Assembly (NCBI RefSeq): GCF_001625215.2
Contig: NC_030381.2
Span: 1,947,131-2,011,130, forward strand
DNA from: Daucus carota subsp. sativus
Taxonomy: Eukaryota > Streptophyta > Magnoliopsida > Apiales > Apiaceae
Direction: 5' to 3'
Length of the DNA: 64,000 nucleotides
Position 1 is the first letter of the stretch. The number at the start of each line of letters is the position of its first letter. Made by a program: the position numbers and the translations under genes. Of this stretch, positions 1 to 64,000 are shown one piece after another. The notes below the pieces were generated by a model, which worked only from the letters and a program-made list of their open reading frames with translations, did no database searches and was not told the origin of the DNA.

Positions 1-2
1 CT

Positions 3-998
3 TCGGCTTTTGATCGAGCCACGGAGGCTACGTTGAGGCGATTTATCTTGCCAGAGATGATTTGGAAGCTGAAAAAATGGCTCAGGATTGGCATGGAAGT
101 CGGCTTGAGTGAGGGCGTTGGCCACGTGGACAAGTACTTGACAGGTGTCATCAATACACGTAAGATCGAGCTGATTAGTCAGCAAAATGGCGGCGGTGGG
201 GTCCCACACGACGATTTGCTGTCTCGTTTCATGAAGAAAAAAGAGTCATACTCTGACAAATTTCTGCAACACGTGGCACTCAACTTCATCCTAGCTGGAC
301 GCGACACGTCCTCCGTGGCGCTGAGCTGGTTTTTCTGGCTGGTCACAAAAAACCCCAGAGTAGAAGAAAAAATCTTGTTAGAAATATGTTCTGTTCTGAC
401 AGAGACACGTGGCAGGGATATATCCACGTGGCTTGCTGAGCCACTAGTGTTCGAAGAAGTTGACAGACTGATATACCTCAAGGCAGCTCTGTCCGAGACA
501 CTCAGGCTATATCCATCTGTCCCGGAGGACTCGAAACACGTGCTCTCCGACGACACATTGCCGGATGGCACGGTGGTTCCGGCCGGCTCATCAATCACCT
601 ACTCAATCTACTCATCCGGGAGAATGAAGTTCATATGGGGAGAGGATTGTCTCGAATTCAGACCTGAAAGATGGCTAACTCAAGATGGTACAAAATTCGA
701 AACCAAGGATCCCTTTAAATTTGTGTCCTTTAATGCAGGGCCGAGGATCTGTCTAGGCAAGGACCTGGCCTATCTGCAAATGAAGTCAATTGCGGCTGCA
801 GTGCTGCTGCGCCACCGCCTGACAGTGGCGGAAGGGCACCGCGTGGAGCAGAAGATGTCGCTGACATTGTTCATGAAATATGGGCTCAAGGTTGATGTGC
901 ACCCTAGGGACTTGGCTCCTGTGGTGGCCAAGATTGCAGATAATTCTGCATGCATGGGCAAGACAAAAGCTGATGAGGAGCTAAATTATGTTGCTTGA
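3..998 (+). CDS. CYP86A: CYP86A-like cytochrome P450, 3' part (fatty acid omega-hydroxylase)
   Basis: The C-terminal ~331 residues of a P450; the frame is open to the left window edge, so the 5' end is missing. Family landmarks occur in order: I-helix AGRDTSS (about residues 98-104 of the visible part), K-helix ETLR (165-168), PERW (221-224) and the haem loop [10 protein letters not shown] (243-252) with the axial Cys at residue 250. The opening stretch (FDRATEAT, then [16 protein letters not shown]) is typical of CYP86A. Members of this subfamily are ER-anchored monooxygenases that hydroxylate the terminal carbon of fatty acids for cutin and suberin. The reading is intact to a TGA stop. Subfamily placement rests on recognised sequence and substrate is inferred from family. 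No intron is seen in this part. Confidence 0.92.
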
Positions 999-1300
999 AT
1001 ATGTTCTCTGCTGCATATTTACAATAATCATCTATGAGTCGAATGTAGATATGATGTCTGTACATTAGTACATGTATGTGTATAACAGTTTATATTTACG
1101 AATTTTCAATTTTTCATTCTTGTTTATAAATTTTATTTTAGCCAGACCAAACTGGTTTTTTTTACATAAACTTTGTCTCAGAAAGGTTGGTGAGGAATTA
1201 CATGTTAAAATTATTATTTTTTCTGGAAAAATAATACAAATTTTAATAGCATATAACTTAACTATTATGATATAATAAAACATGAATATTAACGAAAAAT
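999..1300. other. 3' flank of the P450 gene
   Basis: AT-rich, non-coding. It probably holds the P450 3' UTR. I cannot place a polyadenylation site with confidence, and the small ORFs here lack family resemblance. Confidence 0.4.
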
Positions 1301-1304
1301 AATA

Positions 1305-1485
1305 GTGTTCTGAGACAGAAAGAGCAACAATTGAGTATCTGTTCTATAAAACTTCTCGAGGTGAGCCAGGGTTACAAATGATTATCTGTTCTACAAAATT
1401 TCTCGGGGTGAGAGCCAGGATCGAACCAAAACCTAAAACGACAGAGCATAAACTCTTAACCACTGAGTTATCTCTATCTTTTCAG
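1305..1485 (-). mobile_element. Candidate tRNA-derived SINE
   Basis: Read on the minus strand, 1461-1472 resembles an RNA polymerase III A box (TAACTCAGTGG) and 1418-1427 is a B box (GGTTCGATCC), about 34 bases apart as in tRNA promoters. Downstream of the B box a ~40-bp segment containing ATCTGTTCTA and a CTCGAGGTGAGCCAGG-like stretch occurs twice (about 1336-1375 and 1382-1420). A tRNA-like head with a non-tRNA body suggests a SINE rather than a functional tRNA, and no cloverleaf could be closed. I did not find a convincing target-site duplication. Confidence 0.5.
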
Positions 1486-1625
1486 ATTTTGAGTTTCATT
1501 TTCACTCAATATTTGACGATCAATTGATCCTTCTTGTCCTCGGCCAATGGCCACGTACATGGCTTTGTTGGATGATCGGTTGTTGATAGACAGCTCCATG
1601 ATTTACGGACCATAGATCATATGTA

Positions 1626-1976
1626 CTCCCTCCATCCCATTTTAAGTGTCCATTTTGCCAAAAAAAAAATTCCCAAAATATGTGTCATACTCTTTAACCC
1701 ATGCAATTTTTTACTAGTTCCAATATTAAATACAACCAACAAGCCTTTCCTAAATTCATTAATGCATTAATGTAGGGAATATGAATGTATAGTATAATTT
1801 GAAGTGAAGAAAGGTCAAATACACGGTATTCAAGTAGGAGTGATGCTATACGTAATTAATATTTATAAAAACCAAGGTGAATAGGTGTGTGAAGATAATG
1901 ATAAAAACATCACATTAATTGTTTCTTAAGATGTGTGAAATTTGCAAAGTGGACACTTAAAATGGGATGGAGGGAG
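1626..1976. mobile_element. Stowaway-like MITE (351 bp)
   Basis: Terminal inverted repeats begin CTCCCTCCATCCCATTTTAA on both ends and are flanked by TA on each side (1624-1625, 1977-1978). This is the Tc1/mariner Stowaway signature. No coding capacity. Confidence 0.9.
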
Positions 1977-1978
1977 TA

Positions 1979-2300
1979 GTAATTACCACGTACAATGCAT
2001 GGGTGTCACAGTTATTATCATCAGTGTTCTGTCAGGTTTGATTATTTCCACAACGGACAGCTTACACCTACCCTCAAGAATTAAAGTATTATATAATATT
2101 ATAAAAAATAATTATGATTTGTTGGTAAAAATTTATTTATAATTTAAAAATAATTTTTAATTTATGTGTTTGAATAATTTTAAATTATTAATAAAATAAT
2201 AAAATATTATAATAGTTCTATAAATAGTCAAATTAAGGAGAAAAATATAAGTCACTGGCGCATAACTCTTTCGACACAAACAAATGAACAATATTCTCGA
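1979..2300. other. Intergenic, no feature seen
   Basis: AT-rich spacer between the Stowaway element and the hAT element. Nothing coding or repetitive was recognised. Confidence 0.5.
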
Positions 2301-2308
2301 TAGCCGAG

Positions 2309-2975
2309 CAGGGACGAAGCCAGCAAACATTCATAAGGGGGGCCAAAAAAATTTCTTCAACACAATGAAATTTTTCGTCAACACAGTGAAATATTCAATA
2401 TAAAATAAATACAAAAGTACTAATAAAAAAATTATAGTAGAACCTTGCCTTCTTTTAAACCAGGAAATCAAATATATAATTGTGTCAGTTAAAATATTTA
2501 GCTATTTGTCTTTAGATATATAAGAGTATAAAATATCAGGAAACTCATCATAATAACTCTAAATTATACGATAATCTTTAATTAGCAAGTAACACACATT
2601 AAATGAAATTGTACTTCAAAAAAAATTATATTGTATTTTAAACAAGAGTAAGTAAAATTTTTACAATATCTCAAAAACTAAACATTATGCTTATTAACCT
2701 TAAAAAAAATATTATACTTATTTACAAGATGACAAACTATAGTTTAAACAAGTAAAAATATTACCTGGATGATAAAATTTGAATTGACGATGAGTAGAAA
2801 AATATTAATATTAATTAAAAAACTGATAATGCACAAAGACTAACTTAATTTATTCTACGAAAATGAATAAGTGGGGTTTAAGTTTCTCGGATAAGAAAGT
2901 CCTCCACCAAAAATTCTTGTAAAAGAATTATATTGACGTTTACCTTTATCACATAAATCTTTTTCTTAAATAGTA

Positions 2976-3069
<94 letters not shown>

Positions 3070-3317
3070 TATTTTTATTCATAAATTTGGTCTAATACAT
3101 AAATTAGAGAAATCTAAAAATTAACACTTCATCTTATAATGTTAAAATTATCTCTTAAGAGTGGACAAATATTTTTTTGGGGGGCCAAATTTTTATATTT
3201 ATATAAATATAAAAAGAAAATATAATTTTTTTCAAAATTATATAATACAAATTATAGTATTACGGAAACCCTAGGGGGGCCATGGCCCCTTTTGGCCCCT
3301 ACATAGCTTCGTCCCTG
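2309..3317. mobile_element. Non-autonomous hAT element, copy 1 (1,009 bp)
   Basis: Ends are CAGGGACGAAGCCAGCAAAC and the reverse complement of CAGGGACGAAGCTATGTAGG. A perfect 8-bp target duplication TAGCCGAG flanks it (2301-2308 and 3318-3325), the length expected for hAT. It has no transposase frame. It is the same family as the element at 57,892-59,840, lying in the opposite orientation, and shares the GGGGCC-rich subterminal blocks and the AT-rich body. Confidence 0.9.
2980..3064. repeat. (AT)n microsatellite inside hAT copy 1
   Basis: About 85 bp of pure AT dinucleotides. At the matching place in hAT copy 2 (about 58,150-58,170) there is only a short imperfect AT run, so the tract probably expanded after the copies separated. 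Confidence 0.95.
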
Positions 3318-3325
3318 TAGCCGAG

Positions 3326-4602
3326 GGACTCCAGTTGAGATTTATTATGATCGAAAAACAAACAGAGAAATAGGATGACAAGACTATTTCATCTGGTTAA
3401 GTTTGTTGCTAAATTAATGAAAATGTTTATCTTCGATTACGTTACGTGCAAGCAATTTATCAAGACTCCACAGTCACAACACATCAAAATTCTAATCCTG
3501 GGATGATTAAAGCTGTTGGTTAGAATTCAGCTCAACTGTCAATCTTCTTAGTCTCTCAGTTCACAATAAATATAGAGATTTTGTGCATTGAGAAATTAGA
3601 ATAATGTTGAGTTTAAAAAAAGTACTATTAATATATAGATAAATTTGTTTTGAAAGAAGAGAGGGACAAGTATTTTGAGACAAATTTTTTTGACAAAAGG
3701 AGCCTATAAATTGAGACGGAGGGAATATTATTCTGCAACAAATCAGTATCTTTCTGTGGACATGAACATCACTTCATCAAGTCTCAAGAGCCTACACAAG
3801 AACAGTTTTGAACTGACCATAAGGTCCAGCCGAAAATTTCATCTGTTTCCGGTTGAGTGTCTGTTTTAAGGCCCGGGTACTTTTCTCCGAACTCTCGAAA
3901 GAGCGGAATTAAACATGAAACGGAATTAAACAAGGAAACTGTCAGAAGAACAGAAACATATTCTAATACCAAATGCCTACCAATAGCTCGGAAAAAATGT
4001 TAATGTACATAATTTCCGTCTAAAACAAAAGGTAAAATCATATAAATATGATACTAACATGAATTTCATCCGTTCCAGATGCAGGAATGCTTCTGCAGAA
4101 ATGATTAGTAAACAGATGATCACTGACCGACAAGCAGCATTGGTCTTGCACTAACTTATTTCACTTCCATCTGTGAAACAATCAGTTTAGAATCCACACT
4201 ACAAGTAACTCCTACCATTTCAATTGCAAGATGAGCAAAATTTAAGTAGAAGAGACCATTTGTTAGCACAGTTATAGCCAAGGCGACTACAAACTTTTTT
4301 CTAATCTGATTGATCTAGAGAGTGCCGATATTGACAAGCATATCATTCTGGAAAGACAAGCATATATATTGACAGAAGTTGGTATAACATGGACGGGCAC
4401 TATATAGGGAAACTGAAACTGATCATTATTCTACTTTACGCTTTTCGAATGTCTGATTCAGAGTGAGGAGATGTTCGCTATAAGCAGGTATGAGTTGGGA
4501 TATGTATCTCTGATCCAAAACCGCAAACTTCACAACATACGTCCAAATTCAACTTGCATCACCTATGTGCACAAAACTGAAGAATGGTTTAATATGCATC
4601 CG
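3326..4602. other. Intergenic; downstream flank of the minus-strand gene at 4603
   Basis: No gene recognised. Around 3711-3727 there is an isolated Stowaway-like end (GAGACGGAGGGA) without a partner, perhaps a decayed MITE. The part nearest 4,600 should include the 3' UTR of the neighbouring minus-strand gene. Confidence 0.4.
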
Positions 4603-7393
4603 TTAGCTGACACTTGGCGGCGTTGCAGGAAAGAAGGTCCAGCCCTGACTTGGTACAGCCTCCTTACCGCTAACCATTTCCTTTGCCCACCAGTCAGAAC
4701 CTATGCTAGGTGGGTTTTCAGTATTTCCTACTTCAGCATTGTCAAAGATGAATTCTCCGGAAGACCCAAGGGTAACTGACTGATGCTTCTCCCTATCCGC
4801 ACAGTCTCTGCAAGCTCTCTGTTCAGTCTGATCAGATGTTGCACCTGTATTATTACACTCACAATCACTAGGCAAATTGGCTGAACCTTCATCGCCTTCA
4901 GGAATGCCCTCTACATATTCCGACTTAGATAGAACCTTCGGGGAAGCAATTAGATTGTTTTCCACCCATCTACCGACTTGCCCTGCAGTGATCTCAAATG
5001 AGACTCTATGATCAATTGCAGTTTCATCATTTTTCCGCACATCGGATGAAATCTTGAGAGCAGAAATATCAAAGTTCTGCTCATTCAGCACAGAACCATC
5101 CTGGGACTTTAATCCCATATTATCTGGGGTCAAAGAACCAGATCCTTGCTGGGATCCCCATTTATGTGGAGACAGCTTGGCAAGGTTCAAGAGCTTAGGA
5201 GGGTTGTCAGTACGGAAATCAAGGAAGTGTGGTCGTGCAGGAGTAGAATTGCAATCAAGGAAAGGAGACGAGGTCCCTGAATTTGAGATGCCCGAGCTGG
5301 GAGAGGTCAGTTGGCCAAGTGGGCTTCCCGGGTGAAGCTGGTAGGACTGAAATTCATATTGGGGCAACGGATATATTTTATTAGCGTCTCTGTTTTGGTG
5401 GTTGGGATCAAGAAGCTGAGCAAATGGCACCTCAGGCGACGAAGGCGTAGTTAACTGAAGAGATTCAGGAGGAGGAGTAAAGGGAGCTGTGGATGGTTCA
5501 GTATTGAATGTTGAGAATACAGGGGGCGACACTAATTGGGTCTCATTGGCATAAGGACCAATAGCAAACATAGAGGCTGCTCCCACAGGTGAGTATACGT
5601 TGGCAGAATGAGAAACCAAACCAGCTGGCGATTGAAGTGTGGAAGGAGGTTCTGACTGAAGGAAAGATGCAGGAGAGGATGGAGGTGCCACAAAGGGAAG
5701 TATCACAGACAATGATTGGTTTAAATTGTGTTCCGCAGTACCATCTGCTCCTGCTGTTTGTTCAGGAACATGTCCAATCCTTGTCTTTTGTTTGTTAGAC
5801 CCAAAACACCAATATAAACTCCGCCAGCTTCCCCACCGTTTTTTCTGCATTCAAGATAATATAGTTGTAAGAGTTATGCATGTCACATAGAGTGAGTATG
5901 TTTGGTTTCGTCATGTATGTAACAAAAACGACGATAGTTTATAATTCTCGACAACATGAAGAGGCAAGTTCCATCATTCAAATGAATTGATTGTATTCTT
6001 TATCTGGGTAAATTTGATGATGTAACTTAGTAGTTAAGTTGCAGCAATGTCACTCAGTCACCTTGAGGTTCAAAATAATTAGAGATATTAAGCAATTATA
6101 AAGTACTTAAAAATATTAATAATATACATATGGAAAGAACCCACCATAGTCTGCTACTTAAGAACACATTCATTAAGCAGTACATTATATCATATATAAT
6201 AATATACATCTGAAATAACCCACTATAACATTCTGCTACTCAAGAACACATTCATTAAGCAGTACATTCTATCATACATGATACATCAATGGTATAGGTC
6301 CAATTACCCAAATTTGAGAAGATCCAGTAATAGTGTATCTGACCTAATTATCAGTCATAACTCCAACATTTTACTGGAAAATTGAAGTGCTATTTCTATA
6401 AATCACTGATCTATGAAAAAACCATACAGGGGTTTAGATTCGGACTTACGTCCACACTTCTCCCGAACTTGGCAGGGAGAAAAGACATCATACAGATAAA
6501 TCAGTATAATACAAGAAATAATTAGTTTACTCGAACAGAGGGAACACGATTGCCTCCTCAGCAACTGAACTAAAATGCAGGAAATAACAATAGATGCATA
6601 TCCACACTAAACCGCCTCTCTATGGAGAGCTAAAAAGAATCCAAAATATTATACTCAAGCACAATCTACTAGTTACATAATGTACACGGTCTATCCAGAG
6701 GACACATTCTTCACCGTGATCATTTAACCTGATAAATTAATACTGCCAGCTACCCTTGTATAGTCTATAAACAGTTTCACCGACACCAAAATGCGATCTC
6801 CCTAACCTTTCTCAAATTACAACATTTCCAATAACAAATACAACACATAACGTATTAACAAAATTAAAGGAACCAGATACAGTTCCTCTGCAATAACATC
6901 ACAAATTCGCCTTCTTAAGCGTATTCAAAAACCTGTACTCAACTACCAATCTACCAATTGGCTAATGTACATCACATTCTACACAATACATTCAACACAG
7001 CAAATTCTTAATCCGATAATTCTCGAATCACAAATTTCACCGTCTAAAAAAGCGCAGACTCCATTACCTTTCTACAATAACAATTCGATTTCAATTTATA
7101 ACAACACAACTCAAAACATCCGAAATCAATATCAGGAAATTCACATAAACAGAAAAAAAAAAAAAATCACTTCCGAGATCTCCGGAACACTAAACATCGT
7201 AAAAAAGTAACACGACGACAGAAATATGTACAGAATGACGTGTAATAACGCAAAGAAAGTAGAATTCATTGTATAAAGAACATAAATGAATCACCTGAAG
7301 TGGAGAAGCTTGATGCACACGATTCTCAGCCGATGCGATCACATTGGCAGCTGCGTTTATAGTTTCGTATGTGTTGTGAGCTCCTCCGTTCAT
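4603..7393 (-). CDS. Hydroxyproline-rich glycoprotein family protein (At5g52430/At1g76660-like)
   Basis: Two coding exons. Exon 1 is 7393-7295 (33 codons, MNGGAHNTYETINAAANVIA...) and exon 2 is 5844-4603, joined in phase 0 across a 1,450-bp intron with GT (rc of 7293-7294) and TGCAG at the acceptor. The product is ~446 aa. Conserved family features are the N-terminal INAAANVIASAENRV segment, then KKRWGSWRSLYWCFGS just after the junction, then VAPPSSPASFLQSEPPST, followed by a long Pro/Ser/Thr-rich low-complexity part. Despite the family name no signal peptide is visible, so a cell-wall location is doubtful; molecular function is not established. Start chosen because it opens the conserved N-terminal block and is the only ATG there. 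Confidence 0.85.
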
Positions 7394-8327
7394 CTTTCGT
7401 CGATCAACTCAACAAAAGCTTACATATAATTTTCCGATCAAATCGAATTTCTCGCAAATTTCGACGAGATTTTAAGCAAAACTGGATTCGAAATTTAGAT
7501 ATTGAAAGTATAGCGAATTTCAGATTTAACTGCAATTTGTGTATCTATGTCTGAATATAAACACACACGTGTTGCGAGTATGTAAGTGTTGATCAGGTCG
7601 AACACGGCAAGGACTTTTATGGTCGCATATTTTACTGTCCTTGTATTTGTGAAATTACGAGATTGTCCTTTTGCAGCCACCGTTAGCTAGCTCGAACAAG
7701 ATGAATACCGTGTTACTTCGTGACCAGGAGTTTTCTCCGATTTAAAATCCATTTCCAAGCCCATCCAAATTTTCGAGTAAGAGTTTATCTGCTTCTAGAA
7801 AACAAAGATCCCCTGATAATTTGAAAGGTTCAAAGTTTATATAAAAAATATTATAATATATATTCAATAATATAAATTTTAAATATGATTATTTTAATAA
7901 GTGGTAATATATAAAACTTTTGATTTTGTTATATTTTATGGACCAATACAAATTAATAAAACTAAATTTATTATATAATATTTATATCATATATAAAAAT
8001 CACGTTTCATAAATAAAATTGAATAAGACTTATCTATTATTAAAGTCGAATTTGAAATTTTCGGATTTATTAACTTGAATCAGTTCATTTATTTGACTTT
8101 CGAGGACGGTGAAGTCCAAGAAAATATGTGAGTCGGAAGAGTCGTGGCTTGAAAAGGGATAATGATAAAAAATGGAGAATTATTGTCAAAGTATGCACGT
8201 GCGGTTGCGCATCTAACTACCTGTACAAACTTTACCTGCTACTCCAAACTAACCTTTCTAACAATAACACGTGTTCTCCCAATTGTATTGATATCATTGT
8301 GATGTTCGGTCAGTTTTTTTCATATAG
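7394..8327. other. 5' leader and promoter region of the gene at 4603-7393, then spacer
   Basis: Non-coding. The first few hundred bases upstream of the ATG at 7393 should hold the leader and core promoter. No clear TATA box is assigned. The remainder is AT-rich spacer. Confidence 0.4.
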
Positions 8328-8329
8328 TA

Positions 8330-8641
8330 CTCCCTCCGTCCCAGTGAATTGTATACGGTTTTCTTTTTGGGACGTCCCATCAATTGTATACATTTCAAAA
8401 GTAGTAAATTTTTATAATATAAAATATCAATATACCAACTACTTTCCTCCACTATCTTCATTCTATAATAATATAAACACTATTACACCCACTACTTTCT
8501 TCCACTATCTCAAATCTATTATTAAATATAAATGGGTCCCACCACTATACCCATTTTTCATCTAACTTTACTCATTTCTGACCCATTTTCTTGGTCTCCG
8601 TGTCCCAGCCATTTGTATACAAATGACTGGGACGGAGGGAG
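8330..8641. mobile_element. Stowaway-like MITE (312 bp)
   Basis: TIRs start CTCCCTCCGTCCCAGT on both sides, with TA at 8328-8329 and 8642-8643. Its right half (CACCCACTA..., then a GGTCCCACCACT block and CTTGGTCTCCGTGT) closely matches the element at 33,936-34,234, so the two are one family. Confidence 0.92.
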
Positions 8642-8643
8642 TA

Positions 8644-9957
8644 TTATTTTACTCTGATGCAAATTGCAATAAAAAAAGTTATAGAAGGAGGTTTATTAAT
8701 AAATGATTAATTTGTGCATCTGATGTTGGGCTGTTAAGAAATCGGTATGAATTAATGTGAAATGGAAAGAAAGTAGGATTAAAATCTGATATATATATTC
8801 AAGAAAAATAAAAATTTATTTTAGAAAAAAATTATATTTATATATTATTTTTAAAATTTAGATATTTAATAAGTTTTTAGCATCACTTATTAGAAAAATT
8901 AAACCATATATATTAGATAAATATATATATAGTATGATTTTTTTTGAAAATAAATGATTTCTTTTTAAAAATTAAGATAAGTTAAAATATTTGATTGATA
9001 AACTAGAAATTAATCTCACCCACCGTAAAAACGCCCCCTCTCGGTGATAAAAATATGTATATCCTATTGTAAAATATTGTTTCTGTTTTATTGTAAAACG
9101 TGTTGTTGTTTAATAAAATTCTATTTCGTTTTACTAATGTCTTTGAGACGATAATATAATATATTCTTTTTAGTTTTCGGGAAAAAAGATAATCGAACTC
9201 GGAATTTATTCAAAATTTACGACGATCAATCAAAGATAAGGGCTTATCAGTAGACTATCACATTCACATCACCCTAATAAGCTAAGCATCAGTTAAGCCA
9301 AACGACAAGCAAGGCACTGAACAATCACCTAATCACCCATGCTTCATACTTCATTAAAACAGGATAGATTATGAACTCGGTCATACTAAGAATGTGTGTG
9401 AAATGGAGCCAAGTATTAAGAAGCAATCTCAAAAACATTTTCAGAGATTGAGCCAGTAGAATGAACAACATTTTCTTGTCTACCATATCTTAAAGAATAA
9501 GAGAGAAACATACCTGGGAATTTTACCTTGCCATGACTTCGTCGCGTTTTGTCGCATTTCTTCCATGCAGAAATTTGTTTTTCCACATGCATCATATCGA
9601 ATATTCAAGGCACAACATTCAGAAATAACTTCTAATTCCTTCATCCATATACCTGATAAATGAGATTCTAAAAGAGACCTGTATATGTTTAGAATGCTAA
9701 TGAAAGAAGCACAGACAATACCAACTTAGACTAAATGTTCCAGCAAGAAAACGATTTAGAAAACCAGGTACCATCGTCTTCCAGACTTCTACAAACATAG
9801 TCATGCTAGACACATTAAGACTTAAAACTACGATCATCTCAGGAAAAGAGAAAGATGGTCAGTACCGAAAAGATCGGTCCCTGCCAGAAATTTAGTTTAC
9901 AAGTCATAATATGTATACAAACTCCATATAGAAAAAGGTTGCTCCCAATCTGAGTAT
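8644..9957. other. Intergenic, downstream of the ARID gene
   Basis: AT-rich. No ORF with recognisable similarity. The part near 9,950 probably contains the 3' UTR of the minus-strand ARID gene. Confidence 0.4.
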
Positions 9958-12900
9958 TCAGGTAAAATAAGTTACTGGAGCAAGGTTTCCTGCAAAATAA
10001 GAACTTCTGCCAATAGGTCCAAGATCTGTTTCGTCATCGTCACTGTCTATGCTATCTGGTGTGACGCGGTTCTGATAGCTTCTACACCGGAGAACAAAGA
10101 CATTAAAGTAGTAGCTCACCAAATCCTCTCTTGTTTTGGAAGGAAAGAGCTTGAAAGCATTGTTCCAGAAATGGTTGTGGCCAGTAGAATTTTGTAGCAC
10201 CATAGCCTTGAATCTCTTTTGTTCTTCTCTTGTCCAGCCCAGCGAAACTTCCTCGCCCATCCGATTGAACTTCCAACGATAGAATAGCGGACCCAAAGCA
10301 ACCTTTAGTTCTAATTTCTTCTCAGCAATGTGAAACCCTATGCATGTTGAAGAACCTGGAGCCAGACAATCACATGTGCTTTGCCTTCCCTTCCCAATAC
10401 GATGCTTTTCTGTTGGAGTTTTGTTATTTTCATCTTTATCCGGAACCCACATTTTTGTGCCTAACCACTTCGAATCATATTCTGAAGCCACGCCTGTCCA
10501 TTCTGGAATTTCTGCTTGAAAAGAAAGACCAACAGAAACATCGCTCACAGGGGCCTCCTCTCCTGAAACAGCCAAGGCAAACCTACTTAGTATTCCCTCA
10601 CTCATAGGAGATGATGGCACTTTCCGCGCATTATCTGTTTCTACTTGGCCAGGACTTGCAAGGTTTCTTGGAGTAGCATCGTCACGGTTCCAATGTGGGG
10701 AAAACTGAGATTTTGACAATAAGAAGCTTTTGCTACGTTGCACTCTCTCTGCGGATTTGTGGATGACATCTGTGTCCTCATACATTGAAGGATGCATCTT
10801 CTGCTTCTTCTGTAATTTAATGCCAATATTATATTGTGAGATATAACGAAAGCTGAAACAAGCAAGTATACAATTTGCTGGTTACTAAAATGACTATATA
10901 TGAGAATCTGGTAGCAATAGTAACTATGATTTACTGTGTCAAGCGAGAGACTGTAATCAAAGTCATAATTAGTATTCGTCATAAGCCATATCCAAAAAAC
11001 AAAATACGTATAATACCTAGCATTTATGACTTATAATCTACCTAATATGCACTTACAATCAAAGATAAAACAACGCTATAGTACCAAAATTTGGCAATCA
11101 TCACTTTTTATTTATATTTGATATAGTTTTACTATATTCTATCAGAATTACAAAAGTCATTGGAGCATAGATCTATTTTACCACCAGGAATAGTCATTAA
11201 TACCAGTACCATTGAGAATATCCTTTCTTAATATTATCTAACAAAATTGAGAATATCCTTTCTTACTTTATCTAACAAAATTATATCTTCCATTAGATTT
11301 TTGTCTGAGGCGGTGCTTGGCACAGATTTTGTGGAATTTGTCTAGGGTGGATTATAATCCTAATGCAGATTACCTGATTACGTGCTAATGCTACTATCTA
11401 TAATGGGAGGGATTGGTTTAAATAAATTATTGACTCGTAGAGCCATAGAGGCCCAATAAAACTAACAACTAATTTTTGAAGAAGTTTTACTAAATGGAAA
11501 CAATTAGGACACTTTAATAACCAGATCCTTCATCTTAACTCGCTAGTAAAAGCCAAAAGTCCTACGTGAATGAACACAAGATATGAAAATTTGGCTCTTA
11601 TTTGTGTTGATGTAACTTGCATTTATGTGTGTGTATAAATTTTTAAATGGGAATAAATTACACTGTTTTATTCGAAGAAATTATAGAAATAGGTCCCATG
11701 CCTGTATTAGGGAGTGGGAATGGTGAACAGAGGTTTTACAGACAATATTATTGTACCTGAAATGAAGATTCTACAAGGTCTGCATATATTGGTCTTTTTA
11801 CAAAGAGTGCCTCACGTGCCAACAAAGCCTGCCGCCAGTATTCTTGAGTTCCATGACTTTTCCAAGTGGAAGGCCCAGGTACTTCTCCAATTGCTGGATC
11901 ATTGGAGTGCTTTGCAACATGAGCCATCCACTTCAGCATTCCCGGTAAAGATATATGTTCCCGTTTCCTCTTCCGAAACACAACAGGGTTCCCAACCCTG
12001 GCATTATCTGGAATGCGCACTTTTCCACAGTCAGCTTTAGTATTACCCACATTTCCATGCACTACATTTATGCCTTTCCAAGGCAACAGACTATTTACCT
12101 TGTTCCGGGAATCAACATCTTTATCAACTATTCTTTTGGGTGAAAAATATCGATCATAGTCATTAGTCTTTCTGACATTGGCTACCTCTTGTGATGGTCT
12201 TGACGGACCTAATTCACTTTTCATAGAACTAATTACTTTATTAACAACACTTCTAGCAGATAAAAGGATATCATAATCATCCCGAACACCAATAGTTCTG
12301 TTGTCAACAAAACTTCTACTTGCTTCTACTTTCACTTGCACTTTCTCTACTTTAGCCTCAGAACACAATTTTTTCTTTTGAGAGTTGATTATGTTCTCAA
12401 CAAAGGATTTGGCTGAAAAAGTAATACTTTTGTCATGTTGTATGATTATGTCTTTCTCATTGTCGTAGCTACTTTCTACAGCATGATTTACTTTATTTAA
12501 ATTCATGCTGTCATCTGACTGTTGCGGTCCATGCTTACCACCATAAATATCGGTAGGTTTTCCAGTGCTGTCAAAATCAAGTTCAACCTTACCAGTGTTC
12601 CTCCCCTTGTCCTCATCACTGCATACCAGACCCTTAAGCTCCTTTGACTCCTCAATTAACAGACCTAATTTTTTGATAATTTGGGTCTCGCCATTATCCA
12701 TCCTCGCATCCATTTTTATCTTTCGTAACCATCCATCTAACTCATTGAGATACTTAATATACACTAATTCAATTGACGACATTAACACAGGACTGAAACC
12801 GCATCCTTCTGCAACCAAACCCCACATACCATTCTCAGACACATTACAGAAACCTCCGTTTCTTTTCACTACACAGAACAGCTGAAACAAATTCACTGGC

Positions 12901-13133
12901 TGGCCATTGCTCAACATTGCCGGAAGAGGTCTAGCACAATTATCTACAGATATCTCCCTCAGAAAAATTGGAATTACTTGATCAAACAAACTTTCCAAAT
13001 CATCCTTGCAGTCATGGAAAATCCTATCTTTCACAGTAAAACCAAGATTGTCACCCGGCATCTTATGGCCCTCACAGTTAGTTTCATAACTTGTTAGTGC
13101 CAAAATGTCTTTTGGCTTCGACCATCCAGCCAT
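9958..13133 (-). CDS. ARID/BRIGHT, ELM2 and SANT-type nuclear protein (ARID1/2-like)
   Basis: Coding exon 1 is 13133-11757 (459 codons) and exon 2 is 10809-9958, joined in phase 0 (TTTCAG|GTACAA donor, ATTACAG acceptor), giving ~742 aa. An ARID DNA-binding domain covers about residues 45-135 (LFDQVIPIFLRE..., FQLFCVVKRNGGF, W104, YIKYLNELD). After the junction comes the conserved KKQKMHPSMYED block, then an ELM2-like segment (FQAEIPEW...DSKWLGTKMW, about 551-581) and a SANT/Myb-like segment (GWTREEQKRFK...FPSKTREDLVSYYFNVFVLRCR, about 647-708). This domain order matches plant ARID1/ARID2-type chromatin proteins, thought to act in transcriptional control in the nucleus. The middle is Lys/Asp-rich and probably disordered. 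The start is the first ATG of the frame, and MAGWS suits the family. Confidence 0.9.
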
Positions 13134-13644
13134 TGAACCTCAAATTTATTCCTTACACCTTCAAAATATAACTTTTTCTTCACATGCAAAATGAGGGAAG
13201 CAAAACAAAACAATCAATGCACATAAGTACCATACTTTAATACCAAAGGAAATACCAATAAAGAATACAGTATGCACTTGATATAAAATCACTAACACGC
13301 CCCTCCTTTTTGGGGAAAAGGTTACCAAGAATGAATCATGGAGAACTCATTAAACCTATTTTACGGGACAGGGTTATCAAGGGCAAAATCACCCTGGCCT
13401 ATGTTTGTTTGTGTGGACTACAACCTAGTCAATGTTCATGATTCGGACACATTTATTATCATCACTTGTAACAATCCAACGAACAAGCTCCCAGGGATCA
13501 TTGAAATTTATTGAAAAAATTTTATAGGTCAAGTAATGCATCACATTTATAACAAATAACCTACCAGCCACCAGGGAACTTAATCACTCAAAACAAACAT
13601 GAACTTATTTTACTAGCCTTTATCAAACTCTTGACTTCAAAACA

Positions 13645-14535
13645 TTATTTCAACTCGAACTTAACTGAATCATTTATCATCTAAAGCATAATTATTTCAA
13701 AAAGCTCACATAAACATGACAATTTCAACTCAAACTTAACAAAATCATATATCATCTAAAACATTCCAAAACATAATTATTCCAATAATCTGACATAAAC
13801 ATGACAATTCAACTCGAACTTAACTAAATCATATATCATCTAAAACATTATTATTCCAAAAATCTCACATAAACGTCACAATTTTAACTCGAACTTAACT
13901 ACATCAAATATCAACTAAAACATTCTAATACACTATTATTCAAAAATCTCACATAAACACTACAATTTCGACCGGAACTTAACCGGATCATATCTTAACT
14001 CAAAGCTTCCAAAACATCACTGTTCCAAAAATCTCATATAATCATGACAATTTCGACTCAAACTTAACTACATCAAATATCAACTAACACATTCTAAAAC
14101 ACTTAACTCGATAATATCTTAACTAAAAGCTTCCAAAACATCATGGTTCCAAAAATCTCATATAATCGTGACAATTTCAAATGAGACTTAATTACATGAA
14201 ATATCAACTAAAACATTCCGAAACACTATTATTCAAAAATCTCACATAAACGTGACAATCTCGACTCGAACTTAACAAGATCATATCTTAACTCAAACCT
14301 TCCACAACATTATTATTCAAAAAATCCCACATAATCATGACAATTTCGACTCGAACTTAACTGCATCAAAAATCAACCAAAACATTCCAAAACAATATTA
14401 CTTCAAAAATCTCGGCATAAACGTGACAATTTGGACTCGAAATTAACTAAATCATATATTAACTAAAACATTCCGAAACAGTACTATTCCGAAAATCTCA
14501 CATAAACGTGCAAATTTTGACGCGGACTTAACTAG
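13645..14535. repeat. ~85-bp tandem repeat, about ten copies
   Basis: A unit with core CATAAAC-TGACAATTT-GACTC-GAACTTAACT followed by ATCATATAT-AACTAAAACATTC and ATTATTC-AAAAATCTCA recurs with the GACAATT core near 13,718, 13,803, 13,876, 13,962, 14,046, 14,170, 14,254, 14,339, 14,424 and 14,509. Spacing is almost always 84-85 bases; one step of ~74 and one of ~124 reflect a partial deletion and a partial extra unit. Copies are diverged, so the array is old. It lies upstream of the ARID gene start. Confidence 0.9.
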
Positions 14536-14930
14536 ATTCATCTACAGTAAATCATAGCATGCATAATTATTTGTAACGTATTTATGAATAATTACCTTGT
14601 ATAAAATCTTGTCGATGAGGCTTATTAAGTAGCGAATCGAGAAAATTGATACTCCATATATGAAAATTGACGAGCTGCTTTTGATTTATTGAAGAGTGAG
14701 CATAGTGATCGTTCGGTGATAGGGACAGCACCGAAACTGAGTGCTTTATAATTGTGTATAATTTGGGGATGAAAATTATATTGACCAGTTGTGGACCGGG
14801 CTTGACTGCACACGGTTTGGGCTTTATGAAGATGAGGAAATGGAAGATGAGCCCAAACTGATGTATACGATAAAACCAAAGAGAGGGTGCCCAATTTTTT
14901 TTTTGTTTCATATACTTTTTTCTTCATTTC
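14536..14930 (-). promoter_or_regulatory. Likely promoter and possible non-coding first exon of the ARID gene
   Basis: On the minus strand, the sequence CTTGTATACAAG|GTAATTATTC-like at about 14,597-14,602 looks like a donor site (AAG|GTAATT). If used, the 5' UTR would be split by an intron of ~1.4 kb containing the 85-bp tandem repeat. This is inference from one splice-site match and position only. Confidence 0.3.
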
Positions 14931-16212
14931 TTTACTTTTAGTAAATTAATTTAAATTTAACAAAAATACAATAAAATGAAAAAAATAAATAAAATTTTCA
15001 TATTCAGAACTAGTATCCTCTGATATATCTAATAACATAAATATTTTGGCGCTTAAGTGAAATTTAAAGTGGGTCATTAACCGGACTAACAATATACACA
15101 TTTAAATATTTAGGTATAATGTTATTATATTCAAAATTAAAATTATTTATTTATAGTATTTTTAATAAGATAATTTTCTACATTTTTTAATATAGTGATA
15201 GTAATAATACCAAAACATTAATATTGTGAAATTAAATTTGATAGTTCAGCCGCTTATTCCGTTTAATGAGTACTTAATCCGTTTAATTATTCGCTTAGTT
15301 TTAAAAAATACTTAATCATCAACTTAGTAAAAAATGAAAGCATTTTAGATATCAATTAGTCTCGACGGCCAACAGTTCTTAATTAGAACATTGTCTATAA
15401 TAAATGATATTTAAATTTAATTTTTAAAAATACTTTTTTTTTGGCTCATAATTTTTAAAAATACTTAATCACTCATTTAATAAAAAAATCAAGACGTTTT
15501 AAACGTCGATTAATTTATGCGGCTGCTTAAACGTCCATTAGAGATATTTGGAGAGATGTGATTGGAGCTTTATAGTCGATTCTTTCTTTGTAAAGGAACT
15601 TCCTTCGATTCTGCTTTGCAGTGGCAAACACTTGAATACGAATGAATGATTCTCTATCACTTGACTGCCATTGTGACATTTGCTTTTTGCTGCACTAATT
15701 AGTAGGGATCATTACTTCCTTTTAACTCTTTAAAGTTTAAAGCACACCAACAACCAGGAGTTTGGGAATTGGGAGCTAGGACGGTTCACATCACAGGAGG
15801 GCCAAGCGAAATTAAAATTCCAAGGATTCAAGAAAAAAAGTTCGAAACTGTAAAATGATGTGAATTTAAATTTAGGTGAACATTTTGATGCATATATTGC
15901 ATGATGATTGTTAGCTAAAATTAGCTTATTTATTGCATGATGCGGAGAGCGATACAAAGAAAGTTTATTTTAGGGTGCAGGAGACAAGTAGAATAAAAGA
16001 TCGAAAACAAAGACGACGAGTTGGCAAATCAAATAAAGCTCGGAATACTATTTCTAACTATTCCTTATTAGGGTTCTTTTCCTGACAATTCCTCATCCCT
16101 TTTTTTTTCCCCACAAAATTAGTTTCATCATCGTGACAAGGGATTCTTTATTCTTCTTTTCTTTATTCTCAATGATGAGTAGTTGCATTACATTCGTGCG
16201 CGTATTATTATT
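14931..16212. other. Intergenic, no gene seen
   Basis: AT-rich with short ORFs lacking family resemblance. No paired inverted repeats were recognised. Confidence 0.4.
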
Positions 16213-16443
16213 CTCCCTCTATTTTGAAATATAAGTGGTTTGACTTTTTGATATACATTTCTAAGTCTTTTGACCGTATAGTTAAATCATTTTCTATAAA
16301 AAAAGTTTCCAATTAAAAGTATATGATTAATATTATAATTCGGGAAAAAATAAATTAAAAAATAACAATTTTAATTAAACGATCAAAAAACTTAAAAATA
16401 TATGTCAAAAAGTCAAGCGACCTATATTTCAAAACAGAAGGAG
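16213..16443. mobile_element. Stowaway-like MITE, somewhat degenerate (231 bp)
   Basis: Left end CTCCCTCTATTTTGAAATAT pairs with the right end ATATTTCAAAACAGAAGGAG. TA follows the right end (16,444-16,445), while the left flank has a two-base offset (TATT). The arms continue inward (AGTGGTTTGACTTTTTGATAT against ATGTCAAAAAGTCAAGCGAC). Confidence 0.8.
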
Positions 16444-16445
16444 TA

Positions 16446-18352
16446 TTAAATAAAAAATGTGAGGATTGTCTCAAAAATTTATCCATGTACAAGAACTGGG
16501 AATTGATTAGGGCCCAGCCAAGCTCTTTTTCTAGAATGGCCACCAGCATTGCGGGGGCAAATTTTTTATTGAATCTCTCATTTATCGACACATCAAATTC
16601 AAACACCTTTCTGGCGCCGGCTTTCACTCCAATTTAGATGAATTTTTTTTATGAATTTTACATAATTTTAAAATATTGATTAGTTTTGACATATTTATGA
16701 ATATTATTGTATTAATTTTGGATAAATTGCATTAAAAAAGAGAAATAACAAGTAAGAGTTTTTAATATTTAGAACAATCGAAATTTATCACAATATCATA
16801 GTTTAGATAAAGAATTGATATTTGAGTATCTAACATTTTAAATATACTTCAAATTTATTATAAACACGAACTCATAACCTCATGATATGGTGTTGAAAAA
16901 TGAAAATACACAACGGTGAGTCTGTAAAATTAATAATAATGCAGTTGTATTGTTTTGGTCAAAAAGTGATTTTAGACTTGGGAATCATTTTGAGTGGGAT
17001 TACCTCGATCATGAATTCAATGAGCATTTCTTTCTTATTACCCTCGGCATCAACCAGGTTCCCCGTTAACAAAGAATCCGCGCACCGGAGTACATAGGAG
17101 CAGGGACGGAGGGACAACCGGCGCAGTGGGCTGCCCCAATAACCTGTTAGTACTCAGGCCGGTCTTTGATTTCATTAGTATAATTTATGTATTAACCTAT
17201 TTAGTTAAATATTAATTCGCAATGTCATACATATTTTATAAGAATTTTTGCCGATAGAATCCAAAATTTTGCTTTCGCCCTGGACCTGATATGATATGGA
17301 ACGGCCTTTAACATTTCGGATATATGAATCTCGGTCATGATTTAAGCTGTGATCCCTACTAGGAATGGCATTTCTTCCACTCCAGCTTTAGGCTAAATCC
17401 TTGCAATGTCACAAAACATGCCAAATTTATTTTTTATCAGTCAAAAAATACAAATTTATTTAAAATAAACTAAATTATAAACAACGGTACCAACCACAAA
17501 TCAGCGGATAGGTGGCAGATTCGTCGGCAGGAACCCGACTCGGACCGGACCCAATGAATCAGACTCGTGTTCACAGATGGTTGCAACAATATAAAAACAT
17601 TTTGTAAGAAGTATTAAATTTCTTTTGACATTCGTGACATTGCTCGATTTTCTTAATGGCATTATCCTTATTTTTTCATTTAAATTCGAAGACGTTTTTG
17701 CATTGAATCGAATGATTGAACTAGAGAAGTATAGAAACATAAAGAAAAGACAGATAAAAGATTCGGTCTTGATATATATATATATCATCTGCTATTTCCT
17801 TTTCTTTTTTTAACTCATGCGATGCTTGACATTTCCCTTTGTGGTGTTTTTCTAGTGAAGTGTTCAAGCATGAATATATGTAGGTGTCAATTATGTGATA
17901 ACTACACTGGTTAGAATAAATAATCTGGTCAATTATGTGATCAAGCATATGATGCTGAAGATGCTATGCTTCATAATGAGCTTGAAAAGGATAGTTCAAT
18001 AGTTAGGTTTGATATCAAAGCATCTGCCTTTTAAGTTTATAAATTGATACAGATGTACGTTGAGAATATATATGTAAATCCTCCCCTCCTTCAAACATGG
18101 GCTACCTTCGTTTCATTGAGTTATATACGTTTAAGATGGAGGACTCCACACGTATTTTAAAATTTTTATAAATTATATAATTTTATAAATTATTTTATTT
18201 GTTTAAATAAAAATATAGTTAGAAACAAAAAATATTAAAAATAAATTATACATTTATATTTTATAAAAATATTAAAATATGTGTCAAGTGATAAAAAAAA
18301 TTGGATAAAATGAGTGGGACAAAGGCAGTAATAATATAAGCATGTTGTATGA
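16446..18352. other. Intergenic with decayed repeat remnants
   Basis: No gene recognised. A single hAT-like end (CAGGGACGGAGGGACAACC) starts at 17,101, but no convincing partner or target duplication was found. About 18,115-18,340 has a foldback AT-rich segment that may be a degraded Stowaway copy. Confidence 0.4.
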
Positions 18353-18354
18353 TA

Positions 18355-18587
18355 CTCCTTCTATTAGGATATATTAGTCTCTTAACTTTTTTTCTCGTAC
18401 TTTTAAGAGTTTTGAGCATATTTATAAATATTATTTTTAAAATGTTTCTTTTGTGAATAAAAATCCGACACCAACATTTTTATTCACAAAAAGAAAATTT
18501 TAAAAATAATATTTATAAGTGTATGGTCAAAACTCTTAAAAATAGGTGGAAAAAAGTCAAGCGACTATTATATCCCAACAAAGGGAG
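18355..18587. mobile_element. Stowaway-like MITE, near-complete foldback (233 bp)
   Basis: CTCCTTCTATTAGGATATAT pairs with ATATATCCCAACAAAGGGAG-like right end, with TA at 18,353-18,354 and 18,588-18,589. Almost the whole element is self-complementary (TTTAAGAGTTTTGA...TCAAAACTCTTAAA; TTTTGTGAATAAAAAT...ATTTTTATTCACAAAA). Confidence 0.9.
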
Positions 18588-18589
18588 TA

Positions 18590-19749
18590 GTTGATAAATC
18601 AGGTTAACAAAAATCTGATTCTTATTTCATATCCGATATTTTAATTAATAATTTAGTTACTTCTATAAAATATTATTCTTATTAAATATCATTCACGATC
18701 TTGTTAGTTCCAATTCCCGGATTATTTGTTTTCATTCTCAATTATTATTTCTGTGTATTAAAGTGAAAAATTATGCCTTTAATGTGCTTCAATATATTGT
18801 AGAGTACAATTATTAATGGTCAACTGAATTATTAACGGTCAATCAAATAGGTATTAAACCCGATTCTCGTTTTTCATGACAATACCCTCCTTGCATGTAT
18901 GGAAGCGCATTGATTAAGCTAAATATAGTGAATTAATCATAATTAGTGTCATGGATTAGACCACACTAGGAAGGATTAGAGCACATTGATCAATTAACAA
19001 TGCAGCATATGTTATCATCTAGGTATAAAACCTATAGGGGTTGAATTCGTCTGACTGCTTTTAATTGGACTAGCAATCTTTTCAAGTTTCACTTACCAAG
19101 CAGGAAAAGTTGTTTTTGCCTTTTACCATATATGATATATAGGGTCAGAAAGCAGTCAAGTCGTGTGTTAAACATGAACCAAAAGCTTTGGAGCTCTTGG
19201 AGAACAATAATCCACAAACATAATGATGATTAAGTAGACATTATATACTGTATTAGTATCCTTGTTAGTGCAGCATAATACTTGATGCAAATTAGTCAAG
19301 CTTAACACCATTCACTCATTGGTTTGCAGACTTAACATACTATGAGATGGTCAAGGTGTGAATTACAATATTAAAATCATAGTCATAGCATATTGAATTA
19401 GCTGTTTTGTGATGGTTAGTACTGTTAGTGTAAACTGTTTGCATGATTTTTCTGATAAATAGCTATTTAAATTATTTGTTTGTATTTTAAGCACACCGAC
19501 AATATTATAATCGAAAAACTCTTTTAAGATTTTGTCAAAATTAGTCTATTTAGTTTAAATTTTTATTTCAATCCGATAATTATTGATACTCTCCATTAAA
19601 ACACAGTTGCTATCAGAGCACTCTCTAGTTTTCGAATCCTTACTTAAAAAGACGGATTATAAATTTATGCTTATATCCGTACAACTTATTCCATAACAAT
19701 ATTAAATAAATATATATCCTCCGTCTCCTGATCTCTTTATTTAAGATAT
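18590..19749. other. Intergenic, nothing recognised
   Basis: AT-rich spacer without recognised coding or repeat structure. Confidence 0.4.
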
Positions 19750-19758
19750 TTAAAACAA

Positions 19759-19956
19759 CGAATTTTCTATGGTGTCCATAAACACACAATAGTCACTAAC
19801 TCCCATGAAAATACTAGCTTTTGATTGGTGGATGGGTAATAAATGATAATGGTCCCCCTGCATTCACATCAATTCCACCAATCAAAACAAGCCATTTTTA
19901 TGAGAGTTGGTGCTTATTGTGTGCCATTAGGTAATGGGCACATATTAGAAAGACCG
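19759..19956. mobile_element. Mutator-like MITE (198 bp), family member 1
   Basis: A perfect 9-bp target duplication TTAAAACAA (19,750-19,758 and 19,957-19,965) flanks a foldback element. Ends pair as CGAATTTTCTATGGTGTCC and CGGTCTTTCTAATATGTGCCC. The inner arms CACACAATA...TTTTGATTGGTGGA and TCCACCAATCAAAA...TATTGTGTG are long and close. Related in end sequence and arm layout to 29,570-29,750 and 29,858-30,048. Confidence 0.8.
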
Positions 19957-19965
19957 TTAAAACAA

Positions 19966-20829
19966 TAAGCACAATCTGCAGTAAAAATTGTGTTTTTCTT
20001 CTGATGATTATTGTTATCGAAGTGGAGTAGTTTCTCGGGGGAGGTGTAAGGTGTTTAATAAGGCCGTTACAGAGGTCCAGTTGATTATGCTAGCTCTTTG
20101 ACTGTATATCGATGTGTTCAAACAAATAAGCATAAAATTCCCTGCATGATTTTGATTTTGTGATGTTTGATGAAATACTTCTCGCAACAAAAATTGCAAG
20201 TTTTTGAGAGTTCAAAGCCAAAATGAGTATTTGTCCGCACAACAGCATACGTGTGAGTAATCCGTTGTGCTATAGTAATCCATTTAAATAGCACAACGCA
20301 TGTCATGTATGCTCAAGATAGGGATGGTAACTTCGGATGACAAGTCGTTTTCATGTTTGCAAACTGGTCGATTTTGGATTTAGATAAAATCACTTGAATT
20401 GAAATTTTAAATTTTAAGAATGAAATGATTTGTCATTTCAGACCAATTTTGCGTCGGTCAGATGATTTTCAGATCAGGTTTGTCTTATTAAATCAGGTTT
20501 TAAGTTCGGGTCGGTCCAGTCGTATTTGATATTGTCACCCTCCGTTCAAGATAGCGACATAAAAACATATGAAATTATAAAGAGACTGAAAAAAGTCTGA
20601 TTCATAACAGAAGAGAAGTTTGTGCAGGCATCTTCAGGTACAGTACATTATAAACTCTGCTGGAAACAAGAGAAAAGAAACTAACTGCTAGCCTAACAAA
20701 TATTCTCATAACTTGATAACAAGAACTACTAGCTAGCTATTGCCATAACTTGATAAAGTCTTCTTTCCACATTGAATCTCGCTATTCTCATCAACCAAAA
20801 TCTAATGAAAGCTCAAACTTTAACTGTGA
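19966..20829. other. Intergenic; downstream flank of the CCT gene
   Basis: No gene recognised. The stretch next to 20,830 probably holds the 3' UTR of the CCT-motif gene. Confidence 0.4.
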
Positions 20830-22304
20830 TCAGTGATAGCTGAAGCACTGAAACTGTGAAGAAGAGGAAGCACTGCTGTCGAAAACTGCTTCATTGCTTT
20901 CATCTCCTCTCCTAAGCTCTTCTGCCTATACATATTAACAAAAATAAAAATCTCTTATAATAAGACCATCTACATTTTGCTACAATGCCACTCGGGATAT
21001 CCACTAGACTACAAGATTGGGGACGGGATCATGATTTTCACTCGTAAAGTAAATAAGATTAGCAATATTACCCATGAATAATCATCTGCATCTTCGTAGC
21101 GATTAAAATTCACAGTTTTTGGATTCCCTTGAGCTTCATCATTGCGCGCAAACCTGCCACGTATCCTCGGCCTATTGTCTGCTAATGTCTTCCGGCATTG
21201 ATACTATTCCAAGAACAGAATTACATATAAATCAATGCTGAATAATGTGCATAATTAAACTTATGGATGATGATAAAAATCAAGTACCTTAATAGTCTTG
21301 TTGAAATTTCTTTGGGCTCTCTTTGCTCTGTACCTATCAATCTTCTCTTTCCTCTCTTCTGCACTGTACTTCACCACTTTTGTATTGGCTTCTTCTATGA
21401 AAGACTTCTCTGTTCCCAGTGGGCTACATGACAACTTCTCCCTTGTTTTGATACTCTGAATATTGGACCACAAATAATTCAGCAGCTATGATGTATAGCT
21501 TCAGAACATGAAACACAACTCTCCTCTGTCCCCTAAAGCTAACTCTTTCTTACTCTTCTGATGTTGATTTCAAAATTTCGAAAATGTAAAAATGTTCGGG
21601 TCCCACATAAACACATGTCGTAAATTACCAAATTAATATGACTCTGTGAACCATGAATCAACTTCTGATTATTACGAGAGTCAAGATTGAATGATGACTC
21701 CGATTATTACGAGTCATGATTAATTTATTATTTGATATGTTACGACATGTGTTTGTCGGGACTAGAGCCCAGGTAAAATTAGTTTTAAATAAATGAAAGA
21801 ACTGACCTGTAAATCACCAGTGCTGCAGACCTTTCTGATTTTCATTGAGCTGTTTCCAGGAGAGCTAAATTCTTGGCCATAATCAAAACTGGAGGATCCC
21901 ATGAAAGGTTGGTACAAGAACCGAGGCTTACTACTAAAACTCCTCTGCATCATCTTCACTGCATTCTCACACTCACCACCACTAGTACCAAAAGAACCAC
22001 CATAACCATAAGAAAAGCCAAAAGGGTTCTGAAAATCCTCACTTTTCACATCCAAAACTTCATAATCTGTGAGCCCATTAGTGTTTCCCACATGGGTTTC
22101 TTGAGAAATAGTCAGATTCTCCATCTGATGATCAGGTGGTGATGCTGAAGAAGAAGAAAAAAGTGTAGCTGCAAGCTCATTGATTTCATTCTCATCATCT
22201 GGTAACGTTTGGAGAATTTCATTGATGGAAACAGCCTCATTGTAAGGAGAAAATGAGTCGGAAGAAAAGTAAGAGGGATCGTACACAAAGAGATCAGAAG
22301 ACAT
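20830..22304 (-). CDS. CCT-motif family protein (CMF type)
   Basis: Four exons spliced in phase 0: 22304-21807, 21455-21288, 21203-21072 and 20925-20830, ~297 aa. The N-terminus MSSDLFVYDPSYFSSDSFSPY and the later MMQRSFSS...FLYQPFM and IRKVCSTGDLQ blocks are characteristic. The CCT motif spans the exon 2/3 junction (KYSAEERKEKIDRYRAKRAQ, then RNFNKTIK|YQCRKTLADNRPRIRGRFARN). There is no B-box zinc finger, so it is CMF-like rather than a CONSTANS-like protein with B-boxes. CCT motifs act in nuclear import and in binding NF-Y partners at promoters. Start chosen as the ATG at 22,304 because the in-frame codon at 22,316 is GTG and the family begins with MSS. The last exon (AEELRRGDESNEAVFD...) is the least certain. 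Confidence 0.88.
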
Positions 22305-22341
22305 TGAGAAAAACACTTAAGTGGAAATTTCTCAAGTCTTG

Positions 22342-22349
22342 TATTTATA
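22342..22349 (-). promoter_or_regulatory. TATA box of the CCT-motif gene
   Basis: TATAAATA on the minus strand about 38 bases before the ATG at 22,304. This places transcription start only a few bases upstream of that ATG, so the leader would be very short. Confidence 0.55.
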
Positions 22350-22708
22350 CTAAAATGGTTTGTTGCATTGTACTATGTGAAATGTGATGGTTAATGGAGT
22401 TTAATATAAAGAAATAATGGAATAAAAAGGACACTTGGCACTTGGTAGTGTAGTTTGTTTTGATTTTGACATCAATGCAAGAAGCTCTATTCTCGGTTCT
22501 CATACTTCTAATAGAAGCATATCTGTGATCAGCCATTCGTCATCTGAGAGTTCGATGAGTTCGCCTGAAAATTCCAGAGCTTACCATGGAGTAATGTAAA
22601 TTCGCGAATATGTTTGGGATGAAAATTTTACGGTGGCCTAGTTTAGGTAAGTTTGAATAACAGTCGAGGAATGTATGGCAGGGTCGGTTGAAATTTACCG
22701 AGTTCTAA
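22350..22708. other. Upstream region of the CCT-motif gene
   Basis: Promoter-side spacer between the TATA box and a Mutator-like element. No other motif claimed. Confidence 0.4.
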
Positions 22709-22717
22709 TTTAATATT

Positions 22718-23631
22718 GGGAAAATATATTGAAACGTCCTTGAACTATTCCACTTTTATTCGATATGTCCTTGAACAAAAGATTCCCCAAATCGGGTCCT
22801 TTAACTTTTCAAAATTTTGTATCAAGTCCTTCCGTTAAGTAGATTCTAACGGACGTTAGAATCTTGCTGATGTGGCGACGACTAATGCTGATCCATCGCT
22901 GACATGGCGCTGATTGTACATATATTAAAAGAAAAATGAAATTAAACTGAAATTAAATTTAAAAAACAAGTCACATGCCCTGCATGTGAGTTTATAAGCG
23001 CGTTTATATCTCCCAATTCACTCATTTCTTTCAATCTACAAAGAGGGTTTTAGGGTTCCATTAAAGGGAATTAGGGTTCTTAATCAATAAATTAGATTGG
23101 GCAGCTTCTATACACAAACGCACTACACTAAATACATACTATCATCACAAACTATCTCGCCATCTATTCACAGACATGATGGCCGAAATCACCTTGTACA
23201 TTCATCACGGAAGTGAGATCGTGCAAGAGCGTGGCATCAAATACTACAATGGAGGTAAGGTCGAGTATGTTTTCAATCGTGTTATCTATTTTCATACTTC
23301 AAAAGTATGTTCGAAGTGATCTTGGTTATAAAGTGTTTAAAATGTATTGGCACAAGAGTGGAATGAAGATTGTGCTGGAGAGAGTGAGAATGATGATGGC
23401 AGTATGTACAAATCATCTGGTGATGTGTCGCCATGTCAAAAAAATTCTGGTGGATCAACTGGTGACGTGTCGCCATGTCAGCAAAGATTCTAACGTCCGT
23501 TAGAATCTACTTAACGGAAGGACTTGATACAAAATTTTGAAAAGTTAAAGGACCCGGTTTGGGGAATTTTTTGTTCAGGGACCTATCGAATAAAAGTGGA
23601 ATAGTTCAAGGACGTTTCAATATATTTTCCC
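22718..23631. mobile_element. Mutator-like element with ~155-bp TIRs (914 bp)
   Basis: Long terminal inverted repeats start GGGAAAATATATTGAAACGT at both ends and run to about 22,875 and from about 23,470 (AACGTCCGTTAGAATCTAC against GTAGATTCTAACGGACGTT). A perfect 9-bp duplication TTTAATATT (22,709-22,717; 23,632-23,640) is diagnostic of Mutator-like insertion. The interior holds a leader-like stretch with AGGGTTTTAGGGTTCC and a short frame at 23,176 resembling the start of a MuDR transposase gene, so this is an internally deleted derivative. Confidence 0.9.
23176..23319 (+). pseudogene. Remnant of a MuDR-type transposase N-terminus
   Basis: A 47-codon frame beginning MMAEITLYIHHGSEIVQERG and continuing KYYNGGKVEYVF resembles the PB1-like N-terminal domain of plant MuDR transposases (pattern of a short strand, IH-GG, then KY-GG-V). 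It ends in TGA soon after, and the zinc-binding and DDE transposase parts are absent between the TIRs. Recognition is by pattern only. Confidence 0.5.
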
Positions 23632-23640
23632 TTTAATATT

Positions 23641-24038
23641 TTTAAAGTTTGAATTTATCGCAAACCCGAGAATACAAATAGAAGTATAGAAGTGAGAGTT
23701 ATATAAGCTTACTTTCTCGGAACAGGTTAGACTTCCCGCATAGTTAAACAGATGATGGACCGGCAATTTTGGAAAAAGTTTCAAGCCCGTGTATGTTATG
23801 ATTGCTGGACTTTTTACAACTTAAAGGCCGATCAACAGGCCCACTAATAATTTGGAAAACGAACATAACTGACATGTTTCATAGTCGACACTCGACAGTA
23901 CTTATAAAGTTATACTAGTACTAATAATAGTTCTGGCAAAAAAAAAAGTTATACTGATAGTCATACACTCATACTAATGGTCAATAGTGCAGATCTGCGT
24001 ATACAATTCTCTGATAGAATAGTTTTACAAATTAATCA
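23641..24038. other. Intergenic, nothing recognised
   Basis: Short AT-rich spacer between a Mutator-like element and a Stowaway MITE. Confidence 0.4.
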
Positions 24039-24040
24039 TA

Positions 24041-24284
24041 CCCCCTCCCCGTGGTAGTTTACGTACACTGTTTTCACGTATTTCACGTATTTTGAGACTC
24101 CTATAAAACATAGTTTCATAACTTTTTTTTTTGAAATTTTATTTTTTAATAAAAGTTTAAAGATCAAACTTTTATTTAGAGGAAAATAATTTTAAAAATA
24201 TATTATGAAACTATATTTTAAATGAGTGTGGAAAAACGTGTCAAAAAATAATTTAAAGAAATGAGGGGACAGAGGGAGAGGGAG
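24041..24284. mobile_element. Stowaway-like MITE (244 bp)
   Basis: Left end CCCCCTCCCCGTGG and right end CAGAGGGAGAGGGAG with TA on both sides (24,039-24,040; 24,285-24,286). The body has the ATAGTTTCATAA and TTATTTAGAGGAAAATAATTTTAAAAATA blocks seen in other local Stowaway copies. Confidence 0.75.
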
Positions 24285-24286
24285 TA

Positions 24287-25561
24287 TAAGTTTAGGAATT
24301 CTACTTTTTAGATATCACAGTGACATTGAGACTATTTCCTGTAAATTTGATCGATTTTATTCGTTGCAGCTTAAGTTTTCCAAAGAAATAATGAATTTAC
24401 TATTAGCCGGCCATAACAAAGAATGTACGGAAACTGAACCAGAAGTATTAATACAGGATTAACTTTGACTAAATCAAATGAGCTTTTCTTAAGCTCTTGA
24501 TACAACACTAATACAGTACAGTATATAATTAGTTTGCTAATCGCTTTCGTTGACCCCAGACATTATTCTGTTTTTCAACTTTTAAGCTGTGTTCAAGGAC
24601 GGCTGTGTTCGAAATATTAAAATTAAAATGCACGAACGAAAATGACGCCCAAAAATAATCAGAAACATCACCAACAAATGTAAACAAGTTGAATTTATAG
24701 TCAGCTACTTTTATACTGTAAATAGCCTCCATATAGGTTAGTTTAAGGATTTCAACCTCCCTCAACAACAGTACACGTCATAGAAAAAACTGCTAAATCG
24801 ATTGCGAATTTTAACCGGTCTTTATTTACCGTAAAAATAATCAAATTTAGCCGGATGAAATTATTAAAAACGATCTTATCAATTTGAAAACAAAGATAGT
24901 TGAAATAACGCGTAAAAGAACAAATTTAACTTTAACCGATCATTTTGATCAGTCGAATCTATGCATTCCAGTTTTTTATCTGTCTACTGTTCCGGAAGTG
25001 GTGAAAAATTCCGGAACAGTTATAAATTTTACCTAGAATTCACTATATAAATTTATCGGGACAACTTTTTCAGAAAAATATATAATAAAATGGGGATTAC
25101 AATACTGAGAGGGGGTGAGTGTTTTCTATTAATATTAATGCACTTATCCATTTTATACATACTTTCTTGCTATTTTTTCTCGATCTTCTTATGTTTTGCG
25201 TTATATTTTGAATGGTAACAATTATTACTACTAAAAACAGCGAGAATGGTGTAAAGCGGTCATTTGGCTCTGTACGGCCTTTAATTTAACGAGGAAAAAT
25301 TCTTATGCTTGAATAAATTAAAAAAAGTCAAACTAATTAATCGACATAAACTAGTTATATATGCTCGGGGACTCGTTTTGGCCGCACACATGGAGCCTAT
25401 ATCTTATATACAAGACATAGAAAACGAAAGAGAATGTAAGGTAACTGAAATGTTGATACGAGACAAACAAGTAGATGACCAAAGTACATCTACGTAAAGG
25501 AAAATATAGATTACAAGTTCCTTAGTTACTTCACATAAAAAATTCTTTAAAGTAGTAATAC
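24287..25561. other. Intergenic, nothing recognised
   Basis: AT-rich. Short ORFs here show no family resemblance. Confidence 0.4.
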
Positions 25562-25564
25562 TAA

Positions 25565-25812
25565 GGGGCCGTTTGGGTGACTTTAAAATAAGTGCTTATT
25601 GTTTAAAATAAATAAGTGGAGTAGAAGTTAGAAACAAAACAAGACTTATAAGTGATTAAAGTGTTTGGGAAATAAGTAGAAACTCTGGGACAAAAGCTAG
25701 CATTCCTAGCTTTTTATGAGTGCTTCTTGACTTATTACACAAACGGTACGAATAAGTACTCATAACTTATAATCCCGGAAGCCGGGCTTTTAAGTGTTTG
25801 CCAAACACCACC
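25565..25812. mobile_element. Tourist-like (PIF/Harbinger) MITE (248 bp)
   Basis: GGGGCCGTTTGGGTGACTT on the left pairs with a right end reading GGTGGTGTTTGGCAAACAC on the opposite strand. TAA lies on both sides (25,562-25,564; 25,813-25,815). TAA duplication plus a GGGGCCGTTTGG end is typical of Tourist; a small hAT MITE is the alternative but no 8-bp duplication is present. Confidence 0.75.
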
Positions 25813-25815
25813 TAA

Positions 25816-26306
25816 ATAAAATATATAATTTTATCAAATTTTCTCTATATAATGATCTCCACGCTATAGTAGAGAAACGGTCTCAAATTTCACGATATTT
25901 GAAAGTAAGATAAATGAAATATTTAAAAGTAAGAGAAATGGCTCCAAATCTCACAACATTTAGAAGTAATATCTGTGAATAATAAAATTGTGAAAAATGG
26001 TTTCATATATTAGTTAATGACGTATGATAATCTAACGTTTTCAACGTAGAAAGAATAAAATGTTAAATCTTATAGCTTTTTACTTTTAAAAAATCACGTG
26101 ATTTAGAGTTCATACCTGATTATTGATTAAACCGATTAAATATGAAATGTCGAAACTGTACATCTAGGTGCTGAACAATCAAGTTTTCGTGATTCAATTT
26201 TTTTTTTGTTTTCTTATATCGATGATGGAATATTACAAGTATCTCTGAGAATAAAAGATTCTAGCGTACGAGTACATAAAAACGAAGTCCCGACTAAATA
26301 ATATTC
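25816..26306. other. Intergenic; downstream flank of RING-H2 copy 1
   Basis: No gene recognised. It probably includes the 3' UTR of the minus-strand RING-H2 gene. Confidence 0.4.
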
Positions 26307-26762
26307 CTAGTAGAAATCGGAGATTCCAGAAGCAGTCCAAAGCCTCTCATTAAAAGCCGCCTGCATGTCATCGGAAATGAACGGCGTCCGGCATAACGGA
26401 CACGTCTTCTGCTCATGATCCATCCACCGGTCCACACAATTCCGATGATACACGTGTTGGCAATTCGGCAGTCTTCGTATTTCTTCGCAGCCAGAGAACT
26501 CATTTAAACACACCGCACAGGTTTGTGGAGGGTCGACAAGCTCCGAGTATTTTACCACAGGTAAAAGCTCCCGTGTTAGAACATCCAACAAAGTTGGCAC
26601 CTCGTGTCGGGTTTTGAATCGTGTCGACAAATATATATCTTGGGCACACGGATGGAAAAAGAGTATTGTGAATACGAAGTCTTTTATTGAACGGAGAAAG
26701 TGTAATGTGTTGTGTATGAATTTGGGGAAGGAAAAAATTTTGTAGCTTACTGGAAATTCCAT
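26307..26762 (-). CDS. BRH1-like RING-H2 finger protein, copy 1
   Basis: Intronless, 151 aa. The N-terminal half has a hydrophobic stretch (about residues 11-40). It is followed by LTRELLPVVKYSELVDPP and a complete RING-H2: Cys82, Cys85, Cys101, His103, His106, Cys109, Cys121, Cys124, with the DRWMDHEQKTCPLCRTPF signature of the brassinosteroid-responsive RING-H2 (BRH1) group. Such proteins are expected to be membrane-associated E3 ubiquitin ligases; the target is unknown. The C-terminal QAAFNERLWTASGISDFY is also family-like. It is the best-preserved of three paralogues here (others at 31,982 and 56,177), all on the same strand. Confidence 0.93.
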   Translation of the reverse strand: MEFPVSYKIFSFPKFIHNTLHFLRSIKDFVFTILFFHPCAQDIYLSTRFKTRHEVPTLLDVLTRELLPVVKYSELVDPPQTCAVCLNEFSGCEEIRRLPNCQHVYHRNCVDRWMDHEQKTCPLCRTPFISDDMQAAFNERLWTASGISDFY

Positions 26763-26826
26763 TTGTCTTTGTGTTTAAGGGATGAGGAGAAGAAGGGGAG
26801 AGACAAAAAATAGTGGCGCAGTATGG

Positions 26827-26833
26827 TTATATA
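26827..26833 (-). promoter_or_regulatory. TATA box of RING-H2 copy 1
   Basis: TATATAA on the minus strand ~65 bases before the ATG, preceded by CTCTCT. The same CTCTCTATATA arrangement precedes copy 2 and, slightly changed, copy 3. Confidence 0.55.
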
Positions 26834-27730
26834 GAGAGAGCAAGCAATGAGAACTGGGGAGCTGTAGATAAATGTCAATTATTTGAGCCATTTTTCTGTT
26901 AAATATAAAGTCAATGTCAGAGGTACGGCCAAATTAATGTTAAGCATGCGTGTAGTATATATTATCGGCAACTAATTATTCACTTAATTATTTGCTGATG
27001 TAATACATGGGAATAATAGTTTAAAAAATAATATATATGCTATCAATATCATTGATTATTAGATTTATTCACATTTTTCTAATTAATTTGTAGGAGTTAA
27101 GTTATACATGGAGTCCACTGTTTCATTGAAGTTCTTAGAATAAATACGTGTTCTGCATTTAAAATATATTATTGTTCAAATAATATTTTACAAACATCAT
27201 TAATTTATTGAAAATCTTGTGACTCCCATATATTTTACAAGTATTCCATATATTTTACAAATAGAATATTGTAAAATATATTATTTTATAAAACATGTTT
27301 AGTTTGCAGAACATACACGTTCATGTTATAGAATATACATATTGTACTTGTAAATATATAGTACTGGTAAAATTTTATTAAAATAATGATATTTATGAAA
27401 CATATTTTACAACATATTTTATTTACAGAATATAAATGAACTAGGAGGATTTCAATAAAATGATGGCTAGAACTTTACTCTAATTTCTAGACAGTGTTTA
27501 TTGATTTTGACTTTCTACGATAATAGTCATCAAAGAGTAATATTTATTATTAAATATTAAGAAGATCATTATTTTTTGTCATAAAAGAGTTGGATTTTAT
27601 TAACTACTCAAATCATTCGTCAAGATAGATACAAATCGGGATGGACATCTCCCACACTTCAAATACGATCGGTCATTAGTTATAGAATTAGAGGTTGTCA
27701 CCAAGAAATGAGCAATCTTGTTCGCGGACC
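26834..27730. other. Intergenic upstream of RING-H2 copy 1
   Basis: AT-rich. Recurrent TATTTTACAA/ATATTTTACAAGTATTC words around 27,180-27,420 but no ordered repeat. No gene. Confidence 0.4.
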
Positions 27731-27735
27731 ATTAA

Positions 27736-28675
27736 TGCGACAACCTGGGTCAAATCTTGAGTCTTTTTTGATAATCGGGTTTAGTCCCAAATTTTGAATC
27801 CGAAAATAAGCCGAAATACACTAGCCCAATTATAACAATTTGAATAATTCACAAGTCCCCCACAGGCCCCAAAAAAATCATGATTTGGTGCAATTAGTAG
27901 TAGTACTTATGTTTATAAACTGAACTAAGTTCTCCACACTTCTCGATGTGGGACCGGGGTGTTACAAACTCCCCCACTTAAATTTCTAAGGCCGAAACGG
28001 CTCATAAGCCTAAATCGTACCTCTCTAGTTATTGTGGGATAATACCGACTGGTTCGTGTCCCCACCTCTGGACTTTTGCCATTGTGGGATAATACCACCA
28101 ACCTTTGTGTCTCCACCTTCGGCAACTTGACTAATCAAGTTTACGAAACCTGGCTCCAAATATCATATGCGACAACCCGAGTCAAAACCCGGATCAAATC
28201 CTGAGTCTTTCTCGAAAATCGGGTCAAGTCACGAATTTCGAGTCCGGAAATAAGTCGAAATACACTGACCCAATGACAAAAACTTGAGTAATTTACAAGC
28301 GCACCAAAAATCCTAAAAGATCATGAATTCATGATTTGTTGGTATAATTAGGAGTAGTATTTATATTTATAAAATGAACTAAAGTCTCCCTGCACTCATA
28401 TCGTTGTGAGACTGAGATGTACTCCCTCTGCCCATTTAATTCTATACGTTTCTTTTTAACTGTTCGACACGCATTTCAATGCTCTTATAAAATATAGTTC
28501 CGTAACTTATTTTTGAGATTTTCTTTTTCTGTATAAAAATATAACATCTAAATTTTAATTCAGAAAAAAAAATTTTAAAAATAAATTGCACAACTACACT
28601 TTGCAGGAGCATTAAAGTTCGTGCCGCGTTCCCGTCCCCCAATATATACAACTCAGGGGGACGGAGGGAGTAACA
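27736..28675 (-). mobile_element. TRIM-type miniature LTR retrotransposon
   Basis: Two diverged direct repeats, 27,736-27,966 (3' LTR, 231 bp) and 28,168-28,675 (5' LTR, interrupted by a Stowaway MITE), enclose ~200 bp without coding capacity. Read on the minus strand, LTRs run from TGTAACACCCCGG/TGTTACATCTCAG to CAGGTTGTCGCA. Next to the 5' LTR is TGATATTTGGAGCCAGG, a decayed form of the initiator-tRNA-Met primer site TGGTATCAGAGC. Before the 3' LTR is a purine tract, TTAAGTGGGGGAGTT. Flanks are ATTAA (27,731-27,735) and ATTTA (28,676-28,680), a 5-bp duplication with one mismatch. Within the internal part GGTATTATCCCACAAT occurs twice. Confidence 0.8.
28422..28670. mobile_element. Stowaway-like MITE nested in the TRIM 5' LTR (249 bp)
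   Basis: CTCCCTCTGCCC at the left and GGGGGACGGAGGGAG at the right, with TA at 28,420-28,421 and 28,671-28,672. Removing it rejoins the LTR start TGTTACATCTCAG. Confidence 0.88.
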
Positions 28676-28680
28676 ATTTA

Positions 28681-29560
28681 TCAAACCTAAACTTAATGTG
28701 TTTGTTGCAGACTTGCCAGAAGATCTCAACAATCCTTAACTACTCTTCCTAAATACGAAAAACACAAGGAGTTACGGATGGCTTGAACTATTTACAAGCA
28801 ATCGGTCTCTAGCACGATGTTCTCATGATTTTCATTTTTCACCTGGCTCAAAACTTCACGAATTTCTTTTACTATTAAGGAGTTATTTCTAATATAACAA
28901 TAAGTATAGTAAATTAAAGAGCATTTTTCTGTTGTTGTATAATTGTATGTGGAGAGAAGAAAATCTTCTTTAAAAAAGAAGAAGATAAATGAACAAAAAG
29001 AATATTTAGACATCTGCACACAATTAGTGGATACCGTAATTATGCTTTTTATGGTTTCCACTTTTTTTGAGGCCGTATTCTTTTACTTATTTGTGTGAAT
29101 TTAAATATGACATTTCGCTCAAAATAGTCAAATGTAATATTATAAATCTAAAAGTAGAAAATGCCGGAGAAGTTTTTTATTTGAATTAAAAAATTTAATC
29201 TAATAATAAAAAGTCATACGACATTTACATCAATAACCAAGCTCGACAAACAATAAATTGTAATCATATATTCTCATGAAAAGACAGTTAAACAATATCT
29301 TGAATACAAGTATACAAAGACGGCTACTTGAAATACAGAGCAAATTTTAGGACTAAAAAAACAAAAAATATGTAAATCAGTACTATTAACAATATGTTAC
29401 AGTATGTTATAATAATAATATCAATATCTTAAAAAGCAGACGTTTTATGTACTATGTATATATGATTAGTTGGTTGCATATGCCTGCACCATCACAAACC
29501 CAATAAGAGCACAAGGACAACCAGAAACAGATACAGTAGATTTTAAATGTAAGAGACTTA
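28681..29560. other. Intergenic, nothing recognised
   Basis: AT-rich spacer. No gene or repeat pairing seen. Confidence 0.4.
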
Positions 29561-29569
29561 ATACCTTAA

Positions 29570-29750
29570 GGGTTTTTCTATGTTGTGTCCGTGAGTACAC
29601 ACTAAACACTAAAATTTATGAATTTGGGGGGTTTTATTGGCTTAGTCTATGGACTCTCTGCATTTACAACAATCACATCAATCAAAACTCTCTAATTCAA
29701 TTGATTTTTAGTGCTTAGCATGCCGATATGAACACACATTATACAAATCC
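29570..29750. mobile_element. Mutator-like MITE, family member 2 (181 bp)
   Basis: Ends GGGTTTTTCTATGTTGTGTCC and, reverse-complemented, GGATTTGTATAATGTGTGTTC; inner arms share AAACACTAAAA-TTATGAATTT and GTTTT-ATTGG. Flanking TACCTTAA and TACCATTAA are near-identical, suggesting a decayed 9-bp duplication. Confidence 0.65.
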
Positions 29751-29857
29751 TACCATTAATAGGAGTTAATGGAACCAGTCAACACTCAACAGGCTCTGAG
29801 AAGTAAAAAAGCAGGAGCGAGATTAGATAAGTCAGGTCGTTGAGTTTATTCTTTATT

Positions 29858-30048
29858 CAGTTTTTCTAGTGTGTCTCTGTGGGCACATGCTGAGCGCAAA
29901 ATTTTATGAGTTTGAGAAATTTTGATTGACTTTTGTATCTTAATAATGGTGGACCCCCTTACAAATGCAACAACCACACCAATAAAATCTTACAAACCTA
30001 TGAAATTCTGCATTTAGATGTGCCCATGGGCACACACTAGACAAACCC
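29858..30048. mobile_element. Mutator-like MITE, family member 3 (191 bp)
   Basis: A perfect 9-bp duplication TTCTTTATT (29,849-29,857; 30,049-30,057) flanks ends CAGTTTTTCTAGTGTGTCTC and, reverse-complemented, GGGTTTGTCTAGTGTGTGCC. Both arms then carry a GTGGGCACAT/ATGGGCACAT box. Confidence 0.8.
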
Positions 30049-30057
30049 TTCTTTATT

Positions 30058-30540
30058 TGTCCGAGACTTCGGATTCGTCTCACCTAAGAAGTATGTTGAC
30101 CTGGCGAGATCACATGTTCGATTCGGCCAAGCAGAAAATTCTTCTTTCCAAGCGCCAAAAATTAAAGAGAAGATGCGTTTTTCAGAAGCCGACGCAATAA
30201 CGCATGGTTATGGTGCGTGTTTAGGAGTCAGTCACCAAAGATAACATAAATTTCGACGTTTTTATGAAATTTACCTGCAGATAAACCCATATTTGACATC
30301 GGGTTTTCTAAACTCAAGTGAACATGCATCGTGCATATTTGACCTCTTGACAAAAAATAATTACTTACACTTAGAGTATTTTTCGGGTTTCTCGAATTAT
30401 CTACAAAATTCGATTTATAAATAATGTCACGGGCGTACACGAAGAATGTTACTGTACTTTTTTATATGTTACACATATAATATTTACAATTTTTTTTAAT
30501 GATAATTTTTGAAATATTTAACATTTTTTTATTGTTAACT
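30058..30540. other. Intergenic, nothing recognised
   Basis: No gene or ordered repeat seen. Confidence 0.4.
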
Positions 30541-30550
30541 AACTGTATTT

Positions 30551-30960
30551 AGAGCTGTAATTCGAGTCGGGCGGCTCACGAGCTCGCCCGGCTCGAACTC
30601 GTTTAAGTAGGCTCGACTCGGCTCGTTCAGTTAAACGAGCCGAGCTCGAGCAAAAGTTCCGGCTCGTTTAATTAAACGAGCCGGCTCGACCAGACTCGTG
30701 AAATTGAACGAGCCGAGTTCTAGTAGAGGTTTAAGCTCGATTAAGTGTAAAACTAAACGAGCCGCTCGTCCGACTCGCTAAAACCGGCTCGTTTGGCTAA
30801 ACGAGCCGGCTCGACTCGACTCGTGAAATTAAACGAGTCGAGTTCGGGCAGGAATTTAGGCTCGATTAGTTAAACGAGCCGGCTCGGCTTCGCTTGATTA
30901 ACTTCGACTCGAATTACGCCCGGCTCGAAACTCGACTTGCTCGACCCGAATTACACCCCT
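30551..30960. mobile_element. TIR element built of CGAGCC/GGCTCG repeats (410 bp)
   Basis: A perfect 10-bp flanking duplication AACTGTATTT (30,541-30,550; 30,961-30,970) encloses ends AGAGCTGTAATTCGAGTCGG and, reverse-complemented, AGGGGTGTAATTCGGGTCGA. The interior is a dense array of GGCTCG, AAACGAGCC and GACTCG words on both strands, GC-rich against an AT-rich background. The 9-10 bp duplication suggests a Mutator-like non-autonomous element. Confidence 0.75.
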
Positions 30961-30970
30961 AACTGTATTT

Positions 30971-31981
30971 ATCCATAGCACACGAACCTTCCACCTATAA
31001 AATTAATGCCATTAATGTTTGGATGCTGCTCCACTGGATTGCGTTGAGAGACAAGATTGCGCAAATTTAAACCTATATACGTATCTCTCGAAAATTCAAA
31101 AATTCAAGATTTCATCCATTTTGATGTTTATGTTGGCTCACTCAAAGGGTTGTCGCACTCTAGCGAGGGTTGTCAAATAGCGTGGCAGACAGAAACCCTG
31201 TCTTAATTTTTCGAGTGAGATGGGTATCGTTGATATCTATTGCTAACCTTCCTGATGGTTTGACAAATTTTTTATTTCTTTTTTAGCACCTATTATTTGT
31301 GGACAAATTTATTACTGATTTATTTAGTGTATGTTGATGGACAAATGTTATGAGAAATAAATTATGTATCTAGTTAATTTTGATTGATCTTGTTGTTGTA
31401 GGATCCATCGTTATTAAGTCGGATACAATCACATGATTTATATGTATAGAATTTAGTGTTTAGAATATTCATATGAACATATCATAAAAAATCGATTTAT
31501 TATTACTTAGATTTCTTAAAATTTGAACCCTACGATTTCAAAAGTAATTTGTGCAAATATTAAAATATACTATATATCATGAATTGTTTGATTTAGGATT
31601 AGGAATTCAGGATCTTCTCAGAGACCTACCTGCAATATTACTGTGAATAAACATATAGATGACAAGATTATTTCTTATTTGAGTGGTAATTTTTGTTTCC
31701 CTTTAGGTAGCTGTTAAGGTGAGAAAATATATACCTTGCAGCTAAAAAAGTTACGAATAATTAACATTAAATATCGATTACACTCTGATAATAATGTGTA
31801 CATGTTCTTGAAGCTTCTATATCCTGAAAATAAGATATTCATAATTTTAACATCATATTCTAATATTTATCATCAGAAATAATATATCACAAGCAAAATA
31901 TATTTAAAGATTCCGATATTAGAAAACACGGAAAAACGAAGTACCGACAATTTAATTAATCCGGTAAAAATCGGAGTCGAA
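30971..31981. other. Intergenic; downstream flank of RING-H2 copy 2
   Basis: No gene recognised. The end next to 31,982 should contain the 3' UTR of copy 2. Confidence 0.4.
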
Positions 31982-32446
31982 TCAAGCCGCATTCCGAATT
32001 TTGTTATTACAAGCCTCCTCCACGTCATCCGAGATAAACGGCGTCCGACACAACGGGCATGTTTTCTGCTCATGATCCATCCAACGGTCCACACACTCCC
32101 GATGAAATACGTGCCGACAATTCGTCAGTTTTCGAATCTCCTCACTGTCGGAGAACTCGTGCAAGCAGACAGCGCAGTTTTCTGGAGGGTTGACAAGCTC
32201 GGAGTACTTCACCACTGGCAGAAGCTCCCGTGTAAGAACGGCCAAGAGCGGTGTCTTTTCGTGTCGGGTTTTGAGTCGTGTCGGCCAGTCTATGTCGGGG
32301 TCGAGAAATGCCTCGACGCATGGTTGGTAAAAGAGGATGACATATAGGAGTTCTTTGATGAGGCCAAGAAAGCATGATGTGTTGTGTATGATTTTTGGGA
32401 TGGAGAAATCACTGTAGCTCAGTGGAAATCTCATGTTGATTGGCAT
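31982..32446 (-). CDS. BRH1-like RING-H2 finger protein, copy 2
   Basis: Intronless, ~154 aa from the ATG at 32,446. The frame extends further only through a GTG. The ATG at 32,434 (MRFPLSYSDFSIPK) aligns with the starts of copies 1 and 3 and has a better context, so it may be the true start. The RING-H2 is complete: C-x2-C in CAVC, CRHVFHREC, then CPLC. The hydrophobic N-terminal part (IIHNTSCFLGLIKELLYVILFYQPC) and DPDI-WPTRLKTRH are closest to copy 3. The C-terminus is shorter and diverged (EACNNKIRNAA) compared with copy 1. Expected role: E3 ubiquitin ligase. Confidence 0.9.
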   Translation of the reverse strand: MPINMRFPLSYSDFSIPKIIHNTSCFLGLIKELLYVILFYQPCVEAFLDPDIDWPTRLKTRHEKTPLLAVLTRELLPVVKYSELVNPPENCAVCLHEFSDSEEIRKLTNCRHVFHRECVDRWMDHEQKTCPLCRTPFISDDVEEACNNKIRNAA

Positions 32447-32481
32447 TGCCACCTTATTATGTGTGTGCTAAGGATTAGGTT

Positions 32482-32489
32482 AATATATA
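32482..32489 (-). promoter_or_regulatory. TATA box of RING-H2 copy 2
   Basis: TATATATT on the minus strand, preceded by CTCTC as in copy 1, ~40 bases before the ATG. Confidence 0.5.
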
Positions 32490-33933
32490 GAGAGTGATTA
32501 GAACTGGGGTCTGGTCTTCTTGCTAGGACAAGGATCATTTATAAAACCATCAACTTTCTGAGTTGGATCAGTCATTTCACAGTTAAGATTGAAACATCTA
32601 TCTAACTGTTTATTTAGTTGATATTTTCGGTCGTCGAACTCTTTTTTTAAGATCTCTACCAGCTTGGTAAAAGAGCTGGTAGATGAAGATATGGACTTTC
32701 TTATGATAGCTATAGTGAGGAATCGTGTTTTAAAAATTTCCGATTTAATTCATCAATATCTGATTAATTTCTTGGTATGTGATTAGTTAATTCATTATTG
32801 AAATCTAATTAATTTTTATAAAATATTTTTAATTGAAGTATATATAACAATTTATTAAAATAAATAATATATTGCTTTAAATATGAGTAATCGTAGAATT
32901 TATGATATAATAAATATATATTTGTTAATAAGTAATTAATATGGTAGAAATATATGTGATATAATATTTTAATATTTAAATACATTCAATTAATCTTTCA
33001 GACTAATTCCCAACTTTCAATTAAATTTAAATCGGCATCTCTACTGATTAGGACCGATTTGTGATTTTTACGAGTAACAAAACCCACATGTTTCTGTATT
33101 TTCACTTATCAGATTCTTTTTCAACCGGAAGGATTGTCATCCGGCTAAAAAAGAACTTATCATGTGTTTCTAGCCAGAAATAAGAATTGCACGAAGTTGA
33201 TTTTTAAATTCTGACCGTTAAATCAACAGTACAATATGTACAAAATTATGGCTGTGTATATGATTCTCCATCCTCAACAGCCAAAAGATTAAACCGCAAG
33301 TAGAAATTTGCTATCTCATTTATTATACTATATAAATATGATATTTTCACGATCTAATTTATTTTGGATTCATATATCAAGTTAAGGGTATTGATTATAT
33401 ATAGTGCCGTGATAAAATTTAGAATGTGTTTTCATGGATTTTTAAAATAATTTTATCGATATTTTATAAAATGATAAAGTCAATGTGTATTAACATGTGT
33501 CTCCGAAATTCCAAATCAATTATATAATATAATGGGAGACAGTAGTGGTATAATTGAGTTATTTTTTTATTGTTTCCTATTTCAAATTAATTGCCAATTA
33601 ATTGGACATATTCTAATACGTATTGAAAATATAGATGTATAAACAATTTTTCAGATTTTTTAGTGAAAAAAACTAAAGATAAAAATGAAATTATGTGTTT
33701 TTCATATTTCTTATGAAATTTCGTGACTACTCTACAATCTACATGATTAAAAGTTCATAAATAGTTAGACACGCAGTCTCTGTTATAGGTGCTTCATTGC
33801 TAGTTGTGGCCAAATTTCAGACACGCATTGGTAATATAGTACCCCGGAAATTCAGGCCTGTTTTACATGTGCGTATTGTATCTGTATCCCTGCCCACACC
33901 GCCAGGATCTCGTAAATTTGACTTGTAAGATAT
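32490..33933. other. Intergenic upstream of RING-H2 copy 2
   Basis: AT-rich. CTACCAGC near 32,656 and GAGCTGGTAG near 32,674 form a short hairpin. No gene. Confidence 0.4.
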
Positions 33934-33935
33934 TA

Positions 33936-34234
33936 CTCTGTTCCTCTCATTTCTTTACAGTTACTGTTTTGAGATTTTCCTCTCATTTTTTTACGTTACT
34001 TTAAATAGTAAGTTTTTCCCATCATTATACCCACTATCTTCCCCTATTATCTCATGTTTAACAATAAAAACTACTATTACACCCACTATTTTCCTACACT
34101 ATCTCAAATCTATTATTAAATATTAGTAGGTCCCACCACTTTACCCACTTTTTATCTAACTTTATTCATTTTTCATACATTGTCTTGGTCTCCGTGTACC
34201 CCTCCAGTGTAAACAATTGAGGGGACGGAAGGAG
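33936..34234. mobile_element. Stowaway-like MITE (299 bp)
   Basis: CTCTGTTCCTCTCATTTCTT pairs with a right end reading CTCCTTCCGTCCCCTCAATT on the opposite strand; TA at 33,934-33,935 and 34,235-34,236. The interior matches the element at 8,330-8,641. Confidence 0.88.
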
Positions 34235-34236
34235 TA

Positions 34237-35322
34237 TATAAATTTTTTTGAATTAGTAAGACTTTATAAACCTGTATCACCGTAAGATATTGTGTTTCGA
34301 TGATATAGATTGTGTTGATTGCTTATAATTTAAAAATAGTATGTTATTAACATTTAGATTGTTATAAATCGAATATACCAGTTTAATATGATAATAAATG
34401 TTGTGTGATCTTCTAACAGATTTATTATAGGCATGCAGAGGTTCTACAAATTTAACTCTCTACGAGATCTTGGCTAATATTATAGACAAAAACAATGTGG
34501 TTGGAATAGTATTTTTTCAAGATGTTGATTATTTATTTTATTTTTGATATGACAGCTCATTTTTCAGCTAAGACGTTTTTGTGGTTGGAGAGCCTCCTAT
34601 GCATGTAATGATCACACGCAAACCTTGCGTACCTTATGATTTAGAATCTCGAATTTCAGAATTATTCATATATTTGAAGAGTGCAAAATATAAAAAAGAA
34701 TTATAAAACTTGAATCAGGGGCACCCTGAGTCCCTGACCATTGCTTCCATTTTATATTTCACTCAAATAATTAAATACCATCAGCTCTCCAAATTATGAA
34801 TCTTTCACCAATTCTCTGATGTTTACGTCGTCGGTTCACTATACTTTGTCAAATGACCGGGAGAGACCAAAAGTCTACCTTTTTCTTAGCTAATTGACAT
34901 ATATCTTGATTCATCTAAAATGGGTCTCAAATATTACAAATTTTTTTAGTATATATTTTAATATTTATATAGGCAAAAGATTTGATTAATTTAAATAAGG
35001 CATCCGTTAGCTACAGTGATGGATCCAAAGCTCCTAATGACCTCTTGACACGTCGTTTTGTGATGTAAAATTTATGAATGTTAAGTTGTTGTCGAATTTT
35101 TATTGAATTTATAAATGAATCGAAGTACTATTAAATAAGTAGACAAGAAGACTGTTGGAGCCACAATAAAGAACTAGCCCCTACATTCTCAACGATTTTC
35201 TTAGCAGGACCGTCCATCTACATTACACAGTCCGTATATACGATTCACTTCTTGACCCGACCCGAGCCTATCAAAATACAATTTATATGTGGCCATTAAG
35301 TTGGGTTTAGGTGTTATACAAA
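34237..35322. other. Intergenic, left flank of the Helitron
   Basis: No gene seen. The last base (A at 35,322) is the left half of the Helitron AT target. Confidence 0.45.
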
Positions 35323-35741
35323 CTAGGATTTGTTGCCCGCTTCGCATGGTTTCCTCTTTTAATTTTGTTTTTTTATATTAATTACATGAAAAAGAAATAT
35401 ATTTTACAACAAAGGGTTTTTTTTGTTAATTAATTGGATGTTATGTTTTGGGCCTACATCAACTACTGTTGGCCTGGGCCGAAGTATGCTATGGGTCTTA
35501 AAAATATAAATGATTCAGGAAGAAAAGTAACGGCGATGCAGTTGTGACTTTAAACACTGTAATAAAGATTTTTCCGTTATTCAAGGTTATTACTCTCTTC
35601 ACTCTCATCTTTAATCTATTGTGTAGTTCGAAACTATTTGTGACTGAGTTTTCTCTTTCACTCTTCATAACTTGTTTTCAAAATAAACTATCCATTATTT
35701 TCTATTTCATAGCATAACTTCTTTTGCTGATTTAATTAGTA

Positions 35742-36118
35742 ATGGAGGTTGCTGGGTTCATTGCTGAGCGTTTCTTGAAGTATGTCACCGAGCACGACCT
35801 TTTCACCGATGAGATTGTAAGTTTTTTCAATCTTTCCGTTGATGTTTAATTCATAGTTTCTTATCCTAAATAGATTAATACTTCTGTACATGCATTCCAT
35901 TTTAGCGTGTCCCCCTTCGTTTTTGTCAAAAAAATGCTCTCCGTCTCCCTGATGTGGTGTGTCTCGAGTTTCGTAATGGTTACCGAGTTCAAGTTCCATT
36001 CAATAAGGAGATGCGAAAGTTTGTTGGTGTGCAATGCCTTTATGAAGATTTTGAGCTCGAAGGGGGGGAGATGTTTGTTTGCTTTTCTCCAATTTACATT
36101 TTCAGCTGTTACAGATAG
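35742..36118 (+). CDS. Small B3-like protein gene carried by the Helitron
   Basis: Exon 1 (35,742-35,816, MEVAGFIAERFLKYVTEHDL) ends at GTAAGT, and exon 2 (35,906-36,118) starts after CATTTTAG in phase 0, ~95 aa in total. Exon 2 encodes RVPLRFCQKNALRLPDVVCL...NGYRVQVPFNKEMRKFVGVQ and then DFELEGGEMFVCF. The order NG-x-V, then K-FVG-V, then LE-GE-FVCF is like the second half of a plant B3 DNA-binding domain. It is opposite in orientation to the other Helitron genes. The 3' end is uncertain, as another intron may follow. The function is unknown; B3 similarity is by pattern only. Confidence 0.5.
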
Positions 36119-36367
36119 TTTTCTTTAACTCTGTTATGCTTATATAAATTAGAAGTTACCATGTGGGTATGACATTTTAATGCTGAAGATAGATATTTTC
36201 CCAATTCAATTCAGGCAATCACAGAGTTATTAATTTTTCGAAGTAAGAGGAGTAATAAGCATACTACAATCATAATTGCATAATTTTTTATAAAATATTC
36301 AGTACAAAAGTGAATATATCTTAGGTTACATAGCGTTCTGCATAGAAATTTTGTCAAAAACATTAGA

Positions 36368-38681
36368 TTATACTTCAAATTTAAAGTTGAAAGCATGAAA
36401 TCTTCCGTCTTCCAAAAGTTTTCCCACCACAACTGCCTGGAAACATGTTTGATCCACATCTGTCAAATTAATTATAGGGGAGAGAACAAAAAATATGTCA
36501 ATTTGTGGTAACTTAATATGTGTACTTATTGGAAGAATTTGAGTTTGGGAATTTACCACATGCAATTTTCTCATTTGTTGGTGTAATTGAGTTGCGAAAT
36601 TTCGTCGAGATGGTAAGATGATCCAGAAGGCTGTTATTATCATTGAGAGTGAAGAAAAAACATAGTTATTATTACCAACCGGTAAGAATGAAGCTCAATG
36701 TTGAAGAGAAGAGGAAATGAGGGTTGTTCTACCTCTGGCATTTTGCTTTGGCTGTTCTCTATTATATCCGGCTCGGTCACTGTTTCCTCTTTGTAGTCCC
36801 ATCCCATCATTATGTTTGTTGCAACAAATGCTTGATTCTTTTTCTGGATGTTATCTGCTGTAACCTTCAGCTTGAACGTGTAATCTTTGCCTTGAAGAGT
36901 CTTTAGTAATTGTGGGAACTGATCATCCTATAAACCAATATGGACATTAAGAACCATGAAAAGGACGATCATATAGTTATATAATTCTTTTCTTAACTGA
37001 CCTTGTTTTCCAGATCCTCGACAGTCTTGTTTATTACAGCTCTAACCTCCCTGTCTTTCAAGATAATTTCTAAACCTCCTGTATCATCTGCTGCTATTAC
37101 TATCACCTCGAACCTGTGTATTTAAATTTCAATATGATTATCTTTTACATAGTTGAGTTTGGAAATTACGATCGTGTTAACTGAATACCTCTTCAGAGGA
37201 TGTGGAACAATGCGATTGCAAATCTTGCAGGTCATGTTGTTATTCTCAATTTCAAGCTCTTTGTAGCAAGAAGAACAGATTTCTATCTTCCACCTTGTTG
37301 TCTGATCCACCAATTTGATATTTCCTTTGGTCACCACCAAATCCTGTAACCATATGTATCTTTAGTTGTAGTGTTCATAATAAATTTAATATTACTTATA
37401 AGTTAAACTGAAGATACCTCTTGGAAATCTGGTCCCATGTTTCGAAGCTCATTAAACTTGCAAATTTTGGTAGGCTTTTTCTTTTTATATTTTGCATGAT
37501 TAGCGAAATTGGGATCCAGCAGCCTAATAATGAAATTCATTTAGTATTTTTAACAATAATAATCCTAAATCACTAAAAAATTGTTTGTGCTTACATTTTC
37601 CTTAGTTTGGACACACTGTGATGTTCAGCATTGATGTAAAACTGTGTAGGACAGTAGTTGCAAATATCAACCTGATCTGTGAGTGGCAAGCCATTCATTT
37701 TCATTTATCTGTAGATTCATCATAAACCATAAAATGATAAATTATAAACAAATACCTTGCCAAGCAGTCAATCTTCCGCTAGAGATTATTACAATTAGTG
37801 GTTCTTCGGTTGCTTGGTTCATTGCCTCTTCAAATTCTTCAGCCAATGAACCCCAGAATGTAACATTAATTTTTTTCCTTAAACAAAGATAGAGGATTTA
37901 GAACTTGCTTAGGTCTGAATATTTGAACATCTTATAGAGATAATTACCTGCCTTCACTGATCTTAAACCTGATGTTGGTAGTGTCCACTCCAGCTCCGTT
38001 CTTATATTTATTCACCTTTTCTTTCTTGTCCAGAATACCTATTACATCTGCTACCCAAAAATATCCACATGGTCAGTAGTAATATATGTTAAAAAACATT
38101 TGACATGGACATTAAAGATACTTAATAACTATGTTTTAGTTGATCATAATAGTTGATTTTGTTACCTGTAAGGTACATAACTTGTGCAGCCCTTTTCTGC
38201 AGTTCCGCGTACTCATGAAGATCAAACATGTGTTTTGGAATGAAAACTTCAGTTTCAGGAACTTCTTTTACCCTAGTTTCTGATGTGAAAACAATTTTCC
38301 TATCCATGTCAACAGGACGGAAGTTGTCCTTGGTTGCATATTCTTTTACTTGGAAATTTTTTATAACATATATACTCCCTGTGTTCAGTGCGCGATCTAG
38401 TCTTTCAGATATTGAACCAGGAACGGTGGCGTGCATTCTACAGTTCTATTATTTCATTCATGATTTGTAATTAGTTCACACATAAGATGCTATGTTAACA
38501 TACATGAGGTTGATAAGGTCTGGAGAGTTACCTTCCCATCTAGAAGTAGGAGATTGAATCCTTTGAAGACCTCCCCAGTTTTGGTAACGACAATCCATTT
38601 CCTTATGACCCGTACTTGAATCTTCCAGTCTGTTCTTCCAGTCTTCACATTCCTGAGCTGCTGAATAATGTTTGTTGACAT
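36368..38681 (-). CDS. RPA70-like single-strand DNA-binding protein, Helitron copy B
   Basis: Ten exons: 38681-38532, 38445-38166, 38047-37948, 37877-37756, 37676-37595, 37523-37418, 37343-37189, 37113-37002, 36927-36733, 36436-36368. They join in frame to ~456 aa. OB-fold blocks are visible: DWKIQVRVIRKW and FNLLLLDGK, then MHATVPGSI and a long OB (GSIYVIKNFQV...), then INVTFWGSLAEEF. A zinc ribbon follows with Cys303, Cys306, Cys319 and Cys322 (C-x2-C...C-x2-C), as in the RPA1 DBD-C. RPA1 homologues bind the single strand exposed during rolling-circle replication; plant Helitrons commonly carry them. Exons 2, 4 and 5 have exactly the lengths of those in copy A (280, 122, 82), marking the two as duplicates. 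The short last exon (AVVVGKLLEDGRFHAFNF...) is the least certain. Confidence 0.85.
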
Positions 38682-38792
38682 TGTTCTGTTGCTATCTCCT
38701 ACACTTTAGTCTGAGATATGTTACTTGTTAACGTTTGTGTATCTTGTAGTTGTTGTAAGGAACTAATAACCCTCAAGGTTGTTGGTTTCATA

Positions 38793-41482
38793 CACTACGC
38801 CATATATGGCCTATCGCAATGGTGTAAACACGAGTGTTGCAAAATTATGTTGCATTAGAGGCACTAATTCATACCTACCGCAACGATAGTCATTCATGTC
38901 CATTTGATGTTGCAATAGCCAAACATATGTGTTGCATAGAGTATTAGTAAAATAATTATTTATAATATGATAATAATATTTACATAAAATATAATTATAA
39001 TAATTTTAAATGATTAATTGATAAAATATATTATATTAAACATGAAAACACAATTCTTTGTGAAAAAAGATTAATTTTCATATAATCGCTTTAAAATAAT
39101 TAAATATAGTAAAAGTAGTAAATTTGCATAGGAATAAAATAATAATACCAAAATTGAATAAATTTTAAAAATAAAGAATATTATTTATAGAATATGTTAT
39201 TAGTTGATTTTAAATAAATGACACAAATAATTTATTTTAAATAAATTACTAGATATAGTAATTAACTAATATTTTTATCGATTAAAATTTTTTTGAATAC
39301 AATCTATAACTATATTATCTTTAAAATATATAAAAATAAAGTAAAATTTGCAATTTTCATTATGGTTTTAGGCGGGCTAAGTTTTTGGACAAGCGGACAA
39401 ATTTTTTTGGAGAGGGCGGGTTAATATTTGAAGAAGTCAAAACACACTCTCTGAAAAAATTAAAATGTCTACCTACCCGCTCTGGACATTTCTCTTTGCC
39501 TCTCTTCTAGATCTAGCCAGTTCTCTCTTTCTCTCTCTCAAATTTCTTTCAACTGAGCTGTAGATGAAAATCAATTGGCTTCAATTGAGAGTTAAACTTT
39601 CACAGATCAATGGAAATGGGGACTCCTTGAACCGATTCGAGCTTCAAACAAAACTAGGGTTTCATGTTTGAATTGGGGGTGTTTGTTTTTTGGTTCTGTT
39701 TTGTTGAGACTCTCTTTATTTTGGTACTAATTTTGTTTCCTCTCTTTGTTCCAGTGCTAATTTGGGGTTGGATAAGTTGGGACTTAGCTTAAGCATCTAC
39801 TTTAAGGTACTACTTTTATTCAATTCTTGTGTATGTATTTATGATTGGTGTGTATATGTTTTATGATTATGTGTATGAGTGGTGCGTATCTCTGTTTTAT
39901 TTTTAATTGAATGCCTCTGTTTTTGTTATATTATGCCTTGTTCACTCTATATGTTCACACTCTCTCCCTGCCTCTGTTTTTATGTTAACATTTTGTTTAC
40001 CTTATTTGTTTGATTGTGAATTTAAGCTGTTGGAATTTGGGGATTATGTACACCAGTTATTTGTTTTAGATAAGCTTTATATTAGTGTCTGAGAGCGGAT
40101 GGAAATCAGTTATGAATGTAACTTTTTGTTTTTCATTATTATGTTTGACTGGTCTTCATATTTTTAAGATAAATTATTCACATAAACTGTTAGGTTGTTG
40201 TCTTTGTCTTCTGAAGAACTCCTCCAAAAGTTTATGGATTAAAGTAGTCCTAAATTCCTCCTACCCAGTAACTAACTAATCTAGTTTTGGTGATTTTATG
40301 GTAGTTTTGGACTTACGTATGTGAGTGTGAGTCTTTATTCATGTTACCGTGTTTTCTGCTATTCTGATGGATGGTTTTGAAATGAATGTTAGCATTCTAC
40401 ACCGAAGAATATCTGAATTTCAATCCTCGTGGTTTAGGTTATACAAATTTTGTAAGTTATGTAGTAAACTTATATTCTTGATCAGATACATGTGTGTGAT
40501 CAACTTTGTTTTACAGTTTGATATCTAATTGACATTATATGTTGTCTGGTCCTAGGTTTTGGACTTAAAAATTTTTGAGAGTAGCGGAGAATATGCACTT
40601 GTAATTCCACTTCCATGCTTAAACACAATTTTATATATATCTGCATAACTGAATACTATTTAATTTGATAGAATGGAACTAGATATGGCTACCATATATG
40701 GGTACTGTTTGTGTTGAACCACCTCTCTCTTTTGTTAATACATTTTTTAGGAAATAACTGACTTACAAGTTTGTAATTTTCTTATGTTGGCAGTTGTGAA
40801 GAACGCATTCAGAAGATTAAACAATCAAATTGGATGAAGGAATCTTCATATGTGCTGCTCCCCAATCAAATTTGATTCACATATCTTGTACTTCATTTAC
40901 GTATGGGAAGAGAAAAGGCTAAAGAGCAAAGGCTAATTATTCTTATTTTTATTTAGTTTTGAATTGTTAGGTAATTTGATTTGGTTGGATTTGTTATGAA
41001 ATTTGTATGAAAGAATAGTTTATTGGATGTTTAATATTTAAGTATATTTTCGGTTTCTTTCAGTAAATAATATTGGATTTGATTAATAAAATATTGCAGA
41101 TGATATAGTAAAAATGTTGAAAAGTGTATTTAATGTTGCAGTAGCACATATAGGTATTAACACGTGTCTCCATTTGATAGAGACATGTGGCAGCCCGGTT
41201 GGTCCACACGTGGGTCCCAATTTTTTTTGAAATCAGAAGGTTTAACGTAACATAAAAGTTTAGTTGCTATAAGGTAGTCAGATGTTGCAATAGCACTGCT
41301 ATTGTAACCGAAAACGCATGTTGCAATAGGTTACCATAATGTTGCAATAGGGACCTAGGGCAACATGAAAAAAAGCAACTTAAATTTTATGTTGCCATAG
41401 CCCTTTTTTGGGCTATTGCAACATATTTTGGGGTTGTGGCATCATTTTTTTGATGTTGTTGTAGGCCATATATGGCGTAGTG
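38793..41482. mobile_element. Non-autonomous CACTA element 1 in the Helitron (2,690 bp)
   Basis: TIRs CACTACGCCATATATGGCCT at both ends and a 3-bp ATA duplication (38,790-38,792; 41,483-41,485), typical of CACTA. Subterminal regions hold TGTTGCAATAG repeats. The interior has a leader-like AAACTAGGGTTTCATG stretch but no transposase. About 250 bp near the right end (GTTAGGTAATTTGATTTGG and flanks) are shared with the element at 50,171-53,246. Same orientation as that element. Confidence 0.93.
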
Positions 41483-41916
41483 ATAAATACAAACATTACT
41501 ATTGCTGACTTGTTAGGTAAGAATTTTTAATGTATTTTGTATTACTTTTCCAAACTAATGCAATTATTCAAGATGTGTCTGACTCTATAATATTTAAGGA
41601 TAAAATTGTCTTCAATGATTGAATGCTTTCTTTTATCGTTGTACTCTGGAGTCTGTTTATTGAGATTTAGTGCGAGATGAACTTCTGTAATATGACATTA
41701 CATAATATGTTAACATGTTTGCAGTACAGCAAGTTGCGGGTTTAAACAAATAGTTAAACAAACAATCCACATCAAATGTAGGAGGTTATGTGTTGTTAAG
41801 TTCACATATCAAATTCAAAAAATTTGATATTCCTCGGACGATGTAGAGCAAAAGATTTGGAGCTGCTGATCATTTCTGCAGAATAGCTTATCAAGTGTTA
41901 GAAAGATGTTTGGCAA

Positions 41917-44285
41917 TTATAATTTTATATATACTACATTATTAAATTTATTCACCTTCTCAAGTTTGATTTGTTTGATTTTCTGAATCTTGATGTTGGG
42001 CTCGTCATTGTATTCCACTATACCTTCAACCAACCTTGAACGGCTGCGTGTTGTGGATGCTTCTGTTGGTGGACTATTATCTTTACTGACGATAACCTTG
42101 TCCACTTTTACCTACATGAGAACACCGGCTTAGGAAATTTAATATGTTACATTCTAGTGATACTGTAGTTGACTTACAGGTGGTGTTTGGTTCTTCTCAA
42201 CAGTCTCATTTTTTCCCAAATTTGGTTCGTGTGTGTCAGAGATTTCAATTGGGTTTGATATGTTGGTTGCATTATAGACTTTGGAACCGCTCTTCACATT
42301 TTCTTCAGTAAGGAGAATGGTAACTTTGTATTTCTTTTTCTCAAAGCTTTTCAGAATCGGCGGTATTGGTGCAACAGCATTAGTCTGTTTTAAAGTGAGA
42401 AGTGTCAAACTTCCAACATGAGCGTGACAAAGTATTGACAATTTTAATTGATCTGGTATAACTAAGCTTAGTTTTATGGGAAATAATAAAAACATTACCT
42501 CTAACTCATCACTTTCAACATCATAGATAGTCTTCCCTGTTAGACGGCTGATTTCATCATCCGGCCATACAATAGGAATTGTGCCACTATCATCAGAAGA
42601 TAAACTGTACAGTCGAAACCTGTTCGTGGAAATAGAGAAGCATAAATTACTTTGAAAAAAGCACGACGATATAAGTAGTTTGCATTTCGTTGAGAAGAAT
42701 AACCTTTTGTCTGGATAAGGATAGCTTCGGTTACAGCATTTGTAATTACCCTCCACTTGCTGCAAGTCTTGATCACATTGAATACAGTAAGGGGAAAACC
42801 AATTCATCTTCTCATCAAATTTTTTAACGGTAACCTCGCATAACACTTTCCTCTACAAAAATTTAATTCTTTAAGTACATTACACCAATCACTTAAGCAT
42901 ATAGTGGGTATAATTGTCTATCTAACGATATACCTGGGCATAACTTTCATCCAGTTTTCTAATATCAGATACTTTCATGATGGGCAATGCATTGCTTTCA
43001 GGTTCATCATCTATTTCCATTGTATGAAAATTTGGTTGCAGAGATCTATGAATAATGAAAACCATTAATATTGTCCATAATTTGTAAATACATTTTGTAT
43101 ATTAAAACTATGTTCGGAAGTGTAGTTTGATATATTGTTACCTCATCTTCATTTCATTAGCAGCTGGGTGGTCAAGATTTAGGTAAAATCTTGTTGGAAG
43201 GAAGTTTGTTAAGTAGGCCACACCTGTCACAGTAGTTAAAAGTTTATGACATGTGCAAACATAACAATATATTTATAATGACCACATATGCAGGAATTTA
43301 TTGTAACTATCAGTACCATTCCATTGACTGACTTTGCAAAAGCTTATAATTATTATCAGTGTTTCATCCTTGAAACATTCCTTTGCTTTCAGAAAGAGAT
43401 CACCAAACTCGTTGAAGAAAGTGACATTGATTGTTTTCCTTTAATACCATAAAAACACAGTTGAAGTGCATTAATGAATTTATGTATCTGAATGACATAT
43501 TAAAGCATTAGAGAATCACCATATTAAAACATATGGTAAAAAGGATAGAATATCCTACTTCCCATCAGTAATAGTGAATGCCACATGTGATTTCTCTTTG
43601 CCGTCTTTTTGATATGTGGCCTTCTGTTGCACATCTTCTACCACTGCTACAACATCTAAACAACATCTAGGTTGTTAGTGCAGATTTTGTTAGCTCATAA
43701 TATCTATTCTACTTTTCCTACAACTATAAATTCTGAAGTTACCAGTTAGGAAGCGGTTGTCGTTTTTCATTCCATCAATTTGGTCCAAGCAGAAGAAATC
43801 AAAGCTGTGTGTAGGAAAATTGGGTGGCTCTTCTTCCACTACTTCCATCTCAGTATCGTTTTCGAAGAAAACATGCTTTTCATTTCTAACAGCTCTGCTT
43901 GTTTCATCCCCATTAAATATCTTTACTATAAAATTCTTTATGTTGTATATCTTGCCTTCTTCAAGTATATTCTCAAATTTTGGTGTAATTTTGGGAGATA
44001 TGAAAGCATGTATCCTACAGCCCTACATGTAAAATGCGAAACATATGTATGACAACGACTAATCAAGCAAATGAGTATATTAAATAAAAACAAATCAACA
44101 TATCTTACAGAGTCATCGAAGAAGACTATATTATATCCTCTAAACTCCCCAGTTTTTTTTGTGATTCCTTTCCAAATTGACTGCGCTCTAACTTGAATTG
44201 TCCAGTCATCTCTGGAATCATCCAAACATTCAACCACATCATACTTGTTAAATTCCATTGTAGAGGGTACCTGCGAAGTAGACAT
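41917..44285 (-). CDS. RPA70-like single-strand DNA-binding protein, Helitron copy A
   Basis: Ten exons: 44285-44109, 44022-43743, 43655-43559, 43438-43317, 43223-43142, 43045-42934, 42852-42704, 42619-42499, 42384-42178, 42111-41917. They splice in frame to 513 aa. OB-fold motifs: DWTIQVRAQSIWKG, YNIVFFDDS|GCRIHAFI, IYNIKNFIVKIF, and HVAFTITDGK|KTINVTFFNEFG. The zinc region reads CIQC...YKCCNR: Cys313, Cys316 and Cys329/330, but where copy B has C-K-I-C this has Y-K-C-C, so one ligand is shifted or lost. The C-terminal tail (KSFEKKKYKVTILL..., Lys/Glu-rich) is longer than in copy B. It sits downstream of the Rep/helicase gene in the same orientation, with ~0.6 kb between. Confidence 0.88.
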
Positions 44286-44900
44286 GGTAGTGTAGTGAAT
44301 TTGAGTTGTTGTAGGAAACCCTAAAACCCTTGTTCAAAAAAAGAGCAAGGGCCTTACCGTTTGTTAACTTTTCTGATCTTCAATATTGCTTAAAATAATG
44401 CAAGTAGTGGTAAGAGCCTCAGTAATATCTCAATAATTGTACCTTGCCTTGAAAGTTGTATCTTACTTTATACTTTAAATTTGTGACCTTACTTTATACT
44501 ACAGGTATTTTCGGTAAGGTTGGTTGTCTACTGTGATATCTTTTACCATAAAACTATGTCCAATAAACACAAAATGCAGAATTGAGATGTAATAGATTTG
44601 GTGATATACTATAATATTATGTAATTTTATAATTGTTTTGTAGGATGTTTGCTCCCTGCTGGTTTATGATGTCATTGTATTCTCCCTTTATAAGATGTTA
44701 GTATATCTACCCTGCAAGACAATACTCATTTTCTGACTGTAATAATGAAGATTGGAATTGAGAGGATTATATAACGATAGACCAAACAATAATAGTGTAA
44801 TTAATCAAAAGCAGTATTTAGAATACATCCTGGTTATCGTGACAAAAGTATGCCAAAAGCATAATTTAGAATACATGTTGACAGATCAATCCAAACACAA
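44286..44900. other. Spacer between Rep/helicase 3' end and RPA copy A
   Basis: Non-coding. It should contain the Rep/helicase terminator region and the RPA-A promoter. No motif is assigned. Confidence 0.45.
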
Positions 44901-47900
44901 TCAGGTCCGCGGAAGATTATAAAAAACTTCCTTGTAGACAACATTCTGAGTAATGTTTGTATTGTTTCCATCAGCATCATCTATGAAAAGCTTCAGTCCT
45001 TGTGGTGATGTAACACGACTAAGAGCAACGTACAACTGTCCATGCGTGAAGACGCCTTTCGGCAAAAACAGTGCAACCTTCTGTAGAGATTGTCCTTGGG
45101 ACTTGTTAATGGTCATAGCATAGCAGATTTGTAGAGGCATCTGCTTCCTACAGATTTTGAAAGGCAAAGTAGTTTCCGACGGCGACAATTCCATCCTTGG
45201 GATGAAATGCTTTGTGCCTTTGTAATGTCCCGATATAACTTCACACTCAACACATAGTTTGAGGCATTTGGTAACCATCATTCTCGTCCCATTACATAAT
45301 CCCAAAGTTTGATTTAAGTTACGCATGAGCATTACTACAACACCTACTTTAAGCTTTAAATCATGTGGAGGCATACCCGGGATGTTGATAGAATGCAAAT
45401 ATTCTGGTGGGAAGGCTGCCAGTTGATCCCTCTCATTGCCAGGATAATCTTCAGCTGTGTCGACACTATAATACGTTGTGGACTCACCTGGTAGCATCTC
45501 CACTATAAGACTATTAACATTTCCAACTGTGACATTGGTTGGTGTTAGTATAGCTCGCTCACTCAAATAATCCGAATTCTGATAATTCTGCAAGAAATCA
45601 GGGTAAGTACTCTTTACCATCTCATCCACTGTATTTGGAGTATCCATATTACAGAAGTTATCAGGAATTCTTATATCGTCTTCATTGTTTTCACCATTTG
45701 ACTCTGTGCAACGTGGGATTTTTCCATCCCCCACATCAAGTACCCACTCTGCAAATTTTGTCAAAGAAGTAACCTCTTCCTCGTTTCTTCCTTTATTCAA
45801 TCTCATATTGTGCACCAACTTGAACACGGTAGCAATCCTCCAGATTTTAGAATTTGTGATACATGCAGACACAACCTCACCACGCCCTGTTCTGGGTATA
45901 ACAGGAAGAATCTGTCTAAAATCGCCACCAAATAAAACTGTAATTCCACCAAAAGGCATGTTGAAACGCTTTGGATCAACTGATTTCATTATGTCTTTAA
46001 GGGAACGATCAAGGCATTCAAATGAAAAACGGTGCTGCATAGGTGCCTCGTCCCAAATTATGAGCTCCGTCCGCTTGATCAATTCAGCTATATCAGATGT
46101 GTTTGAAATATTACACATTGAGTGATCATCAAGGACGATAGGTATTTTAAACCTTGAATGCGCAGTACGACCACCTGGCATTAGTGTAGCAGCGATACCT
46201 GAAGAAGCAACAGGAAGCACAATCTTCTTTTCTGATCTTAATTTCGAAATAAGAGTTCTCCACAGGAAAGTTTTCCCGCATCCTCCACTACCATATACAA
46301 AAAAAACACCGCCTTCTTTTTTCTCGATAGAATCCATGACAGAACTAAAAACTTTCAATTGTTCATCATTACACTTTGAGTAGAGATCATTAAAGTCATT
46401 TTCCATCTCAGAAATGTCGTAACTTGTTTCTTCAATTATCAAATTGTTGATACCGCAATCAAGATACGTGGAAGGCGGCTGAGGCATTTGGGTGTAATCT
46501 TTCAGAGATTTTCCAATGCTTTTAAGTAATGTGTGAATTTCTGGTGGAAATTAAAGAGAGATTGGTTATTGACTGTGTAATGTCAGTATTATATAATTTG
46601 AAAGCATTTACTGAACTTTTCTATGTAAATTTGTTACCTGCGAGAGCAAAGAATTGCTGTTGTTTTTCATTGAGGATTAAGTGAGGATTCCCCGTCAGCT
46701 TCTGTTGTTTTAACAGCAAATCATCCACCATGTGGATCCAATGTTTATTCCATAGCACAGAGAGGTCAGCAACTTTGCAATTGACCATGATATGGACAAA
46801 TAACTGACGAATTTGAGGTGGAAATCCTGATTGTGAACATTCTTCGAGTACTTGGTCCCATTCATTATCATCGTCAAGAAGGCCATATTCCTTACATGCT
46901 TCTTGGTAAGTTTGAAATAATTTTCCATTAACTGTTCGCAAGGATATGAAAGATGTTGGACCACGTACTTTGGTCAATAGTAGGCGAAGATACCATAATT
47001 CTCCGCTGGAATGATGTGTATAAGCCAACCTGCCAATTTTCTTCCCTCTCTTCCTTGGTGTCCAGACTCTGTCATAATCATTCCATACGTAGTGTTGTGG
47101 GATTTCATCATATAGGTAACTTCTTGCATTGATATCACTTTCATTTAAACAGAAGAACGCTTCTAGTTGGGTTAATTTTCCTTTTTCTCTTTCAGCAATC
47201 TTCTCTATGGGCTCATCAGATCTAAATGTACAGTACTTGTTACCCTCGAGATGGAATGAAAGTCTCTCCACTGCCAATGATCTGTAGTGTATATTGAAAC
47301 CAAAGATACGGTAGGCAGCTTCACAGCCACAAATGTACCGACCATCAAAAAAAGATTGAATTTCATCTTCACGACCAGGCAGCTCCTCCCCTGTTTCAGT
47401 TCTACTTTTTTTGCTTCTAATTTCCACTGTGGCACGATCATGGCCTTTCAAGCAGTACTTGAAAAGATATTTCAAGCTACGGGCATGTGCACAAATCTCG
47501 ACGTTCATATGGCATTGATATCTGACCAACAAATCCCGGTTATACGGGACAACCCATTGGTTATCTAACAATGATTTTCCTTTCTTGACAGTGGTGTGCA
47601 ATTTCCGCCTCTTATAAATTGGAAAACCTGATTGATCAAAAGTGGTAGAAGCACAATACCTAAGAGAGGAAGGAACAGATGTAGTATTAGTTTAAAACAC
47701 TTAATAGCTGAACAACCTATGATTACTGTTCTTTGTAGTGGAAATTGTAGCATAGCATACATTCTTTTGATGCAGGATTGTGTTAGGCCAATGATGAAAA
47801 ATAAATCTTACTTTTTGGGGAAGTGTCTTGTACACTTGTGTTCCTTCATGCAAGGTGATTTAGGATTTTCTCTGCCACAGGGACCATGCACCATGAAGTT

Positions 47901-50900
47901 GGAAACTGTCTCATAACCAACAGGGTCAACTTGGGGATCTGGAAGCTCCGCCGATACAAATTTGTCCACATTAGCTATCAAATTTTTTTTTGAAGAAGAA
48001 TCCAACCAGATTAACATATGAACATGTGGAAGCCCTCTCTTTTGGAACTCAACTACGTACATAACTGTAATTTTTTTAAATGCAAGAAATATTAAATTAG
48101 TATAAAAGAAATATAGAAGACGTTAATTTGAAGTAAAACTTATTCTGACCTGCAAGGCATGTACCGAAATATTTTTTCTGCTTAATATCATCAATCAGTT
48201 GGTCCAGTTTCAAACGGAATACACGGGCTATAACATCAGGGGAATTTTGAGGAGAGCAGTGAGGAATAAGTTTCATCATTTGCAAGATCTCATCCCATAA
48301 CGGATTCGTGGTCATTGTGAGGAAGATGTCAGGATGGCCTATATAACGACATACAGCGAGGGCGTCTTGAAAGTTCTGCTGCATGTATCTTCGTGAGCCA
48401 ACAAATCCAGATGGAAGAATAAAACCTTTTCCGATGTTTGATGTATCAGTTGAGCCTGTACTAATGGACTGCTTAATGTTTGTGTATACATCAGAACGTA
48501 AGGTTGTTTGGTGTGTCCGGAACCACCATAACCTTGCTTGCTCAATGGTTGAAAATGCATCAACAACATACTGTTGGTAAAGTCGACCGCCGAGCCTTGG
48601 TGTCATGCCTGTTACAAACTCATTCTATCAATATTTCATGTTGGCTTTCAATGAAACCGGAATGAAGAACTCATGCTATTACAAATACAATCTGTTGAAG
48701 TCAAACAAAATCGAAACACATACCTTCATCAGACCTGACTTGGAATTTGTATGAATAATACTCCATCATTGAAATCATTCCCCTGGCCTTTTTAGTTGTT
48801 TTATCAACTTTACCAAAAGGTATGTTCTTATGATAGCCATCACCTCCTGCAGGAAATAATAGGGGATACTGTAGAGCCATAAGCTTTGGATGAATGTCAG
48901 TTATCCTCTCCAAACCTCGAATCTTCGAATTTATAATGATGTCACGGTTACCATCTGTGTCATCAAGATCACCAACCATCACACCAGCTACCTCATCAGA
49001 TGGAGTAATGTGATTCTCACGGCCACTTTCAGACCGAGATACTTTAAGAACAATTTCCAAATCTTGTACACCATGTGCCTCAAACCGATCTCTGCAGTTT
49101 CTAAATTCCTTAACTAATTCATTAGTCTCATCTAACATTTTGGTGAGGGCTTCAACAATTTCAGCATCAATTTGATTTCCATCACCAACATTGACCCATT
49201 TGAGACGATTGTTCAATTCGTTCTGCGTGTCATATATATATAATTGACAGAACTTTGGATCTTTACCTTCGTCGGGGATAAGACTACCAAAAAGATGGTG
49301 GTTCTGACCATTTAAGCGATATATATATGGTGCACCTCCGTTATTGATAGAATGATCTACTTTACCACCGGTTGAGGTAAATGCGAAAAGGCTATTGTAC
49401 AGCCTAATACCATCCTGGAAGCGTTTTGATTTTTGCTTATCATTATGTAACTGCCAAATCAAAGATGGTGTTCTTGGCTCCTTTGGGAGTTGTATTTGAC
49501 CCTTAGCACAACACAGAGAAAAGATTGGTGTACCCTTGACGCAGCTTTTATTAACTCTTTCCTCTCGCCACATATAAGCGTTGCAATGGGTACACTTGAC
49601 ATTGGGAGGACCAAGGCTATTATATTCCTTATGAACTACAGAACAAAGTATTTTAATAATAATTTTCCAGTGCAAACCAATAACATTTGTTAGAGTGGTT
49701 ACCTTTTTCAGCAGCACGCATCACATCAAAAGAATCGCAGTTGACCTCATCAACAAAATCTGCCAAGAATCTCAGATTATGTAAGACGGTTGTATACATA
49801 CAACTATAATGTCAGCATTATAACATATTATGCGAAGTTTGGTTGTAAATACCAGATTCTGAGTCAGTGTCACTGAACTCACTCTCCAGGCCAGCAATCA
49901 TGGAATACTCTGCATAGATAAGTATGGAAATTCTGTTCTTACACATTCACGGCATACAGATTATCTGTATTCACTAAATTATGTGTACTTACCTATATTA
50001 TCATCATAATCGGTTGTACTGTTATCAGGCATTTTCTCTGAAAAGTCTAAAGCACAAAATGGCATGTGACGGTGTTCTGCACCTTTGTTGCGTAAACGCA
50101 TCGAGAATTTGTTATTACCTGTATAACATTTGTACACTGTCAGCATGTATAATTCAATATCATATAGAAACACTACACCATATATGGCCTACCGCAATGG
50201 TATAAACGTGAGTGTTGCAAAATTATGTTGCATTAAAGTCACTAATCCATACCTACCGCAACGATAACCATTCATGTCCGTTCGATGTTGCAATAGCCGA
50301 ATATATGTGTTGCATAGAGTGTCAGTATAATAATTATTTATAATATGACAATAAAATTTACATAAAATAAAGCTCAAATAAGTTTAAATGATAAATTGGA
50401 AAAATGTAATATATTAAACATAAAAACACTAAATTTTGGAATACAAATATTATTTTTTATATCATCTCTTTAACATAATTAATTATATTAAAAGAAATAA
50501 TTTTGAAATTAATTAATTATGAATAAAATAATAATACTGTAATTGAATTATATTTTTAAACATATAAAATATTTATATTTTTAAATAATTAAGAAAATTG
50601 AAAATAAAATGAATTATTAAAACAAAATAAAAATTTGATATGTTGTGTGCTCAAAAAGCAAGCGGCAAACTTTCCCCCCTGTTTCATTTGAGTTAGTCAT
50701 TCAGCACAGAAACAAAACTCTACACACTCACACTGCGCCTTCGTTGAAACATCCTTCGGCTGCTAAAACTCAACTCTCCATCAAATACACCATCTCCGCT
50801 GCTCAAACTCACCGGTGATTAGGTAAAATCGGGAACCTCTCCCCTCAAAATCAACTCTTAATTAATTAGGGTTTGGAATCAGGCCTTCAATCGGGAGTTC

Positions 50901-53900
50901 AATTGAGAGCTTCTTCATTCCGCGGAATTAGGGTTTTCCGATTTATCATTCCTATCCTACATTTTGTTTTTCATTTTGCTTTTCACTTTAATGTTCTTAA
51001 TTTTGTGTCTTTATGTTTCTCAGGGTTTCAATTGAATTGGGGCTTCACTGGAACTAGGGCTTCAACAGTGTTTTAATTTAATTGCAACTTCGATTTGCTT
51101 AGATATAAGGTACAATCCGCGGTTATCCTCTACTTTTAACTTTAAATGTGTGCTTTGTTTCAGATTTTATATATAAATGCATGTTTATCTTTGTATCTTT
51201 GTTGTGATTTGTGTTCTATGTTATGTTACCCATCTCTCTGTCTCTCCCCTGTGTCCCCCTCTGTCTCCCTCTCCCTCTCTCTCTCCCCTTTGTTTTGTGA
51301 TGATAGATTGAGTATGTTTATGTTTATGTTTGTTGGTAATAGATTGTATGAGTTTGGGGTTTGTTGGTTTTGTGATGTCAGTATTTTGTGTGTGTGTGTG
51401 TGAGAAAAAGAGAGAGGAGGGGAGGGGGAGAGTGAGACAGAGAGGAATAGAATTTTGGACCTTTTTAAATAAGAAACTGTGTCACTGTTTATGAGTGCGA
51501 GAGAGAGAAGGAGAGAGGGGGGGATGTTATGATTGTTAATTTGTGGCTAGTTATTTCTGTTTGTGTTATCGAACTGAAATTTTTGGGTTGATTGCATTGT
51601 CTGGAATTATAGTTATGTTTAAATTTGAGTTCATTAATCTTGTCTTATTTACATTACGAAGCCTGATTATGTAGATTCGAATCCAATTATGATTTACATG
51701 CTTAAATCATGGATATGTATTATGTTTGCAAACATATGTAAGTTTACATACAGATCTCTTTCTTGTGCCCAAATATTTCTCTTTCTTGTTCAATGGAGTG
51801 ACTGTCACCTTGCTGGTGCACTTGGATTGCTCAGGATTCTAATTTATAAGGTTGTTTACTAGATATATGCATCTATTATTCTATAAAATTATGATGTCTT
51901 CTGAAGCATATGAAGTATCATTGGTATGTAACAGGCATATGAGAGAGGCAAGACGTCTATGTATGTCCATGAGCGAAAAGCTAGCATAAGAGATTTTTAT
52001 GGTTAGTAAGCCTTGGAAAAGGATATTAGAACTGTTTTTTTTATGGTCAGTAAGAATGTGTTAGGTTGCTAAAACAAGCAAAAGAAGAACAAGAGCAGAG
52101 AATCCATGAAGCTTTAACAGGAAAATTTAATGAATGGGAAAACCACAATATATAAGCTTGAAAGTGAGCTTCTAGAGCTCCAAAACCAGGTCTAGAAAGT
52201 TAAAGATAATGATCCTATTTGTATTAATCCTGGTGTTCATCTGAAGCTGGTGTTTTTATTATTTGGTGCAGGTTTGCCTGCACTTTTTCTTCTCATATGT
52301 CTTGCTATCTACACATGAAAAAGAATCAGTGACTATCTCATATTTTCTACAGCCTTTTGTTGTTTTCATGTTCTCTTTCATGGTTAATGCGAATTAGTAC
52401 ATGAAATTTATTTTGCAGAGAATGATGACAGAAGACCAAAGTACCTCGGCTTTTTAAAATATTTGTTCCAAGTATATTGATTGTGATATTAATTAAGTAT
52501 TTACCTATTGCTTTTGTTTCTCCATCCAGCAAAATATACAAAGTTTGTTTGATGTTGTGGTCCATGCTGTTAATGAAGATTATGTGGAAATGGCTCAAGG
52601 ATTTCACCAGGCTTGAGTTTCTTGCTAGTGGAACAGATGACTCCTATTGCCACAGCCTTGGAATCACATATCATGCACTTCATTTATGTATGGAGAAGGG
52701 TGTATTTTAGAGAAAAGGCTAGAGAGCACAGGCTAATTGTTGTTACTTTTAGTTGGTTTTGAATTGTTAGGTAATTTGATTTGGTTGGATTTGTTATGAA
52801 ATTTGTAAGAAAGAATAGTTTATTGGGATGTTTAATATATAAAGAGTATATTTTCAATTTCTTTTAGAATAATGTTGCAAACATGGGACTAGCAAACAGG
52901 TGTCCAAACATGGGACTAACATGTGGGATCCATGTGGACCTAAAAAGTGGGACCTACAGGTGGGACCCACAAATGGGTCCCGCTTTTTTTTTTTTGAAAT
53001 AAGGTCTAACGTAACATAAAATATTTGTTGCTATAAGGTAGTCAGATGTTGCAATAGCGGTCTATTGTGACAGAAAAGCCCGTGTTGCAGTAGGTAACCA
53101 TAATGTTGCAATAGAAGCCTAGGGCAACATCGAAAAAAGCAACTTAAATTTTATGTTGCAATAGCCCATTTTCGGGCTATGGCAACATATTTTGGGGTTA
53201 TTGCATCATTTTTTTGATGTTGTTGAAGGCCATATATGGCGTAGTGAAATGTTTATGAATTATAAACATTACCACTTGCAGCAGTGGGGGGGTCACTATC
53301 TAGAAATTCCTCACGATAATCTGCATTATTTATAAGGCCAAATTTACTCTGTATATTAATAATCATGTATGAGATATATAGTGGATTAGTAATAGAAGAT
53401 TTATAAGTTAATTACCAGGGTCTGAATATGCATCACTATCGTCGCTCATCAATTCAACTGTGTCCGAAAAACCTGAAAAAGTAAAAGATCCTTCTATTTA
53501 TAGTGCTATACAGTGTATAAAAATTTCAATAAACTAATTCACATATAAATGTGATTTTTTACCTATGTGTTCCTGCGTTTCTGGAAAAGAGAAATTTTGT
53601 TGCCTGCTTTGTTTAATTATCCTCTCTTTCAACTTATCTCCGTTTGCAACTTAAAATAAAACACCAGTCATTAAAGAATAAATCTCAAACATATTATAAC
53701 AATAAACCACATTATGTGTAAACAGTTTATACCGCAAACAGAGTGCTTCTTAGCTGAAGCACTTGAAGGATGTTTTTTCTGAGGAATCAAACTGTCATTA
53801 TTCAATATATTGGTGTTGACTGATAGAGGTGTTAAAGGGCTTCTAGAAGTTGTAAATGTACTCCTCTCTGCAATGTCAGTAAGTTGTGTAATATTAGTTT

Positions 53901-54802
53901 ATTCAATGCATGAAAATACACATGTACAAAACGATAAAGTCATACCTGTTTGACAGACTGGTGTTTGTAGTGGTGTTTGTAGTAAACTGGCATTGAATGG
54001 TGATCTTGTTTTACTTTCATAGCGCGGAGGCAAGCGACGGCTCTTCTTTTTGGCACTTTTATCCGACATCATCCCTAGGTCATGATCCCCTAAAATACAG
54101 AGTTTGTTAAACTAATAAAACTATTAATAGCCTAAGACATATCATTAGCAAAGACAAAAGTTTCGAAGTGTATACATATCCTCGAAAATAACGTGGGACT
54201 GGGTGATTCATCCCGTGCAAGCCTCTTGCTGTTGTTCATATCAGAAAGTATGACCCTTGGTGTGTTTGGTGCTAAATCCGGTGCCCCTAATCATGTAATA
54301 CAATCTCCATTAAACTGGTGCTCTTCCGACATTAATTTGAAGCAGTAATTAACTATCACTTACTACATGAATTCGGTGAGGTGCCGACATTTTCTTTTCC
54401 TGAATGGAGTTGGGTAAATTTGACCTTTTCCTTCTGTTCGGAGTCATCTGTATTTACCCACCAATAAAATGACCATGTAATTAACCAAATGTCCAACTAA
54501 AGTCTGAAGATCACCTCTGTAAACATAAACTATAAGCCCCTGCATTACATCAGTTTTCATAACTTACAATTTTCTAAAATGCGATTAACATCCTCTAAAT
54601 TCCTTGGCGGGTGAAAATGTTCTTTCATCATACTCGTGTTGTAGTTAACTATCAAGGGCAAATAACAAAAGAAAATATTAAAGTTAATTACTTGTAGCAT
54701 GAAACATCATCCGATTAATCAATTGAGGGGGAACAAAAATAACTCACAAACATTAGACAACAGAGGTGCTTTCTTCCTTCCATTTTTGCTTGATTCGTCC
54801 AT
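44901..54802 (-). CDS. Helitron Rep/helicase (RepHel) transposase, intact, 17 exons
   Basis: Exons: 54802-54748, 54648-54568, 54447-54364, 54286-54176, 54089-53946, 53867-53733, 53649-53563, 53472-53416, 53320-53273, 50118-49993, 49909-49853, 49759-49703, 49635-48724, 48608-48150, 48064-47812, 47659-46638, 46540-44901. They total 5,328 nt, 1,775 aa, with no stop and matching phases throughout. The HUH nickase motif is GLPHVHMLIWL (His818, His820); the paired catalytic tyrosines are in KYLFKYCLKG (Tyr953, Tyr957). The C-terminal PIF1-type helicase has Walker A GSGGCGKT (1313-1320), Walker B DEAP (1393-1396), FGGDFRQILPV, and near the end AMTINKSQGQ and YVALSRV. The protein would nick, unwind and transfer one strand in rolling-circle transposition. 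The N-terminal ~350 residues come from twelve small exons, many acidic and serine-rich. Intron 9 contains a CACTA element. Confidence 0.92.
50171..53246. mobile_element. Non-autonomous CACTA element 2, in Rep/helicase intron 9 (3,076 bp)
   Basis: Left end CACTACACCATATATGGCCT, right end the reverse complement of CACTACGCCATATATGGCCT, with an AAA duplication (50,168-50,170; 53,247-53,249). Subterminal TGTTGCAATAG repeats and the 3' segment are shared with the element at 38,793. It has a leader-like region (about 50,830-51,110) but no transposase. It lies between exon 9 (ending 53,273) and exon 10 (starting 50,118). Confidence 0.93.
51226..51530. repeat. Pyrimidine and purine simple-sequence tracts inside CACTA element 2
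   Basis: A CT-rich run (about 51,230-51,290) is followed by a GT run (about 51,385-51,402) and a GA/GGGAG-rich run (about 51,403-51,530). Confidence 0.85.
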
Positions 54803-55460
54803 CAATGGTTACCAAAAACTAAATTTCAAAATCCAGTGGAAAATCACACATAAGTTAGCATCTTCACGACAAATTTGAAAATCAGACTAACAAAAATCAT
54901 AGATAACATTAGTCATAACAAAATTAACGATGGTACAATAAAAGCATCTTCACGCAATTTCAGAGATTAAATGAGCACAAAAAAAATTAAAATCGTTGAT
55001 AACATTACTCATAACAGCAGTGACAATGGTATAATACAATCATCTTCAAACAAATTCTGAGATTAAATGAAGTGGAAAATCGCACCTGCCTTGTGTTCTT
55101 GAATTAGTTCTCGGTTTGAAAAAGCAGTGTGTTTAATGATGTTGATATTCAAATTTAGGAGACGACCTCCTATCTAAATTGTTTAAGCTGAAAAGAAAGC
55201 AATTACCCGGAAGATTATAAAGAGGCGGTACAATTGAAGAACTTGATTGCGGACACGTGTTCTTTGAGCCGTGAGAATTTAAAATCAATGGTGTTTGCTT
55301 TTGACATGTGGCCTCTTCTTTCGATGGAGGCTGTAAACCATGTGTGCACCGTATGTTTTATTAAAAAGCAGTGGCAAAAGATGAAAATACGGTTCCTTTT
55401 TGGAGGGCATTTTAGTAAAAGAAGCATGTTTTATCCTTGAGGCTTTATATACTAGGGTGA
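54803..55460 (-). other. Helitron 5' terminal region and Rep/helicase leader
   Basis: Non-coding. From the TC end at 55,460 inward to the Rep/helicase ATG at 54,802. It should hold the replication start and the Rep/helicase promoter. Confidence 0.6.
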
Positions 55461-55461
55461 T

Positions 55462-56176
55462 TTCAACCTGGTTTTAATGGTTTATTTTATTTAACCTTAA
55501 AAATAATAACTATACGGGTCCCTAAATATAAAGTGATGAAATTTAATTTTAAATATAACCGATATAAACAAGTATTCGATGTTTACCTGAAAGCGGATGT
55601 ATACTCGATTTTTTTTGTCATTTTGAGTCTCAAAATTGATATTGAAAATTTATGTGAATACTTTGATATAATTTGCCCAACTTTAGTTTAACATTAAAGT
55701 TCGTCATTCTTATGTTTATATTACAGAAGTAAGTTTGTAAGGAAATAAATAAACTACAAAAGTATCAGAAGTACAAAAAAGCTAGATTCAACAAGTACGT
55801 TTCCTCAAATTTGCGGAATAATGATACAATTTACGAGCATCTTTGGCAGATAATTTGGATATGATCCGACTATTTGGCCAATACAATTTCGACAACTGTT
55901 ATTAGTCATAGATATACGCAACTACAACAATATATGTTATGAAAAATATTAAATTTTTTTTTCTAAATAAAATTTTCAAACTACTTGCCGATAAGTTATA
56001 ATCAGAAAAGCTTTCTGTTAGGAATTTAAATCATATATCAGAGAGCAGTGCTAGGTGTACAAAATTGTACAAAAAATTTATATTGAACATAATAATGTGA
56101 GATAGATTTTAATTGAGATTGGTGATGTAAATACAGAGCCCATTTCAATTAAGACCAACCATACGAGATTATGCCA
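55462..56176. other. Intergenic, right flank of the Helitron
   Basis: AT-rich, no gene. The T at 55,461 is the right half of the AT target. Confidence 0.45.
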
Positions 56177-56650
56177 TCAGAAATTCGAGATTCGAGAAGT
56201 ACTCCAAAGCTTCACATTCAAAGCCTCCTGCATGTCATCAGAAATGAACGCCGTTCGACATAACGGACACGTCACCTACTCGTTATCCATCCAACGGTCC
56301 ACACACTCCCGATGAAATACGTGCCGGCAATTTATCAGTCTTCGAATCTTCTCGCCGCCAGAAAACTCATACAAGCAGACAACACAACTTTCCGGTGGGT
56401 CGACAAGGTCACTGTATTTTACAACTGGCGAAAGCTCCCGTGTTAGCACCGCCGGGGGAGATGGCAATAGTTTGTCGTGTCGGGTTTTGAGTCGTGTTGG
56501 CCAGACGATATCCGGGTCAAGAAATGCCTCGACACATGGCTGGTAAAAGAATATAACGTACAAGAGTTCTTTCATCAAATCAAGAAAGCATGATATGTTG
56601 TATATGAATTTCGGCAAGGAAATATCTTCGTAGCTCGCAGGAAACCCCAT
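56177..56650 (-). pseudogene. BRH1-like RING-H2 protein, copy 3, with a nonsense codon in the RING
   Basis: From MGFPASYEDISLPK the frame matches copies 1 and 2 through CVVC, CRHVFHREC and DRWMDNE, then meets TAG where the relatives have Gln in HEQKTCPLC. After that stop the same frame goes on as VTCPLCRTAFISDDMQEALN...STSRISNF to a natural TGA at 56,177, so a single CAG-to-TAG change is enough to explain it. The 124-residue product keeps six of eight zinc ligands (Cys89, Cys92, Cys108, His110, His113, Cys116) but lacks the last C-x2-C, so it should not fold as a working RING. Promoter-proximal sequence is still like that of copy 2. Confidence 0.85.
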
Positions 56651-56718
56651 GTTGATTGCTATATAGCTCCTCTTCGATGTGTGTTTTTTTACAAACTGTG
56701 CGTGTATTAGATTAGATG

Positions 56719-56727
56719 ATATATATA
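56719..56727 (-). promoter_or_regulatory. TATA box of RING-H2 copy 3
   Basis: A TATATATAT run on the minus strand ~70 bases before the ATG, preceded by TTTCTC where copies 1 and 2 have CTCTCTC. Confidence 0.45.
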
Positions 56728-56894
56728 GAGAAAGTGTTAAATGTAGGAGAGAGCTGCTATCTGATTAATCAGTATAACCTCTTACCGTGTGCAATTATTT
56801 TACATGTGTTATGTTGAGCTTTCTGTCTAGGTTTAAATGTTGGGTTTTAAGTTATTTTCAGCTAAGTGCTTAAAAAATATTTATTCGTATAATA

Positions 56895-57128
56895 CTCGCT
56901 CTGTTTTCAAATACTTGACGCCTGATTTTTTGGTACAATATTCTAAAAGTTTTGACTGCATATTTAAAATTATTGTTTTTAAAATTTTATTTTTTTGAAT
57001 AAAAATATTAAATTTATAATTTAATTTACAAAAATAAAAATTTAAAAATATTAACTCTAACTATGCCGTCAATGCATTTAAAAATGTGTGTACAAAATCA
57101 AACGTAAAATATTAAAAAACAGAAGGAG
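56895..57128. mobile_element. Stowaway-like MITE, degenerate (234 bp)
   Basis: CTCGCTCTGTTTTCAAATAC at the left against CTCCTTCTGTTTTTTAATAT on the opposite strand at the right; TA on the left (56,893-56,894), CA on the right. The arms continue inward (TTTTGACTGCAT). Confidence 0.7.
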
Positions 57129-57883
57129 CAAGTGAGAAGTGGATTTTGATGGATATGTATTGATACTGACAAAAGAAGATAGGGGAGAATTAGAAATGGT
57201 AACAAACTAACAATATTAACCAGTTTTTTCAACTTTACTACCCCTCTTTCTCTACTGAGCTTCATGTTTCTGCTTCTTTTTTCTTAGTAGCTTCTTAATT
57301 AGAAAGGTTTCTGTCATTTACACAAATATATAAAGAAAAACATAAACTCATTTTGACAAATTAAGAAGCTCAGCTTGTTACCAGCAGCAAACATGCACCA
57401 TATTTCACTCAAATAATTTAATGTCATTAATGTATTGTTAGCCTTTTGCTCTAGTTCCACGCTTCCACTTGGGCTTTTTTAGTCCTACCCACAAGGCCAC
57501 AATTGAATACTTCATCCATCTAGCTAGGTAGAATGTTTACTTCCGGTCATCACTTTAGGGTTGTTAAATTAATGACCGGGATAGATCGGAAGTCTTTCTT
57601 GATTCATCTCAAACGAGCTGGACATCCTACGTTGCAACATATTCCCTTGTCTTTCTGAGCTGGTAGCACGCATTTTAATACTCTATACTTCTATAATTTA
57701 ATTTAAAGATATTTTTTCTGAATAAATTTTTATACGTAAGTTATTATTCAGAAAAAATAATTTAAAATAAATTATATAACTATATTTTATAAAAATATTA
57801 AAATACGGGTCGAGTAATAATAGAAAGATCTGTATAAAATTGAATGACAGCGGAGGAAATACTACCGCTCGGGACGGTGTTCA
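57129..57883. other. Intergenic with a likely decayed Stowaway
   Basis: No gene. About 57,665-57,860 has a foldback (TTTTTCTGAATAA...TTATTCAGAAAAA) and ends GGAGGAAATACT, resembling a degraded Stowaway copy. Confidence 0.4.
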
Positions 57884-58516
57884 TACGCAGGCAGGGACGA
57901 AGCTACATAGGGGCCAGAAGGGGCCATGGCCCCCCCTAGGATTTCCATAGTATTGTAATTTTTATTATATAATTTTGAAAAAAATTGTATTTTATCTATA
58001 TATTTATATAAATATAAAAATTTGGCCCCCCTCAAAAAATATTTGTTCGCTTCTAAAAAATATTTAACATTGTAAAATAAAGTTTTAATTCTTAGATTTT
58101 TCTAATTTATTGTATTAGACCAAATTTAAAAATAAAAATAAACAAAAATATGGATATATATACAATTATACTAATTTAAAAGGAAAGATCGTAAATTGTG
58201 ATATGTGATAAATATAAATGTCAATATGGTTCTTCTTTAAAAATAAAAATCTTTGGTGGAGGTCTTATCCAAAAAACTTATACCTCACTTCACTTCTTCA
58301 TTTTCATAGAATAGTTAGTCCTCGTGCATTATAAATTTATTATTTAATATTAATGTTGATCTACTCATCTTCAATTTAAATTCATCATCCAGGTAATATT
58401 TTTACTTATTTAAATTATAACTTGTCGTCTTCTAAATAAGTATAATATTTTTTTTAAGTATAATAAACATTTTTTTTTGAAAAGGAGTAAGTATAATAAA
58501 CATAATATTTAGTTTT

Positions 58517-59510
<994 letters not shown>

Positions 59511-59848
59511 TTTAGTTTTTGAGATATTGTCAAAATACAATTTCATATAATGTGTGTTACTTGCTAATTAAAGATTACTATAACTTAGAGTTATTATGAT
59601 GAGTTTCCTGACCATTTATACTTAAATATATTTAAAGAAAAATAGCTAAATATTTTTGTTGACACTATTATAAATTTGATTTCCTGATTTAAAAGAGCGC
59701 AAAGCTCTACTATAATTTTTTTACTAGTATTTTTGTATTTATTTTATAATGAATATTTTATAGTGCTGATGAAAAATTTTACTGTATCGAAGAAAAAAAA
59801 TTTCGGCCCCCCTTACAGACGTTTGCTGGCTTCGTCCCTGTACGCAGG

Positions 59849-60502
59849 TACTGTAAAATTTATGAATAACGGGTACTCCCTCAATTTCCTATGTATCTTT
59901 CAATATTTTACGTGAGTTTGAAGCAGTATTTTAATTTTGTTATAAATTATAGTTTAAAAATAAATTATATAATTTTAAATTTTCTGATAAATATTTTTAT
60001 TAAAATATCTATAAATAAATTTATGAATAATTATGAAACAATATTTTATATATTTTGCATGTTAACATTAAGTAATAAAAAATGATTAAAAAAATAAGAA
60101 TAACGAATGAAGTAGTAGTCAGTAGACGTCGCATTGCTGTTTGGTTACGATCTCTCAATCATAAAAATATAATACAACACTAAAAAACGGGAGACACGTC
60201 CGGCTGCAGAAGAGTACATTAAAAATCACTCTCAAGATGCTCAAAATGGCTGAACATGAAAAATAGACATGCGATTCATAGCAATTGGCCGTATTTATTT
60301 GTATTTGAAATATAAGCTTCTTTGGTCGTCAAAAAGAGGGGGAAGAAAAGACATGCAGGGTGAGACGGGGATGAAAATTAAGCAATATAATAAAATTTTA
60401 ATTATGATTATTTATAGTGACAGGTTAAATTGGAATTATAATATTATATCATGTAAGTTTTGTTTCATGGTAGTGAATATATTGATTAGCTATATTTTAT
60501 AG
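59849..60502. other. Spacer with a degenerate Stowaway-like segment
   Basis: TACTCCCTCAATTTCCTATG at 59,874 looks like a Stowaway left end; a faint right end (GAATGAAGTAGTA) is near 60,103-60,115. The rest shows nothing recognisable. Confidence 0.45.
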
Positions 60503-60529
60503 TAACACTACAAGAAAACGCGAATCTGC

Positions 60530-61335
60530 CAACCAAATTTACCAACGGAATCGTTTTGGTTGCAGTTTCCCAACGGAATGCTGACTGATTAGTAGGCAGG
60601 CCACGGTCAAACACTCAACAACGGAATACCAACCGTTCCCCAACCAATAATTAACAACGGAAGATTCCGTTGGGAAATGTTGGCGCCAAAATCACCCGCT
60701 GCTCGGCAATGACAGAATTACTTACGAATTGCCAACGAAAATTTTAGCAACGGAATACCAACGGAGTTTTTACGGATTACCAACGGATATTCTGTTGGTA
60801 ATGTGGTAGTACATTCGTCATTAATTCATTTGGTAATTCCGTTGCTAATCGGTCAGTAAATGGGGGTGACTTTTACAAAATAGAGGCGTTGGTAATTCGT
60901 TGGTATTTTAGATCGGTCACCTTTTCTTACCGTTGGGAATCGGTTGGTAAAATAGATCGGTCAACTCGATATCCGTTGGTAAACCGTTGGTATCTTGAAC
61001 ATATTTAATACATTGGCAGACAGTTGGTACTATTATTCAGTCACTTTTTCATCCGTTGGCAATCGGTTGGTAAACTAGATCGGTCAGCTCAACTTCCGTT
61101 GGTAAACCGTCGGTAAAGATCAACGGTCATTTTTCCGTTGGTAATCCGTCAGTATCCAAAACATATTAAATAATATATTGGCAGACAGATGATAATTTAA
61201 CTCAGTCACCTTTTTAACCGTTGGCAATCGGTTGGTAAAGGAGATCGGTCAACTCGATATCCGTTGGTAAACCGTTGGTAAGGTACAGCTGTCATATTTT
61301 CCGTTGGTAATCCGTCAGTATTCAAACATATTAAA
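60530..61335. repeat. CACTA subterminal repeat array (CCGTTGGTAA/CCAACGGAA)
   Basis: The heptamer CCGTTGG occurs at least ten times, mostly as CCGTTGGTAA, with variants CGGTTGGTAA and CCGTCAGTA, and CCAACGGAAT in the opposite orientation in the first 250 bases. This fits binding sites for a TNPA-like protein. GATCGGTCA also recurs between them. Confidence 0.9.
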
Positions 61336-61339
61336 AAGA

Positions 61340-61878
61340 TTGACAGACAGTTTCTTCTTTCTTTCTACGTTTTCTAAACTTATATCCTCTCATTTTCTCT
61401 CCTCATAGCAACTGAAAATAGCTAAAATCATCTCAATTTTTCCCATTTGGATCGAAGCTATTTACAAGAAGGTTAGTTATTCTTCATGTACATTCTAATA
61501 TTTATTCGTTATTATAATATAAATTATTTATGTTGATAATCTTTTAGTGTTGTGAAGAATTAAAACAATATTCATGTTTGATAGTATTTTATAAAAAATT
61601 TATAATTGACCATGTATATATGTGTTGATAATGTGATAGTCTAATTAGTGGTTAATTAGATATAATTTTTAGCAATTATGCACTACATTATGTGTAATAA
61701 GATTTAACAAATACATAAATCTAAACATGATGTTTGAAAACAATATAGTTCTAGTTATATTAACATGTGTTAGTTATTGATTTGGAAGAATCATTTATAT
61801 TGACTTGATATATTTCACTAAATAAATTTTAGTTAAAATATTGTTGTTACTGAATTTTTATGTAGGTGGTCTTGAAAC
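61340..61878 (+). other. Leader of the CACTA transposase gene with probable intron
   Basis: A pyrimidine-rich leader ends at about 61,470 (TTACAAGAAG|GTTAGTTA) and rejoins at TTTTATGTAG|GTGG near 61,865, just before the ATG at 61,879. Both sites are inferred. Confidence 0.5.
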
Positions 61879-64000
61879 ATGAATAATAACCGATCTTGGA
61901 TGTACGAAAGGACGGATGAGAGTGGTTTCTTGAATTCTCTATTTATTTCTGGAGTGGAAGAATTCATGAATCATGTTATATCTCAGCCAACGTCTATGAA
62001 TGGTACGAGTATACAATGTCCGTGCACAAAGTGTAAGAATCGGAAATTTTGGAATTCAGATATCGTGAAGCTACATTTGTTGAAGAATGGATTTGTGAGA
62101 GATTATTATATATGGAGTCGACACGGAGAGTCATACATTTTTAATGGGAACGAAGACCAATCTTCAGCAAACTATTCAAATGTTGCACGTGGCACAGATG
62201 GGAACAATTTAATGTACAATATGGTGATTGATGCAGGCGGTCCTAGTTTTGATCCACATCGTTCAGAAGAGATGCCGAACGCAGAAGCACAAAATATATA
62301 CAACATGCTAAATTCTTCGGAACGAGAGCTATATGATGGTTGTGAAACATCACAGTTGGCTGCCATGGCTCAAATGTTGAGTCTGAAATCTGATCATCAC
62401 TGGTCGGAGGCATGCTATGATCAGACATCACAATTCATCAAAGGCATCTTGCCTAAAGATAATACATTTCTCGATAGTTTCTATGGAACAAAGAAACATA
62501 TGGAAGGACTGGGCCTACCTTCCATTCATATCGATTGTTGTGTTAATGGGTGCATGATATATTGGAACGAAGACATTGACATGGAGTCATGCAAATTTTG
62601 TTCTAAACCGAGATATAAGATCAGAGTTAACAGATCTACAAGAGAGAGAAAGAAAGTGGTTGTTCAAAGGATGATATATTTTCCATTGGCCCCGAGATTA
62701 CAAAGGTTATATGCCTCACCGACGACTGCAGCTCATATGAGATGGCATGCTGATCATTACAAAGAAGATGGTGTAATGCATCATTGTTCAGATTCAGAGG
62801 AGTGGAGGCAATTTGATAGAGCACATCCATTATTTTCCTCGGAGGTCAGAAATGTGAGACTTGGACTTTCTGCTGACGGATTTCAGCCATTTGGTAGTTC
62901 AGGCAAGCAATATTCTTCTTGGCCAATTATAGTGACTCCATATAATTTACCCCCCTGGATGTGTTCAAAAGAAGAGTACATGTTTCTATCCATACTTGTG
63001 CCTGGCCCGAGGAATCCAAAGCAGAAGATAGATGTTTTTCTTCAGCCATTGATTTCCGAGTTAAAAATGTTATGGGAGGTTGGTGTTGAGACATGGGATA
63101 CTTCCTTAAAGCAGAATTTTCAAATGCGAGCTGCATTGATGTGGACTATAAGTGATTTTCCTGCTTATTCAATGTTATCAGGATGGAAAACTGCTGGTCA
63201 TTTAGCTTGTCCTCATTGTGCTCATGAACATGATGCTTATAATCTCAAACATGGAGGAAAGCCAACATGGTTCGATAATCATCGGAAGTTTTTGCCTGCA
63301 AATCATCCATTTCGAAAGAATAAAAACTGGTTTACCAAGGGGAAGGTCGTGTCTGAATTTCCTCCACCTATTCGGACAGGTGAAGATGTCTTACAAGAAA
63401 TTGAGTCACTTGGTTTGATGAAAATTACTGAATTGGGAAGTGAAGAGCATAATGCCAAAATCATCAAAACTTATAATTGTGGATGGAAAAAACGAAGTAT
63501 CTTTTGGGATTTGCCATATTGGAGGACATTATCAATTAGACATAACCTTGATGTTATGCACATTGAGAAAAATGTGTTTGAAAATATTTTCAACACTATT
63601 ATGGCCATCGAAGGTAAAACCAAAGATAATGCTAAAGCAAGAGCTGATATTGCACTTCTTTGTCGGAGGCCTGAGTTAGCAATTGATGAGTCGACACGAA
63701 AATATCCAAAAGCTTGTTACAGCTTAGATAAAAAGGGTAAAGAAGCAGTGTGTAAGTGGTTACAAGATCTTAAATTTCCGGATGGATATGTGTCGAATAT
63801 GGGGCGTTGCATCGACATGAAAAAATACAAGTTATTTGGGATGAAAAGTCACGATTGTCATGTGTTTATGCAAAGACTTATGCCAATTGCTTTTCGAGAA
63901 TTTCTTCCTAATAATGTTTGGGAGGCTGTAACAGAGTTGAGCCTTTTTTTCAAAGATCTAACTTCAGCCACTTTGAAGGTTAGCGATATGTGCAGACTTG
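61879..64000 (+). CDS. TNP2-type CACTA transposase, 5' part
   Basis: Open from ATG at 61,879 to the window end, 707 codons with no stop. Residues ~5-85 match the transposase-associated domain: SWMYERTDESGF, then CPCTKCKN (Cys47, Cys49, Cys52) with a nearby His66, then GFVRDYYIWSRHGES. From about residue 235 it matches the Transposase_21/TNP2 core: IDCCVNGCMIYW, CKFCSKPRYK, MIYFPLAPRLQRLY, MRWHADH, LGLSADGFQPFG, WPIIVTPYNLPPWMC, VPGPRNPKQKIDVFLQPLI, then LSGWKTAGHLACPHC and LDVMHIEKNVFENI. It would cut and join the CACTA ends. The frame appears undamaged in the visible part; whether the gene is complete cannot be judged. Confidence 0.92.
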   Translation, partial: MNNNRSWMYERTDESGFLNSLFISGVEEFMNHVISQPTSMNGTSIQCPCTKCKNRKFWNSDIVKLHLLKNGFVRDYYIWSRHGESYIFNGNEDQSSANYSNVARGTDGNNLMYNMVIDAGGPSFDPHRSEEMPNAEAQNIYNMLNSSERELYDGCETSQLAAMAQMLSLKSDHHWSEACYDQTSQFIKGILPKDNTFLDSFYGTKKHMEGLGLPSIHIDCCVNGCMIYWNEDIDMESCKFCSKPRYKIRVNRSTRERKKVVVQRMIYFPLAPRLQRLYASPTTAAHMRWHADHYKEDGVMHHCSDSEEWRQFDRAHPLFSSEVRNVRLGLSADGFQPFGSSGKQYSSWPIIVTPYNLPPWMCSKEEYMFLSILVPGPRNPKQKIDVFLQPLISELKMLWEVGVETWDTSLKQNFQMRAALMWTISDFPAYSMLSGWKTAGHLACPHCAHEHDAYNLKHGGKPTWFDNHRKFLPANHPFRKNKNWFTKGKVVSEFPPPIRTGEDVLQEIESLGLMKITELGSEEHNAKIIKTYNCGWKKRSIFWDLPYWRTLSIRHNLDVMHIEKNVFENIFNTIMAIEGKTKDNAKARADIALLCRRPELAIDESTRKYPKACYSLDKKGKEAVCKWLQDLKFPDGYVSNMGRCIDMKKYKLFGMKSHDCHVFMQRLMPIAFREFLPNNVWEAVTELSLFFKDLTSATLKVSDMCRL

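Follow-up and report, generated by a model that had tools for sequence, protein, structure and literature searches.

A low-copy Helitron family of carrot with signs of very recent movement and antisense B3-domain genes

Introduction

Does the carrot (Daucus carota) genome hold a Helitron that is complete enough to be autonomous, and has it moved in the recent past? The question is raised by a locus on contig C1, in a window of 64,000 nucleotides (C1:1947131-2011130), for which an earlier note had proposed a full-length Helitron that encodes a Rep/helicase (RepHel) and two RPA genes. A search of the genome (441 Mb, 11 contigs) and an analysis of the coding parts indicate that the window element is very probably a copy of a low-copy, recently mobile and canonical Helitron family, a statement that covers its identity, architecture and recent movement jointly.

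Ends, copies and recent movement

The element is read on the minus strand (Table 1), where an A is followed by TCACCCTAGTATATAAAGCC at 55460 and CCATGCGAAGCGGGCAACAAATCCTAG is followed by a T at 35323. Without its two CACTA-type inserts and one copy of each 3-bp duplication, it measures 14,366 bp. The 5'-terminal 200 bp occur three times genome-wide, and the 3'-terminal 200 bp give nine matches, which comprise those three copies, one match of 86% over 190 bases and a further five that are partial. The copy at C5:46045534-46059899 spans 14,366 bp, and a scripted comparison found it to be identical, letter for letter, to the window element stripped in this way. The flanks of these two copies are unrelated, and at both sites the element runs from TC to CTAG between an A and a T. 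The third copy (C7:26437975-26455466; 17,492 bp) is 99.1% identical, with 114 differing positions and 3 gaps relative to C5 across the 13,623 columns of the main block, and no stops arise in its coding exons. All three copies, in differing flanks, display the canonical Helitron arrangement of a 5' TC and a 3' CTRR between A and T without target duplication, and since C5 and C7 break at the same bases, both ends and the AT target read earlier are confirmed. An additional RepHel copy at C1:9868176 (89%) has only parts in common with C5.

Table 1. Features of the Helitron locus (positions are those of the window)
Feature	Position	Strand	Remarks
Helitron	35323..55460	-	TC...CTAG between A and T; total 20,138 bp including two inserts
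3' terminus	35323..35350	-	weak hairpin CCATGC-GAA-GCGGG + CTAG; same in C5 and C7, similar in other elements
Antisense B3-domain gene, 5' part	35742..36075	+	first exon plus part of the second; truncated by a deletion of ~3.1 kb relative to C7
Microhomology ATGTT	36071..36075		5 bp at the deletion junction, common to C5
RPA-A	36640..38681	-	9 exons, 465 aa; DUF223 and REPA_OB_2 pass the cut-off, Rep_fac-A_C matches below it; CxxC-x12-CxxC
CACTA-type insert	38793..41482	+	2,690 bp, TSD ATA; lies between RPA-A and RPA-B; empty site exact in both C5 and C7
RPA-B	41870..44285	-	11 exons, 502 aa; DUF223 passes the cut-off, Rep_fac-A_C unmatched; weakly constrained
RepHel	44901..54802	-	17 exons, 1732 aa; HUH, Tyr-Tyr and Pif1-like helicase
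CACTA-type insert	50171..53246	+	3,076 bp, TSD AAA, intronic in RepHel; empty site exact in C5, no insert in the C7 alignment
5' terminus	55441..55460	-	TCACCCTAGTATATAAAGCC; same in 3 of 3 copies found

Very recent movement of the family is strongly supported. The earlier note had called the element possibly recently active, which the identity of a copy at an unrelated site over 14,366 bp strongly favours; the search for near-identical copies that it advised returned C5 as exact and C7 at 99.1%, and other copies with matching TC and CTAG termini, whose absence it had named as evidence against its reading, do exist. The lack of any difference over the 14,366 bp would correspond to an upper age bound of approximately 8,000 years at a substitution rate of 1.3e-8 and of approximately 16,000 years at 6.5e-9. 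The exact identity could instead be a product of assembly or gene conversion: zero differences over such a length is indeed extreme, and C1 and C5 are still set apart by two CACTA inserts. Against this, the CACTA sites are precisely empty in C5, the flanks are unrelated, the breaks lie exactly at TC and CTAG, and an A and a T border the element at both sites. We consider this origin improbable and retain recent transposition as the explanation of the twin copies.

The two inserts make up 5,766 of the 20,138 bp and were absent from the earlier description. Both have the inverted CACTA ends and the 3-bp target duplication of CACTA elements, and their terminal inverted repeats agree at 21 and 20 of the outermost 22 bases. 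They are 81% identical to each other over aligned positions, and the longest frame listed in either (among frames of at least 70 aa) has 106 aa. At the second site the right flank has no letter-for-letter match in C7, where the alignment continues without the insert. Most simply, both CACTAs would have inserted into the window copy after its split from C5, the alternative being precise loss from C5. Two CACTA elements are found in a single Helitron copy that is otherwise without any base difference from C5.

The weakness of the 3' hairpin likewise has no place in the earlier note. At the 3' end of the Helitron no qualifying stem was detected, and its folding z is approximately 0, no better than that of shuffles; despite this, CCATGCG(A/T)AGCGGG recurs in the window copy, C5, C7 and other elements. 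The hairpin was at one point regarded as decayed, but this was dropped because the three copies share the sequence and a second family has a near-identical one (CCATGCGTAGCGGG). By analogy with Helraiser mutants, a weak 3' hairpin would favour read-through past the 3' end. The 3' end and hairpin sequence are also carried by two further sites, L029 (C5:35383657-35383719) and L024 (C9:34923795-34923984), possibly non-autonomous relatives. A scan of viral contigs found no relative.

Elsewhere in the window, three RING-H2 finger ORFs, at 26307-26774, 31982-32467 and 56276-56764 (minus), coincide with direct repeats; the Helitron sits between the second and the third, and the third frame terminates within the RING domain. 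Inverted repeats (2352-3299 and 57911-59795; 84-86%) lie about 55 kb apart near simple-repeat tracts, and a 43-nt unit is present in 10 copies at 13647-14471 with a spacing of 75-124 nt. Minus-strand ORFs at 9958-13139, with an ARID match and with ELM2 and Myb matches below cut-off, perhaps represent a single host gene.

RepHel and RPA genes

The coding parts were described by a curated splice model with GT/AG introns, which has 17 + 11 + 9 exons and no internal stops. The 37 exons claimed earlier are thereby retained, while the lengths obtained here are 1732 + 502 + 465 aa as compared to 1,775 + 513 + 456. For each of four regions (RPA-A, RPA-B, RepHel exons 1-9 and RepHel exons 10-12), the splice-model score was higher than that of any of 60 simulated sequences, and the long RepHel exons, on which the codon model was trained, were left out of these simulations. 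Furthermore, the longest open frame reaches 549 aa, as against at most 190 aa in 100 simulations.

RepHel has the composition of a canonical Helitron protein, with HUH, two Tyr and an SF1 helicase. The motifs announced in the earlier note were all located in it, namely HVHMLIW (HUH), KYLFKY (two Tyr), Walker A and Walker B, and Pfam reports Helitron_like_N, PIF1 and Pif1_2B. Residues 310-1721 of a query that is a few residues short of the final model align with Helraiser (7lcc) at an E value of 2.9e-263; exons 1-9 are not supported by any homolog. Among the Daucus carota proteins that match the helicase exon (44904-46550), the best has 91% query coverage and a listed identity of 100%, with one K/R difference in the printed sequence. 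Between the window copy and C7, RepHel has 19 synonymous and 13 nonsynonymous codon changes (dN/dS 0.18, P 2.8e-6), and this codon comparison shows purifying selection on the predicted protein.

The element encodes RPA-like OB-fold proteins, as plant Helitrons with RPA do. RPA-A differs between the window copy and C7 at 5 synonymous and 3 nonsynonymous codons (ratio 0.16, P 0.012), and RPA-B at 3 and 10, respectively (ratio 0.83, P 0.49). In addition, the second CxxC of RPA-A is incomplete in RPA-B, where two of its residues are missing, and from the codon changes the constraint on RPA-B looks relaxed. Among celery proteins (P0063, P0093), a single predicted protein is listed with both helicase and DUF223 (RPA) domains.

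The relaxed RPA-B, together with the weak hairpin and the nested CACTAs, would fit a decayed Helitron whose frames are open by chance; such decay is very hard to reconcile with an intact and constrained RepHel and is contradicted by the identical twin C5, and we regard it as highly improbable. The intact proteins and recent copies expected of an autonomous Helitron are both present at the level of sequence. An intact coding region of this kind had been called uncommon, which is not upheld for the carrot genome, because 60 of the 79 RepHel exon places that were scored, out of 341 candidates, are without a stop (counted from the table).

Antisense B3-domain genes

Close to the 3' end, an antisense ORF that the earlier note did not describe starts at 35742, and its similarity to related proteins ends at the deletion junction near 36075. 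C7 reads on in frame past this junction and has 3.1 kb of extra sequence, missing from C1 and C5, with exon blocks of two B3 genes. The best explanation is that the window copy and C5 descend from an element that was already missing most of both genes. The earlier statement that every coding part is in place therefore holds for RepHel and the two RPA genes, which are open, and has to be restricted in that most of the two C7-type B3 genes is deleted, RPA-B is without two CxxC-pair residues and under little constraint, and a 3.1-kb CACTA lies in a RepHel intron.

Three B3-like blocks were read in each of the C7 genes. The last blocks score 33.6 and 33.8 with Pfam B3 (cut-off 30.1), the first blocks score 25.8 and 17.7, below the cut-off, the middle block of either gene has no Pfam B3 match, and the window fragment scores 15.0. 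A structure model from an 18-sequence alignment of first blocks (mean pLDDT 88.5) has as its three best PDB matches the B3 domains of At1g16640, TEM1 and NGA1, the first with an E value of 1.4e-3 and none with E <= 0.001, and a profile search of the PDB gave At1g16640 (E 0.019). A B3 domain is thus recognised through the last blocks of C7 and the fold matches.

Genome-wide, the B3 search listed 143 places, with 150 of 225 candidates scored. The query was taken from a Helitron, so the search favours Helitron-type B3 genes, but this bias does not account for a fixed side and strand. A B3 place lies within 15 kb downstream and on the opposite strand at 28 of the 79 RepHel places, and none of the 79 has one at that distance in any other arrangement, be it downstream on the same strand or upstream on either strand. 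When the B3 places were moved along the contigs (200 trials; nine contigs, the lengths of C6 and C8 being guessed), the mean was 0.2 and the maximum 3. At 25 kb, the downstream-opposite arrangement was counted 35 times and the others 2, 2 and 0 times; 64 of the 143 B3 places are within this distance of a scored RepHel place and 79 are not. By our own count about 40 of the 143 B3 places contain a stop, some possibly outside the exon. A second family, with a RepHel 67-68% identical to that of the window, has two copies that share the B3 region, at 98.9% over 4,887 columns, and diverge shortly past CTAG (by a few bases), as judged from their 3' ends. The initial interpretation of the window ORF as a chance captured gene fragment was revised after the C7 exons and this genome-wide count.

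From 20 chosen loci and C7, 28 B3 exons were extracted and one with stops was dropped, which left 351 pairs. In 67 of the 68 pairs with dS of 0.05-2, dN is below dS (median ratio 0.39), although the pairs share ancestry and many of the others are saturated; from these ratios the B3 exons look to be under constraint. The B3 genes may nevertheless be passengers, that is, the legacy in many Helitrons of one old gene capture that plays no part in transposition, which is a serious possibility that we place slightly short of an even chance. The window copy and C5 are nearly new in spite of having lost the greater part of the B3 genes, and 51 of the 79 RepHel places have no B3 match within 15 kb downstream. 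Passenger status is opposed by the orientation, which is fixed beside RepHel places of 61-100% identity, by the excess of dS over dN, and by the 27 of 28 extracted exons that are free of stops (at loci chosen by hand).

Proposed mechanism and implications

By analogy with Helraiser and Feng8, from which the roles of RepHel and RPA are taken over here, RepHel would make a nick at the 5' TC end, displace one strand and circularise it. The RPA-like proteins would coat the single strand, as is partly expected from general RPA biology, and the element would then insert between an A and a T. The fuller family form is that of C7, with exons of two antisense B3-domain genes at the 3' end, and some related carrot Helitrons retain B3 genes in the same orientation. 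The window copy would have received its two CACTA elements after the split from C5.

Tentatively, we suggest that the products of the B3 genes bind DNA in a sequence-specific manner and regulate their own element, either by activating promoters or by counteracting silencing, a role that we judge about as likely as that of passengers. By analogy with VANC, of which they would be a rolling-circle counterpart, it is conceivable, if somewhat doubtful, that carrot Helitrons encode multi-B3 proteins of their own, that selection maintains the genes in a constant antisense position, and that the proteins bind Helitron sequence and either activate the element or protect it against silencing. Copies without the genes would be served in trans, and since the twins C1 and C5 are without intact B3 genes, these are not required in cis.

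With intact machinery and an exact twin, the family lends itself readily to tests for empty sites, circles and expression. Plant Helitrons would, with the antisense B3 genes, retain a third type of gene in addition to RepHel and RPA. If their proteins act on the element, this would be an example of a rolling-circle transposon that regulates itself in a plant. Searches of the open-licence literature brought up no report of B3 genes in Helitrons, and the term 'b3 domain' is absent from the available passages of PMC13317346.

Comparison with known systems

To our knowledge, Helraiser has no RPA gene. Its RepHel can be aligned with carrot query residues 310-1721 (7lcc), and according to the available text this bat element has a 19-bp palindrome, whereas the carrot 3' hairpin is weak (PMC4778049). 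Feng8, of the wheat Xuan-Feng family, is described in the accessible parts of its report as an autonomous plant Helitron of proven activity (PMC13286980), so activity as such in a plant Helitron would not be new. Like the carrot element, it has TC and CTAG ends, an AT target and one intact RepHel of comparable length (1,676 aa) with HUH and two Tyr; its mobilisation was shown experimentally, while the carrot element is known from its sequence (PMC13286980). In addition, 'replication protein' occurs 0 times in the Feng8 main text (PMC13286980), whereas the carrot element has two RPA genes.

Rice Mothra and its sister family similarly combine a RepHel with an adjoining RPA-like gene and a CTAG end; the carrot element differs in having two RPA genes, and neither a B3 gene nor the term 'b3 domain' is seen in the portions of the Mothra description at hand (PMC4683698). 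In maize, ZmhelB1 and ZmhelB2, as presented in excerpts of their report, are also putatively autonomous, span 12-13 kb and contain RepHel as well as RPA1 domains, but these RPA domains are in the same ORF and those of carrot are in separate genes (PMC3288121). Finally, VANC of Arabidopsis VANDAL, in the available sections of its reports, is a transposon-encoded protein that binds its own element, and although VANDAL belongs to a different transposon class from the carrot Helitron, it offers a purely functional analogy to the carrot B3 proteins (PMC10398659, PMC5735166).
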